From Closterium sp. NIES-65 (taxonomy: Eukaryota; Streptophyta; Zygnematophyceae; Desmidiales; Closteriaceae): 64,000 nucleotides of DNA. A model generated the notes under the pieces. That model was not told where the DNA came from, searched no databases, and saw only the letters and a program-made list of their open reading frames with translations. The number at the start of each line of letters is the position of its first letter. Within the stretch, counting starts at the first letter, position 1. Location of the stretch: the NCBI GenBank assembly GCA_948144175.1, contig CANXME010002497.1:1982501-2046500 (forward strand), in the 5' to 3' direction. Shown here one piece after another: positions 1 through 64,000 of the stretch. The position numbers and the translations under genes were made by a program.

Positions 1-292
1 GGACGGCAACACTCACGCCGCCACGCCCAGGGTCTTCGTTCCCGCCGATGGTGCCGTCGTCAGAAGGACCGGGCTCGAGGGCAGCAGTGGCAACATCCGC
101 ATCGCTCCTGACGGCCGAAACACGCTTGCGTGCCGTTGGTTGCTTCCCCTTGTCCTCCGCCTTCTTCCCGGGCTTCTGCTTTCCCACCTCAGCCTTTTTC
201 CCCGCCGCACGTTTCGTTTGATTGGTTTGCGCGGCGGCCTTTTTAGTAGCCCTAGATCTGGCCCCACCCTCTTGGTCGGTCTGATGCAACAT
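1..292 (-). CDS. Possible N-terminus of an unknown Lys/Ala-rich protein (partial)
   Basis: Read on the minus strand from an ATG at 292-290, the frame stays open to the left edge, about 97 codons. The product is rich in Lys, Ala, Arg and Gly, with runs such as TKKAAAQT and GKKAEVGKQKPGKKAED, which looks like a disordered nuclear or DNA-binding leader. Near the left edge the coding strand reads GGCGTGAGT, a good splice donor, so the frame may end in an intron there. I recognise no domain. A shorter competing minus frame (351-13) is Arg-rich and looks like a shadow. Function unknown; the call rests only on openness and composition. Confidence 0.3.
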   Translation of the reverse strand, partial: MLHQTDQEGGARSRATKKAAAQTNQTKRAAGKKAEVGKQKPGKKAEDKGKQPTARKRVSAVRSDADVATAALEPGPSDDGTIGGNEDPGRGGVSVAV

Positions 293-1169
293 CCTTCGTG
301 TCGTGCGTCATTTCGCCTCCTCCTGCTGCTTTTCTGTTTGCCGAGTAGCATGTGTCATGAGGGTGGTACGAATGCAAGTTTTAAATTGCGGGATTGGGTA
401 GCTGAGTTATAAAAAAAAAACCGGAAAGGTTTGTTGCTATTTGACCCCGTCCCGGTGAAGCCAATACTTTTTCACCCTAAATCGGAAGGTACAATTACAC
501 CTGAATTAGTAGCTACTAAGCACATGGCGTCAGCCCTTTCCTTCGTCGCTACTCCGTCTAACTGGCGATTTGGAAACTCCTGTGTTCAGCAGCGAGCGGC
601 GTCAAGGTAGTGGGTATGAGGGTGACGGAAGCTGGTGAGTGGGGCACGACGGTAGTTGGGGTGGTTTGCGAGTCTATCGAGAGGACTGTAAGCAGAACAC
701 GCACCATCAGATGGTCTACGATTTGCCTCCCGATCAGAAACGCACTACACGCTTGATCACAGTCGCTGCTTCCACGGCGAATGTCCAGCTTGGCTGGTGC
801 GGTAGTGGGGAGGGTCGTTTGAGATGCGTCGGCCAATCAGCGCCAACGCATCAATCTCCACAGAATCTAGTACCGTTTCGACACCACCAATCATCACATC
901 CTGCAAAATACAGTGCCTAGTGCATTGATCAAATTTTAACATAGTAGCTGAATACACTTGCAAAGTACAACTAAGACAATTTGAAGTGAATAGCCGTTTA
1001 TGGTGTCATATGGTGTGAAGTTTAGTGAGTGCATGGGGCTTAGGACGCACTCTTTGTGCTTCCAACTCGTGGACTATGGAATGCTATACTGAGCACACAT
1101 TGAGAATGGGCGACGGATACTGGTCGTTGGAAGTTGTTCAAGCACGACGTGTACTAGTGCCAACTGGAA
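293..1169. other. Anonymous DNA, no gene recognised
   Basis: Several short frames exist on both strands (for example 558-836 minus and 639-920 plus), but they overlap each other, show no recognisable domain and have no homologous copy elsewhere in the window. I see no LTR, primer site or transposase motif here. Confidence 0.4.
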
Positions 1170-1800
1170 TGGAGATGTAGTGTGGTGTTGGCTTGGGCTC
1201 CATTCTTGCGTGGGCCCTCGACATGGTGAATTGAGGGTGTGGGATGAAGCACAGGCCCAACGCACGAGCGTTGATGCGCAATCGACATCGCTGTTTAGTT
1301 TGGCGCCGTTGCTGCGTTCGCATCCATACAAGGCTTGTGCGACCAGGCGAATCCGTTGTGGAATGGTGTTGGATGGGGCTCCATTCTTGCATGGGCCCTC
1401 CGCCAGGTGCATTGAGAGTGTGGGATGAAGCACAGGCCCAACGCACGAGCGTTGATGCGCAATCGACATCGCTGTTTAGTTTGGCGACGTTGCTGCGTTC
1501 GCATCCATACAAGGCTTGCGCGACCAGGCAAATCCGTTGTGGAATGGTGTTGGATGGGGCTCCATTCTTGCATGGGCCCTTCGCCAGGTGCATTGAGAGT
1601 GTGGGATGAAGCACAGGCCCAACGCACGAGCGTTGATGCGCAATCGACATCGCTGTTTAGTTTGGCGACGGTGCTGCGTTCGCATCCATACAAGGCTTGC
1701 GCGACCAGGCGAATCCGTTGTGGTACGGTGTTGGATTGTCATCTAACCTTGCACGGACATTCAAGTAGGTGCCTCAAAGGGGTATGAAGTAGAGCCACAA
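1170..1800. repeat. 181-bp tandem repeat, three clear copies plus a decayed fourth
   Basis: The string CCATTCTTGC(A/G)TGGGCCC recurs at about 1200, 1381 and 1562, each time 181 bases on, and the whole unit between (including GCACGAGCGTTGATGCGC and CATCCATACAAGGCTTG) is repeated with few changes. A fourth copy starting near 1740 is recognisable but degraded. The overlapping frames on both strands in this interval are by-products of the repeat and not genes. Confidence 0.9.
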
Positions 1801-2448
1801 CGCACAATCGGCGATGCGTTATCGTGAGGGCACGAAGTTCTTGTGTACTTCCCGTATGTTGCCAGACCACACTAGAGATCTTGTATGGTTTTTAGACTGT
1901 CACGTTGTCAACTAGGGGTGGATCTCGAGCAGGCATTTTCATGTGACCGTGTAGTAGTTATCATCAACGAGTTTAGTGTATAGATTAAATGCAATTGTAC
2001 AATGTAATATCCTGCGCTGTATTTTGTCCGTTGTCGAGCTCACCACTGTGAGCTCACTAACGTGAGCGCGATCTCCCCCGTATAACAATTCGCAACTGAA
2101 CTACAGATCCAAACGGATCTCTTCCCGCTCTTCCTCATCCCACTCGACTCTCACGCACCAAGAGTGCGTGAATCCACAGGCACGTCCTTCTCACCGAGCT
2201 CGCAACGCACACACAAGACCTACCGTCTTACAATCAAGCGCATTCTCCGCTGCTCACGTCGTGGTCTGTCAAAACGGGGGCGACACGCCTTGTAGGGAAG
2301 ACGACCCGCCTTGAACAGTGCGCGGTTTGGCGATGACCGTGTTGCATTACCAGCCTTCTTGCACGGAGTACTTAATGCCTTCTCAAGCTTCCCACGACGC
2401 TCGTTGCTTCACAGGCCATTCCTCAACACTTAGACAGATCCGTACCGC
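1801..2448. other. 5' flank of the Plavaka-type gene
   Basis: No coding region is recognised. The stretch is less GC-rich than the Copia DNA and holds short palindromic words around 2038-2070 (two GAGCTCAC and two GTGAGC). It may contain the promoter and 5' untranslated leader of the gene that starts at 2449, or the end of its transposon; I could not identify a terminal inverted repeat by eye. Confidence 0.35.
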
Positions 2449-5400
2449 ATGGGCTCCTTACCTGGCGTCGTCTGCGAGTTTTGCAATAGATGGTTCCCCA
2501 ACGCCCAAGTTTATGGCGGTCACAAGTCACAGCGGACCCCTTGCCAAGGCCTTTCCGCCGTGGCAAGGCCCTCGCAATCTGCGCCATCCGCCGGACTACA
2601 CGCACTGCTATTCGTGCAAGAGATTCTGTCGGACGCTCCCGCTGCTCCCGCTTCACCTACCGCGTCTAATGCGTCCAACACCGACGCTGTGAATGGTCCT
2701 CCTCGCGTGCATGAAGCTGAAGATGACGCAATACCCTCGGCTGGGAACGTGGGGGCTTCTGAAGCTGAGCATCAACCGCCACCCGGAACACCTGCAGATG
2801 ACACGAGTGCGGATCCGGGGTGCCGCCCTGGAGTGAGTCACGCGGCCCCGCCGACAATCATCTCTGGGGAGAGCAATGCGACGCCCCTCAATCCGATTGC
2901 GTTGAAGCTGCTGCACTTCGTGAGGCGTGTAAATGGCGGGATGGGCATGGCGGAGATCGACATCAATGGCCTGCTTCAGCTCGTGGTGGAGCCCGGCCTT
3001 GCGCCTCTTGTGATCTCAGAGATCCGGAACTGCAAGGATCTGGAGAGGTTCGAGATGGAGCGCTTGGTAGGGCTCAATCGCGGATGGTCAGTGGCAACCT
3101 TCGAGATTGAGGGTCATCCTCCACAATGCCTCCTCTTCCAAAACTCTGCGCAGGTAAGCCGGCCGTGGATGCGTGGCTGCGAAATGCAGATTCCGCCTCC
3201 ATTTGGTCCATGTGTGCGATCCGACCCTTCCCCGCTCCCGCCACTAAACCCCTGTTTCGTTCTCCCCCGCTCTTGATGCCGTACTCCAGGCTTTTGCTGA
3301 ACTGTTTGGGCACACCAACAACGCGCCCGGCTTCAAGCTCAAGGCTCGTGTCGATGAGGACCATGGCACAGGCAAGCGTCGCTATACCACGCCAGAAACT
3401 GGAACGTGGTGGAACGATGCTCAGGTATGTAAATACCCCGCTGCCACCCAAAACCACACGCGTGCGCCGTCCTCCGTTGACGCGCTGATGTGTAGGGAGC
3501 ATCTTCAGTGCGACATGTTAGTGGGGAGTGTTATGTACCATGCTTAATCCGCCAGGCGACACATTACCTTGGTGGTGTTTGACCGTGGGGGTTTTCCATC
3601 TTTGTCGTGCATGCAGGAACACTTCGGATGGTCTGAAGTCGTGGGGGGTATCATCCTATATTCGGATGTGACGCACATGAGCAACAACGGCCGGAAGAAG
3701 GCGTGGCCGCTCATGATGACGCTTGCCAACATCTCCCAGGCCAAGCGATGGGGGAAAGCCGGGCACACGCTACTTGCTCTCCTTCCTATCCCCCCTTCGG
3801 CAATGTCTGCTGTTGAGAAGGTGATGCTCTTCCAGCGATGCGTCCTCACCGTGCTGCAGCCGCTTCTGGATGGCATGGACAGGTCTGTACTCGATTTCCG
3901 TCATGCTATGTCGTCACCGTGTGCACAGCATAGTGTGCGCAGCGCTTTTGTATGTTGCATTACCCTTTGCCCCTCCTCGCTGATGCACAGAGTCGTCATG
4001 GCTGTTGACGTTACCACTCTACCCGTTCCTTGCAGCGGCTTCCGTCTCAGGGACCCTTTCGGTGATTGGCAAACAGTGCGGCCACTGCTGTACGCCTGGG
4101 TGTGCGACTACCCCGAGAGCGGCAAGATTAGTTGCACACTCTCGCATGGATCGCGGATGCCGTGCAGCATCTGCTATGCTGCAAAGGTGAGCAAACATGC
4201 CATGTGAGCGCCTTCAGCGCCATCGTCATCTGACTGTCACATGACGGACCTCCTAATTTTTTCACCCTTACCAGTTCATCCCATCCCACCCCCCGTGCTA
4301 CACCAGGAGCATTTAGTTGCTGTCAAGGCACGGAACACGCCGCGCACGACTGAACAGCAGCAATGGATCGAGAATGAGGCGGCTGGGTTGACATCAAGCC
4401 AGGCCGACCCATGCAAGACCTACTCGACCTACCCGGTTGAGGTGAGCGACCTGTCCACCGCGCTACTTTCCTGTCTAAGCACTCCGTGTTGAGAAGCCCT
4501 GGGGGAGATGTGCACTGCCATTGCACTGCCCCACATGTTGGCCGAGTCTCTCATATACCTTTCTCTACCATTCCCCACCACACCCCCTCCGCCAGTGTGT
4601 GCTCTGGAAATGGGATGTCCCAGGGACCGTGTGGGGCAATCCCTACCTCGTTATCATGCCTGACATCATGCACCAGGCGGACCTGGGCATGATGAGCCAC
4701 ATTGTGGCTGTCGTGCGCAAGATGAAGAAGCGGCGCGTCAAGCAGATGGACAGGTCAGTGCCTTGGGGGATTACTTTCGTGTCAAGAACACTCCAATACG
4801 CACTCTCCTCCTACTTACATGCCCATGCATTTGTGCCGGCCTTGAACTCGGATGTATGCGCAGGCGCCTGTCCCTCATTCGCGACCGCACGCGCCTGAAC
4901 CACCTGCGCCTGCCAGAGAGCGCCTACTTCGAGAGTGGAGCATGTGTCGCGGCCTATGAGCACAGGGCCGTCATGCAGGTGAGGAAGCCATGGTGCACGT
5001 GATCCTCGTGAGCGACAGCATGCACCATGCTGAAACAGGATGCTGATTCCAGGCTACAACACCCCCCCTGCTGCATCCTAGTACCCATTCTCCCGCTCTC
5101 ATCAATTCCGCCCCCTAACCTGTTTGTTAATCGGCACACGCATGTCCCAACTACTCATGCCCACCTGCCGTCCTTAACCCTGAAATTTGCAGGTCATGGT
5201 GTTCGTATTTGCTGGCCTGCTTCGCCAGCCCCAGATGGATGTTGTTCGTGCCTATCTTGGCTGGTACCTCTTGTGTTGCCAGCCAACGGGGCACACCGAG
5301 CGGTCCCTGCGGGATCTCAAGAAGAAGACCTCCCGGTACTATTGACATGCATGTACAACCCTGGGGATTGCATGAATGCCTGGCCACGGCACCTAAGCTG

Positions 5401-6535
5401 TTGTAGTAACATATCTTCTGAGGTTGTTGCTGATAAACCATGATAGTGTATCAAATAAAGTAGGCTGCAGTATGCTGTAGTAGACTCTGATGTCCTTGCA
5501 TGCTGTCAACTCCCACTCCCATCAGGCTGGTTGAGCAGTTGCAGGCTGCTTTTCCAAAGCAGCCATCCTCTTGGTGCCTTGTGAAAACCCATCTCATGTC
5601 GCACTACATCGACTCCATTCGCCGTGCGGGACACGTCACGGAATTCAGCACCAACATGTTCGAGCACTTGCATGGCCTGTTGGTAAAGAGGATCTACCGG
5701 CGGTCCAACAAGCGCAATGTAGATGGGCAGATTATGAAGTTCCATGCTAGGCGCATCCCGGACGTTGTGCCGGTGGACGATCCCCTTGGCCGGGACACTG
5801 CCATGCGGCAGGTAAACCTGTCTAGTGATTGAATTGCAAAGATATGCATGCATAATGTAATAAACTCGCCACTGTTCGTTGGCAGGCCATTGAGACAGGC
5901 ACAAGGACTCTTATCAAAGAGTCCTACTTTCTCCCTGTGGAGTTACCAGAAGAACCCACCTCCACCAACTGGTTTGCAAGGAAGTGGGCCATGCAACACC
6001 CAGTTGCACAAGCTGCCCTCAAGGATGCGCTAGTACGTTATGCTGGATGCGTCCCCAAGATCAGAGTAAGTACTTCGTGGATCATACAATCATTTTTTTC
6101 TTGCCCCAAACCCTAAACTGATTACACACTGCAATTGTTATGCAGGCCCATGCATCGTTGGCCATCCCAGCGGCAGATGATGCCAGCTTCTCAAGAGTTT
6201 CTCACTTCGTTCGAGCGACCCCTGACTATTTTGAGAGGCCGTGGTACTCGGATGTTGCAGTGGAGGGTGTAAGGCATGGTCGGAGAGAGGAGTGGTATGC
6301 AAGGTTGCTCCTGTTGTTCCATACAAAAATACGTGGAGAGAGGAAGGAGCTAGCCTACGTTAGATATTGGAACGCAAGCGGAGAGGATGCTGCAACCGGA
6401 TGGCTTCGCCTCAAGTGGACAACAGGAATGTACGCATACTCTGTGATTCCGATGGAAGCGCTGCTCCGTCACGTCCATGTGGTGAAGGCATTCCATCTGG
6501 ACAGTACCTATCTCCTTAATAAGTATCATATGTGA
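2449..6535 (+). CDS. Plavaka-type (KDZ/CACTA-related) transposase, 11 exons, frame intact
   Basis: Predicted exons: 2449-3153, 3290-3424, 3617-3882, 4036-4186, 4307-4441, 4596-4753, 4864-4978, 5193-5335, 5526-5811, 5886-6065, 6146-6535. Every junction is GT-AG and every phase matches, giving about 887 codons with no internal stop and a TGA at 6533-6535. The N-terminus has a C2H2-like finger (CEFCNRWF, then His and Cys). Family hallmarks follow: SDVTHMS in exon 3, MPDIMHQADLG in exon 6, TNMFEHLH followed by YRRSNKR in exon 9, and a C-terminal FHLDSTYLLNKY. From knowledge of Plavaka transposases, the two Asp and the Glu in these blocks are the likely catalytic triad; that assignment is inference. 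The unbroken frame contrasts with the decayed Copia copies around it, so this is either a recent insertion or a retained, possibly co-opted gene. The start ATG is the first in an open frame, and exon 1 could extend upstream. Confidence 0.8.
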
Positions 6536-6824
6536 TGCATTTATATTGTAATAAAATGGCCTGTTAAGTTATCCAGCACTCACATTTTACATAAGTCAAA
6601 ACAAACAAAACCAATTACAAATGGATCCCAAATTTGGCACGATCCAAATAAACAACAATGTACCGGAGTCGCGGATTCGATTTAGACTCGGACAAATAAA
6701 CGCGGTCCGAATTCATTCCGTGATTGGTCGCGCCTTTGTTTCGGAACTTCGCCAACCAAAACACCTGAACTGTACCCCCCTCCGAACCCCCTTTAAAAAC
6801 CAAGGTTTTTTGTGATGATGTCGC
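6536..6824. other. 3' flank of the Plavaka-type gene
   Basis: AT-rich DNA just after the TGA, with AATAAA at about 6550 that could act as a poly(A) signal. The rest, up to the GC-rich repeat, holds no recognisable gene or LTR. Confidence 0.4.
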
Positions 6825-7510
6825 CCTGCTGCCTGCGTTGCCCTGCAGCCCGCACGCCCTTCTGCGCATGTTGCCCTGCTGCCCGCGTCACCCTGCAGCC
6901 CGTGCAACCTGCTGCCCGCGACGCCCTGCAGCTCGCACGCCCTGCAGCCCGCGTCTCCCTGCTGCTCGCGTCAACCTGCAGCCCACGCGCCCTGCAGGCG
7001 GCGTCGCCCTGCTGCCCGCAACGCCCTGCAGCTCGCACGCCTTGCAGCCCGCGTCACCCTGCTGCCCGCGTTTCCCTGCAGCCCGCACGCTCTGCTGCCC
7101 GCGTCGCCCTGCAGCCCGCGTGTCCTGCTGCCTACGCGCGCCCTGCGTTGCAGCCCGCGCCCCCCTCAGCCCTGTAGCTCATGCGCTGCCCTGCGCTACA
7201 GCCTGCTCGAAGCTCTACCCTGCAGCCCGCACGATGCCCTTCCTGCTGCCCGCACGCCCTGCAGCCCGCGCGCTGCCCTGCCCTGCAGCCCGCACGTCGC
7301 CATGCCCACGCAACCCTGCAGCCCGCGCGCCGCTCTGCAGCCTGTGCGCTCTGCAGCCTGCGCCTGGCAGCCCTGCAGCCCGCGCGCTCTGCCTGCGCGC
7401 CGCCCTACAGCCTGTGCGCTGCCCTGCCCTGCCGCCCGCGTCGCGGCCCTGCCCTGCAGCCCGCGTTGACCTACCGCCCGCGTGCCTGCGCTGCCCGTGA
7501 CCCACTGCTA
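6825..7510 (+). repeat. GC-rich minisatellite, probable Copia leader (element Q)
   Basis: Irregular tandem copies of units of about 15 bases built on GCCCTGCAGCCCGC. Frames stay open on both strands only because of this composition. In the better preserved elements of the window such repeats lie between the primer site and gag, so this is probably the leader of the Copia fragment that follows; no LTR or primer site is visible at its left end. Confidence 0.7.
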
Positions 7511-9704
7511 GCCCGTGCCCTGCTGTCCACGCACCCTACTGGCCTCCACAGCCACTCCAACAGACACTACTGCTGTTGCAGCCATAGCGGCCTCTGCTAC
7601 TGCTAAAGATACAACTACAGGAGTCGCTACTGATGCCCTTGCGCCGCTGCTATTGACTGCCACTGCCTGTCATGGCCACTATCACAATCGTAGCAGCGTC
7701 TGGGGGAGAACAGCAGCAGCACCGTCAGCCAAAGACTCTATCGCCACAGCAGCTTCGCGAGTGGGTCATTCGGCGATGCCGCTCTAGTCATGGAGCTTGG
7801 GACTTCACTCGTGCTGGAGGTACTGGACAGCAGTGGCAGTAGCGTCGCCAGGAGACTCTCTTGCCACAGCAGCATCGTGAGTGGGTTATTCAGTGAGGCC
7901 GTCCCGGTGGTGGAGGTTATAGTGCTGGAGGTACTGTACAGCAGCGGCAGTAGCCTCAGGAGGAGACCCTCTCAACGCAGCAGCTTCACGAGTGGGTTTC
8001 TCAGCGACGCGTCTCTGGTAGTGCAGAGGCTACTAGTCTAGGTGCCTGTGAGCCTGGTAGCACAGGTATGGTTTCTGCAGAGGCTTTGCACACCTTCACG
8101 CTTGACTCAAGCACGACTCTCTGCTTCTTCCGCGACTGCACCAGGTAGCTGCGTCGGGTCAATTAGCTGCGTCTTGTTCGTGCCGGCTACTCTCGCACCA
8201 GACTCTCCTCTGGCACCACCGTCTTGGTCACCCCTCCCCGCCGCGCCTGCGTGGCATGCACTCTGGTCTCCTTGTCTCTGGCCTCCCCAGGTCCCTGCCC
8301 TTGCTCCTGTGCTCACTTGTACCGCCGTGCCTTCCTTCGTCAAGGGGCGGCAGCACGCCGCTCCTCACTCCTCCTCGTTTCCACCGACCAATGCTGCAGA
8401 CTCTCCACATGGATGTGTCGGGCCCGCGTCCGTGGATAGGACCAGGAGAGCTACTATATGCGCTACACCGTGGTCTTCCCCTTGCGGAACAAGGCAGATG
8501 TCTGTGGTGATTTGTTTGACTGGATCATCGCTATTCATCACCATCTGAGTGCTTTGTTTCAGCAGGACGTTCCAGTCCTGCGTCTACACTCTGACACAGG
8601 CGGTAAGTTCTCGTCCAGCCTCCTTGAGACCTTCTGTCGTGCAAGCAGAATGGGATTGCTGAGCGTCGCATTGGCTTGATCATGGAGGTCGCTCGTACCT
8701 CCATGATCCATGCAGCTACTCCCCATTTTCTGTGGCCGTTCGCGGTGCGATACGCCGTGCATGAGCTCAACCTCTGGCCCCGTGTCTCTGTGCCAAAGAC
8801 CTCGCCCACACTACGTTGGTCGGGGGAGGTTGGTGATGCGTCAACGTTTCGAGCCTAGGACGCACTCTCCCTTATATATGATACCACCGTGAACAAGCTC
8901 TCTCCTCGATTATCGTGGCTTTCCCACCGACGCCCCGCCGTGGCAGTTTTACCACCCTGCCTCGCGCCGCTACCTGTTCTCACAGGACGTCACCTTTGAC
9001 GAGTCGGTCTGCTTCTACCGTCTCCACCTGCACGTGTTCTCCCCACTCTCCCCGCTGCCCCTCTTCCTAGTCCCAGGTCCCCCCCCCCGGTAGACCCCCT
9101 CCCCCCACAGGGTCCTGCTCCCTCAGGTGTGTCTCCGGTAGACCCACCCCTCTTGGTTGAGCCTTTGGTGGTCTCCTCTGACACCTCTAGCCAAGCTGAG
9201 GGGGGTGACCCTGCCGCTGACAACATGGCGGCCACCCGTCGCTCTCCACGCTTGGAGACCCCTCCTCGTTTTCTGCCTCTACCGTCTTCGCCGCCTCTGC
9301 AGCCTGTAGCTGTGGACTCTGGTGACACAGGGGGTGAGGGCTCTGGAGGTGCTGGTCCTGGGGGTGCTGAGACTGAGAGTGAGGGTTCTGGGGGTGTTGA
9401 CTCTGGGGGGTGCTGCGAGTCCTAGTGGTGGCGGGGCCGTGGGTGCTCCTACTGCAGGTCCTGGCGTTGGACAGCAGTCGACGCCTAACCGACTCGAGAC
9501 ACTCTCACCGCAGCAGCTTCGTGAGTGGGGCATTCAGCGAGGCCGCTCTGGTAATGGAGCTTGGAGTTTTACAGGTCCTGGAGCTGCTGGTGCTGGGGGT
9601 ACTCTTGGTGGTGCTGGAGGTACTACTGGTGCTGAAGGTACTGCTGGAGGTGCTGGAGGTGCTACTGGTGCTGAAGGTACTGCTGGAGGTGCTAGAGCTG
9701 AAGA
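7511..9704 (+). pseudogene. Copia Q, decayed gag-end/protease/integrase/linker
   Basis: Pieces of a Copia polyprotein appear in order but in shifting frames. They are three copies of the gag motif (SPQQLREW and variants, 7747-7995), a protease-like TFTLDSS near 8095 where relatives have LDSGAS, a pre-integrase HHRLGHPS near 8215, integrase pieces LHMDV, SDTGG and APHFLWPF (about 8400-8740), and the integrase-RT linker with TLSPQQLREW near 9505. The gag capsid part is missing. The copy stops at about 9704 inside Gly/Ala repeats and passes directly into a Copia fragment on the opposite strand. No complete domain remains; the changed protease triad and many frame breaks make it inactive. Confidence 0.8.
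7747..7995 (+). repeat. Three tandem copies of the SPQQLREW module in Copia Q
   Basis: The block CAGCAGC(T/A)TC..GAGTGG occurs at 7747, 7867 and 7978, spacings 120 and 111 bases, both multiples of three. Each copy encodes a version of (L)(S/L)(P/T)QQ(L/H)(R/H)EW followed by a variable Gly-rich tail. Confidence 0.75.
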
Positions 9705-10347
9705 GTGGGCACAAGCCCAAGAGCAGTCCAGAAACGCTGATGATCACCAGACCCAAGGGCCTTGGTGAAGACATCAGAAGTGTTGGCCCGAGAGGCCACG
9801 TAAGCAAGGTGCAGCTGACCACGCTGCTGCAGCTCATGCGCAAGAAAGTAGCAAAGAGCAATGTGCTTTGTTTTGTGCTCCAGTCTCTGCTCGCGACACA
9901 AGGCAAGCATTGCCTTGTTGTCAACGTACAGAACTGGACGAGAACGAGGCCGCTCTCCCAAGTCGGTCAGCAGGTAGGTCAGCCAGCGTAGCTCTTGTGT
10001 AGCCATGGCCCCAGCGTAGATCTCCGCCTCGCAGCTGGAGCCAAGCACAGAAGAAGAATGAGTGGACCTCCACGAGACAGAACCAGAGCCAAGACTAAAG
10101 GTGTAACCTTGTGACGAACACTGAGTCGCCTGGTCGTTGGCCCAAGAAGCGTCAGAGTGTCCTGTGAGTATCACCGAACTATGTCCTCCAAGCACGAGCC
10201 CCATGCCCGATGTCCTGCACAAGTAACGTAGTACCCTCTTCGCAGCATCAAAGTGCACCTCTGGGTGTCTACCAGGTGCCACGCAGCGAGCCAGAAGGCT
10301 GAGAGGGTACGCGAGGTCAGGTCGTGTGCACGTCATCAGGTACATGA
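9705..10347 (-). pseudogene. Copia A2, RT C-terminus and RNase H fragment
   Basis: On the minus strand the frame starts inside reverse transcriptase (MYLMTCTRPDLAYPLS) and runs through the Copia RNase H-like region: GHSDASWANDQ, SCEAEIYAGA, LYVDNKAM and the end ANTSDVFTKAL. It is nearly uninterrupted over about 215 codons but lacks everything upstream. Its right end is cut at codon level by the LTR at 10348-10468, and its left end meets Copia Q at about 9705. It is a remnant of an element interrupted by element A, or left by recombination with it. Confidence 0.85.
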
Positions 10348-10468
10348 TGTGAGAACAAGAACGAGAAATTACTAGAAACATGGCAATAAAAGGTTTGTAA
10401 AGGCAAAACCTAACAATACTGTACCCCACAAGGAGTGCCCCACTACAGCCTACAACATAGTTCTAGCC
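10348..10468 (-). repeat. 3' LTR of Copia A
   Basis: On the minus strand this is 121 bases ending TTCTCACA. It follows a polypurine tract (CTATGGGGGTG) and matches the 121-base LTR of element D along its length. The first two bases read GG where an LTR should start TG, probably a mutation. Confidence 0.8.
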
Positions 10469-13400
10469 CACCCCCATAGGCAAAGTGGGGGACAAGCAAG
10501 AGAACAAGGCAAGGTCAAGCCCAAGGTGGACAACAACGTCACTATACAATCTGAGCACAAGTACAAGGCCACAAGACATGCAGGATTATAAATCAAGGTG
10601 AACAAGCAAGACAGTGAACTCAACCTAGCAAGGGCAAGCATGCAAGTGCAGGTACATATATAGATCACAGTACAAGCAAGGTCAAGAGGTAAGCAAGTGA
10701 GGCCAGGTAGGCACAAGACCTAACAAAGGACAAAAACGCTGATGATCACAAGGCTGAAGGGCCTTGGTAAAGATATCAGCAGTGTTGGCCCAAGAGGCGA
10801 CGTAAGCAAGACGAACCTGACCACGCTGCTGTAACTCTCGAGCAAGGAAGTAGCAAAGAGTAATGTGATTCGTTCTGTACTCCAGTCTGTGCTTCTGACA
10901 CAAGGCTAGCATGGCCTTATTGTCGACGTACAGAACGGGAGGAGAACGAGGCGCCTCTCCCAAGTCGGTCAGCAGGTAGGTGAGCCAGCGTAACTCCTGT
11001 GCAGCCATGGCCCCACGGTTGATCTGATCCTCACAAGTGGAGCTGAGAACAGAAGACAAGCGGGCAGACTGCCACGAAAAAGAGCCGGAACCAAGGCTGA
11101 AGGTGTAACCCTGTGACGACCGCTGCGTAGCCAAGTCGTCAACCCAAGAAGCGTCTGCGTGACCAGTGAGGACAACTCGAGCCCGTCCTCCAAGCACGAG
11201 CCCCATGCCCGACGTACTGCAGAGGTAGTGCAACACCCTCTTAGCTGCATCCATGTGCTCTAGTCGCTATCTCCGAGGAGCAACATAGCGTGCCAAGATG
11301 CTAAGAGGGTATGCCAGGTCAGGTCGTGTGCAGGTCATCAAGTACATGAGGCAGCCAACAAGCTCTGGGTATGGGCCACTCGGCTCTACGGACTCATCCG
11401 AAGGCAAAGCTGAGAGCGAGTGGCGAGTACACAGAGGAGTGGCCTTAGGCGAGGATTACGTGAAGTTGAAGCGCTTAAGGACCTGCTGCACCATGTGTGA
11501 CTGAGTCAAGGCAATGGTGCGCCATGCTCTGTGTCCCGGGTGATCTGCAAGCCAAGATAGTTGCGTAGCTCACCCAGGTCTGTGCACGTGTGTCTCTTCT
11601 GCAACTCCGACTTCACGTGGGCGAGTCCAGCAGTGTCAACAGTGGCAAAGATCAAGTCGTCGACGTACACGAGGATGTAGAACGGCGGCTGAGTAGTGTC
11701 AGTGCGGAGAAACAGCGATGGGTCAGCAGTGGATGGAGCAAAACCAAGAGCCGCAAGTGTAGTCCTCAGTGTGTCGTGCCACTGGCGGGGTGCCTGGCGG
11801 AGTCCGGAGGCTCAACTGGGTACCAGGAGGAAACGACCCAGTGAAGCCAGGTGGGCGGCGCAGCCAGATCTCCTCGTGCAGGATCCCTGTAGGAAAGCAG
11901 TGCTGAAGTCAAGCTCGTAGTCACACTGAGCATCGACGTGCAACAGAACCCGAAGAGTGGTCATCTTTGGGGTCGGGGAGAAGGTCTGGAAGAAGTCAAC
12001 TCCCTGTTGCTGACTGAAGCCTCGAGCTACGTAGCGCGCCTTGAAGAGTGGCGGAGAACTCGGCGGCCGCTTCACCCTGAAAATCCACATGCCGCTAACG
12101 ATTTCCGCCCAAAGAGGGGGAACATCGTCGACGTAAGTGCTTGTGGACTTCCAGGATGCCATCTCTACGTCCATGGCTGACTGCCACTGAGAGGAGTAGG
12201 AACCCTCTATCGCCTCTGCGTAAGAGCGCGGGGTCGGGATGTCTGATGCATCCGGGTCTCCCTCAGGTGGAATCCGCAAGGATACGAGATGAGGTACAGC
12301 AGCTGCAAAGCACTCAAAGTCCTCCTGTTTTTCCGCAAGGACATCCGTGCCAAGAGCACATTCATCCCCGACGGACGGAGGACAAAGAGACTCAGACTCA
12401 GCAACAAGGCTAGCGGCGTAGTCTAGACGACAGTGAGCAGCAAAGTCGACAAGCTCAGAAACTAAGGCAGATGCAGAAGTGGACTCAAAGGAAGGGTCAG
12501 TGACTACAGTGGCCAGGAGACGCGTGACAATAGGACTAGCAGCACGAAGGGAGGCTGACTCCGGGTCAGCAAGGGCAGGAAGAGAGGACGCAGGAGGAGA
12601 CGACAGAGGGACACGCTTCGGAGTAGTGGACGGACGCAAAGCCATCTGGTGCGTGCCAGGGAGAGGAGGAGGACGCTGACGTGAACAACGATGACTAGTG
12701 CGAGCAGCACAAACAGGCGACGCAAGACGAGACTCAGGCTCACGACGCTCCGTAAGACTTCGGGTCGGACCAGTGTAAGGAGAAGGAGCTGGCAGTGGGA
12801 AGGCGAGCTGAAATTGTGACTACGAGTGGACAGGCGGTGGACACTCTAAGGAAGGAGCAGGACTAGTAGAAGGCGGGAGACCAAGAATCTGTTGAAGGAG
12901 CGGAACGAAGTATGGCCGTGGCCGCGCAGCGTCCCCAAAACCAGCAAGGACAGCACCAGCACCCCCTGCATCAGCTCCAACTCCAGCAGCACCACCAGCT
13001 CCAGCAGCACCTCCAGCAGCTCTAATAGCGCCAACTCCAGCACCCCCAGGTGTTGGATGCATGTCATTCTGAGTGCATGTCATCCTATCATCCTGCAAAG
13101 TCGTGCTATTTGTGCTTGCATGATTTGCATGAGCGTATGTCATTGTACATGGCTGTTGGATATTATCATCTCTGTGTTTTTCTCCAAGTCTAAATGCTTG
13201 ATCATGCAGGAGAAATCCAGAGCTTTCCAACGACACCAAGATCGCCTTATTCCGACCAAGATCGCCCAAGTTACAAGATTTCCAAGATTTGGATTTCTTA
13301 TTACCTTTTGGGGTTATATCTAATTTGGGTGATTACTTGGGACATGACTGTAAAGGGATCTTTGGTTGGGTGGTTAGGAAGGCAACTTTGACTTTTGGAT

Positions 13401-14640
13401 TGGGGTGGCTAGAAGTTTCTAGCATGAGTTGCAAATGTTGCAACACCTAGGCAAAATCCAACTAGATTGGATTTTGTATGTGACACCTCAAGGACCTCAT
13501 GATGAGGGTTGCATCCTTGCTGCTGGGAAGGTTCCTACCATCCTTCCCTAGCTCTTGGAGAACCCCTTCTCTCTCATGGTTCTCTAGGAAAGTACAAGCA
13601 ACCCCAGGCGCAACACCCCCAGACTCAGCACCCCCAGGCTCCACACGCTCAGGCTCAGCACCCCCAGACCCGGCACCCGCAGGCTCAGCACCCCTAGCAG
13701 CACCAGAGTCAACAGCTACCTCGACTTGCTCGACTGCGTCTACCTGGGACACACCTGAGGGAGCAGGACCCTGAGGGGGTAGGGGTTATACCGGAGGAGG
13801 ACCTGGCGCGAGGAAGAGCGGCGGCGGGAGGGGAGGGGGGCAGAGCGGTAGGGAAAGAGACGGTAGTAAGGAACCAACTCATCAAACGTGACGTCCTGAG
13901 AGGACAGAACACGACGTGAGGTGGGGTGGAAGCCAAGGAAGATGCATGGAACAGCACGGGAGGACAGCTTGTCCGCAAACAAGTCGCGGACGAAAGCTCG
14001 AGATCCCCAGACACGGAACGTAGACGCATCGCCAACCTTCCCCGTCCACCGTAGAGTAGGTGTGGTCTCCAGCATGGAGACCTGGGGCTGGAGGTTGAGC
14101 TGATGTGCCGCGTACTGAACCGCGAACGGCCACAGAAAATGGGGAGCAGCCGCATGGATCATGGATGTACGAGCGACATCCATGACAATGCCAATGCGGC
14201 GCTCAGCATTCCCATTTTGCTGCGGAGAGGCCGGAAGAGTGAACGTCTGGCGGATGCCCTTCGCACGACAGAATGCTCGCAGAAGGTCGGAGGAAAACTC
14301 TCCACCTCTGTCGGAGTGCAGACGCAGAACAGGAAGGTCCGAGCCAAAACTCTCGCAGAACAGCGCGGATTCACTCGGTCAGCACCTCAGTGACCTCACC
14401 CTTGCGGCGCAAGGGGAAGACACTGGTGTAACGGGAGTAGTCATCAACGACGAGCAGAAAGTAGCGCTCGTGACCCTGTCCAATAACGCGGGCTGGACCC
14501 CACACGTCCATGTGAAGCGTCTGCACGGGAGCCTCCGTTGGAGGAAACTCGGAGGAGTGAGGAGCGGCGCGCTGCCGCCCCTCGACGCAAGGAACGCAGG
14601 TAGGGGCAGGCCCTGGGGGAAGGGGAGGGAGAGACCGGGG
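10469..14640 (-). pseudogene. Copia A, 5'-truncated pol on the minus strand
   Basis: Reading right to left, the copy has integrase (VDDYSRYTSVFPL near 14430; APHFLWPF, then VFLG-like and SSQDVTFDE near 13890), the repeat linker (about 13790-13600 and 13050-12820), the LADPES region (about 12580), RT (WIFRVKRPP near 12080; YVDD at about 11650) and RNase H (11254-10682, ending FTKAL and LLTS before TGA). Gag, protease and the first part of integrase are absent: the copy begins at LPRSLPPLP near 14640, where the leader of element B abuts. Several frameshifts separate the blocks. A 550-base foreign block (13051-13600) interrupts the linker. The RT active-site Asp pair is still present, but the element cannot be autonomous. 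Confidence 0.85.
13051..13600. mobile_element. AT-rich insert in Copia A, candidate solo LTR of another family
   Basis: The Gly/Glu/Pro repeat of the Copia A linker breaks at 13050 and resumes at 13601. Between lie 550 bases of much more AT-rich DNA that begin TG and end CA, with phrases such as GAGCTTTCCAACGACACC that are typical of plant Ty3/gypsy LTRs. It has no coding capacity. A target duplication cannot be fixed because the flank is itself a CCCCAGG-rich repeat. Solo LTR is the best reading; a MITE or filler DNA is possible. Confidence 0.5.
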
Positions 14641-15325
14641 AAGACGTGCGGTCCCTCTATGGCCCCGTCTAGGCCCCTTGCGACCCCTCCGCGGCCCCGT
14701 CAAGGCCCCTTGCGGCCCCTCTACGGCCACGTCTAGGCCCCTTGCGGCCCCTCTGCGGCCCCGTTGCGGCCCCTTGCAGCCCCTCTGCGGCCCCGTCGCC
14801 GCCACCTGCGGCCCCGTCGCCGTCACCTGTGACCCCGTCACCGTCACCTGCGGCCACCCCGCCGCCACATGCGGCCCCGTCGCCACCACCTGCAGCCCCG
14901 TCGCCACCAACTACGGCCATGCAGCCGCCACCTGCAGCCTTGTCGCCGTCACATGCGGCCCCGTCGCCGTCACCTGCGGCCCCGTCGCCCTCCCCTAGCG
15001 GCCACGTCGCCGCCTCCACCAGCCCAGCAGCCGAGCCGCGCAGAAGCCGCGCCGCCCAACAGCCAAGCCGCCCACCTGCCAAGCAGCCGAGCCGCCCAGC
15101 AGCCAAGCCGCCCACCTGCCGAGCAGCTGAGCCGCACAATAGACGAGCCGCCCAGCAGCCGAGCCGCCCAGCAGCCGAGACGCCGAGCAGCCGAGCCGCC
15201 CACCAGCCGAGCCGCCGAGCCGCCCAGCATCCAAGCCGCCCAGCAGCCGAGCCGCCCAGCAGCCGAGCCGCCCAGCCGCAGAGCCGCCGAGCCGTCCTAC
15301 GGTCGATCCTCTGCTGTTCCTACTA
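14641..15325 (+). repeat. GC-rich leader of Copia B
   Basis: The first part repeats GGCCCCGTC(G/T) and CCTGCGGCCCC units; the second part repeats GCCGAGCCGCCCAGCA units. This is the same two-part order as the leader of element F (58915-59990), so it is the region between primer site and gag. The long frames here on both strands are composition artefacts. Confidence 0.8.
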
Positions 15326-17657
15326 GTGAGCTCACTCCCTGCTAGGCCACTGCAGTCAAGGCTACCCCCAGTGTCCTTACTTTTGATGCTGAGGGCCGTG
15401 CCGTTGACTTTGAGGTCTGGGTCGATGACCTCTAGCTGTTCCTCCAGTGCAATAGGGCAGACGGCCTCTCTCTGTTCGACCAAACCTCTGGTGCCTCCCC
15501 TGCCCCACCTGCTACTGCTCACAGTGGGCGACATGCGATGCTGCTGCCTGCTTGCTGTGCGTCGCCACTTACCGACCATTGAGCGTGCACACTTTAGCCA
15601 GTACAAGAGTGCTCAGACCTTGTACGATGCTGTTGTTGCACGCTACTCTTCCCCTGCCACTGCTGCACTGAGCCGCCTCATGCTACCGTACCTCTTCCCT
15701 GACCTTGCTGCCTTTCCCACTGTCGCTGACCTCATTACGCACCTCCGCACTAGTGACACTCGCTACCACGCTGCGCTTCCTGTTGAGTTCTGCGCCAAGG
15801 ACCCCCCCCCCCATGTACATCACCCTCTACTACATAGTCACCCGGCTCCCTGACTCTCTCCGCGTAGTCACGGACCACTTCCTCTCAGTTTGCCCCACCA
15901 CTCTCACCGTTGACCTCCTCGAGAAGGGCCTCCTAGCAGCAGAGAAGAGCATAGTCGCTGTAGGAGCCTCTCGTGGTGACCCTCGCACCCCCGTCTTTGA
16001 GGGGTGTTCCCCCTCCCCCCTCTTGCCCTTTGTTGCTTCTGCTGCTGCGGACCTCGTTGGTTTCTACGGGGTCGGTGCTGCGTCTGCCCCGAGCGGGAGA
16101 CGCCGTACCGGCAAGGGCAAGGGGGGCAAGGGCGCTGGAGGAGCTGGCGGGGGCGGTGGAGGTGGTGGTGGAGGCAGTGGAGGGGGTGGGGGTGGTGGTG
16201 GGAGTGGTGGCGGGGGTGGCAGCGGCGGCGGCAGCAGTGGAGGCGGAGGAGGCGGCGGTGGTGGCGGAGGGAGCGGAGGCGGCGGAGGTGGCGGAGGAGG
16301 CAGAGGTGGGTGAGGCGGCGGAGGCGGCGGCGGCGGCGGTGGTGGAGCGGGTCTCGATTTGCGCAGAGGATAGGGTCAGATGGTGGTCCGCGTCAGCAGC
16401 AGCGGAGTGGTGTGACTCTGTCCCCTCAGCAGCTTCGTGAGTGATACGCTGCGCGTAAGCGCGGTGGGGGTACTGGTCCCTGCACTTACGGCCTCCGTAC
16501 CGGCGACTGAGCTGGTGAGCAGTGCAGGGGCCCGCACTCCACCCGGTGCTGCTTCGGTAGCTTGACGGACGCGTGGCGTCGCCAGTTCCATGAGGCGTCA
16601 GAGATCCCTCGTTGGGGAGATCTGTCTAGGGCGGGGGTTGCCATCTTTGATCTTGACTATGATGCCATCCTTGCTGCCATGTATTCTGTGACTACTAGTG
16701 TTGAGGGTGACTGTTACCTGTGTCTACCGCCTGACCCGGGCATTGATTCCGTAGAGTTGAGTGGCCCGTACCCGGAGCTTGTTGGCTGCCTCATGTACCT
16801 GATGACCTGCACACGACCTGACCTTGCATACCCTCTTAGCATCTTGGCACGCTATGTTGCTCCTGGGAGACACAAACAAGAGCACATGGCTGCAGCGAAG
16901 AGGGTGTTGCGCTACGTGTGCAGTACGTCGGGCATGGGGCTAGTGCTTGGAGGGCGACGTCGAGTAGTCCTGACAGGTCACGCTGACGCTTTTTGGGCTG
17001 ACGACCAGGCTCTGCAGCGGTCGTCACAGGGTTACACCTTCAGCCTTGGCTCCGGCTCTGTTTCGTGGCGGTCTACCTGCTCGTCTTCTGTTCTCAGCTC
17101 CAGCTGTGAGGTTGAGATCTATGCAGGGGCCATGGCTGCACAGGAGCTATGCTGGCTCACCTACCTACTAATTGACCTAGGAGAGCCGCCTCGTTCTCCT
17201 CCAGTTGTGTACGTAGACAACAAGGCCATGCTGGCCTTGTGTCGGGAGCGTTGACTGGAGCACAGAACGAAGCACATTGCTCTCCGCTACTTCCTGGCTC
17301 GTGAGCTGCAACAGCGTGGTCAGCTCCGTCTCACCTACGTGGCCTCTGAGGCCAACACTGCTGATATCTTCATCAAGGCCCTTCCGCCTTTTGATCATCA
17401 GCGCTTCTGTACTTTGCTAGGTCTTGTGCCTACCTGGCCTCACTTGCTCACTTCTTGATCTTGTTTGTACTGTACTCTTTCTATACCTGCACTTGCTTGT
17501 TTACCTTTATATAGATGTTCTTGCATGTGAACCGGCCTTGTGGCCTTACTCTTGTGCTCGGACCGCGTGGTGACTTTGTGATCCACCCTAAGCTTGCTTT
17601 GCTTTGCTTGAATGGTCTTGTGACCGCTTGTTCTCCCCCACTTTGCCTATGGGGGTG
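15326..17657 (+). pseudogene. Copia B, gag joined to RT/RNase H by a large internal deletion
   Basis: Gag begins near 15370 (FDAEGRAVDFEVWVDDL), has a CAG-to-TAG change at 15433-15435, a frame break at an 11-base C run (15802-15812) and a Gly-rich tract (about 16090-16350). The motif TLSPQQLRE ends in TGA near 16441. From 16562 a 230-codon frame reads the gag end (DAWRRQFHEASEIPRW, FDLDYDAILAAMY, PPDPGID) straight into SVELSGPYPELVGCLMYL of reverse transcriptase and on through RNase H (ADAFWADDQ, YVDNKAM) to a TGA at 17252. Protease, integrase, linker and most of RT, about 3.8 kb in element Z, are missing. The remaining RNase H tail continues to about 17455. A non-autonomous deletion derivative. 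Confidence 0.85.
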
Positions 17658-17788
17658 TGTTAGAACATTATAGCTTATACATTTGTGTAGGCTGTAGTGG
17701 GGTAGCCCATAAGGGGTACAACCCAATTAGGGTTAGTACTTGCACCCAACTGTTTCATAGTTCATTCATCCACTCTCATTTCTCGTCA
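17658..17788 (+). repeat. 3' LTR of Copia B (type a)
   Basis: 131 bases, TGTTAGAACATTATAGC to TTTCTCGTCA, directly after the polypurine tract TATGGGGGTG. It closely matches the LTRs at 56632-56762 and 58720-58851. No primer site follows; the sequence jumps into integrase of element C. Confidence 0.9.
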
Positions 17789-20700
17789 ATTGTCTCTAGT
17801 CTCCCCCGGTCTCTCCCTCCCCTACCTCTAGGGCCTGCCCCTACCTGCGTCCCCTGCGTTGATGGGCGACAGCGCGCCACCCCTTACTCCTCCGAGTTTC
17901 CTCCGACAGAGGCTCCGCTGCAGACTCTCCACATGTATGTGTGGGGCCCCGCCCGCGTTCGTGGACAGCGACACGAGCGTTACTTCCTGTTGGTAGTTGA
18001 CGACTACTCGAGTTACACCACAGTCTTGCAGCAAGGGTGACGTCACTGAGGTGTTGATCGACTGGATCCACACAGCTCGTCTCCAGCTCAGAGAGAGTTT
18101 CAGCTCCGACTTTTCTGTCCTGCATCTTCACTCGGACAGAGGCGGGGAGTTTTCCGCTGCCCGTCTGGGAGCCTTCTGTCGGGCACAGGGCATCCGCCAG
18201 ACCTTCACGCTTCCGGCCTCTCCACAGCAAAATGGGATTGGTGAGCGCCACATTGGCATGGTCATGGACGTCGCTCATACGTCCATGATGCATGCGGTTG
18301 CCCCCCATTTTCTGTGGCCGTTTGCGGTTCAGTACGCCGCGCATCAGCTCAACCTTCAGCCCCGGGTCTCCTTGCCTGAGACCTCCCCCACTTTGCGGTG
18401 GACGGGGAAGGTTGGCGATACGTCTGCGTTTCGGGTCTTGGGATCTCGGGCGTTTGTCCGCGACTTCTCTGCGCACAAGCTGTCCCCTCGTGCTGTTTCT
18501 CGCGTCTAACTTGGCTTCCCCCCTGACGCGCCAGGGTGGCAGTTTTACCACCCCACATCGCGCCTTGTTCTGTCCTCCCAAGACGTCACCTTTGACGAGT
18601 CGGTGCCTTACTACCGTCTCTTCCCCTACTGCGCTGCGCCCCTTCCCCCGCCGCCACTCTTCCTTGTGCCAGGTCCTCCCCCGGTAGACCCCCTCCCCCC
18701 TAAGGGTCCTGCCCCCTCAGGTGTGTCCCAGGTAGACGCAGTCGAGCCTGTCGAGGTAGCTGTTGACTCTGGTGCTGCCAGAGGTGCTGAGTCTGTGGGT
18801 GCCGGGTCGGGAGGTGCTGAGCGTGTGGGTGCTGAGTCTGTGGGTGCTGATCCTAGGGGTGCTGAGCTTGGGGGTGTGGAGACTGGGGGTGCGGAGCCTG
18901 GGGGTGTAGAGCCTGGGGGCGCTGGGTCTGCTCGTGTGGCCGCCGGCGGTACTTCGTCGAGGCGGGAGCCACTCTCTCCGCAGGAGCTGCGCGAGTGGTT
19001 TGCCCGCCGCTGGAGTCGTGCTGCTGGAGCTGGAGGCACTACTAATGCTGCTGGTTCAGGAGGTGCTCGTTCAAGCGGTACTGGAGCTGCTGGGACTGGG
19101 GGTGCTGCTGGAGCTGCTGGAGTTGGTCCTACTCGAGCTGCTTGCGGTGCTGGAGCTGCCGGTCCTACTGGAGTTGGTACTACTGGAGCTCGAGCTACTA
19201 GGGGTGTTGGCGCTGGTGTTTCTGCTGGTGGTGGTCCGTCTGAGGGTGCTGGAGCTGATGCTGTTGGAGCTGGAGGTGCGCCTGGCACTGGTGCTACTGC
19301 TAGGGGTAGTGGTGCCGTCCCTGTTGGTTCTGGAGGCGCTACACGGCCGAGGCCGTACTTCGTTCCGCTCATTGAGCAGGTTCTTGGTCTCCCGCCCTCT
19401 ACTGGTCCTACTCCTCCCATAGAGTGTCCACTGCCCGTCCAGTTGAAGTCACAGTTACAGCCCGTCTCCCCTCTTCCTGCTCCTTCTCCCTACACTGCTC
19501 CTACTAGAGGTCTTGCTGAGCGTCGTGAGCCTGCGTCTCGTCCTGCGTCGCCTGTTCGCACTGCTCGCACTAGTCCTCGTGTTCCGCGTCCTCCTGCGGT
19601 TCCAGGCACAAACTAGATGGCACTGCGTCCTTCCATTGCTCCTCTGCGTGCTCGTTGCCGTCTCCTCCAGAGTCCTCTCTTCCTGTCCTTCCTGACCCTG
19701 AGTATGACTCTCTTCGTGCTGCCAGTCCTACTGTCACGCATCTCCTGGCCACTGTTGTCACTGACCCTTCCTTTGAGTCCACTGCTACGTCTGCCTTAGT
19801 GGCTGAGCTTGTCCATTTCGCTGCTCGCTGTTGTCTAGACTACGCCACTAGTCTTGTTGGTGAGTCTGAGTCTGTCTGTCCTCCGTCCATCGGGGGTGAG
19901 TGTGCTCTTAGCACGGACGTCCTTGAGGACAGGCAGGAGGAGTTCCAGTGTTTTGCTGCTGCTTTGCCTCATCTCGTGTCCACGCTGATTGCCCCTGAGG
20001 GAGACCCGAATGCACTAGACATCCCGACTCCTCGATCGTACGCTGAGGCGATCGAGGGTCCCTACTCCTCTTAGTGGCAGTCAGCCATGCATGCACAGAT
20101 GGCTTCCTGGAAGTCCACAAGCACCTACATCGACGAGGTTCCCCCACCTGGGGCGAACATCGTCAGTGGCATGTTGATTTTCTGGGTGAAGCGACCGCCG
20201 GGTTCTCCGCCTGTCTTCAAGGCGCGTTACGTGGCTCGAGGCTTCACTCAGTGGCAGGGAGTTGACTACTTTCAGACCTTCTCTCCCACCCCGAAGATGA
20301 CCACTCTTCGGGTGCTGCTATACATAGCCGCTCTGCGCGATTACGAGCTTCACTCTCTTGACTTCAACACAGCTTTCGTGGAGGGCAGCCTACACGAGGA
20401 GATCTGGCTGCGCCGCCCACCTGGCTTCACTGGGTCGTTTCCTCCTGGTACCCACTGGAGCCTTAGGCGGCCAGTGTACGGTCTCTGCCAGGTGCCCCGT
20501 GAGTGGCACGACACACTGAGGACTACACTTGCGGCTCTTGGGTTTGCTCCTTCTACAGCCGACCCGTCGTTGTTTCTGCGAACCGACACCTCTCTGCCGC
20601 CGTTCTACATCCTCGTGTACGTCGACGACTTGGTCTTTGCCACTGCTGACACAGCTGGACTCGCCCACGTGAAGTCTGAGCTGTAGAAGAGTCACACGTG

Positions 20701-21800
20701 CACAGACCTGGGTGAACTGTGCAGCTTTCTTGGCTTGGAGATCACCCGGGACAGAGCACAGCGCACCATTACCCTGACTCAGTCACACATGGTGCAGCAG
20801 GTCCTTCAGCGCTTCGGCTTCATGTACTCCTCACCTCAGGCCACTCCTCTGTCTACTCGCCACTCGCTCTCAGCTCTGCCTTCGGATGAGTCCGTAGAGC
20901 CGAGTGGCCCGTACCTAGAGCTTGTTGGCTGCCTCATGTACCTATTGACATGTACACGACCTGACCTTGCATACCCTCTTAGCATCTTGGCACGCTATGT
21001 TGCTCCTGGGAGACACCGACCAGAGCACATGGCTGCAGTGAAGAGGGTGTTGCGCTACGTGTGCAGTACGTTGGGCATGGGGCTAGTGCTTGGAGGGCGA
21101 CGTCGAGTGGTCCTCACAGGTCACGCAGACGCTTCTTGGGCTGACGACCAGGCTTTGCAGCGGTCGTCTCACGGTTACACCTTCAGCCTTGGCTCCAGCT
21201 TTGTTTCGTGGCGGTCTACCCGCTCGTCTTCTGTTCTCACCTCCAGCTGTGAGGCTGAGATCTACGCGGGGGCCATGGCTGCACAGGAGCTACGCTGGCT
21301 CACCTACCTGCTGACTGACCTAGGAGAGCCACCTCGTTCTCCTCTAGTTCTGTACGTAGACAACAAGGCCATGCTGGCCTTGTGGCGGGAGCACAGACTG
21401 GAGCACAGAAAGAAGGACATTGCTCTTCGCTACTTCCTGGCTCGTGAGATGCAGTAGCGTGGTCAGCTCCGCCTCACCTACGTGGCCTCTGAGGCCAACA
21501 CTGCTGATATCTTTACCAAGGCCCTTCCGCCCTGTGATCATCAACGCTTTTGTGCTATGCTAGGTCTTGTGCCTACTTGGCCTCACTTGCTCACTTCTTG
21601 ACCTTGTCTGTACTGTACTCTTTCTTTACCTTCACGTGCTTGTTTACCTTTATATATATGATTTTGCATGGGACCTTGCATTGTGGCCTTGCTCTTGTGC
21701 TCGGACTGTGTGGTGACGTTGTGATCCACCCTGAGCTTGCTTTGCTTTGCTTGACTAGTCTTGTGACCCCTTGTTCTCCCCCACTTTGCCTATGGGGGTG
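17789..21800 (+). pseudogene. Copia C, 5'-truncated pol
   Basis: The copy begins inside the integrase region (SSLPRSLPPLP) directly after the LTR of B. In order it shows integrase (LHMYVWGP, VVDDYSS, frame break near 18040, HSDRGGEFSAARL, SPQQNGIGERHIG), the Gly/Glu repeat linker with PLSPQELREWF at about 18966, the LPDPEYDS region, RT with YVDDLVFATAD near 20620, and RNase H ending near 21600. Premature stops: TAG at 20072, 20684 and 21455, each at a Gln codon in relatives, plus others near 18507 and 19615. No gag or protease. The 3' end continues through the polypurine tract into the LTR at 21801. Confidence 0.88.
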
Positions 21801-21926
21801 TGTCAGGCATATATGCTATAGTCTGTGTAAGCTGTGGTGGGGCAGTTCATATGGGGTACAACACTTTAGGGTTTACTACTTGTACTCCTCATTCTGCTCA
21901 ATGCATTCATTCCTCGTTTCTTTTCA
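21801..21926 (+). repeat. 3' LTR of Copia C
   Basis: 126 bases, TGTCAGGCATATATGC to TTTCTTTTCA, after the tract TATGGGGGTG. It differs clearly from the type-a LTR at the other end of C, so the two are not a pair from one insertion. Confidence 0.8.
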
Positions 21927-23150
21927 GAGAGTTTGGTGAGACCAGAGGCGACACGAGCAAGGGGCAGACTCAGGACCAGACCGGGACAGTGCAGCAAACA
22001 CCTGACCCGACGCGGCTACCTGACCAGACTCAGCAACCGGAGGAGACACTGCAGTCAGGGTGTATAGGCTCGACCCAGGCTAACGGGTGAACGTGGCCAG
22101 GTGCTGGCTCCTCCGAGTACACGAACAATGGGTCACCCGCTGACCTCCAGGAGTGAACTGGTCAACCTATGCGTCCTCAAGGTCAGCTTCACTCACCAAG
22201 TTCGTGGAGAACGAGGGGAGGTGGAGGCCAGAGAGAGAGAGAGCCAGACAGGACCGTTGGACACTGTAGAACCGTGGAGGAGTGTGCAAGGACCGGACCC
22301 CCAGAGGGGTCAGCCAGAGAGATTGCCACTGGCCGACTAAGCGGCGAGAGTGTGGTGCAGTCACGACAGAAGGAGCGGGAAGCACCCGAGTCAAGGGTAA
22401 AAGTGTGCAAGGCCGCACAGGCGCAGTACCAGAGAGAGCAGACTCACCAGCACCTGGAGGAGTGGACTCACTTGGAGCAGGAGACGCACCAGCACCTAGA
22501 GTAGCAGCCTCACCAGCACCTAGAGTAGCAGACTCTATACGTGGGTCACGCAGCACAGACAGGTAACAGGCACCCTCAGCACTAGTAGGCAATGCATACA
22601 TGACAGTGAGCATAGCATCATAGTCAAGAGCAAAGATAGCTACCCTAAGCAGCTCCAGCCAGGAGGGGAGCTCAGCATCAGCGCCAAACTCTGTACGCCA
22701 GGCGTCGCTCATACGGGAGAAGCAGCGGGACTCTGTGTGACCAAACGTCCCGCAATGCTGACCAGCCCGAGCACTAGTGCGAATGACGTACGGGCAGCGA
22801 GCAGTACTCCGTGACCCTCTACTCTAAGCGTACCACTCACGAAGCTGTTGGGGCGAAAGGACCGCGCGCGGACGCTACTGCAGCTGCACCTGGTCACTAC
22901 AAGAAGCTCCCGAACGACCCGCTTCAGGGCGACTCCCACCACGGCCACCCCTACAACCCCAACTAGTGTACCACTCACAAAGCTGCTGGGGCGAAAGAAT
23001 CTCGCGCGGACGCCACTGCAGCTGCACCTGGCCACTACAGGAAGCTCCCGAACGACCCGCTCCAGGGCGACTCCCACCACGGCCACCCCTATAACCCCAA
23101 CTAGCGTACCACTCACGAAGCTGCTGGGGCGTGAGGGACTCACGCGGACG
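21927..23150 (-). pseudogene. Copia D, gag end, zinc knuckle and protease
   Basis: Read right to left: three copies of a 46-residue module with (S/T)PQQL(R/C)EWY, then QHCGTFGHTESRCF (a three-ligand zinc-knuckle remnant), DAWR and FALDYDAML of the gag end, and the protease LDSGASRSFCRDC near 22385. The substrate/flap region and STNLVS follow, then the pre-integrase PCSCRLWSHQT. The frame is cut there, at 21927, by the LTR of element C. The capsid half of gag is missing between the leader and the modules. One TAG at 22503-22501 (minus) and small shifts are present. Confidence 0.8.
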
Positions 23151-23243
23151 TCGCTGGAGCTGCATCTGGCCACCGCCATGCGCAGCAGTAGTAGTAGTAG
23201 CAGCAGTAGCAGCAGTAACAGCAGTAGCAGCAGTCGCAGCGCG
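22830..23243 (-). repeat. Three tandem 138-bp copies of the SPQQLREW module in Copia D
   Basis: The plus-strand block GTACCACTCAC(G/A)AAGCTG starts at 22830, 22968 and 23106, spacing exactly 138 bases (46 codons). Each unit encodes the motif plus a Trp/Gly/Arg tail (YASWGYRGGRGG type). The match between copies is close, so the amplification is fairly recent or homogenised. Confidence 0.85.
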
Positions 23244-24290
23244 GGCAGGGCAGTGCGGCTCAGTAGAGCACGGGTGCATAGCCTGGCAGCACAACGCGGC
23301 TTGGCTGGGCGGCTCGGCACCGCTGAGCTGCACAACGAGGCTCAGCTAGGCGGCGCGGCTCGGCTGGCAGGCAGGTGCGGCAGGTAGGATGGTATGCCAG
23401 CGCGGCTGCACGCTAGTAAGGCAAGCGCGCGGGAAGCGCGGATAGGGCAGGTGCTCACCAGTGGCGGAAGGCCAGGCGCTCGCCAAGCGGGCAGGGTAGG
23501 CGCACGACGGCGGCGACGGTGGGGCCGCGACAGCTGCAGGGCGGGGCCATGACAGAAGTAGGGCAGGGCTGTGACAGCAGCAGGGGGGGCTCCGCTGCAG
23601 CTGCTGCCAGGGCGGGGTCGCGACTGCGGCAGGGGGGGCTCCGCGGCAGCTGCTGCAGGGTGGGGCCGCGACTGCGGCAGGGGGCTCCGCGGCAGCTGCT
23701 ACAAGGCGGGGCCGCGACTGCGGCAGGGGGCTCCGCGGCAGCTGCTGCAGAGCGGAGCTGCGACTACTACAGGGAGGGGCTCCGCGACGAGCAGGGACGG
23801 CGCCAAGGGGGGGGCCGCGACGAGCAGAGACGGCGCCCAGGGGGCGCCGCGACAAGCAGGAACGGCGCCCAAGGGGCGCCGCGATAAGCAAGGGCGACGC
23901 CCCGGGGACACTGCGACAAGTAGGGGCCGCGTCCAGGGGGCGCCGCGACGAGTAGGGGGGACGCCGCGCGGGTCCCGCAGGAGCATCGCGACGAGCAGGA
24001 GCGATGCGCGGGTCGCAGGAGCAGCGCCCACGGGCTGCAGGGGCTACGCGCGGCTCGGAAGGGCGGCGCGTGGGCTGCAGAGGCAGCGCCCACGGAGTGC
24101 AGGGGCGACACGCGGCTCGGCAGGGCGGCGCGCTGGCTGCAGAGGCAGCGCTCACGGGCTGCAGGGGCAGGCACGGCTGCAGGGGCAGTACGGTCGCAGG
24201 GGCAGTATGCGGGCTGCAAGGGCAGTGCGGCCGCAAGGGCAGCTAAAAAAACCAAAAAAAGAATGAGGTAGGGCAGGGCGGAACGTTTGG
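23244..24290 (-). repeat. GC-rich leader of Copia D
   Basis: Long imperfect repeats rich in GCAGCTGCTGC, GGGGCCGCGAC and GGGGGCGCCGCGAC on the plus strand, lying between the gag modules and the primer site. Apparent proteins on either strand are low-complexity artefacts. Confidence 0.75.
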
Positions 24291-24308
24291 TGGGCCCTAG
24301 GAACAATT

Positions 24309-24322
24309 CTGCTCTAATACCA
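24309..24322 (-). promoter_or_regulatory. Primer-binding site of Copia D
   Basis: Minus strand TGGTATTAGAGCAG, immediately next to the LTR end TTCTCACA. It differs by one base from TGGTATCAGAGC, the usual Copia site complementary to initiator tRNA-Met. Confidence 0.85.
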
Positions 24323-24443
24323 TGTGAGAATAAGAACAAGGAATAACTAGAAACAGGGCAGTACAAGGTTTGTATAGGCAAAATTTAACAGTACTGTACC
24401 CCACAAGGAATGCTCCACTATAGCCTACAACATAGTTCTAACA
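24323..24443 (-). repeat. 5' LTR of Copia D
   Basis: 121 bases on the minus strand, TGTTAGAACTATG to TTCTCACA. Same family as the LTR of element A (10348-10468). It abuts the RT fragment of element E at 24444. Confidence 0.9.
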
Positions 24444-27400
24444 CATGAGGCAACCCACAAGCCTGGGTACGGACCACTTGGCTCTACGGACTCGTCCGGT
24501 GCAGGTGAGTCTCTATTGCAACTCCACATTCACTAGGGCCAGTGCCTCAGTGTCAGCAGTAGCAAAAACCAAGTCTTTGACATCCACCAGGATGTAGAAC
24601 GGCGGAAGGGTAGTGTCGGTGCGTAGAAACAGCGACGGGTCAGCAGTCGAAGGAGCAAACCCAAGAGCCGCAAGTGTCGTCCTCAGTGTGTCGTGCCACT
24701 CGCGGGGCGCCTGACGCAGGCCGTACACTGAGCGCCGTAGGCTCCACTGGGTACCCTCAGGAAACGATCCAGCGAAGCCCACTTGACAGCGCAACCGGAT
24801 GGCCTCGTGAAGGCTACCTTGTAGGAAAGCTGTGGAGAAGTCGAGGGAGTGCAGCTCGTAGTCGCGCTGTGCTGCAACGTTCAGCAACACCCGAAGTGTG
24901 GTCATCTTCGGGGTAGGGGAGAAGGTCTGAAAGAAGTCGACCCCCGCACGCTGACTGAAGCCTCGAGCAACATAACATGCCTTGTAGGCAGGCGGAGAAC
25001 CAGACGATCGCTTCACTATGAAAATCCACATGCCATTGACAATGTTCGACCCAGGTGGGGGAACCTCGTCAACGTAGATGCCTGTGGACTTCCAGGAAGC
25101 CATCTCTGCGTCCATGGTTGTCTGCCACTGAGATGAGTACTCACCCGAAATCCCCTCTCTGAAAGAGCGCGGGGTGGGGATGTCAAGTGTATCCGGGTCT
25201 CTCTTAGGGGCAAGCAGCATGGTCGCAAGATGGGGTGCAGCAGCCGCAAGGCACTCCAGCTCCTCCTGCCTGTCCTCAAGAACGTCACAGCCAAGGGCAG
25301 TACAGCCAAGGGCAGTCTCACCCCCGACGGACGGAGGACCGGCAGGGACAGGGTCAGAGACAAGGCTCGCAAGGTAGTCTAGGTGGTACACAGCAGCAAA
25401 GTCAGTGAGCTCAGCGACTAAGGCAGACGTAGCAGGAGACAAGAACGAAGGGTCAGTCACCACAAGAGGGTGGACTGGACTCACAAGCAAGGTCAGACGG
25501 AGGGTCAGCAACGTCAGGAAGAGAGGACGCAGGTGGTAACAGCAGGACAACACACTGTGGAACAGAGGAAGGACGGAGTGTCATATCGTGAGTGCCTGGG
25601 ATAGCCGGAGCACGGTGACGACGAACACGAGGAACACGAGCATGGTCAGCGGCTTTAGGCTCGGGCTCAAGGTCAAAGCTAGACTTAGGCTCTCGACGCT
25701 CAGGGGTGGAAGCACGAATCTCAGGCTCTCGACACTCAGACAGGGACTGTGTCACCGCAGTGTAAGGAGTAGGAGCAGGCAGTGGGGAGTGCGGTAGCAA
25801 CGGCGGCTGGGAGTGGTCGGCCGGTGGAAACAGTAACGGGGGAGTAGTACCTGCCACAGGGAAGTCAGTAGCACCTGGCGGAAGACTGAGAAGGTGGCGA
25901 GGAGCACCAGCAGCTCCCGTACCTCCAGCACGAGCAGCTCCACCTGCACTCCTAGCAGCACCTCCAGCACCAAGAGCACCAGCACCTCCAGCACCACTTG
26001 CTTTGGCAGCTCCAGCACCTCTAGCACCAGCAGTCCCTCTAGCACCTCCAGTGCTAGTAGCTCCAGTAGCACCTCCAGCACCAGTAGTACCACCTGCTCC
26101 GGCAGCTCCAGCACCTCTGGTACGAGTACCTCCAGGACCCGCAGCTCCAGCACCTCCATTACCTCCTGCTCCAGCTCCAGCGCCTCCAGCACCAGCAGTA
26201 CCTCTAGCACCTCTAGTGCCAGCAGCTCCAGTAGCACCTCCAGTACCTCCAGCACCAGCAGTACACCTTCTCCGGCAGCTCCAGCACCTCTATACGAGCA
26301 CCTCCAAGACCAGCAACTCCAGCACTTCCAGTGCCAGCAGCTCCAGTAGCACCTCCAGCACCTCCAGCACCAGCAGTACCACCTGTTCTGGCAGCTCTAG
26401 CACCTCTAGTACGAGCACCTCCAGGACCAGTAGCTCTTGCAGCTCTAGCACTAGTAGCACCAGCACCTCCAGTGCCCGCAGCTCCAGTACCTCCAGCACC
26501 AGCAGCACCTCCAGGACTAGCAGCTCCAGTACCTCCAGCACCAGCAGCAGCTCCAATACCTCCAGTAGTACCTCCAGGACTAGCAGCTCCAGTACCTCCA
26601 GCACCAGCAGCACCTCTAGTACCTCCAGCAGTACCTCCAGCACCTCCAGCACCTCTAGGACTAGCAGCTACAGCACCAGCAACACCTCTAGGACTAGTAG
26701 CTCTAGCACCAGCAGGACTGTACCCTCCACCACCAGGACTGCCTCGCCGAATGACCCACGCACGAATCGCCTACGGCAAGAGTGTCTCAAGTAGAGCAGG
26801 CTGCGGTGGCTATCCAGCTCTAGCACCTCTAGTAGTGGTAGCTCTAGCACCTCCAGCACCAGAAGCACCTCTAGTACCTCCAGCTCCAGGACCTTCAACA
26901 GGGTCACCCACAACTCCACCGCCACTAGGACTCGTAGCACCCCCAGAGTCAGCACCCCCAGTCGCAGCACCCCCAGAACCAGCACCTCCTAGCACAGCAC
27001 CTCTAGAACCCTCACCCTCTGTCTCAGCACGTGTAGTCTCAGCTCCAGAGTCCACAGCAGCAGGATGCGGAGGGGGGGAAGATGGTCGAGGCGGAAAACC
27101 CGGGGGGTTCTCCGAGCGTGGAGACCGGCGAGTGGCCGCCGTGTCGTCCGCAACTGGGTCACCCCCCTCAGCTGGGCCAGAGGAGTCAGAAGAGATCTCC
27201 ACTGGCTCATCCAAGGGGGGTGGGTCAACCTGAGACACACCAGAGGGAGCAGGACCGTGTGGAGGGAGGGGGTCTACCGGGGGGGGGGACTGGCACCAGG
27301 GAGAGGGGTGCTAAGGGAACCGGGTGGGACGCGTGCAGGTGTAACTGGTAGAAACAGACCGACTTGTCAAAGGTGACGCGAAGACTCGACATGAGGGCAG

Positions 27401-27480
27401 GTGGTAGAACTGCCACGGCGGGGCGTCAGTGGGGAAGCCAAGGAAGACTCAGCGCAGAGTGCGGGAGGAGAGCTTGCTCG
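24444..27480 (-). pseudogene. Copia E, integrase end, linker and RT
   Basis: From right to left: the end of integrase (VTFDKSVCFY near 27370), a long Gly/Ala linker (about 27240-25890) with a damaged SPQQLREW copy near 26790, the SECREPE/PGTH region, then RT on an open frame 25553-24513 (WKSTGIYVDEVPPP, VARGFSQR, FSTAFLQG, YGLRQAPREWHDTL). The catalytic YVDD is changed to DVKD near 24575. After LALVNVELQ the sequence jumps to SDESVEP-like codons and stops at GLPHV, where the LTR of D begins; about 70 codons are deleted there. RNase H and 3' LTR are missing. Confidence 0.82.
25890..26760 (-). repeat. Gly/Ala-coding minisatellite in the Copia E linker
   Basis: Plus strand repeats of CTCCAGCACCTCCAG and variants; on the coding (minus) strand these give Gly-Ala-Gly-Gly tracts like those after TLSPQQLREW in elements Q and M. 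The long open frames on both strands come from this repeat. Confidence 0.8.
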
Positions 27481-27654
27481 CGGTGGTATCGCAAGGAGTG
27501 ACGCGAGGTGATGAACGTGGAGATCAGGGCACTCGAGTCATGCGATACCTGGGTGCTCGTTGATCAAGCAGCAGTCAAAGGGAGGAGGATCCTCTATAGG
27601 AAATGAGCTTTTCGAGTTAAAACCGCAGCTGACCGTACAATCGAATGATTCAAG
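27481..27654. other. Junction DNA between Copia E and Copia P
   Basis: Short unassigned stretch. A few codons before 27655 may still belong to the RT of P, but I see no LTR or motif. Confidence 0.35.
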
Positions 27655-28715
27655 GCGCGGTGGGTCGTGCGTGGCTATAGTCAGAGGCACGGGGTCGACT
27701 TCGATCAAACGTTCGCACCGGTGAACCGCCACACCTCCGTCAAAATCCTCCTCACCATCGCTGCCGCACGACATCTGCAACTCCGACAAATCGACGTGAA
27801 GAACGCTTTCCTGTACGCGTTAGTAGATGCTGTGATCTACGTGCAGTAGCTGCACACATACGGCGAAGGAGATTCACGCGTCTGCCAGCTACGAAAGTCC
27901 CTTTACGGGATCAAACAGGCGCCAAGGCTCTGGCAGCATTATCTGCACAACATACTGCTCGAAATCGGGTTCAAGCAGCTACCTCACGACCTTGGAATGC
28001 ACCGCCGCGATTTCTGCGGCAAATACATCCTGCTCACGGTCTACGTCGACAACCTCCTTTATACAGGCTCAAGCAACGAGTTGCTCGAGCAGTTCGAGAA
28101 AAACATTGTGGGGCGCGTCGACATCACTTGCAACCACAACGTGAAGCAGTTCCTCGGCCTCAACATCACTTACTCACCAGATGCCATTCACCTCTCAGCA
28201 GCCAAGTACGCAGAAGAGCTTGGCAAGCGCTTCAACATCGCCCCTGCACCGCTTTCCACCCCTTACCGTACTACAGGACTCAACCACAATCCTGACAACA
28301 AAGCCCTGTCCCCTGCTGGGCTTTAGACATACCAGCAGCAGTTGGGATGTCTGCTCTTCGCCCCAGTCACCTGTAGGCCAGACCTCTCGTACATCGCGAG
28401 TCAGCTAGCACAGTACTCCCGCAAACCAACGGCTGAAAATCTCTCAGATCTTCTGTGGGCGCTTCAATTCTTCATTTCCACGCCCAATGTTGGGCTCTGC
28501 TACTCCACCATCCCAACCGCATCCTTCAATCTCATCAGCTACGTGGATCTTGATTATGCTGCCGATCCCGACAATCGACGGTCTAGGACAGGATTCCTCT
28601 TCCGCCTCGAGCCAAGCGGCCCCATCTCCTGGAACTCACAGAAGAAGGAACTAGTTGCCCTATCATTGGCAGAAGCGAAATCCATAGCAGCGACTGGTTG
28701 TCCTATCATGGCAGA
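27655..28715 (+). pseudogene. Copia P, RT/RNase H of a different Copia lineage
   Basis: The RT begins with VRGYSQRHGVDFDQTFAPV and continues with IDVKNAFLYA, a TAG at 27847, RKSLYGIKQAPRLW, the active-site block YVDNLLYTGS (second catalytic Asp replaced by Asn at 28051-28053), FLGLNITY, a TAG at 28323, CRPDLSYIASQLAQYS, and RNase H with YVDLDYAADPDNRRS and ELVALSLAEAKS. The sequence is clearly unlike the other Copia copies here and less GC-rich. Gag, protease, integrase and LTRs are missing. The right end joins the linker of element M near 28715. It is an older, unrelated insertion. Confidence 0.85.
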
Positions 28716-30565
28716 ACCTCTACCGTCTTTGCCGCCTCTACAGCCTATAGATGTGGACTCTAGTCACACTACGGGTGAGGACTCTCGAGGTGCTGGTGCT
28801 GGGGGTGCTGAGACTGAGGGTGAGGGTTCTAGGGGTGTTGACTCTGGGGGTGCTGCGAGTCCTAATGGTGGCGGAGCCGTGGGTGCTCCTACTGCAGGTC
28901 TTGGCGTTGGACAGCAGACGACGCCTAGCCGACTCGAGACACCCTCACCGCAATAGCTTCGTGAGTGGGTCAGTCAGCAAGGCCGCTCTGGTGCTGGAGC
29001 TTGGAGTTTTGCAGGTCCTGGAGCTGCTGGTGCTGGGGGTACTACTGGTGGTCCTGGTGCTGGAGGTACTGCTGGAGGTGCTAGAGGTACTACTGGTGCT
29101 AGAGGTACTGCAAGAGGTGCTGGAGCTGCTGGTTCTAAAGGCGCTGGTGCTGATGATGGTGTTAGAGGTGTTGCTCATGCTGGAGGTGTTCGAGCTGGAG
29201 GTGCTGGAGGTGCTGCTGGTGCTGGAGGTGCTGGTGGTGTTGGTGCTGCAGGTGCTACTGGAGCTTGAGGTGCTAAATGTTCTAGAGGTACTGGAGCTGC
29301 TGGCACTGGAGGTGCTAGCGCTGCTGGTACTAGAGGTGCTTGTGCCAGAGGTGCCGGAGCTAAAGGTGCTGGTGCTGCTGGTGTTGGAGGTGCTGGAGGT
29401 GCTGCTGGTGCTAGAGGCGTTGGAGCTAGAGGTACTAGGCTAGTGCTGGAGCTGCTGGAGCTGCCCTCGGTACGGGTACTGCCCTCGCCGACTGATTTTC
29501 TACCCGCAGCCGCAGTTGTCACTACTTTTCTCGGCCCTTCGCCAAGGTCTTAGTCCCCCATCTTCCACTGGCCTCACTCCACCTCTCCTATGTCCACCGC
29601 CTACCCCGTCTCAAACACAGTTGCCACCTGGCTTCCCATTGCCTGCTCCTTCTCTCTACACAGAGCTGTCACACTCCCTGACTGAGCGTCGTGAGCCTGA
29701 GTCTCATGCTCCCACACCTGTTCGTGCTCGTCGTGTCGCCCGTCCTCGTCCTCCTGTTGTCCCAGACACTCACGTTATGACTCTTTGTCCTTCCTCTGTT
29801 CCACAGCGTGTTACGCTGCCGTCTCCTCCGGCGTCCTTTCTTCCTGACGTTCCTGACCCTAAGTCCAACCTTGCTCGTGCTGCCAATCCTACTACCACTC
29901 GTCTCCTCGCCACTGTCATCACCGACCCTTCCTTTGAGTCTAATGCTGCGTTTTCCCTAGTTATTGAGCCCGTCGACTTTGCTGCTAGGAGTCGTCTCGG
30001 CTACGTCGCGAATCTTGTTACTAAGTCTGAGTCTGTCTGTTCTCTGTCCATCGAGGGTGAGCCTGCCCTTGGCTATGACTTGAGGACAGACAGTTTGAGC
30101 CTGAGTGTCTTGCGGCCGCTTTACCTCATTTTGCATCCATGCTGCTTTGCCCTGAGGGAGACCCAGATGCACTTGACATCCATACCCTGCGCTCTTACAC
30201 TGAGGCGATCGCGGGTGAGTACTCCTCTTAGTGGCAGATAGCCATGGACGCAGAGATGGCTTCATGGAAGTCCACAGGCACCTACGTCGATGAGTTTCCT
30301 CCTCCTGGGGCGAACATCGTCGATGACATGTGGATTTTCAGAGTGAAGCGGCCGCTGGGTTCTCCGCCTGCCTTCAAGGCGCGTTACGTTGCTCGAGACT
30401 TCAGTCAGCGACAGGGGGTCGAATTCTTCCAGACCATCTACCCCACTCCAAAGATGACTACTCTCCGGGTGTTGCTGCACGTTGCAGCACAGTGTGACGA
30501 GGAACTGCACTCCCTCGACTTCTCCACAGCTTTCTTGCAGGGCAGCCTTCACGAGGAGAGCTAGC
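28716..30565 (+). pseudogene. Copia M, linker and first half of RT
   Basis: Starts in the integrase-RT linker (LPSLPPLQPIDVDS), has the motif SPQ*LREW with CAG changed to TAG at 28954, then Gly/Ala repeats in several frames. The PGTH-like region (about 29760) follows, then the LPDVPDPKS region, a TAG at 30229 at a conserved Gln, and RT (WKSTGTYVDEFPPPGANIV, VARDFSQRQG, FSTAFLQGSLHEE). The frame is split at 30565 by element L and resumes at 32193. Gag, protease and integrase are missing. Confidence 0.85.
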
Positions 30566-30697
30566 TGTCAGAATGTTATTCTCTAGCCAGTAGTGGGGTG
30601 CTCTATAGTGAGTAGAACCCATCTAGGGTTTGCTATATGTATCCTTATTGCTGCTAGTGAAAACATCTCTTCTTCATTTCTCGTTCTATTCTTCACA
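30566..30697 (+). repeat. 5' LTR of element L (type c)
   Basis: 132 bases, TGTCAGAATGTTATTC to TATTCTTCACA, followed at once by the primer site. Confidence 0.9.
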
Positions 30698-30709
30698 TGC
30701 TATCAGAGC
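30698..30709 (+). promoter_or_regulatory. Primer-binding site of element L
   Basis: TGCTATCAGAGC, one base from the Copia initiator tRNA-Met site TGGTATCAGAGC. Element K has the same variant. Confidence 0.85.
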
Positions 30710-32069
30710 ATTTACGGTCCTGGCCTGTGGGCCCACCTAACTGCTTCCGCTGCTACTCTGTGTTCGGCACGCCCCGTGGCGTGCCCCTCGCCCTACTCTT
30801 AGCGGCCCCATTGCAGCCCTTCCAGGCCCCTCGCGGCCCCTTCGCGGCCCCGTCGCCGCCCCTTTCGCGGCCTGTCGCCGCCCTTCCAGGCCCCTCGCGG
30901 CCCCTTCGCGGCCCCGTCGCCGCCCCTATCGGCCCCGTTGCCGCCGCCAGTGGCCCCGTTGCCGCTGCCAGCGGCCCCGTCGCCGACCCTAGCGGCCCCG
31001 TCGCCGCTCCTATCGGCCCCGGCCCCGCCGCCAGCGGCCCCGTCGCCGCCGCCAGCGGCCCCGTCGCCAACCCTCGCGGCCCCGTCGCCGCTCCTATCGG
31101 CCCCGTCGCCGCCACCAGCGGCCCCGTCGTCGCCGCCAGCGGCCCCGTCGCCGCCTCCATCGACCCCATCTCCGCCACTTGCGGCCCCGGCCCCGCCCCG
31201 GCCATGCCCCGTCGCTAGCCGCGGCGCACCGGGGGCACGTGCACCCCCCCCCCCCCCCCCCCCCCCCTTTTCCTGTCGCCTGTCGAGGGGCGACCTGGGG
31301 GAGGGGGGCGAGCATCGCCCCTTCTGCCGCCTGTTTTGGCGCCCTGGGAGACCGCGCGTCGCCCTCCCCCCCCCCCCCCTAACCTCCCTACCCGCCGTCC
31401 CGCCCTGCCCTGTGTTAGGGTCTGGGGGTGGCGAGTAGGGGGTAACGGGTGTGTGGTCTCCCCTGCTCCTCCTCCTCCTTCGTCTCCCACTGTCGCAGCT
31501 GTCGCTGAGGGGGGTGAATGTGTGGGAGCCTGGGGTTTAGGGTTTAAGGGGGGTGCTGTGGGAGTGGAGCTAGGGTTTGAGGGAGGTGGATGTGTGTGAG
31601 CCTGCGGTTTGGGGTGTAAGGGGGGTGCTATGGGAGTGGAGCTAGGGTTTGAGCAGGGGGTGTGTGTCGAGAGGTGTGGGGCAGCTGGAGGAGGTTGGTT
31701 GAACGGAGGTTGTCATCGTGTCGTCAGCAGCACCAGTAGTCCGGGGCGTTGCTCCGGTAGCCTAGTCGTAGCCACCTGTGCCAGTTGCCCGTGGGTCCGT
31801 TGCTCGTCTGCCGCTAGTCTTAGCCGCGGAGCCAGTTACTCCAGTAGTCCGGAGCGTTGTTCCGCTAGCCGCTGTGCCAGTGTGACTCCTGTTGCCCGTG
31901 TGTCTGCAGCTTCAGCCGTCGCCTCCTATCTCCTCTCCTCTTACAGTCTCGCCTCCTCCTCCTCACTTGCCCTTTGTGAATGAATCTAGCTTTGCTCGCT
32001 ATTGTGAACTCCTGCTCTATGCCTGCTTGCTCATTGTGCTGATTACACCCCACTTTGGCTATGGGGGTC

Positions 32070-32192
32070 TGTCAGAATGTTATTCTCTAGCCTGTAGTGG
32101 GGTGCTCTATAGAGAGTACAACCCATCTAGGGTTTGCTATATGTATCCTCATTGAAAACCTCTCTTCTTCATTTCTCGTTCTATTCTTCACA
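32070..32192 (+). repeat. 3' LTR of element L
   Basis: 123 bases, the same ends as the 5' copy but with a 9-base deletion near the middle. The duplication CTAGC follows. Confidence 0.9.
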
Positions 32193-33470
32193 CTAGCTGC
32201 GCTGCCCACGTGGCTTCACTGGGTCGTCTCTTGGGGATACCCAGGGGAGCCTCGAGCGGCCAGCCCACGGTCTCCGCCAGGCGCCCCGCGAGTGGCACGA
32301 CAAACTGAGGACAACACTTGCGGCTCTTGGGTTTGCTCCTTCCTCTGCGGACCCGTCGCTGTTTCTACGCACCGACACTTCTCTGCCGCCGTTCTACGTT
32401 CATGTGTACATCGACGACTTGGTTTCTGCTACTGCTGACACTGAGGCGCTGGCCTTAGTGAATGCAGAGCTGTAGGAGAGACACACCTGCACTGACCTGG
32501 ATGAGCTGCGGAGCTATCTTGGTTGAAGATCACCTGGGACAGAGCACGGCGCACCATCACACTAACTCAGTAACACATGGTGCACCAGGTCCTTCAGCGC
32601 TTCCGCTTCACATGGTCCTCGCCACAGCCCACTCCTCTTCCTACAGGTCACTCGCTCTTAGCTCCACCTTCGGACGAGTCCGTAGAGCTGAGTGTCCCGT
32701 ATCCAAAGCTTGTGGGTTGCCTCATGTACCTGATGACGTGCTCACGACCTGACCTCGCGTACCCTCTCAGCCTCCTGGCTCACTACGTGGCTCCCGGTAG
32801 ACACCGAAAGGTGCACATGGATGCTACGCAGAAGGTACTGTGTTACTTGTGCAGTACATCGGGCATGGGGTTTGTGCTTGGAGGACGGGGCTTAGTCGTA
32901 CTCACATGTCACTCACGACGACCAGGCGACTCAGCGGTCGTTGAAGGGTTACACCTTCAGTCTTGGCTATGGTTCTGTCTTGTGTAGGTCTACTCGTTTG
33001 TCTTCTATGCTTGGTTCCAGGTGTGAGGCCAAGATGTACGCTGGGGCTATGGCTGCACAGGAGCTACCTGCTGACCGACTTAGGGGAGCGGCCTCGTTCT
33101 CCTCTAGTTCTGTACGTCGTCAACAAGGCCATGATTGGCTTGTATCACGAGCAGAGACTGGAAGACAAAGTGAAGCACATTGCTCTTCGCTACTTGCTTC
33201 ACCTGCTTGTCTCTTGATCTTGCACTTGTTGTATACTGATATATGTATATATATTTATACCTGTATGTTTACACTTGCTAGGTTGTGATCATTGTAATGC
33301 CTTGCAATCATAACTCTGCATGTGAACTGGCCTTGTGGCCGCCTACTTGTGCTCAGAATCCGTGGTCATCTTGAGATCCACCCTGGGCTTTTCATTGCTT
33401 TGTTCTCTTGCCTGACTAGTCTTGTGACCGTTTGTTGTGTTGGCTATCCCACATTTTGCTTAGGGGGCTG
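32193..33470 (+). pseudogene. Copia M, second half of RT and RNase H
   Basis: Continues the RT interrupted at 30565: LR.P.GFTGS, then WHDKLRTTLAALGFAPSSADPSLFL, the active site YIDDLVSATAD near 32410, a TAG at 32473 at a conserved Gln, SDESVELSVPYPKLVGCLMYL, and RNase H in shifted frames (SRCEAKMYAGAMAAQEL, LYVVNKAM). The reading frame breaks several times near 32520, 32920 and 33070. The polypurine region before the LTR reads CTTAGGGGGCTG, weaker than in other copies. Confidence 0.85.
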
Positions 33471-33609
33471 TGTCAAAACATATATATATGTTGTTAGTTC
33501 TACTAGGTTACAGTGAGGTGCTTAATATAGTGTACAACCCCAAATTGGGTTTCATACTTGCATGTCCTTGTTCGTAGTAATTCCCCATTCCTGCCTAGTG
33601 ATTCTCACA
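33471..33609 (+). repeat. 3' LTR of Copia M
   Basis: 139 bases, TGTCAAAACATATATATATG to GATTCTCACA, a distinct LTR type. It marks the right edge of the left-hand Copia cluster. Confidence 0.8.
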
Positions 33610-33795
33610 GTAATGAATTTCGGACTTGATATGTTGGAAAAGTCTTATTCAGACGAAGTCCTTTTCAGACTTGGTGTCTTGGCAATTCTTATTCAGACTT
33701 CAAAAATTCGTTTGTCCGACGCATCAGACTAATGCACTTTGTACATGCTTTTGCACTCGTATAAAATGCTCTTTAGAATAGAACAAAGAAACATA
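33610..33795. other. AT-rich DNA left of the hAT-like pseudogene
   Basis: Contains repeated TTATTCAGAC and CAGACTT words and the 14-base string GACGCATCAGACTA (33718-33731), which recurs at 43423-43436 on the far side of the hAT-like gene. No coding frame. Confidence 0.4.
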
Positions 33796-35646
33796 TAATT
33801 AAGACAGTTCAAGAGTCAGAATAAGAATTGCCATCACTACCCTCCCAGTCCCCACCAGCACAACCCTCCTCCTCATACCCATCCACGTCATAGCTGAAGT
33901 CACAACCTGCTCCTTGCCCTTCCTTGTCTTCACGGGCACCCTAGGTGTTACTTGCGAAGTGCGGGGCTTGCGCTTCTTGTCTCGCCTCCAAATTTTCACA
34001 ACACTGTCCCAATCGACCTCGTACTCCATGAGCGTCATTCTTATGAGGTCGCTCAACATCGCATTCTCGATGTTGCAAAGGTTCCAGCTTTCTATGACAT
34101 TCTGCCTTCCACTCCATGCACTGACTCATCCTCCCGCGTTTTGACAGTGGCCACACGCCCAGAGTGATACACGACCGCGGGCGCAAACTGTTTGCACACG
34201 CGGATACAGCTATCATGGTCGCCACCCAGAACGTCTTCATGCAGGCTCTCCGTCCTACCGCTCGCCTTCAGTGGTGACATCACGGTCGTCTTGGTGCTCA
34301 TCATGGAAGGCAGAAATCAGCGGCGACAATCCCCCGCCGAACTCCTCGCCATAATCGATGTAGCGCTGTTTGATGTACACCAACATCCACCAAACCACAC
34401 CTTGCAGGACAGTGAGGTCAATCTGCGAGGTACTGAGTGCTTCGTAGTTTAGGGTTGGACACACATCTTACGACCAACCTCGCAATGCTGAAAGGCGGGT
34501 TGAGGCCATTAAGAAGGTCAAGCATGTCTTCCATGAACTACATATATACATGAAACTTGTAGGAGGCGACAAGCTTGTACATCTCCTCATCGTACTTCAT
34601 CAGCAGCAGATCAACAGCGGGCAGGACCGCAACTAGGCTTGAAACCGCTGCCCCGCGAGACAGTCACTAGATATGAAGAATGCCTTGAAGCTTCAGATTC
34701 GTCTCTGTGAACACCTCCTGCAAGTCCCGGAACTTGTTGGGAATGTTGCTAGATCGCCCGAGCTGCTCCGCCAGGGTGCTGATGACTGTGTCAATGACGA
34801 CCAACTCAGGGATGTCTATAGTCGCATACCCTTGTAGCAAGCGTCTCTCTGTGCATGGGGGGTAAAGAAAATGTACGGTTAGCAAATAGAAATTAAGTGT
34901 CAGGACAGAAGTTTGACGCACACACTATACCTGTGCGCAATGCAATGTGAGGCACATATCGTCGGATGCGAGCAACTAGCCCGTTTGTTCCCCCAATCAT
35001 GTTCAACGCCCTGCCATTGCTCATTCCGGAAAACAGCCACTAAGGTATGCCAATTGATTTCTGGTGTGCTTCGACAACTGCAAAGAGAGAGGCGAAGTCA
35101 CATTTCATCACCGTCAAGAGTGTAGGAAACTTAGTCATGACTCGATTGTCCCGCAAAAAGGTGATGAACAAGGTGAGGTCGAGGTAGTGGCTCGCTTTGG
35201 TGTGCTCCATCTGGGTCGCATGCAGCCATTGAGAAATGGCACGAACAATCTACACTAAGCCATACCTGCAAGTCAGAATCAACGCGGTTGACACTTGTCA
35301 AACAAGCGGGAACAGGGGGTTGACCGGTTTTAAAAAACCATAACTTCTCACATTGAGTACTAGGTGTTGTATCCCTTACTTGGAAAGCATGAACACTTCC
35401 GTAAAGCTAAAGATTGCACGAGCTTCACCCAAGTTTCAATCGTGTCGCATGTGCAGATGAATTGCAAGACCTACAGCAAGGAGATGACACGCCCCTTCTC
35501 TGCATCGGTAACTTGTAAGAAGTCGCAGATGTGTTTCTGTTTCTTCACCTCCCCCAGCGCTATCTGCTGCCTCTCAAGTCTCTACTTGTACTTGTTGCAG
35601 CGAGCGTGCTTCTTGATTGTTTGCACCTACACGTCAATGGCACGTT
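33796..35646 (-). pseudogene. hAT-like (DUF4371/ZNF862-type) transposase, 3' part
   Basis: On the minus strand, pieces in shifting frames show a KHARCNKY block near 35600, a helix-rich part ending RKCSCFPSK near 35400, then SHYLDLTLFITFLRDN (about 35190) and IGGTNGLVARIRR followed by HCIAHR (about 34990-34940). After that come IPELVVIDTVISTLAEQL (about 34790) and a damaged RWLSRGAAV block (about 34650). This order is typical of the hAT-derived DUF4371 proteins, in which HC.AHR and RWLS are hallmarks. Stops and frame breaks are frequent, so it is inactive. The 5' part lies at 42978-43370 beyond the Copia Z insertion. It may originally have had introns, as a GTATGG-type junction occurs near 35268. 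Confidence 0.65.
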
Positions 35647-35777
35647 TGTCAGAACATATAGCTTACTTGTTTCTGTAGGCTATAGTGGGGTATCCCATAG
35701 GGGGTACAACACAATCAGGGTTTCCTATATGTACTCACTTCATTCATAGTTGATCCATTCTCGTTCATATTTTCTCA
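35647..35777 (+). repeat. 5' LTR of Copia Z
   Basis: 131 bases, TGTCAGAACATATAGC to CATATTTTCTCA. It differs from the 3' copy only in the stretch CTTACTTGTTTC versus CTTACTTTTTTC. Confidence 0.95.
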
Positions 35778-35789
35778 TGGAATCAGAGC
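35778..35789 (+). promoter_or_regulatory. Primer-binding site of Copia Z
   Basis: TGGAATCAGAGC, directly after the LTR; one base from the standard Copia initiator tRNA-Met site. Confidence 0.9.
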
Positions 35790-35829
35790 AGGTCCCTTCC
35801 TAGGGACTGTTCCTAGGGCCCATCGAAGC

Positions 35830-36660
35830 GCGCCCCGAGGCGCGCGTTTTTTTTTTTTAGCGACCCTCCGTGTCGCCCTTACCGCCGTCCTCCCGCTTAG
35901 GCCCCTCGTCGGCCCCGCTTAGGCCCCTCGTCGGCCCCGCTTAGGCCCCTCGTCGGCCCCGCTTAGGCCCCTCGTCGGCCCCGCTTAGGCCCCTAGTCGG
36001 CCCCACTTAGGCCTCGTCGGCCCCGCCTAGGCCCCGTCGGCCCCGCTTAGGCCCCGCTACGGTCCCGCGTCGGCCCCGCTTAGGCCCCGTCGGCCCCGCT
36101 TAGGCCCCACTACGGCCCCGCGTCGGCCCCGCTTAGGCCCCGTCGGCCCGCCTAGGCCCCGCTACGGCCCCTCGTCGGCCCCGCCTAGACCCCGTCGGCC
36201 CGCTGTCGGCCCCGCTATAGCCCGCCGTCGGCCCCACTACAGCCCGCCGTCGGCCCCGCTACAGCCCGCCGTCGGCCCCGCTACAGCCCGCCGCCGGCCC
36301 CGCTACAGCCCGCTGTCGGCCCCGCTCCTGCCCGCCGCCGGCCCCGCTACAGCCCGCCGCCGGCCCCGCTACAGCCCGCCGTCGGCCTCGCCGCCCGTGC
36401 TGCAGCCCGTCGCGCCACCGTGCAGCCGCCCGTGCAGCCGCCCACCGTGCCGCCCGTGAGCAGCCCCAGCCGCTCGTGAGCTGCCCGTGCAGCCGCCCGC
36501 GCCGCCCGTAAGCCCCTGCGTCACCCGAGCCGCGCGAGCCGCCCGAGCCGCCCGAGCCGCCCGAGCCGCTCGAGCCGCCCGAGCAGCCCGAGCCGCCCGA
36601 GCCGCCGGAGGAGCCGCACTCCTGCTCCTGTGGGGCCACTGCTGCTCCTGGGCTGTGTTA
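35830..36660 (+). repeat. GC-rich leader of Copia Z
   Basis: The first half repeats CGGCCCCGCTTAGGCCCCGT units, then GCCCGCCGTCGGCCCCGCTACA units; the last part repeats GCCCGAGCCGCCCGA. No convincing protein. Same order of repeat types as in elements B and F. Confidence 0.85.
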
Positions 36661-36715
36661 CTGTGCCGCTGACCTACCCGACTTTTCCTGCCCGGTGAGA
36701 CTGTCAGCTGCTGTC

Positions 36716-39700
36716 ATGGCCACCCCCACTGTCCTAGCTTTTGACGCTGAGGGTAGAGCCATTGACTTTGCAGTCTAGATTGAAGACCTGCAGCTGTACT
36801 TACTGTGTGATGCGATCGATGAGGTCTCTCTCTTTGACTTTGTGTCTGGCGCTGTCCCTGCCCCTCCTGCTGATGCTGACCCCGCCGTTCGCTCCAAGTG
36901 GGCCACACGCGATGCTGCTGCACGTCTTGCTGTGCGTCGCCACCTCCCTTCCTCCGAGCGTGCCCACTTTAGTCAGTGCAAGACCGCTCAGGCCTTGTAC
37001 GACGCTGTAGTTGCACGCTACTCCTCCCCTTCCTCCGCTACGCTTAGCCGCCTCATGCTACCGTTTCTCTTCCCTGACCTGGCTGCCTTTCCCACTGTCG
37101 CTGACCTCGTTACCCACCTCCGCGCTAGTGACGCTCGCTACCGCGCTGCCCTTCCTGCTGAGCTCCGCGCCGCAAACCCTCCTCCCATGTACATCACTCT
37201 CTACTTTCTCGTCACCCGTCTCCCTGAGTCCCTTCGTGTCGTTAGGGACCAGTCTCTCTCTCTCTGTCCCACCACCCTCACTGTCGACCTCCTTGAGGAG
37301 TCCCTGCTAGCGGCTGAGAAGAGCATTGTCGCTGTAGGGGCCTCTCGGGGTGACCCTCGCACCCCCATCTTTGAGGGGTGTTCTCCTTCCCCCCTGCTGC
37401 CCTATGTCGCCTCTGCCGCTGCGGCCGACCTCGCTGGTTTTGAGTCGGTCGGTGCGCCGTCTGCCCCCAGCGGTAGACGCCGCACTGGCAAGGGCAAGGG
37501 GGGCAAGGGAGCGGGTGGAGCTAGAGGGGGCGGTGGCGGGGGAGGTGGGGGTGGCGGGGGGAGTGGGGGTGGCGGTGGAGGTGGTGGTGGGAGTGGAGGT
37601 ACTGGTGGAGGCGGTGGAGGCGGAGGTGGCGGCGGAGGAGGTAGCGGAGGAGGAGGGGGTGAGGGTGCCGGTGGGGGCGGTGGCGGTGGAGATGGGGGTG
37701 GCGGTGGAGGCGGGGGTGGCGGTGGCGGTGGGGGTCGGAGTGGCTCGTCTCACCGGAGCAGCTCTGTGGGTGGTCAGCGCCAGCAGCAGCAGCAGCAGCA
37801 GCAGCCACAGCAGCAGCAGCGCTCTCGCACCGTCCCCGCTTCTCAGCAGCTCCGTGAGTGGTACTTGCAGCGTCAGCGTGGTGGTGCGTTTGGTCCCTAC
37901 CCCTATGTTCTTCGCACCGGCGACCGTGCGGGGGAGAGGTGTGGAGGCACCCACACAGCCCGCCGCTGCTTTGGCCGCCTGACCGACGCCTGGCGTCAGC
38001 AGTTTCCGGAGGCCGCTGAGATCCTTCGCTGGGGGGAGCTGTCTAGGGCTGGTGTAGCTATTTATGATCTTGACTTTGATGCTATTCTTTCTGCTATGTA
38101 TGCTGTGACTGGTAGTGATGAGGATCACTGTTACCAGTGTTTCCCGCCCGACCCGGGCATTGGTACTGCTGCGTCAGGTACTCGTGAGGCTGCTGCTCTA
38201 GGTGCCAGTGCGTCTGTGCTCTCAGGTACTAGTGAGTCTGCCCTCTCAGGTACTGTGTCGGCTTCGGCCTCTCACACCTTCACCCTTGACTCTGGAGCGT
38301 CTCGCTCCTTCTTTCAGGACTGCACCACTCTCACGCCGCTGAGTCGGCCTGTTGCAGTGTCCCTGACTGACCCCTCTGGGGGGCCTGTCCTGTCTCGCTT
38401 CTCCACAGTCCTCCCGTGTCCGGCGGCTCCCTCTGGCACCCTGACTGGTCTCTACCTCCCCTCGTTCTCTACGAACCTGGTGAGTGGTGCTGACCTACAG
38501 GATGTGGGTGTCCACCAGTTCACTCCTGCTCGTCAGCGGGTGACACACTGCACGGAGGCTGGCACGGGTCGCCACCTGGCTACGTTTACACGTCGGCCGG
38601 GGTCGAGCCTGTACACACTGACCACTGCTTCTCCTCCAGGTACTGAGTCAGGTAGGGTCCCTTCGTCTGGTCAGGTGTTTGCTGCAGCGTCCAGGTCTGG
38701 CCCTGAGTCTGCCCCCTGTTCGTGTCGTCGTCTGTCTCACGAGACCCTCCTCTGGCACCACCGCCTGGGTCACCCCTCTCTGCTTCGGCTCAGAGGCATG
38801 GCCTCCCGTCTTCTTGTGTCTAGTCTTCCCCGGTCCCTCCCTCCCCTTCCTCAGGGCCCTTGCCCTGCCTGTGTCCCCTGTGTCGAGGGGCGCCAGCGTG
38901 CTGCCCCTCACTCCTCCCAGTTTCCTCCGACAGAGGCCCCGTTGCAGACGCTTCACATGGACGTGTGGGGCCCAGCCCGCGTCCGTGGACAGGGTCACGA
39001 GCGCTACTTCCTGCTGGTGGTTGACGACTACTCGCGTTACACCGCAGTCTTCCCCTTGCGCAGCAAGGGTGAGGTCAATGAGGTGCTGATCGACTAGATC
39101 CGCGCAGCTCGTCTTCAGCTCAGGCAGAGCTTTGGCTCCGACTTTCCTGTGTTGCGTCTGCACTCGGACAGAGGCGGAGAGTTCTCCTCTGGCCTTCTGC
39201 GTGCCTACTGACGTGCGCGAGGCATCCGCCAGTCCTTCACGCTTCCGGACTCTCCGCAGCAAAATGGGATTGCTGAGCGCCGCATTGGCATGGTCATGGA
39301 CGTCGCCCGTACGTCCATGATGCATGCGGCTGCCCCCCATTTTCTGTAGCCGTTTGCGGTCACGTACGCAGCGCAGCGGATCAACCTCCACCCCAGGGTC
39401 TCCAGACCGGAGACCTCCCCAGCCCTGCTGTGGACGGGGAAGGTTGGCGATGCGTCGGCGTTCCGGGTCTGGGGATCTCGGGCGTTTGTCCGCGACCTGT
39501 CTGCGGACAAGCTGTCCCCTCGCGCTTCTCCCTGCGTCTTCCTGGGGTTCCCCCCCGACGCCCCTGGGTGGCAGTTCTACCACCCCACCTCTCGACGTGT
39601 TCTGTCCTCCCAGGACGTCACGTTCGACGAGTCAGTACCCTACTACCGCCTCTTCCCCTACCGCACTCTGTCCCTCCCACCACCCCCGCTCTTCTTGGTA

Positions 39701-42634
39701 CCAGGTCCCCCCCCGGTAGACCCCCTCCCCCCTCAGGGTCCTGCCCCTTCAGGTGTGTCCCAGGTAGATGCGGTCGAGCCTGTCGAGGTCACTGGTGACT
39801 CTGGTGCTACTGCGGGTGCTGAGCCTGGGGGTGCTGAGCCTGGGGGTGCTGAGCCTGGGGGTGCTGAGCCTGGGGGTGCTGAGTCTGGGGGTGCGGAGTC
39901 TGGAGGTGCTGAGCCTGGGGGTGCTGAGCCTGGGGGTGCTGAGCCCGGGGGTGCTGAGCCTGGGGGTGCTGAGCCTGGGGGTGCTGAGCCTGGGGGTGCT
40001 GTGCCTGGAGGTGCTTCGTCTCGCCGTGAGCTACTCTCCCCACAGGAGCTGCGTGAGTGGTTTGCCAGGCGCTGGAGGCGTGCTGCTGGTACTAAAGGTT
40101 CTTCGGCTGCAGAGGGTACTGCTGCCGAGCGTCCCGGAGGTGCTCGTACTGTGGGTGCTGGAGCTGCTGGGTCTGAGGGTCCTCCTGGAGCTAGTGCTGC
40201 TGAGGGTGTTGGCGCTGAGACTGCCGCTCGCGGTCCGCCTGGCAGTGCTCCTGGTGGTGCTGCTGGAGGTTCTGGAGCTACTGGAGGTGCTGCTGGAGGT
40301 GCTGCTGGAGCGGGTACTCCTGCTGGGGGTATTGGTGCTGTCCCTGCTGTTTCTAGCGTCGCCGCGCGGCCCCGACCGTACTTCGTTCCGCTCCTGCAGC
40401 AGGTTCTTGGTCTTACACCTTCTCCTGGTCCTCCTCCTCCTCCCTTAGAGGGTCCACGGCCTGTCCAGTCACAGCCACAGCTACAGCGTGCCTCCCCTTT
40501 GCCTGCTCCTTCTCCCTACGCTGGTCCGACTGGAGGTCTTACTGAGCGTCGTGAGCCTGCGTCTCGTCCTGCGTCGCCTGTTCGTACTGCGCGCGCCAGT
40601 GGTCGCGGGTCGCGTCAGCGTCCTCCTCCGGTCCCTGGCACGCACCGGATGTCACTGCGTCAGTCTACTGCTCCTCTGCGTGCCCCTTTGCCTTCTCATC
40701 CCGCTTCCTCTCTTCCTGCTCTTGCCGACCCGGAGTCGGACTCTCTTCGTGCTGCCAGTCCTACTGTCATGCGTCTCCTTGCTACTGCTGTCACTGACCC
40801 TTCCTTCGAGTCGTCTGCTGCGTCTGCCCTTGTCACTGAGCTTGTCGACTTTGCTGCGCGCTGTCGTCTAGACTACGCTGCCAGTCTTGTCGCTGAGTCT
40901 GAGTCTGCCTGTCCTCCGTCCGTCGGGGGTGAGTGTGCCCTTGGCACGGACGTCCATGAGGACAGGCAGGAGGAGTTCCAGTGTCTGGCCGCCGCTTCAC
41001 CCCATCTCGCGTCTGTACTGCTAGCCCCTGAGGGAGACCCGGATGCACCAGACATCCCGACTCCGCGCTCTTACGCGGAGGCGATAGAGGGTCCCTACTC
41101 CTCTCAGTGGCAGGCAGCTATGGATGCAGAGATGGCTTCCTGGAAGTCCACAGGCACCTACGTCGACGCTGTTCCCCCTCCTGGGGCGAACATCGTCAGT
41201 TGCATGTGGATTTTCAGGGTGAAGCGGCCACCGGGTTCTTCGCCTGTCTTCAAGGCGCGTTACATGGCTCGCGGCTTCAGTCAGCGGCAGGGGGTTGACT
41301 ACTTTCAGACCTTCTCCCCCAACCTGAAGATGACCACTCTTCGGGTTCTGCTGCACGTTGCTGCTCACCGTGACTACGACATCCACTCTCTCGACTTCAG
41401 CACCGCTTTCTTGCAGGGCAGCCTGCACGAGGAGATCTGGCTGCGTCGCCCACCTGGCTTCACTGGGTCTTTCCCTCCTGGTACCCAGTGGAGTCTCCGG
41501 CGTCCAGTCTACGGTCTCCGCCAGGCGCCACGTGAGTGGCACGACACACTGAGGACTACGCTGGCGGCACTTGGGTTTGCTCCTTCTACTGCCGACCCGT
41601 CGCTGTTTCTGCGCACCGACACCTCACTGCCGCCGTTCTACATCCTCGTGTACGTCAACGACTTGGTCTTTGCCACAGCTGACACTGCTGGACTCGCCTA
41701 CGTGAAGTCCGAGCTGCAGAAGAGACACACGTGCACTGACCTGGGTGAACTGCGTAGCTACCTTGGCTTGCAGATCACCCGGGACAGAGCACGCCGCACC
41801 ATTACCCTGACTCAGTCACACATGGTGCAGCAGGTCCTTCAGCGCTTCGGCTTCACGTACTCCTCGCCTCAGGCCACTCCTCTGCCTACTCGCCACTCGC
41901 TCTCAGCTCTGCCTTCGGATGAGTCCGTAGAGTCGAGTGGCCCGTTTGCAGAGCTTGTTGGCTGCCTCATGTACCTGATGACCTGCACACGACCTAACCT
42001 TGCATACCCTCTTAGCATTCTCGCACGCTATGTTGCTCCTGGGAGACACCGACCAGAGCACATGGCTGCAGCGAAGAGGGTGTTGCGCTACTTGTGCAGT
42101 ACGTCGGGCATGGGGCTAGTGCTTGGAGGGCGCAGTCCTGTGGTCCTCACTAGGCACGCAGACGCTTCTTGGGCTGACGACCAGGCTACACAGCGGTCGT
42201 CACAGGGTTACACCTTCAGCCTTGGTTCCGGCTCTGTTTCGTGGCGGGCTACCCGCTTGTCTTCTGTTCTCGGCTCCAGTTGTGAGGCTGAGATCTACGC
42301 TGGGGCTATGGCTGCACAGGAGTTACGCTGGCTCACCTACCTGCTGACCGACCTTGGAGAGCCGCCTCGTTCTCCTCCAGTCCTGTACGTAGACAACAAG
42401 GCCATGCTGGCCTTGTGTCGAGAGCAGCGACTGGAGCACAGAACGAAGCACATTGCTCTCCGCTACTTTCTTGCTCGTGAGCTACAGCAGCGTGGTCAAT
42501 TGCGACTTGCGTACGTGGCCTCTGAGGCCAACACTGCTGATGTCTTCACCAAGGCACTTGCGCCTTGTGATCATCAGCGTTGTTGGACGCAGTTGGGTCT
42601 TGTGCCTGTCTTGCCTCACTTGCTCTCCTCTTGA
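36716..42634 (+). pseudogene. Copia Z gag-pol, one frame with four stops
   Basis: From ATG 36716 a single frame runs 1972 codons to TGA at 42632. Order: gag start (FDAEGRAIDF), capsid region to about 37440, Gly-rich tract (37490-37740), Gln run (37778-37820), SQQLREWYLQ (37840-37863), reduced knuckle C-x3-H-x4-C (about 37940-37969), protease LDSGAS (near 38286), pre-integrase HHRLGHPS, integrase with LHMDVWGP, HSDRGGEF and QQNGIAER, pentapeptide linker (39690-40640) with LSPQELREWF, RT from about 41110, and RNase H to the end. In-frame stops are TAG 36776, TAG 39095, TGA 39209 and TAG 39347; three of them replace Trp codons of relatives. The RT active site reads YVND where relatives have YVDD (41651-41662). 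The lack of any frameshift over 5.9 kb suggests recent decay. Confidence 0.95.
39812..40015 (+). repeat. 15-base minisatellite coding GAEPG repeats
   Basis: About thirteen tandem copies of GGTGCTGAGCCTGGG and close variants, in frame, giving (Gly-Ala-Glu-Pro-Gly)n in the integrase-RT linker. The same unit with different copy numbers is in elements C, F, H and J. Confidence 0.92.
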
Positions 42635-42835
42635 CCTTGCTTGTACCTTCGCCTATATATACTCTTGCTCTTGCTTGCTTGACTCTTGTATATCTCTATA
42701 TATTACCTTGCATGTGAACTGGCCTTCTGGCCTTTGAACTTGTGCTCGGAATGCGTGGTGACTTTGTGATCCACCCTGAGCTTTGCTTTGCTTTGCTTGA
42801 CTGGTCTTGTGACCCCTTGTTCTCCCCCACTTTGC

Positions 42836-42846
42836 CTATGGGGGTG
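42836..42846 (+). promoter_or_regulatory. Polypurine tract of Copia Z
   Basis: CTATGGGGGTG directly before the 3' LTR, the start site of plus-strand DNA synthesis in LTR elements. The same string precedes the 3' LTRs of A, B, C, H and K. Confidence 0.8.
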
Positions 42847-42977
42847 TGTCAGAACATATAGCTTACTTTTTTCTGTAGGCTATAGTGGGGTATCCCATAG
42901 GGGGTACAACACAATCAGGGTTTCCTATATGTACTCACTTCATTCATAGTTGATCCATTCTCGTTCATATTTTCTCA
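42847..42977 (+). repeat. 3' LTR of Copia Z
   Basis: 131 bases; one substitution from the 5' copy. The duplication ACGTT follows at 42978-42982. Confidence 0.95.
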
Positions 42978-43370
42978 ACGTTCGCCCTCATGCCCGTATT
43001 TTGTCCCTTGGACACCATAATCTGTACAAACACTTCACTTAAGAGTATGAAGGTCGTTTTTAGTACGACATAGCAAGAGCCATGCAAACCGTTCTTACTA
43101 TTTGGGGTAAAGCATATCCGCTTCTTCTAAAAACTCCACAGCAGCCTTGCTTGAACGCAGCTGCCTGCTTGTTGGACGTGGCGACGGTGACTTGGCGGCA
43201 GGTGGGATGGAATTCCTACTGAAAGAATGCATGCTCCTTGGTCTAGAAGATGATGCACAGGTTCACACCGGTGCAATTGCAGGAGGAACAACACTGGTAG
43301 CAACACGAGAGAGGGCATTGGGCCAAGCAAGGACAGATGATGATGACCCATCTATAAGTGCGACCCTAAA
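42978..43370 (-). pseudogene. hAT-like transposase, 5' part
   Basis: Minus-strand continuation of the gene cut by Copia Z. Reading leftwards there is a Ser/Arg/Pro-rich basic stretch (about 43240-43150) and a short block AAVEFLEEADMLYPK near 43130 with a stop or intron after it. Pieces that would lie just before the KHARCNKY block beyond the insertion come next. The exact 5-base duplication shows that the two parts were one sequence. The first exons are not clear and the identification leans on the 3' part. Confidence 0.45.
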
Positions 43371-44063
43371 AAATGTGCGGCTCGCGAAAAAATCGGTTCT
43401 CAACCGATCCCCGATAAGGTCGGACGCATCAGACTACAGAAACAAGCTTACTATGAAAAATATACTTTACAAACCAAGTAGTTTGAGAATCAGATATGGG
43501 AAATCTCAAAGTAAATAAGTCAAACAAGTCCCTAAAAGGTGGTATGTATGTCAAAAAATCATACCATTGTCATGAATTTAAATGTAGGAGTAGCTGAACT
43601 CAATAGAACTTCATGACTAATAGAATAAAAAAGCATACTGTAAGAGGTGGACCTGAAAAAGGGCATATTGCGCGGGTAAAGCTAAGAGAGATCGGCGAAA
43701 AGGGCACCGTTGCTTCCAACAGTAACCCTAGTAGAGTACATAGGCAAGCAGTAGGAGTTGTGGCACCTGCTTGCGTGTTTGTTTTCACATTGTGCTTAAA
43801 GGTAATTTTCTCTACACCTGGTAACTAGCCTAGTGGAGCCAACCAACGCAAGCAAGGTTAGAAGTTTACGCCGGGGACCTGGAGTTAGCCGAGCTAGGAT
43901 TAGATCTCAGCTAGTTCACGCCTGACATAGAGGCCCACTCCTTTAACGAACACGCAAGGCGTTATCGCTGATGAATAGTAGAGATCAATTGCGAGCTCAT
44001 GTGGGTTCACATGGAAGGAAGAACCAGTCTGACACCGCAGACCTCGACATCAGTGACATACCG
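43371..44063. other. AT-rich DNA between the hAT-like gene and Copia I
   Basis: No coding frame longer than about 70 codons and none with a known motif. Contains the second copy of GACGCATCAGACTA (43423-43436). The region is compositionally unlike the Copia DNA and may be older host or transposon DNA. Confidence 0.4.
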
Positions 44064-44200
44064 TGTCAAATTATATACTTTTAGTTATTTCTCTCTAAGT
44101 TCTGTAGGGGTCATTCCTTAGAGGGCACAACCCAATTCTCTCGATCCTCTTGTACCCCCTCCCTTTACCTAATCGACATACCTTCCTAGTCTTCTCAACG
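44064..44200 (+). repeat. 5' LTR of Copia I
   Basis: About 137 bases from TGTCAAATTATATAC to TCTTCTCAACG, followed by TGGTCTTAAGAGC (44201-44213), a mutated primer site. The exact right end is uncertain by three bases (TCTCA or CAACG). Confidence 0.75.
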
Positions 44201-44339
44201 TGGTCTTAAGAGCTAGGACCTTCCTAGCCTAGGACGAAAATTTTTTTTTCATAGGGCCCACCGTTAATACCTTCCGTGTTCCTGCCCGAATCACGATCTC
44301 TTCTTTTTCTGCCCGAAATGTGCCCTTAAATGCGTCGAT

Positions 44340-45320
44340 TTTTGCTGCCCCGCGGCCCTCCCCTGTCCTGTCGCGCGTAGCCCACGAGCAGCCCGTACAT
44401 CCCACATCAGGCCCGCGCGCGGCCCGTATAGTCCACGTTAGGCCGTCGCGCCGCCCGTACAGCCCGCGCCAGGCCCGCGCGCGGCCCGTATAGCCTTCGT
44501 CCGGCCCGCGCGCGGCCCGTACAGTCTGCGCTAGGCGTTCACGCAGCTCGTACAGCCCACGTCAGGCCCGCGCGCGGCCAGTATAGCCCACGCCAGGCCT
44601 GCCCACTGCACTGCGCCTGTAGTTCTGCTCTACCGCTGCTGCTATTTGCTGCAGCAGCTCCTACTTGCTGCCACTGGTGCTACTTGCTGCAGCTGCTCCT
44701 ACTTGCTGCCGCTGCTGCTAGTTGCTGCAGCTGCTTCGACTTGCTGCAGCTGCTCCTACTTGCTGCCGCTGCTGCTACTTGCTGCAGCTGCCCATACTTG
44801 CTGCTGCTGCTGCTACTTGCTGCAGCTGCCCTGACTTGCTGCTGCTGCTACTTGCTGCAGCTGCCCCAACTTGCTGCTGCTGTTGCTACTTGCTGCAGCT
44901 GCTACTACTTGCTGCTGCTGCTGCTACTTGCTGCAGCTGCTCCTACTTGCTGCCGCTGCTGCTAGTTGTTGCAGCTGCCCCTACTTGCTGCTGCTGTTGC
45001 TACTTGCTGCAGCTGCTCCTACTTGCTGCCGCTGCTGCTACTTGCTTCAGCTGCCTTGACTTGCTGCTGCTGCTGCTACTTGGTCTGCCCCGACTTGCTG
45101 TTGCTGCTGCTACTTGCTCAGCCCCAACTTGCTGCTGCTGCTGCTACTTTCTGTGCCCCGACTTGCTGCTGCTGCTGCTGCTACTTGCTCTGCCCCGACT
45201 TGCTACGACTGCTACTACTTGCTGCCGCTACTGCTACTTGCTGCAGCTACTCACTCCTGCTACTGCGCGCCGGCTGCTGCTACTACTGCTCCACCACTTA
45301 GCACAAGCCGTGCCGCTCAT
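44340..45320 (+). repeat. Repetitive leader of Copia I
   Basis: First GCCCGCGCGCGGCCCGTA units (about 44350-44600), then a long array of CTTGCTGC(T/A)GCTGC units (about 44640-45290). The Cys/Leu-rich frames here are products of the trinucleotide-rich repeat. Confidence 0.8.
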
Positions 45321-45460
45321 TCATAACCGCGCCGCCCAGCCCGAACTGCAATTACTACTGCTACAGCTAGTGTTACTGTTGCTACTTCAACTACTGCTAC
45401 TACAGCTAGTGCTAACCTGCTGCTGGCGCTGCTCGAGTTACTACCACTGCTACTGCCGCC

Positions 45461-45536
45461 ATGGCTAGCCCTAGTGTTCTTACCTTCGATGCTGAGGGTC
45501 GAGCGGTAGATTTCGAGGTCTGGGTCGATGACCTCC
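45461..45536 (+). pseudogene. Copia I gag, first 25 codons
   Basis: ATG 45461 begins a typical gag start (MASPSVLTFDAEGRAVDFEV, then WVDDL). It is cut at 45536 by insertion of Copia H and continues at 52651. Confidence 0.9.
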
Positions 45537-45672
45537 TGTCAAACATTATATATGTTGTTGTGCTTGTTTAGGCTACAGTGGGTTAGCCTATAGGGGGTAC
45601 ACAATTCTAGGGTTAGGTACTTGTACTGATTTCAGTGTTAGTTCAATCATTTCCTGTTCGTTCATTCCAACA
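45537..45672 (+). repeat. 5' LTR of Copia H (type b)
   Basis: TGTCAAACATTATATATG to CGTTCATTCCAACA; the primer site starts at the next base. Confidence 0.95.
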
Positions 45673-46354
45673 TGGTATAGAGTAGGTCCTTCCTAGGACC
45701 GAGTTTTTTTAGGGCCCACCACTACCTACCTACCTACCTACCTACCTATCTGCGCCCTAGGGCGCCTCGGTTTTCACGGCCCTCTAAAGCCCCGCGACCC
45801 GCGATCCGCCCCTTATGGCCGCGTCGGCCCAAGCGCTTGCCCCTTTACGGCCCTGCGCTCACCCCTAGAGACCCCGAATGGCCCACGCGCTCGCCCCTAG
45901 CAGCCCCTTTCGGCCCCGCGATCGCCCCTAACGGCCCCGTCGGCCCCTCGCTCACCTCCCTAGAGGCCCCGTCGGCCCCGCGCTCACCTCTCTAGAGGCC
46001 CCAAACGGCCCCGTCGGCCCCTAGAGGCCCCTTTACGGCCCCGCGCTCACCTCCCTAGAGGCCCCGAACGGCCCCGTCGGCCCCTAGAGGCCCCTTTAAG
46101 GCCCCGCGCTCACCTCCCTAGAGGCCCCGAACGGCCCCGTCGGCCCCGCGTCCACCGCCCCTAGAGGCCCCGAACGGCCTCGCGCTCGCCCCTAGAGGCC
46201 CCGAGCGGCCCGTGACAGACACAGCCCGGGACCTAACCGAGCCGCGCGACCCGACCCGAACCGCGCTGCCCCACCCGAGCCACGCCGCCCTACCTGAACC
46301 GAGCCGCCCTATCTGCTTCATCCTCCTCCTATTGCTGCTACTTCTACTGCTCCT

Positions 46355-47457
46355 ATGGCTAGCCCACAGGTTCTAGTTTTTTATGCTGAGGGCCGCCCAG
46401 TGAAGTTTGACACATGGCTAGATGACCTGCACCTCTATCTACAGCTTACAGCCAAGGACGACATCTCACTGTACGACCACGCCCTAGGCCATGTCACTGC
46501 CCCTGCTGCTACTGCTGACAGCACTGCTCGCTCACAGTGGCAGACTCGTGATGCCCACGCTCGCTTCGCTATTCGCAACTCCCCGCCGATAGACGAACGC
46601 GAGCACTTTGGCCAGCACAAGACTGCACAGGCATTGTACACAGCTGTCATTGCTCGCTACTCCTCACCTGCCTCTGCCGCGCTAGGCCGTCTCTCCCTCC
46701 CCTACCTGTTTCCCGACCTGGCCTCGTTCCACACAGTCGCTGACCTCATCACGCACCTCCGTACTAGTGAGGCCCGCTTCCGTGCCGCCATGCCTGGTGA
46801 GTTCCTTGCCACGCACCCCCCCCCCACTCTGGCTCACTCTCTACCACCTAGTCACCCGCCTCCCTGACACACTGCGTGCTGTTAGGGACCAATTCCTAGC
46901 TCGCTGCCCCACTGAGCTCACCATTTCCCTCCTCGAGAAGGAACTGCTTGCAGCTGAGACTAGCATAGTCGCTGTAGGTGCCTCTTGTGGCGACCCCCGT
47001 ACTCCGTTCTTTGAGGGGTGTTCTCCTTCCCCCCTTCTTCCCTCTGTCGCCTCTGCTGCTTTTGTCGACTTCCTTGGTGCTGAGAAGGTCGGTACTGCGT
47101 TTGCTTCGAGCGTGCGCCGCAGTGGCAAGGGAAAAGGGGGCAAGGGTGGTGGCGGTGACGTCGGGGGAGGCGGTGGTGGGGGCGGTGGAGGCGGTGGGGG
47201 TGGTGGCGCGACTGGAGGGGCTAGTGGCAGCGGTGGGGGTGGTGGCGGCAGCGGCAGGGGAGGTGGCAGGGGGGGAAGGTGGTGGGGGTGGCGGTAGACG
47301 AGGCGGCGGCAGGGGTTGGGGTAGTCGAGGAGGTGGCGGCGGCGGTGGTGGTCGTGGAGGCGCTGGCGGTGGCCAGGGCCAGCAGCACACTCCGTCGCCC
47401 CTGGAGGTCCGTGAGTGGTACTCTCTACACGGGGGGGGGGGGGGGGGGGGGGGGGGG
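46355..47457 (+). pseudogene. Copia H gag
   Basis: ATG 46355 opens MASPQVLVFYAEGRPVKFD, followed by the capsid region (QHKTAQALYTAVIARYSS, LPYLFPDLASFHTVADLITHL). The frame changes at an 11-base C run (46816-46826), where relatives encode poly-Pro before YITLYY, and again within the Gly-rich tract near 47270. The tract ends in PSPLEVREWYSLHGG and a 27-base G run (47431-47457), followed downstream by the reduced knuckle QCGRPHTTQRCF. The breaks fall at homopolymers, so some may be read errors and not true lesions. Confidence 0.88.
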
Positions 47458-50400
47458 CGGGATGGCTTTAGCTGCACGTACGTCATTTGCACTGGTGACC
47501 GCACTGGACAGCAGTGTGGACGACCGCACACCACACAGCGCTGCTTCGCTTGTCTCGACGACGCTTGGCGTGTTCAGTTCCCTCAGGCCACTGAGCTGCC
47601 CCGCTGGATTGATCTCCTGAAGAAGGGGATTGATATCTATGCTCTAGACTTTGATACTATTCTATCTGCTATGTATGTGATGTCTACTAGTGGAGAGGGT
47701 GCTGAGTACCTGTATGTGCCGCCCGACCCGGGCATTACGACTAGTGCGTCTGCCGCTCCAGGTACTCGCGTGTCGGCTACCCCAGATGCTGGTGAGGCAG
47801 CTGCTCTAGGTGCTTTTGCGTCTGCCCCCCTTGGTACTGAGTCGACTGCAGCACTGCACACCTTCACACTAGACTCAGGTGCTTCTCGCTGCTTCTTCCG
47901 TGACCGCACTGCCCTTGAGCCGCTTGCTCGGCCAGTTGCTGTCTCCCTTGCTGACCCCTCTGGGGGTCCGGTCATTGCGACCTCTTCCACTGTCCTTCCC
48001 TGTCCTGCGGTCCCGTCGGGCACACTGTCAGGTCTCCACCTCCCCTCGTTCTCTACAAACTTGGTGGCAGGATGTGCGCTCCAGGACGGGGGTGTTCACC
48101 AGTTCACCCCTGCCTACGAGCGCGTGACACACTGTACGTGTGCTCGTACGGGCCGTCACTTGGCTACCTTCACTCGACAGCCGGGGTCGGACCTGTACAC
48201 ACTGACCACTGAGTCCCCTCAGGTTACTGCGTCTGCGTCTGCGTCCGCGTCACGTCAGCTATCGGCCCCCTGCTCGTGTCGCTCTCTGGCGCACGAGACT
48301 GTCCTCTGGCACCACTGCCTTGGCCACCCGTCTGTGCAGCGGCTTCGTGCCATGCACTCCCGGTACCTTGTCTCTGGCCTTCCCAGGGTCCTTCCTCCCC
48401 TCCCTCCCTCACCTGCTCCTACCTGTCTCCCCTGTGTCGAGGGACGGCAGCGCGCCGCTCCTCAGTCCTCCTCGTTTCCCCCGACGACTGCTCCCTTGCA
48501 CACGCTCCACATGGACGTGTGGGGCCCAGCCCGCGTCCGTGGTCAGGGTCAGGAGAGGTACTTCCTGATAGTTGTTGACGACTACTCGCGCTACACCTCG
48601 GTCTTCCCTTTGCGCACCAAGAGTGAGGTCCCTGATGTCTTGATCCCTTGGATCCGCAAAGCCCGTCTCCAGCTCAGCGAGCGTTTCCGCTCGGACTTTC
48701 CTGTCCTGCGCTTGCACTCTAACAGAGGTGGTGAGTTCTCCTCCGACCTCTTGGCAGCCTACTGTGCTGAGCACGGCATTGAGCAGTCGTTCACGCTTCC
48801 GGCCTCTCCACAACAGAATGGGGTTGCGGAGCGCCGCATTGGCCTGGTCATGGAGGTCGCCCATACCTCCTTGATCCATGCGGCTGCCCCCCACTTTCTG
48901 TGGCCGTTTGCTTTCCGGTACGCTGCGCATCAGCTCAACCTCTGGCCCCGTGTCTCCTTGCCGGAGACCTCGCCCACACTGTTGTGGACGGGGGAGATTC
49001 GCGATGCGTCGCGTTTCCGAGTCTAGGGATTTCGAGCTTTTGTCTGCGATACGTCTGCGGACAAGCTCTCCTCCCGTGGTGTTCCCTGCGTCTTCCTCGG
49101 CTTTGTCCCGGACGCGTCTGGTTGGCAGTTTTACCACCCCACCTCGCACCGAGTCTTGCACTCTCAGGACGTCACTTTTGACGAGTCCGTCCCCTACTAC
49201 CGCCTCTTCCCCTACCGCACTGCCACGCTCCCCCCCCCCCCCGCCTCTCTTCCTCGCGCCAGGTGCTGCTGTTGTAGACCCCCTCCCCCCTCAGGGTGCC
49301 GCTCCCTCAGGTGTGTCTCACGTAGACCCGGTTAAGCCTGTTGAGGTAGCTGTCGACTCTCGTCCTGCTGGGGGTGCTGAGCTTGGGGGTGCTGAGCCTG
49401 GGGATGCTGAGCCTTGGGGTGCCGGGACTGGGGGTGCTGAGCCTGGGGGTGCGGAGCCTAGGGGTGCGGAGCCTGGGGGTGAGGAGCCTGGGGGTGCGGA
49501 GCCTGGGGGTGCTGAGCCTGGGGGTGCTGAGCTTCGGGGTGCTGAGCCGCAGAGTCCGGAGTCTGGGGGTTCTGAGTCTGGAGGTGCTAAGCCTGGGAGT
49601 CCTACACCTGGAGGAGCCCTCTCCTCGGAGCAGCTGCGTGAGTGGTACTTACAGTACTGCAGCCTCAGGAGAGGTACCTCTGGAGCCACGCGTGCTACTG
49701 GGACTGGTGCTAGTGCTTCGCCTCCTAGTCGGGAGATCCCCTCCCGTGAGCGGATCCGTGAGTGGTACGAGCGGCGCTGCACTCTTCGGAGTGGCGCGCC
49801 TCGTGTCGCGGACCCCGCTGCCGTGGGTGCTGCTGCTGGTGCTGAGGACCCGGGCGTTGGAGCTGGTGCTGGTGCTGGGGACCCAGGCGTTGGAGCTGCT
49901 GCTGGTGCTGGAGACCCTGCCGCTGGTGCAGCTGTTGGTGCTGCGGACCCTGGTGCGGGTGTCTCTGCTGGTTCTGGTGTCACTGCACGGCCGCGGCCGT
50001 ACTTCGTTCCGCTCCTTGAGCAGGTTCTTGGTCCGCTCCCTCCTCCGTGTCCTCCTCCCTCCTTAGGGTGTCCTCTGTCTGCCCAGCTGCCGTCGCAGCT
50101 ACCATCTGCCTCCTCTCTCCCTGGTCCTGCTCCTTACACTGGTCCGACTGGAGGTCTTACTGAGCGTCGTGAGCCTGAGTCTCGTCCTGCGTCGCCTGAG
50201 CCTCGTCGTGCATCACGTGTCCGTGCTGCTCTCACTGGTAGTCGTGTCCCGCGTCAGCGTCTTCCTGCTGTCCCAGGCACTCACCAGGTGGCGCTTCGTC
50301 CGTCCACTGCTCCACAGCGTGTCCCACTGCCGTCTCCTCCTGCTTCCTCTCTTCCTGCTCTTGCTGACCCGGGGTCAGACTCCCTTCGTGCTGCCAGTCC

Positions 50401-52215
50401 TACTGTCACACGTCTCCTGGCTACTGTTATCACTGACCCTTCCTTTGAGTCCGCTGCTGCGTCCGCCTTAGTTGCTGAGCTTGTCGACTTTGCTGCCACC
50501 TGTCGTCTAGACTACGCTGCTAGCCTGGTTGCTAAGTCTGAGTCTGTCTGTCCTCCGTCCGTCGGGCTTGAGTGTGCTCTTGGCACTGACGTCCTTGAGG
50601 ACAGGCAGGAGGAGTTTGAGTGCTTTTCTGCCGCTTTGCCCCATCTCGTGTCCATGCTTGTTGCCCCTGAGGGAGACCCGGATGCACCAGACATCCCGAC
50701 CCCACGCTCTTACGCAGAGGCGATGGCCGGTCCCTACTCCTCTCAGGGGCAGTCAGCCACGGACACACAGATGGCTTCCTGGAAGTCCACAGGCACCTAC
50801 GTCGACGAGGTTCCCCCGCCTGGGGCGAACATCGTCAGTGGCATGTGGATTTTCAGGGTGAAGCAGCCACCGGGCTCTCCGCCTGTCTTCAAGGCGCGTT
50901 ACGTTGCACGAGGCTTCAGTCAGCGAGAGGGAGTTGACTTCTTCCAGACCTTCTCCCCAACCCCAATGATGACCACTCTTCGGGTTTTGCTGCACGTCGC
51001 CGCTCAGCGTGACTACAAGCTCCACTTCTTGACTTCAGCACTGCTTTCCTGCAGAGGAGCCTGCACGAGGAGATCTGGCTGCGCCGTCCACCTGGCTTCA
51101 CTGGGTCGTTCCCTCCTGGTACCCAGTGGAGCCTCCGACGGCCAGTGTACGGTCTCCGCCAGGCGCCACGTGAGTGGCACGACACACTGAGGACTACACT
51201 TGCGGCTCTTCGGTTCGCGCCTTCTACTGCTGACCCGTCGCTATTTCTACACACCGACACCTCACCGCCGCCATTCTACATCCTCGTGTACGTCGACGAC
51301 TTGGTCTTTGCCACTGCTGACACTGCGGCACTCGCCCACGTGAAGTCGGAGCTGCAGAAGAGACACACGTGTACAGACCTGGGTGAACTGACAAGCTATC
51401 TTGGCTTGCGGATCACCCGGGACAGAGCACGCCGCACCATCACCTTGACTCAGTCACACATGGTGCAGCAGGTCCTTCAGCGCTTCCGCTTGACGTACTC
51501 CTCGCCTCAGCCCACTCCTCTGCCTACCGGTCAGTCGCTCTCAGCTCTGCCTTCGGATGAGTCCGTAGAGCCGAGTGGCCCGTACCCAGAGCTTGTGGGT
51601 TGCCTCATGTACCTGATGACCTACACTCGACCTGACCTTGCATACCCTCTTAGCATTCTTGCACGCTGTGTCGCTCCTGGCCGTCATCGGAAGGAGCACA
51701 TGGATGCAGCTAAGAGGGTGTTGCGCTACTTGTGCAGTACGTCAGGCATGGGGCTAGTGCTTGGAGGGCGAGTCCCAGTTGTTCTCACTGGGCACTCAGA
51801 CGCTTCTTGGGCAGAAGACCAGGCTACTCAGCGGTCGTCTCATGGTTACACCTTCAGTCTTGGCACTGGTTCAATTTCTTGGCGTTCTACTCGCTCTTCT
51901 TCTGTTCTCAGCTCCAGTTGTGAGGCTGAGATCTACGCCACAGCCATGGCTGCCCAGGAGCTATGCTGGCTCACCTACTTGCTGACCGACCTTGGAGAGC
52001 GGCCTCGTTCTCCTCCAGCGCTTTACGTCGACAACAAGGCAGCCATTGCCTTGTGTCAGGAGAACAGACTGGAGCACAAAACGAAGCACATTGCTCTGCG
52101 CTACTTTCTTGCTCGAGAGCTGCAGCAGCGTGGTCAGCTTCGTCTGCGTTACGTGGCCTCTGAGGCCAACACTGCTGATGTGTTCACCAAGGCGCTTCAG
52201 CCTTGTGACCATTAG
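47458..52215 (+). pseudogene. Copia H pol
   Basis: Protease HTFTLDSGASRCFF (near 47870), pre-integrase HHCLGHPS, integrase with LHMDVWGP, VVDDYSRYT, LHSNRGGEF (Asp of the usual HSDRGGE changed to Asn) and QQNGVAERRIG. Then TAG at 49024 at a Trp position, a frame change at a C run near 49235, and the linker with two modules, LSSEQLREWYLQY (about 49625) and IPSRERIREWYERR (about 49745). RT follows with a one-base deletion near 51027 and an intact YVDDLVFATAD near 51290. RNase H ends at TAG 52213, a Gln codon in relatives. Few lesions for its length, but not autonomous as read. Confidence 0.92.
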
Positions 52216-52509
52216 CGCTTTTGCACTCTTCTAGGCCTTGTGCCTACTGGACCTCACTTGCTTACTTCTTGAGTCTGTTTGTATTGTGATCTCTATATAT
52301 ATATATACCTGCATGCTTACTCTTGCTAGGTTGTGATCATTGTACCTTTTGTTCTATTATAAACCTGCATGTAAACTGGTCTTGTGACCACTTGCTTGTG
52401 CTCTGAGCTTGTGTGGTATCCTTCAGATCCACCATGAGCTTGTTTTGTCTTGCTTTGCGTTGACTGGTCTTGTGACCCCTAGTTCTCCCCCACTTCGCCT
52501 ATGGGGGTG

Positions 52510-52645
52510 TGTCAAACATTATATATGTTGTTGTGCTTGTTTAGGCTACAGTGGGTTAGCCTATAGGGGGTACACAATTCTAGGGTTAGGTACTTGTACT
52601 GATTTCACTTTTAGTTCAATCATTTCCTGTTCATTCATTCCAACA
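52510..52645 (+). repeat. 3' LTR of Copia H
   Basis: 136 bases after CTATGGGGGTG; three substitutions from the 5' copy, all in the last 40 bases. Confidence 0.95.
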
Positions 52646-52650
52646 CCTCC

Positions 52651-53772
52651 AGCTATTTCTGCAGTGCGACTCTAGGGACGGAGTTTCATTGTTCAATCAC
52701 ACGTCTGGCGTCGCTGTTGCACCTGCTGCGGATGCTAACAGTTCCGTTCGTTCGCAGTGGACCACGCGCGATGCGGCTGCGCGCCTTGCTGTTTGTAGTC
52801 ACCTGCCGTCTGCTGAGTGCGCGCACTTTAGCCCGTACAAGACCGCTAGGACTCCGTACGATGCTGTTGTTCCGGGCTACTCCTCCCCTGCCACTGCAGC
52901 CCTTAGCCGCCTCATGCTGCTGGATCTGTTCCCTGACTTAGCCACTTTTGCCACAGTCGCTGACCCCATTACGCACCTCCGCACTAGTGACACCTGCTAC
53001 CGCGCTATGTTTCCTACCGAGTTTTGCGCCGCGAACCCCCCCCCCCCCATATACATCACTCTCTACTACCTCGTCACCCGTCTCCCTGACTCCCTTCGCT
53101 CGGTAAGGGACCACTTCCTCTCCCTTTGCCCCACCACGCTCACCGTTGTCCTCCTCGAGGAGCCCCTCCTTGCAGCTGAGAAGAGTATAGTCGCTGTAGG
53201 AGCCTCTCGTGGTGACCCTCGTGCCCCTTTCTTTGAGGGTTGCTCCCCCGTCCCTCGTTTGCCCTCTGTTGCCTCTGCTGCTGTTGTCAACCTCGTTGGC
53301 ACCGAGTCGGTCGGCGCTGCGTCTGCTCCTAGTGGGAGGCGCCGCAATGGCAAGGGCAAGGGGGGCAAGGGTGCTGGAGGGGATGGCGGGGGCGGCGGTG
53401 GTGGCGGTGGAGGCGCCGGAGGGGATGGGGGTGGAGGTGGGGATGGTGGCGGGAGTGGGGGCTTCGGTAGCGGTGGTGGAGGTGGAGGCAGCGGAGGCAA
53501 CAGTGGTGGGGGTGGAGGTGGGGGTGGAGGTGGTGGTGGCGGCAGCGGCGGTGGGGGTGGCGGCGGCGGTGCTGGTCGGGGTGGCGCTGTGCAGCGGGGA
53601 GGCTTTGGCGGTGGTCAGCGCTAGCAGCAGAAGCGCCCTCGTGAGACCTTGTCACCCCAGCAGCTTCGTGATTGGTACGCAGGGCGTCAGAGGTCTGGGG
53701 GTGCCGGTCCCTCCACTTACGTTCTCCGCACCGGCGACCGTAGTGGAGAGACATGCGGCGGCCCGCACGCCA
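52651..53772 (+). pseudogene. Copia I gag, remainder
   Basis: Resumes the gag split by H: LFLQCDSRDGVSLFNHTSG, capsid region (SHLPSAECAHFSPYK, YLVTRLPDSLRSVRDHFL), a 13-base C run (53036-53048) that keeps the frame, and a Gly-rich tract (about 53360-53600). A TAG at 53622 replaces a Gln codon, then TLSPQQLRDWYAGRQR and the first half of the knuckle TCGGPHA. At about 53772 the sequence changes in mid-codon into minus-strand RT-region DNA of element J. Pol and 3' LTR of I are not found. Confidence 0.88.
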
Positions 53773-54777
53773 AGTCGACAAGCTCAGCAACTAAGGCAGA
53801 CGCAGCAGTGGACTCAAAGGAAGGGTCAGTGACAGCAGTATCCAGGAGACGCGTGACAGTAGGACTGGCAGCACAAAGAGAGTCAGACTCCGGGTCAGCA
53901 AGAGCAGGAAGAGAGGACTCTGGGGGAGACGGCAAAGGGACACGCAGTGGAGCAGTTGAAGGACGCAGTGCCATCTGGTGTGTGCCCGGGACTGAAGGAG
54001 GACCCTGATGCAGAACACAATGACTAGTGCGAGCAGCACAAACAGGCGACGCAAGACAAGACGCAGGCTCACGACGCTCAGCAAGACCTCCAGTAGGACC
54101 AGTGTAGGGAGGAGGGGCTGGCAGTGAGGAGGCGGGCTGTAAGTGTGACTCGGACTGGACAAGCAGTGGACACTCTAAGGGAGGAGCAGGACCAGTAGAG
54201 GGCGGAAGTCCAAGAACCTGCTCAAGGAGCGGAACAAAGTACGGCCGTGGCCGCGCAGCACCTCCACAACTAGCAGGGACAGGTACAGCATCCCCAGAGT
54301 CGGCCACGACTCCAGCAGCTCCACCATCTCTAGGAGCAGCTACTCCAGCACCCACAGGAGCACCGGCAACAGCAGCACCTCCAGCTCTAGCACCTCCAGC
54401 AGCTCCAGCTCCAGTAGGAACATCGTAAGACCCAACAGCCCCAGCTCCAGCACCTCCAGCAGCACCTACTCCAGTAGCACCGCCAGCTCCAGCACCGCCA
54501 GCAGCTCCAGCACCAGGAGCACCCCCTGGCCCAGCAGCTCCAGTACCTCCAGTACGAGCACCTCCGGGACCCGTGGCGTCAGCACCCTCATCAGCAGTAG
54601 AACCTCCTGCTCCAGCGGCACCTCCAGCTCCAGCAGCACGACTCCAGCGCCGAGCAAACCACTCGCGCAGCTCCTGTGGAGAGGGTACCTCCCGCTGGGA
54701 CGAACCACCCGAAGGACCTCCAGACCCAGTACCGCCAGACTCCACACGAGCAGGCCCAGCACCCTCAGGCTCCGCAC
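53773..54777 (-). pseudogene. Copia J, linker and pre-RT region
   Basis: Minus strand: Gly/Glu/Pro repeats (GAEPEGAGPARVESGG), VPSPQELREWFARRWSRAAG near 54690, Ala/Gly repeats, RPRPYFVPLLEQVLGLPPSTG near 54230, TGGLAERREPAS and PGTHQMALRPST near 53990. The last recognisable part is LADPESDS and FESTAASALVAELVD near 53775, where it stops against Copia I. RT, RNase H and all upstream genes are missing. The copy is split at 54777 by element K and its repeats resume at 56441. Confidence 0.88.
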
Positions 54778-54952
54778 TGTGAGAATCGTGGGTAGAGTGA
54801 GGAGCCATAGCTAGGGTTAGCTAGCTAGGCAAGAGAGAAATGAAGAAAGGAGGAGTTTCACTAGCAGCACTTGGGATACATATAGCAAACCCTAATAGGG
54901 CTGTACTCGCTATAGAGATCCCCACTACAGACTAGATCATAACATTCTGACA
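54778..54952 (-). repeat. 3' LTR of element K
   Basis: 175 bases, minus strand TGTCAGAATGTTATGATC to GATTCTCACA. A short frame that starts inside it (MAPHSTHDSH) runs into Copia J but is a junction artefact. Confidence 0.9.
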
Positions 54953-54969
54953 CACCCCCATAGCCAAAG

Positions 54970-55103
54970 TGTCAGATTATATTTAGCTGATGCATGTATT
55001 GTAGGGTGTAGTGGGGTAGCTCATATGGGGTACAGCTCTCTAGGGTTTGCATTTGTACCCAACTTTCTCTTAGTCATTTCATTCCTGTTGTGCAACTCTC
55101 ACA
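54970..55103 (+). repeat. Solo LTR inserted in element K
   Basis: 134 bases, TGTCAGATTATATTTAGC to GCAACTCTCACA, with no internal region and a perfect 5-base duplication CAAAG on both sides (54965-54969 and 55104-55108). The flanks together rebuild the polypurine region seen in element L, so the insertion site is certain. Confidence 0.93.
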
Positions 55104-56248
55104 CAAAGTGTGGTGTAATCAGCAGAGCACACTATCATAGAGCAGGTTCACAATGGCAAGCAAAGCTAGAGGCTATCATAGAGGGCAAGTGAGGAGGAGG
55201 AGAGTACTGTGGACGGAGAGAAGATGGGAGCCAACTACTGAAGCTGCAGAGGCACGGGCACAAGAGCGGCTGACTCAGTGGCTACCGAAGCAAGGGCAAC
55301 GGACTACTGGAGTGACTGGCTCCACGGCTATAGACGAGCGGCAGGAGCAACGGACCCACCGGAAACTGGTGCAACACGCTCACTGGATACGGAAGCAAGG
55401 GCAATGGACTACAGGCGCTGCAGGCAACACGATAGCTACCTCCACACAACCTCCTCCAACTGACCCACACCCTTGACACACACCCCCTGCTGAACCCGTA
55501 ACTCCACTCCCACATCCCCCCCCTAGCACCACTCCTTCGGCTCCCACACACCCACCCCCCTGAGCCGCAGCTGCAGCAGCGGGAGACGGAGGAGGAGGAG
55601 AAGGAGCAGGGGACGGTGCACACAACCGGCACCCCCACAACCGTCACCCCCACACTCCCCACCCCCAAACCCTAAAACGGGTGGCACGGGGTAGGAGCGC
55701 GGGGGACGGCGCGCGGCCCCCAGGGCGCCACCACGGGGCAGCGAGGGGCCGCGCACCGCTCCAGGGGTGGCGCGCGGCCCCCAGGGCGCCACCACGGGGC
55801 AGCAAGGGGCCACGCGCGGCTCCAGGGGTGGCACGCGGCCCCCAGGGCGCCACCACGGGGCAGCGAGGGGCCGCGCGCAGCTCCCTAGGGCGCCGCGTCG
55901 TGAGGCGCGCGGGCCGCGCGTGCTCCCCAGGGCGCCGCGACGAGCAGGGCGGGGGCCGCGCGTGCTCCCCAGGGCGCCGCGGCGAGCAGGTCGGGGGCCG
56001 CGCGTGCTCCCCAAGGCGCCGCGACGAGCAGGGCAAGGGCCGCGCGCGGGTCCCCAAGGAAGGAAACCGCCGCGCGCCTCGGGGCGCACGGCGGGCAGAA
56101 AACCGCCGCGCGCTCCGAGCGCACGGCGGAAAGAAAAACCGAAAAAAAAGAGTGCATGGCAGGAAGGAGGAGTCGCACGCCACGGGGCGTGCAACTGACA
56201 GATAGCAGCGAAAGCAGTTAGGTGGGCCCACAGGCCAGGAGCGTAGAT
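55104..56248 (-). other. Interior of element K, no genes
   Basis: A GC-rich repeat block (about 55690-56110, CCCCAGGGCGCC units on the plus strand) serves as leader; the part 55150-55480 is moderately repetitive and corresponds to 31690-32040 of element L. The frames found here (for example 55153-55476) are not shared with L and look spurious. Confidence 0.7.
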
Positions 56249-56260
56249 GCTCTGATAGCA
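56249..56260 (-). promoter_or_regulatory. Primer-binding site of element K
   Basis: Minus strand TGCTATCAGAGC, directly after the LTR end TTCTCACA. Confidence 0.85.
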
Positions 56261-56435
56261 TGTGAGAATCGTGGGTAGAGTGAGGAGCCATAGCTAGGGT
56301 TAGCTAGCTAGGCAAGAGAGAAATGAAGACAGGAGGAGTTTCACTAGCAGCACTTGGGATACATATAGCTAACCCTAACATGGTTGTACTTGCTATAGAG
56401 CACCCCACTACAGGCTAGATAATAACATTCTGACA
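56261..56435 (-). repeat. 5' LTR of element K
   Basis: 175 bases; the two K LTRs differ at about nine positions. Confidence 0.9.
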
Positions 56436-56440
56436 TGCAC

Positions 56441-56515
56441 CCCCAGTCGCAGCACCCCTAGGCCCAGCACCCCCAGACTCAGCACCCCCCGGCTCAGCAC
56501 CCCCAGACTCCGTTT
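56441..56515 (-). pseudogene. Copia J linker, part beyond element K
   Basis: Plus-strand CAGCACCCCCAGACT units, i.e. the GAEPGG/GAESGG pentapeptide repeat on the minus strand, continuing J after the K insertion. It ends at CCCAGACTCCG. Confidence 0.8.
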
Positions 56516-56631
56516 GAGGATCTAGGATCGAGCTCAGAAAAGAGAGTTTGAATTGAATTGAATTGAATGATCATCTGGGTACAACACGTCATCGTGACCA
56601 CTTGTTCTCCCCCACTTTGCCTATGGGGGTG
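56516..56631 (+). other. Junction DNA and 3' end of a lost Copia copy
   Basis: 56516-56590 is unassigned, with four GAATT units in a row. From about 56594 the sequence is the usual Copia 3' region (GTGACCACTTGTTCTCCCCC, then CTATGGGGGTG) leading into an LTR. Confidence 0.7.
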
Positions 56632-56762
56632 TGTCAGAACATTATAGCTTATACATGTGTGTAGGCTGTAGTGGGGTAGCCCATAAGGGGTACAACCCAA
56701 TTAGGGTTAGTACTTGTACCCAACTCTTTCATAGTTCATTCATCCATCCTCACTTCTCGTCA
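56632..56762 (+). repeat. Type-a LTR, 3' end of a lost Copia copy
   Basis: 131 bases, TGTCAGAACATTATAGC to TTCTCGTCA. Directly abuts a minus-strand RT fragment. Confidence 0.9.
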
Positions 56763-57002
56763 CCATGTGCTCTGGTCGGTGTCTCACAGGAGCAACATAG
56801 GGTGCCAAGATGCTAAGAGGGTATGCAAGGTCAGGTCGTGTTCACGTTATCAGGTACATGAGGCAGCCAACAAGCTCTGGGTATGGGCCACTCGACTCTA
56901 TGGATTCATCCGAAGGCAGAGCTGAGAGCGAGTGGCGAGTAGACAGAGGAGTGGCCTGAGGTGAGGAGTACGTGAAGTCGAAGCGCTGAAGGACCTGCTG
57001 CA
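56763..57002 (-). pseudogene. Copia RT fragment joined to an LTR leader
   Basis: Minus strand codons for VQQVLQRF, YSSP, SALPSDES, GPYPELVGCLMYL and LAYPLSILA, about 80 residues of the RT end with a few changes. Upstream it meets the short leader of the LTR at 57037 in mid-gene, so everything from gag to mid-RT is deleted; downstream it is cut by the type-a LTR. Confidence 0.85.
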
Positions 57003-57024
57003 CCCACAGGCCAAGAGCGTAACA

Positions 57025-57036
57025 GCTCTGATTCCA
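57025..57036 (-). promoter_or_regulatory. Primer-binding site of element O
   Basis: Minus strand TGGAATCAGAGC next to the LTR end ATCTCAACA. Followed by CTCTTGGCCTGTGGG, also found after the primer sites of L and K. Confidence 0.85.
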
Positions 57037-57279
57037 TGTTGAGATAGGCTAAGAGTAGGTGGGCTTAGGAGCCATGGCTATAGTGGCTTAGTAGCTTGAG
57101 TTTAAGGGTTCAAGAGAGTGTCGAGGGAGTTGCAAAGGAGAATGGATGGTTTCACTATAGGCTCAAAGGTACAAACATGAAAGAAGAGAAGCAAGGTGCA
57201 CCACCTAACAAGCAAGATAACTACACTGAGTCTACATTGCAGGCAGCTGTAAAGTGATATATACAATAACATTCTGACA
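57037..57279 (-). repeat. 5' LTR of element O (243 bases)
   Basis: Minus strand TGTCAGAATGTTATTGTAT to GCCTATCTCAACA. Its first bases match the L/K LTRs, but it is about 70-110 bases longer. Its outer edge touches DNA that carries no recognisable transposon. Confidence 0.85.
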
Positions 57280-58719
57280 TTTTGTGCCAGCTCAGCTGCG
57301 TGGCAGGTCGCTCTGTTGGCACTTGCAAAGTTGCGCCAAATCGAGCCAATGTTGCAATAGTCCTTCTCGCCCTTGAAGCTCACTGACAAACCAGAAGGAA
57401 AAAAAATAAAATAAAATAAAACCGCGACTATGAAGTCATTTCCCCAACACTGAAGGACCAGAGTTGTGGATTTTTCAACCTGGATTTCTTTTAACACGCT
57501 CAGAGTGGCCATTTTGCGGCCGAAGTGCCGTCAGAGTAGAAAAAAAAATTGCGGGTCAAAAACAGGGAGGCGTTTTTTGAAACGTCAGCCCTGCACCCTC
57601 CCCCCCTCTCCCTTTTTCCTGGAGGTGCACACCCCCAGCACTCGCTATTCCTTGTTCCTCCCATCTTCCTCCCTTGGACGCCTAGTACTCCAGCTTACCC
57701 TATCGTTCCTTTTCACTTGTTTCTGCTCAGTTGGTGTGTCTCCTCCCGTCACTTAGCTCCCGTGACTCCACCCACCCCGAAGCTAGTTTCCTAGACTCGA
57801 GGTACGACTGCTATTTTTCCATCGGTGTTTCGTGTTCCTCGTGTGTTTCATTCTGTTTCCGCTCGACGCTCCAGCAGTACCTTTCCTCCCGTGCGGGTTC
57901 CCTGCCTCTTCAAAACCGATTTTGCTAGCCACGCAAGCAAAACCTGACTTTTGTCGAGCGAGATTTTTTTTCCCAGCTCGTATTTCGCGTCTTCTTTTCG
58001 CCCGTTAATTTCAATGGCTGCAACGGTCGGACATTGAGGCGGTCTGTATCACCAGGAGATTGATCGTGGTCTGCTTTGCCTTCGCTGTTCTGTCTAAAGG
58101 TTAAATCTGCTGCAGTTCATTTGTTCGGTTTCCTTTTTTTTTCGTTTGCTGTCTGTTAAATTTTCTCGTTCATCCCACTCTCCGTTATCTTATCTCGTGG
58201 TCTCATAGGATCGTTTGTGTAGCGCGTTAGTCTGATATTTCTCTTTGGCAAGTTGCTTTTGAAGATGGACTAACTTCTATCTTCGTCCTGTCTTGAAAAA
58301 GATTGATTATTGCGCATTTGTTTAACCGTATTTTCGTGCGTCGTAAGATACCCTAACCCGTCACTGACAATTCCTCGTTTTTGTCATCTCCTTGAGTATC
58401 CCATTTGACGTTCTAACTTCTGATTTGTTTGTCAGTGTTTTTGTTGTGGTGGTTGTGATAACATTTCGTTGGCGACTTCCGCATTCAAGTAGCTGAGGTG
58501 TTGTTCTGGGTAGGATCTTACGTCGATGCTAGTTCGAGTCTAAAGTTTGTATTGTTAATCACTTGTATATATTATATTCTGCTTTACCAGTGGAATTTGC
58601 ACAACTCACCATATTGGGGTATTTTTTACCAACTAATGGAAGCAATGGTTTTGGAATTACTATTCAATCGGATATAATGCTTATATTGGCACGTGAGTAA
58701 CCAAGATACTGGTTACCAA
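57280..58719. other. Transposon-free island, possible 5' region of a host gene
   Basis: 1.44 kb with no LTR, Copia or repeat signature, more AT-rich than its surroundings. From about 57590 it is pyrimidine-rich (CCTCCCCCCCTCTCCC and similar) and from about 58100 very T-rich. This resembles a promoter plus 5' untranslated exon followed by an intron, with a possible donor AAAGGTTAAAT near 58098. Short frames exist (57466-57756 and others) but none is convincing. Copia F is inserted at its right edge, perhaps within that intron. Confidence 0.35.
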
Positions 58720-58851
58720 TGTCAGAACATTATAGCTTATACATTTGTGTAGGCTGTAGTGGGGTAGCCCACAAGGGGTACAACCCAATTAGGGTTAGTA
58801 CTTGTACCCAACTGTTTCATAGTTCATCCATTCCATTCTCACTTCTCGTCA
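58720..58851 (+). repeat. 5' LTR of Copia F (type a)
   Basis: 132 bases, TGTCAGAACATTATAGC to CACTTCTCGTCA, close to the LTRs at 17658 and 56632. Confidence 0.93.
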
Positions 58852-58865
58852 TGGTATCGAGCACG
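58852..58865 (+). promoter_or_regulatory. Primer-binding site of Copia F
   Basis: TGGTATCGAGCACG, directly after the LTR; an initiator tRNA-Met type site with two changes. Confidence 0.85.
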
Positions 58866-58914
58866 TTCCCGAGTGGGAATACTGCCTAGGGCCCACCACG
58901 AACTTTTTTTTTCC

Positions 58915-59990
58915 TTCCCTGCCCGGAGCGCGCTTAGCTCCTAACCCGAGTAGCGCCTCGAGCCGCCTTAGTGGCCCCTGTTGGCCGCCCTTACTGCCCC
59001 TCGAGCCACCCTGTACGGCCTCGCTTAGGTCGCTTACGGCCCCGTCGCGGCCCCGCTACGGCCCAGCTACGGCCCCGCTACGGCCCCTCTTAGGCCCCGT
59101 CGGCCCCGCTACGGCCCCGCTTCAGCCCCACTTCGGCCCGGTCGGCCCCGCTTAGGCCCCGTCGGCCCCGCTTAGGCCCCGCTACGGCCCCGCTACGGCC
59201 CCGTCGGCCCTGTTACGGCCCCGTCGGCCCCGCTTAGGCCCCGCTACGGCCCCGCTACGGCCCCGTCGGCCCCGCTCCGGCCCCACTTAGGCCCCGCTTT
59301 GGCCCCGTCGGCCCCGCTACGGCCCCGATTAGGCCCCGCTTAGGCCCCGTCGGCCCCGCTACGGCCCCGCTTAGGCCCCGCTTCGGCCTCGTCGGCCCCG
59401 CTTAGGCCCCGCTGCGGCCCCACTACGGCCGCGTCAACCCCGCTACGGCCCCGTTGGCCCCGCTTAGGCCCCGCTACGGCCCAGTCGGCCCCGCTACGGC
59501 CCCACTTAGGCCCCGCTTCGGCCCTGTCGGCCCCGCTACGGCCCCGCTTAGGCCCCGCTACGGCCCCGTCGGCCCCGCTACGGCCCCGTCGTGGCCCCGG
59601 CCCCGTTGCCACTGCAGCCCCGCCCTCCCTTGCGGCCCACCGCCACCTTAGGCCCCGCCGCCACTTGCGACCTCACCATCATCTGCGACCCCGCCGCCCA
59701 GCGCCCGCAGCGCCGAGCATCCGAGCCGCCCGACCGCCGAGCCGCCCAGCAACCGAGCCGCCCAGCAGCCGAGCTGCCCGATAGCCGAGCCGCCCAACAC
59801 CGTGCAGCCGAGCCGCCCAGCAGCCGAGCCGCCCAACAGCCGAGCCGCCCGACAGCCGAGCCGCGCAGCACCGTGCAGCCGAGCCGCCCAGCAGCCGAGC
59901 CGCCCAGCAGCCGAGCTGACCTGCAACCGAGCCGCCCGACAGCCGAGCCTCCGAGCAGCCCAATCGCCCCCACCTGCCTGGTAAGAGCAC
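58915..59990 (+). repeat. GC-rich leader of Copia F
   Basis: Dozens of CGGCCCCGCT(TA/AC)GGCCC units up to about 59660, then GCCGAGCCGCCCAGCA units (59720-59960). This is the largest clear example of the two-part leader. Confidence 0.9.
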
Positions 59991-60047
59991 AGTCTCTGCC
60001 ACTGCACTGCCCTGCCTCACTGTACTCACTGCCTGCCTACTGCTGTT

Positions 60048-61352
60048 ATGGCTTCCCCTAGCGTTCTCACCTTTGACGCTGAGGGTCGGGCAGTGGACTT
60101 TGAGGTCTGGGTAGATGATCTACAGCTTTTTCTGTAGTGCGATAGGGCAGACGGCCTCTCCCTGTTTGACCTCACTTCTGGTGCCTCCCCTGCCCCTGCT
60201 GCTGATGCTGACACAACTGTTCGCTCACAGTGGGCCACGCGCGATGCTGCTGCTCGCCTTGCTGTGCGCCGCCACTTACCGACCACTGAGCGTGCACACT
60301 TTAGCCAGTACAAGAGTGCTCAGACCTTGTAGGACGCTGTAGTTGCACGCTACTCTTCCCCTACCACTGCTGCACTGAGCCGCCTCATGCTACCGTACCT
60401 CTTCCCTGACCTTGCTGCCTTTCCCACTGTCGCTGACCTCATTACGCACCTCCGCACTAGTGACACTCGCTACTGCGCTGCGCTTCCTGCTGAGTTCTGC
60501 GCCAAGAACCCCCCCCCCCCCCCCCCCATGTACATCACCCTCTACTACATAGTCACCCGGCTCCCTGAATCTCTTCGCGTAGTCAGGGACCACTTCCTCT
60601 CAGTTTGCCCCACCACTCTCACCGTTGACCTCCTCGAGAAGGCCCTCCTAGCGATAGAGAAGAGCATAGTCGCTGTAGGAGCCTCTCGTGGTGACCCTCG
60701 CACCCCCGTCGTTGAGGGGTGTTCTCCCTCCCCCCTCTTGCCCTCTGTTGCCTCTGCTGCTGCGGCCGACCTCGTTGGTTTCGAGTCGGTCGGCGCTGCG
60801 TGTGCCCCGAGCGGGAGACGTCGCACCGGCAAGGGCAAGGGGGGCAAGGGCACTGGAGGGGGTGGAGGGGGCGATGGAGGTGGTGGTGGAGGCGGTCGAG
60901 GGAGTGGGGGTGGTGGTGGGGGTGGTGCCGGGGGTGGCGGCGGCGGCGGCAGCAGTGGAGGCGGTGGAGGCGGTGGAGGTGGCGGAGGGAGCGGAGGCGG
61001 CGGAGGTAGTGGAGGAGGCGGAGGTGGAGGAGGCGGCAGAGGCGTTGGAGGCGACAGCAGCGGAGGCGGCGGTCGTGGATCGAGCCGCGACTCTGCGTCG
61101 AGGAGTGGCGCCGGTGGTGGTCAGCGCCAACAACAGCAGTGGAGTGGTGTGACCCTGTCGCCTCAGCAGCTTCGTGAGTGGTAAACTGCACGCCAGCGCG
61201 GTGGGGGTTTTGGTCCCTGCTCTTACGTTCTCCGTACCGGCGACCGCACTGGTGAGCTGTGCGAAGGTCCGCACTCCACCCAGCGCTGCTTTGGTCGCCT
61301 GACGGACGCGTGGCGTCGTCAGTTCCTTGAGGCGTCAGAGATCCCTCGCTAG
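60048..61352 (+). pseudogene. Copia F gag
   Basis: ATG 60048 starts MASPSVLTFDAEGRAVDFEV. One frame runs to 61352 with TAG 60135 (Gln in relatives), TAG 60330 (Tyr), TAA 61182 (Tyr, right after TLSPQQLREW) and TAG 61350 (Trp). It has the capsid region, a 19-base C run (60509-60527) that keeps the frame as poly-Pro before MYITLYY, a Gly-rich tract (about 60850-61080) and the reduced knuckle LCEGPHSTQRCF near 61258-61293. Confidence 0.92.
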
Positions 61353-64000
61353 GGAGACCTGGCTAAGGCCGGGGTTGGTATCTTTGATGTTGACTTTGAT
61401 GCTATTCTTGCTGCCATGTATGTTGTTGCTGATAGTGTTGAGGGTGCCTGTTACCTGTGTGTACCGCCTGACCCGGGCATTGAGGCTGCTACGCTAGGTG
61501 CTGGTGAGGCTGCTGCTCTAGGTGCTAGTGCGTCTGCTGCCCCAGGTGCCAGTGCGTGTGCCACCCCAGGTGCTGGTGAGTCTGCTCTCTCAGGTACTAC
61601 GTCGGCTCAGGCCTTCCACACCTTCATCCTGGACTCGTGTGCGTCCCGCTCCCTCTTTTGAGACCGCACAACGCTTACACCGCTTAGTCGGCCGGTTGCA
61701 GTCTCCCTGGCAGACCCCTCTGGGGGTCCTGTCCTTGCTAGCTTCTCCACTGTCCTTCCATGCCCTGCAGCCACTTCTGGCACCCTGTCTGGTCTGTACC
61801 TCCCCTCGTTCTCTACGAACTTGGTGAGTGGAGTGGACCTACAGGATCGAGGGGTTGACCAGTTCACTCCTGCGAGTCAGCGAGTGACCCACTGCACGTG
61901 TGCTCGGACAGGCCGACACTTGGCCACGTTCACCCGTCGGCCGAGTCTAGCCTGTACACTCTTACTGCTGAGTCTCCTCCTACTTCTGAGTCTGCCCAGG
62001 TAGCTGCGTCGAGTCAGGTGTTTGCTGCAGCGTCCAGGTCTGGTCCTGAGTCTGCCCCCTGCTCGTGTCGTCTGCTGTCCCACCAGACTCTCCTTTGGCA
62101 CCACCGCCTTGGTCACCCCTCCTTTCCTCGTCTCCGAGGCATGGCCTCCCGTGTCCTTGTCTCTGGTCTTCCTCGGTTGCTTCCTCCCCTTCCTCCGGGG
62201 CCTGGCCCTACCTGCGTCCCCTGCGTCGAGGGGTGACAGCGCGCCGCCCCTCACTCCTCCGAGTTCCCTCCGACAGAGGCTCCGCTGCAGACTCTACACA
62301 TGGACGTGTGGGGCCCAGCCCGCGTCAATGGGCAGAGGAGAGAGCGGTGCTTTCTGCTGGTCGTTGACGACTACTCGCGTTACTCCACAGTCTTCCCCTT
62401 GCGCAGCAAGGGTGACGTCACTGAGGTGTTGATCGACTGGATCCACGTAGCTCGTCTCCAGCTCTAAGAGAGTTTCGGCTCGGACTTTCCTGTTCTGCGT
62501 CTGCACTCGGATAGAGGCGGGGAGTTTTCCTCTGCCCGTCTGGGAGCCTTCTGTCGAGCACAGGGCGTCCGCCAGACCTTCACGCTTCCGGCCTCTCCAC
62601 AGCAAAATGGGATTGCTGAGCGCCGCATGGGCATGGTCATGGACGTCGCGCGTACGTCCATGATGCATGCGGCTGCCCCCCATTTTCTGTGGCCATTTGC
62701 GGTTTAGTACGCCGCGCATCAGCTCAACCTTTAGCCCCGGGTCTCCTTGCCAGAGACCTCCCCCGCCTTGCGGTGGACAGGGAAGGTTGGCGATGCGTCT
62801 GCGTTTGGGGTCTGGGGATCTCGGGCGTTTGTCCGCGACTTGTCTGCGGACAAGCTGTCCCCATGTGCTGTTCCTTGCGTCTTCCTTGGCTTCCCCCCCG
62901 ACGCGCCTGGCTGGCAGTTTTACCACCCCACCACGCGCCGTGTTCTGTCCTCCCAGGACGTCACCTTTGACGAGTCAGTGCCTTACTACCGTCTCTTCCC
63001 CTACCGCACTGCGCCCCTCCCCCCGCCGCCGCTCTTCCTTGCGCTAGGTGCTACCCAGGTAGACCCCCTCCCTCCTCAGGGTCCTGCCCCTTCAAGTGTG
63101 TCCCAGGTAGACGCAGTCGAGCCTGTCAAGGTAGCTGTTGACTCTGGTGCTGCTAGAGGTGCTGAGCCTGCGGGTGCCGGTTCTTGGGGTGCTGAGTCTG
63201 GGGGTGCTGAGACTGGGGGTGCTGAGCCTGGGGGTGTTGAGACTGGGGGTGCTGAGCTTGGGGGTGCTGAGTGTGGGGGTGCTGAGCCTGGGGGTGCGAA
63301 GCCTGGGGGTGCTGGGTCTGCTCGTGTGTCCTCCGGCGGTGCTTCGTCGAGGCGCGAGCCGCTCTCTCCAGAGGAGCTGCGCGAGTGGTTTGCCCGCCGT
63401 TGGAGATGTGCTGCTGAGTCTGGGGATGCTGCTGGGGCTGCTATAGGTGCTGGTGCTGCTGGAGGTGGAGCTGCTGGGGGTGTTGGCGCTGGTGTTACTA
63501 CTAGTGCTGGTACGTCTGGGGGTGCTGCTGAGGCTGCTGGTGCTGACGGTCCTACTGGAGTTGGTGCTATTGGAGCTGGAGCTGCTGGGGACGTTGGCGC
63601 TGGCGGTGCTGCTGGCGCTAGTGCTCCTGCGGGTGCTGGAGTTGGCGCTGTTGGAGCTGGAGGTGCTGCTGGCACTGGTGCTCCTGCTGGGGGTACTGGT
63701 GCCGTCCTTGCTGGTTCTGGAGGCGCTGCACAGCCGAGGCCGTACTTCGTGCCGCTCTTGGAGCAGGTTCTTGGTCTCCCGCCCTCTACTGGTCCTGCTC
63801 CTTCCTTCGAGTGTCCACATTCTGTCCAGTCGCAGTCACAGTTACCGCCCGCCTCCCCTCTCCGTGCTCCTTCTCCCTACACTGGTCCTACAGGAGGTCT
63901 TGCTGAGCGTCGTAAGCCTGCGTCTCGTCCTGCAATGCCTGTTCGTGCTGCTTGCACTAGTGGTTGTGCGGCGCGTCCGCGTCCTCCTGCGGTCCCCGGC
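61353..64000 (+). pseudogene. Copia F pol, truncated by the window edge
   Basis: FDVDFDAILAAMY, a row of (L/A)GA(G/S) repeats, protease HTFILDSCASRSLF (the Gly of the DSG triad is Cys) with TGA at about 61659, and pre-integrase HHRLGHPSF. Integrase pieces follow (LHMDVWGP, VVDDYSRYS, LHSDRGGEFSS, QQNGIAERRMG) with TGA near 62235, TAA near 62465, and TAG at 62705 and 62732 (both Gln in element C). Then SSQDVTFDE, a pentapeptide linker (about 63120-63320), PLSPEELREWF near 63363 and Ala/Gly repeats. It ends before RT. Confidence 0.9.

Follow-up and report, generated by a model that had tools for sequence, protein, structure and literature searches.

How a Copia-type integrase is retained in the particle and finds its target is known mainly from yeast, and the targeting segment of Ty1 is not known to recur in Gag. 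That segment, TD1, which binds AC40 of Pol III, sits between two basic nuclear signals in a long disordered integrase tail (PMC10050235), and the Ty5 targeting domain, which binds Sir4, is a short linear motif in integrase (PMC4700185). Short sequences also mark the polyprotein junctions of Ty1, where two of the three protease sites are alike (PMC6952103), and plant Ty1/copia elements are described as highly similar in structure (PMC6317226). The elements analysed here share with plant Ty1/Copia lineages (Ale, Osser, SIRE and others) the order gag, protease, integrase, RT and an RVT_2-type RT, but a long repeat linker carrying a conserved motif belongs to the Closterium elements. Like TD1, this motif is a short segment in a long disordered integrase tail beside basic residues; it differs from TD1 in sequence, and TD1 lies near the IN C-terminus.

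The window, i.e. the whole 64-kb stretch of DNA that was analysed (G+C 0.59, part of an 874-Mb genome in 2400 contigs), holds by our own count about a dozen Copia elements, nested in one another or broken. Z is the best preserved of these. LTRs and a primer site are present, as in a Ty1/Copia LTR retrotransposon, and the Pfam domains gag_pre-integrs, rve, SH3_retrovirus and RVT_2 follow one another in the Ty1/Copia layout, with the protease position assigned by eye from its DSGA motif. The parts of Z referred to below are:

35644..42977, forward strand: Z element, with short end repeats at 35644-35777 and 42844-42977 (134 nt each, 99% identity)
directly after the first end repeat, forward strand: PBS-like sequence TGGAATCAGAGC
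37871..38140, forward strand: Z gag segment after the motif, with a zinc-type C-x3-H-x4-C and the conserved gag C-terminal region
39749..40366, forward strand: Z integrase-RT linker of G/A/E/P repeats

An array of 11/22-bp GC-rich repeats (35862-36435) separates the Z primer site from gag, and despite the 99% identity of the end repeats the Z frame has at least two stops in 39095-39349, one open reading frame ending at 39097 and the next opening at 39350. In related copies the frames run to about 2,180 codons, which suggests that gag and pol may form a single frame in this lineage. Elsewhere in the window, an RT from another Copia lineage (28% identity to Z) lies at 27511-28689, in the 26-29 kb region; one copy has a gag zinc segment fused straight to RT at 16723-16736, by internal deletion or recombination; and open frames at 2434-4207 resemble, by eye, a C2H2-type protein and a DNA transposase.

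An earlier note on this DNA had claimed that a short module, SPQQLREW(Y/F), is present in both gag and the integrase-RT linker of the same elements. A position-matrix scan over all six frames of the window confirmed this, and the coordinates given earlier for the motifs of Z, F and H agree with ours to within 9 bases; the Z gag copy had been misread as SPQQLREWY, the actual sequence being PASQQLREWY. The module comprises 12 residues, roughly [LP]S-P-[QE]-[QE]-(L/I/V)-R-E-W-(Y/F/V), and occurs in 19 copies, 11 in gag and 8 in the linker, with a 20th, decayed copy in the 26-kb linker. Every copy lies within Copia sequence, and the window contains no match outside it. The sites are:

37835..37870, forward strand: Z gag motif PASQQLREWYLQ
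40034..40069, forward strand: Z linker motif LSPQELREWFAR
61155..61190, forward strand: F gag motif, interrupted by a stop at the Y position
63362..63397, forward strand: F linker motif LSPEELREWFAR
47392..47427, forward strand: H gag motif PSPLEVREWYSL
49619..49654, forward strand: H linker motif, copy 1
49739..49774, forward strand: H linker motif, copy 2, 120 bp after copy 1
16418..16453, forward strand: gag motif of the 16-kb element, interrupted by a stop at the W position
18972..19007, forward strand: linker motif of the 18-kb element
53649..53684, forward strand: gag motif of the 53-kb element
54650..54685, reverse strand: linker motif of the 54-kb element
22824..23135, reverse strand: gag array of three tandem motif units with 138 bp spacing (23135, 22997, 22859)
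7738..8004, forward strand: second-branch gag array of three tandem units (7738, 7858, 7969), shortly before the protease (8083)
9502..9537, forward strand: linker motif of the 7.7-kb second-branch element, with a 94-nt DNA alignment to gag unit 1
28942..28977, forward strand: linker motif of the 29-kb element, with one internal stop; downstream DNA nearest gag unit 1
26747..26782, reverse strand: decayed linker motif of the 26-kb element; downstream DNA nearest gag unit 2

The 19 copies score 18.2-39.4, against 11.2 for the next match and 17.9 for the top score in 20 second-order Markov shuffles. Since the matrix was built from 14 of the 19, the test is circular for those 14; the five copies outside matrix building (7738, 7858, 7969, 9502 and 28942) score 18.2-30.3, and the lowest two (7858 and 7969) barely exceed the shuffle maximum but stand in register within a tandem array. 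Tandem copies occur as three units in each of two gag arrays and as two in the H linker, and the Y/F position is taken by V or G in the 7.7-9.5 kb element and the 29-kb element. All six gag zinc-type segments that were found have the motif, with a query that itself began with the motif. The eight sites found through the segment after the linker comprise six with the motif, one with a decayed copy and one without. The motif-less site lies at 12-14 kb on the reverse strand, in a stretch that by eye appears interrupted.

In gag, the motif comes after a stretch rich in Gly or Gln. Six elements then have a zinc-type segment followed by a conserved gag region about 60 residues long. The zinc-type segments (37871-37990, 47430-47560 and, on the reverse strand, 22700-22823) read C-x3/4-H-x4-C and thereby depart from CCHC spacing; some copies have, by eye, an extra Cys 13 residues upstream. 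Three gag segments gave no Pfam match at E up to 10, with HMMER filters that drop most weak matches, and the Z gag segment gave no match to the PDB. The ten second-branch array copies match up to query position 388-391, which is the protease junction, and have no zinc segment there, the query itself being without one, so that copies having one would rank lower.

In the linker, the motif forms an island amid G/A/E/P repeats in all five aligned sequences. The 20-residue motif window of Z contains three W/Y/F and the remaining 186 residues none; the motif window likewise holds most aromatics in five of six linkers, the exception being the 9.5-kb linker (one inside, five outside), and Arg/Lys make up 15-25% of the motif windows against 3-6% of the rest of the six. 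An AlphaFold2 model has the motif as the sole confident helix of the Z linker (residues 98-113, spanning PQELREWFARRWRRAA; block pLDDT 74-87, other blocks at most 58). Alignment and model thus agree on a short motif in a disordered integrase tail, the disorder being read from low pLDDT with five rows. The other clear island of the linker, on its RT side (40367-40411 and counterparts), reads RPRPYFVPL.QVLG and is modelled as a short low-confidence helix. For gag, the model is of low confidence (mean pLDDT 47), with a helix at 32-43 over the motif (block means 46-49). The suggestion of the earlier note that the module is a docking helix common to Gag and Pol gains in part from the linker model, and from the slower protein evolution described next.

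Over eight disjoint pairs, three of which are tandem copies within one element, nonsynonymous differences are about threefold rarer in the motif (12.7 in 146 sites) than in its flanks (90 in 348), with p 1e-5 in a density test that counts sites as independent and with flanks compared without gaps, which inflates flank differences; synonymous differences show no such contrast (11.3 in 40 against 45 in 126, p 0.44). The N:S table for the same pairs is not significant (p 0.25), with a ratio of 0.31 for the core and 0.63 and 0.86 for the flanks. The proposal that the motif evolves more slowly than its surroundings is thus borne out by nonsynonymous density, but not by the N:S ratio. When all pairs are used, and these are non-independent, pN/pS in four Z-like linkers is 0.10 for the 8-residue core, 0.15 for the 12-residue motif, 0.51-0.57 for the nearest 6-8 codons and 0.73-0.75 for the 20-codon flanks. 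The same all-pairs calculation for four gags gives 0.21 for the core, 0.42 for the whole motif, 0.44 for the next 6 codons, 0.50 for the 20 downstream codons and 0.70-0.90 upstream; in gag, only the 8-residue core is more constrained than the downstream codons, and the 12-residue motif as a whole is not. Benchmarks are 0.21-0.27 for RT, 0.15-0.25 for the integrase end, 0.30 for the gag N-terminus and 0.27-0.58 for the zinc segment. Between gag and linker, in five disjoint pairs, the core has pN 0.14 and pS 0.68 and the flanks pN 0.61-0.72 and pS 0.63-0.72. In the Z family, the motif residues L, R, E, W and F are invariant over the 22 distinct linker stretches that 30 loci, Z among them, provide, and the 8-residue core has 10 synonymous against 3 nonsynonymous variants within what is one young family. 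A signal at the DNA or RNA level is disfavoured, because synonymous sites within the motif vary.

The earlier note held that similarity explained only by recent gene conversion between the two sites would speak against a function. Within an element, the gag-linker DNA alignment covers 19 nt in Z, 18 nt in F and 14 nt in H, so that recent gene conversion is no explanation there. The scores are 28, 21 and 28, with 95% points of 22, 21 and 22 and maxima of 29, 26 and 27 in 200 shuffles; gag and linker are alike at 39-56% of third positions, and the top gag-linker score among the Z-like elements and H is across elements (Z gag against H linker, 44). The second branch does share DNA beyond the motif, and clearly so: in the 7.7-9.5 kb element the gag-linker alignment extends over 94 nt with a score of 93, against at most 29 in shuffles, and third positions are 72-89% alike.

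Which gag unit the second-branch linkers resemble was compared for six linkers and seven of 11 gag arrays, the other four having fewer than three recognised units or a frame shift. Over the whole unit, gag unit 2 is closest to the 26-kb linker (67, with 36 for unit 1) and to the C244 linker (75, with 55 for unit 1), whereas units 1 and 2 are not distinguished by A (67/69), 29-kb (54/56), C1988 (63/60) and C740 (52/48). When the comparison is restricted to the 45 nt that follow the motif, unit 2 again scores 37 for 26-kb and 42 for C244, as against 13-14 for unit 1. The linkers A, 29-kb, C1988 and C740 appear to lean towards unit 1 there (28.7, 30.3, 28.0 and 20.3, against 21.9, 24.6, 21.4 and 16.3 for unit 2 and 12-16 for unit 3), although the control linkers of Z, the 18-kb element and H reach 12-19 and C740 is hardly higher. 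The second-branch linker modules thus resemble different gag units yet occupy the same place in the linker. The simplest reading would be that modules moved out of gag in two separate exchanges; a linker that originally had two units, lost differentially, would also fit.

Relatives elsewhere in the same genome have the motif at both gag and linker, and three element groups do so, as distinguished by module sequence rather than by a tree. In the Z family, the linker motif is present at 30 of 30 loci around the best integrase matches, Z among them, and the gag motif in seven of eight fetched stretches and in three of the 30 integrase-centred loci, within their span; the eighth gag stretch (L067), fetched at a guessed place, lacks it. 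Ten H-family loci, including H, gave the motif in nine gags and nine linkers, and in both for eight, with two linker copies in every linker covered. The first of these has lost the motif Glu in six of nine elements (L073-L082) while the second keeps IREWY in nine of nine, which is how redundant sites would be expected to behave. In the second branch, a 391-nt gag array has at least 41 matches, spread over 40 places among which is the window's own. All ten arrays fetched have the motif, in 27 copies, and eight of these ten were extended, three showing a linker motif and the other five reaching RT, another element or unrelated sequence and being counted neither way.

Other Copia copies have the motif in none of 30 RT-side loci, a set that includes several near-identical copies and in which some linkers may be incomplete, and eight of their frames, inspected by eye, have linkers without it. 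The 40 kb adjoining the window contain no match scoring 15 or more (one stretch holds 2,500 N), and collections of viral and prokaryotic contigs yielded no confirmed relatives outside this genome. Among the loci examined, the motif is confined to one Copia lineage. The residue after the W differs by group and tends to agree between gag and linker (Y/Y in H, mostly V/V in the second branch, Y/F in Z), an agreement drawn from three groups, in one of which shared DNA accounts for it. In one open literature library we found no published description of SPQQLREW or its variants, variant matches being unrelated by title; the earlier note, too, knew of no such repeated module in described Copia elements.

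Given a conserved core common to gag and pol, we infer a function, and we tentatively prefer the reading that the module is an interchangeable docking helix in Gag and Pol with a common, probably element-encoded, putative partner. The 12 residues would form a short amphipathic helix that is capped N-terminally by Ser-Pro, carries L/I/V, W and Y/F/V along one face and ends in an Arg-rich tail. This helix would act as a docking motif, in one to three copies after the Gly-rich stretch of Gag and in one or two copies in the low-complexity tail that joins integrase to RT in Pol. The Gag and Pol copies would dock on one and the same partner, most likely a surface that the element itself provides, such as the Gag lattice or a further domain of Gag-Pol; processed integrase or RT would thereby be kept with Gag and nucleic acid, and repeated copies would add avidity. 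That there is binding at all, and a common partner, we infer from sequence and models; group-specific residues within one host genome weakly suggest that the partner is encoded by the element. Possible as well, and held with more reserve, is that a helix shared by Gag and the integrase tail has been exchanged between the genes by recombination, which would keep both matched to one partner. Against docking, if gag and pol are one frame, as the long frames suggest, Pol would enter the particle in any case before it is cleaved. The low confidence of the gag model, the non-significant N:S contrast and a top gag-linker score that falls across elements (Z gag with H linker) also count against it.

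In another reading, which we find rather doubtful, the motif would be a recognition or cleavage site of the element protease at the capsid/nucleocapsid-like boundary, directly upstream of the zinc segment, and at the integrase/RT boundary. Both places are plausible Copia polyprotein cut positions, both lie in low-complexity stretches, one shared enzyme would keep the two copies alike, and in the 7.7-kb element gag unit 3 stands directly before the protease. The Ty1 Gag/PR and PR/IN sites are indeed alike (TARAH*NVSTS and VPTIN*NVHTS), but the Ty1 IN/RT site is unlike these two (PMC6952103). The Ty1 sites are, moreover, without a long conserved core, and the junctions at which they resemble each other are those where Z, F and H have no match, the gag-protease and protease-integrase intervals being empty even at 8 units. 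A scissile position would also need to accept Y, F, V or G, the linker copy is predicted to be helical, and tandem copies 37-46 residues apart would be unnecessary for cutting.

By analogy with Ty1 and Ty5, the motif could instead serve host docking or nuclear/chromatin targeting in the integrase tail and be reused by Gag, which we think unlikely. Its address resembles that of TD1, which in Ty1 occupies a short part of the disordered C-terminal half of integrase (PMC10050235), and the concentration of Arg/Lys in the motif windows fits, as the Arg-rich tail may be a nuclear signal or a nucleic-acid contact. The Ty5 segment resembles the host protein Esc1 (PMC4700185), not its own Gag, and has another sequence. 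A host partner in one genome should, however, be the same for all groups, yet the residue after the W differs between them, and the absence of matches outside Copia sequence in the window counts against this reading as well. It is very unlikely, finally, that the stretch has no function and reached both gag and linker through recombination among G-rich repeats. The DNA sharing in the second branch, the position of both sites amid repeats and the non-significant N:S contrast would suit such an origin, but nonsynonymous change is rarer in the motif at equal synonymous change, the Z-family residues are invariant, and so little DNA is common to the two sites in Z, F and H.

A motif that Gag and the integrase tail have in common, conserved while its surroundings change freely, offers a specific and testable way towards a putative shared partner in a plant-type lineage. 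Its apparent exchangeability also makes it an example of module sharing between the genes of one element.
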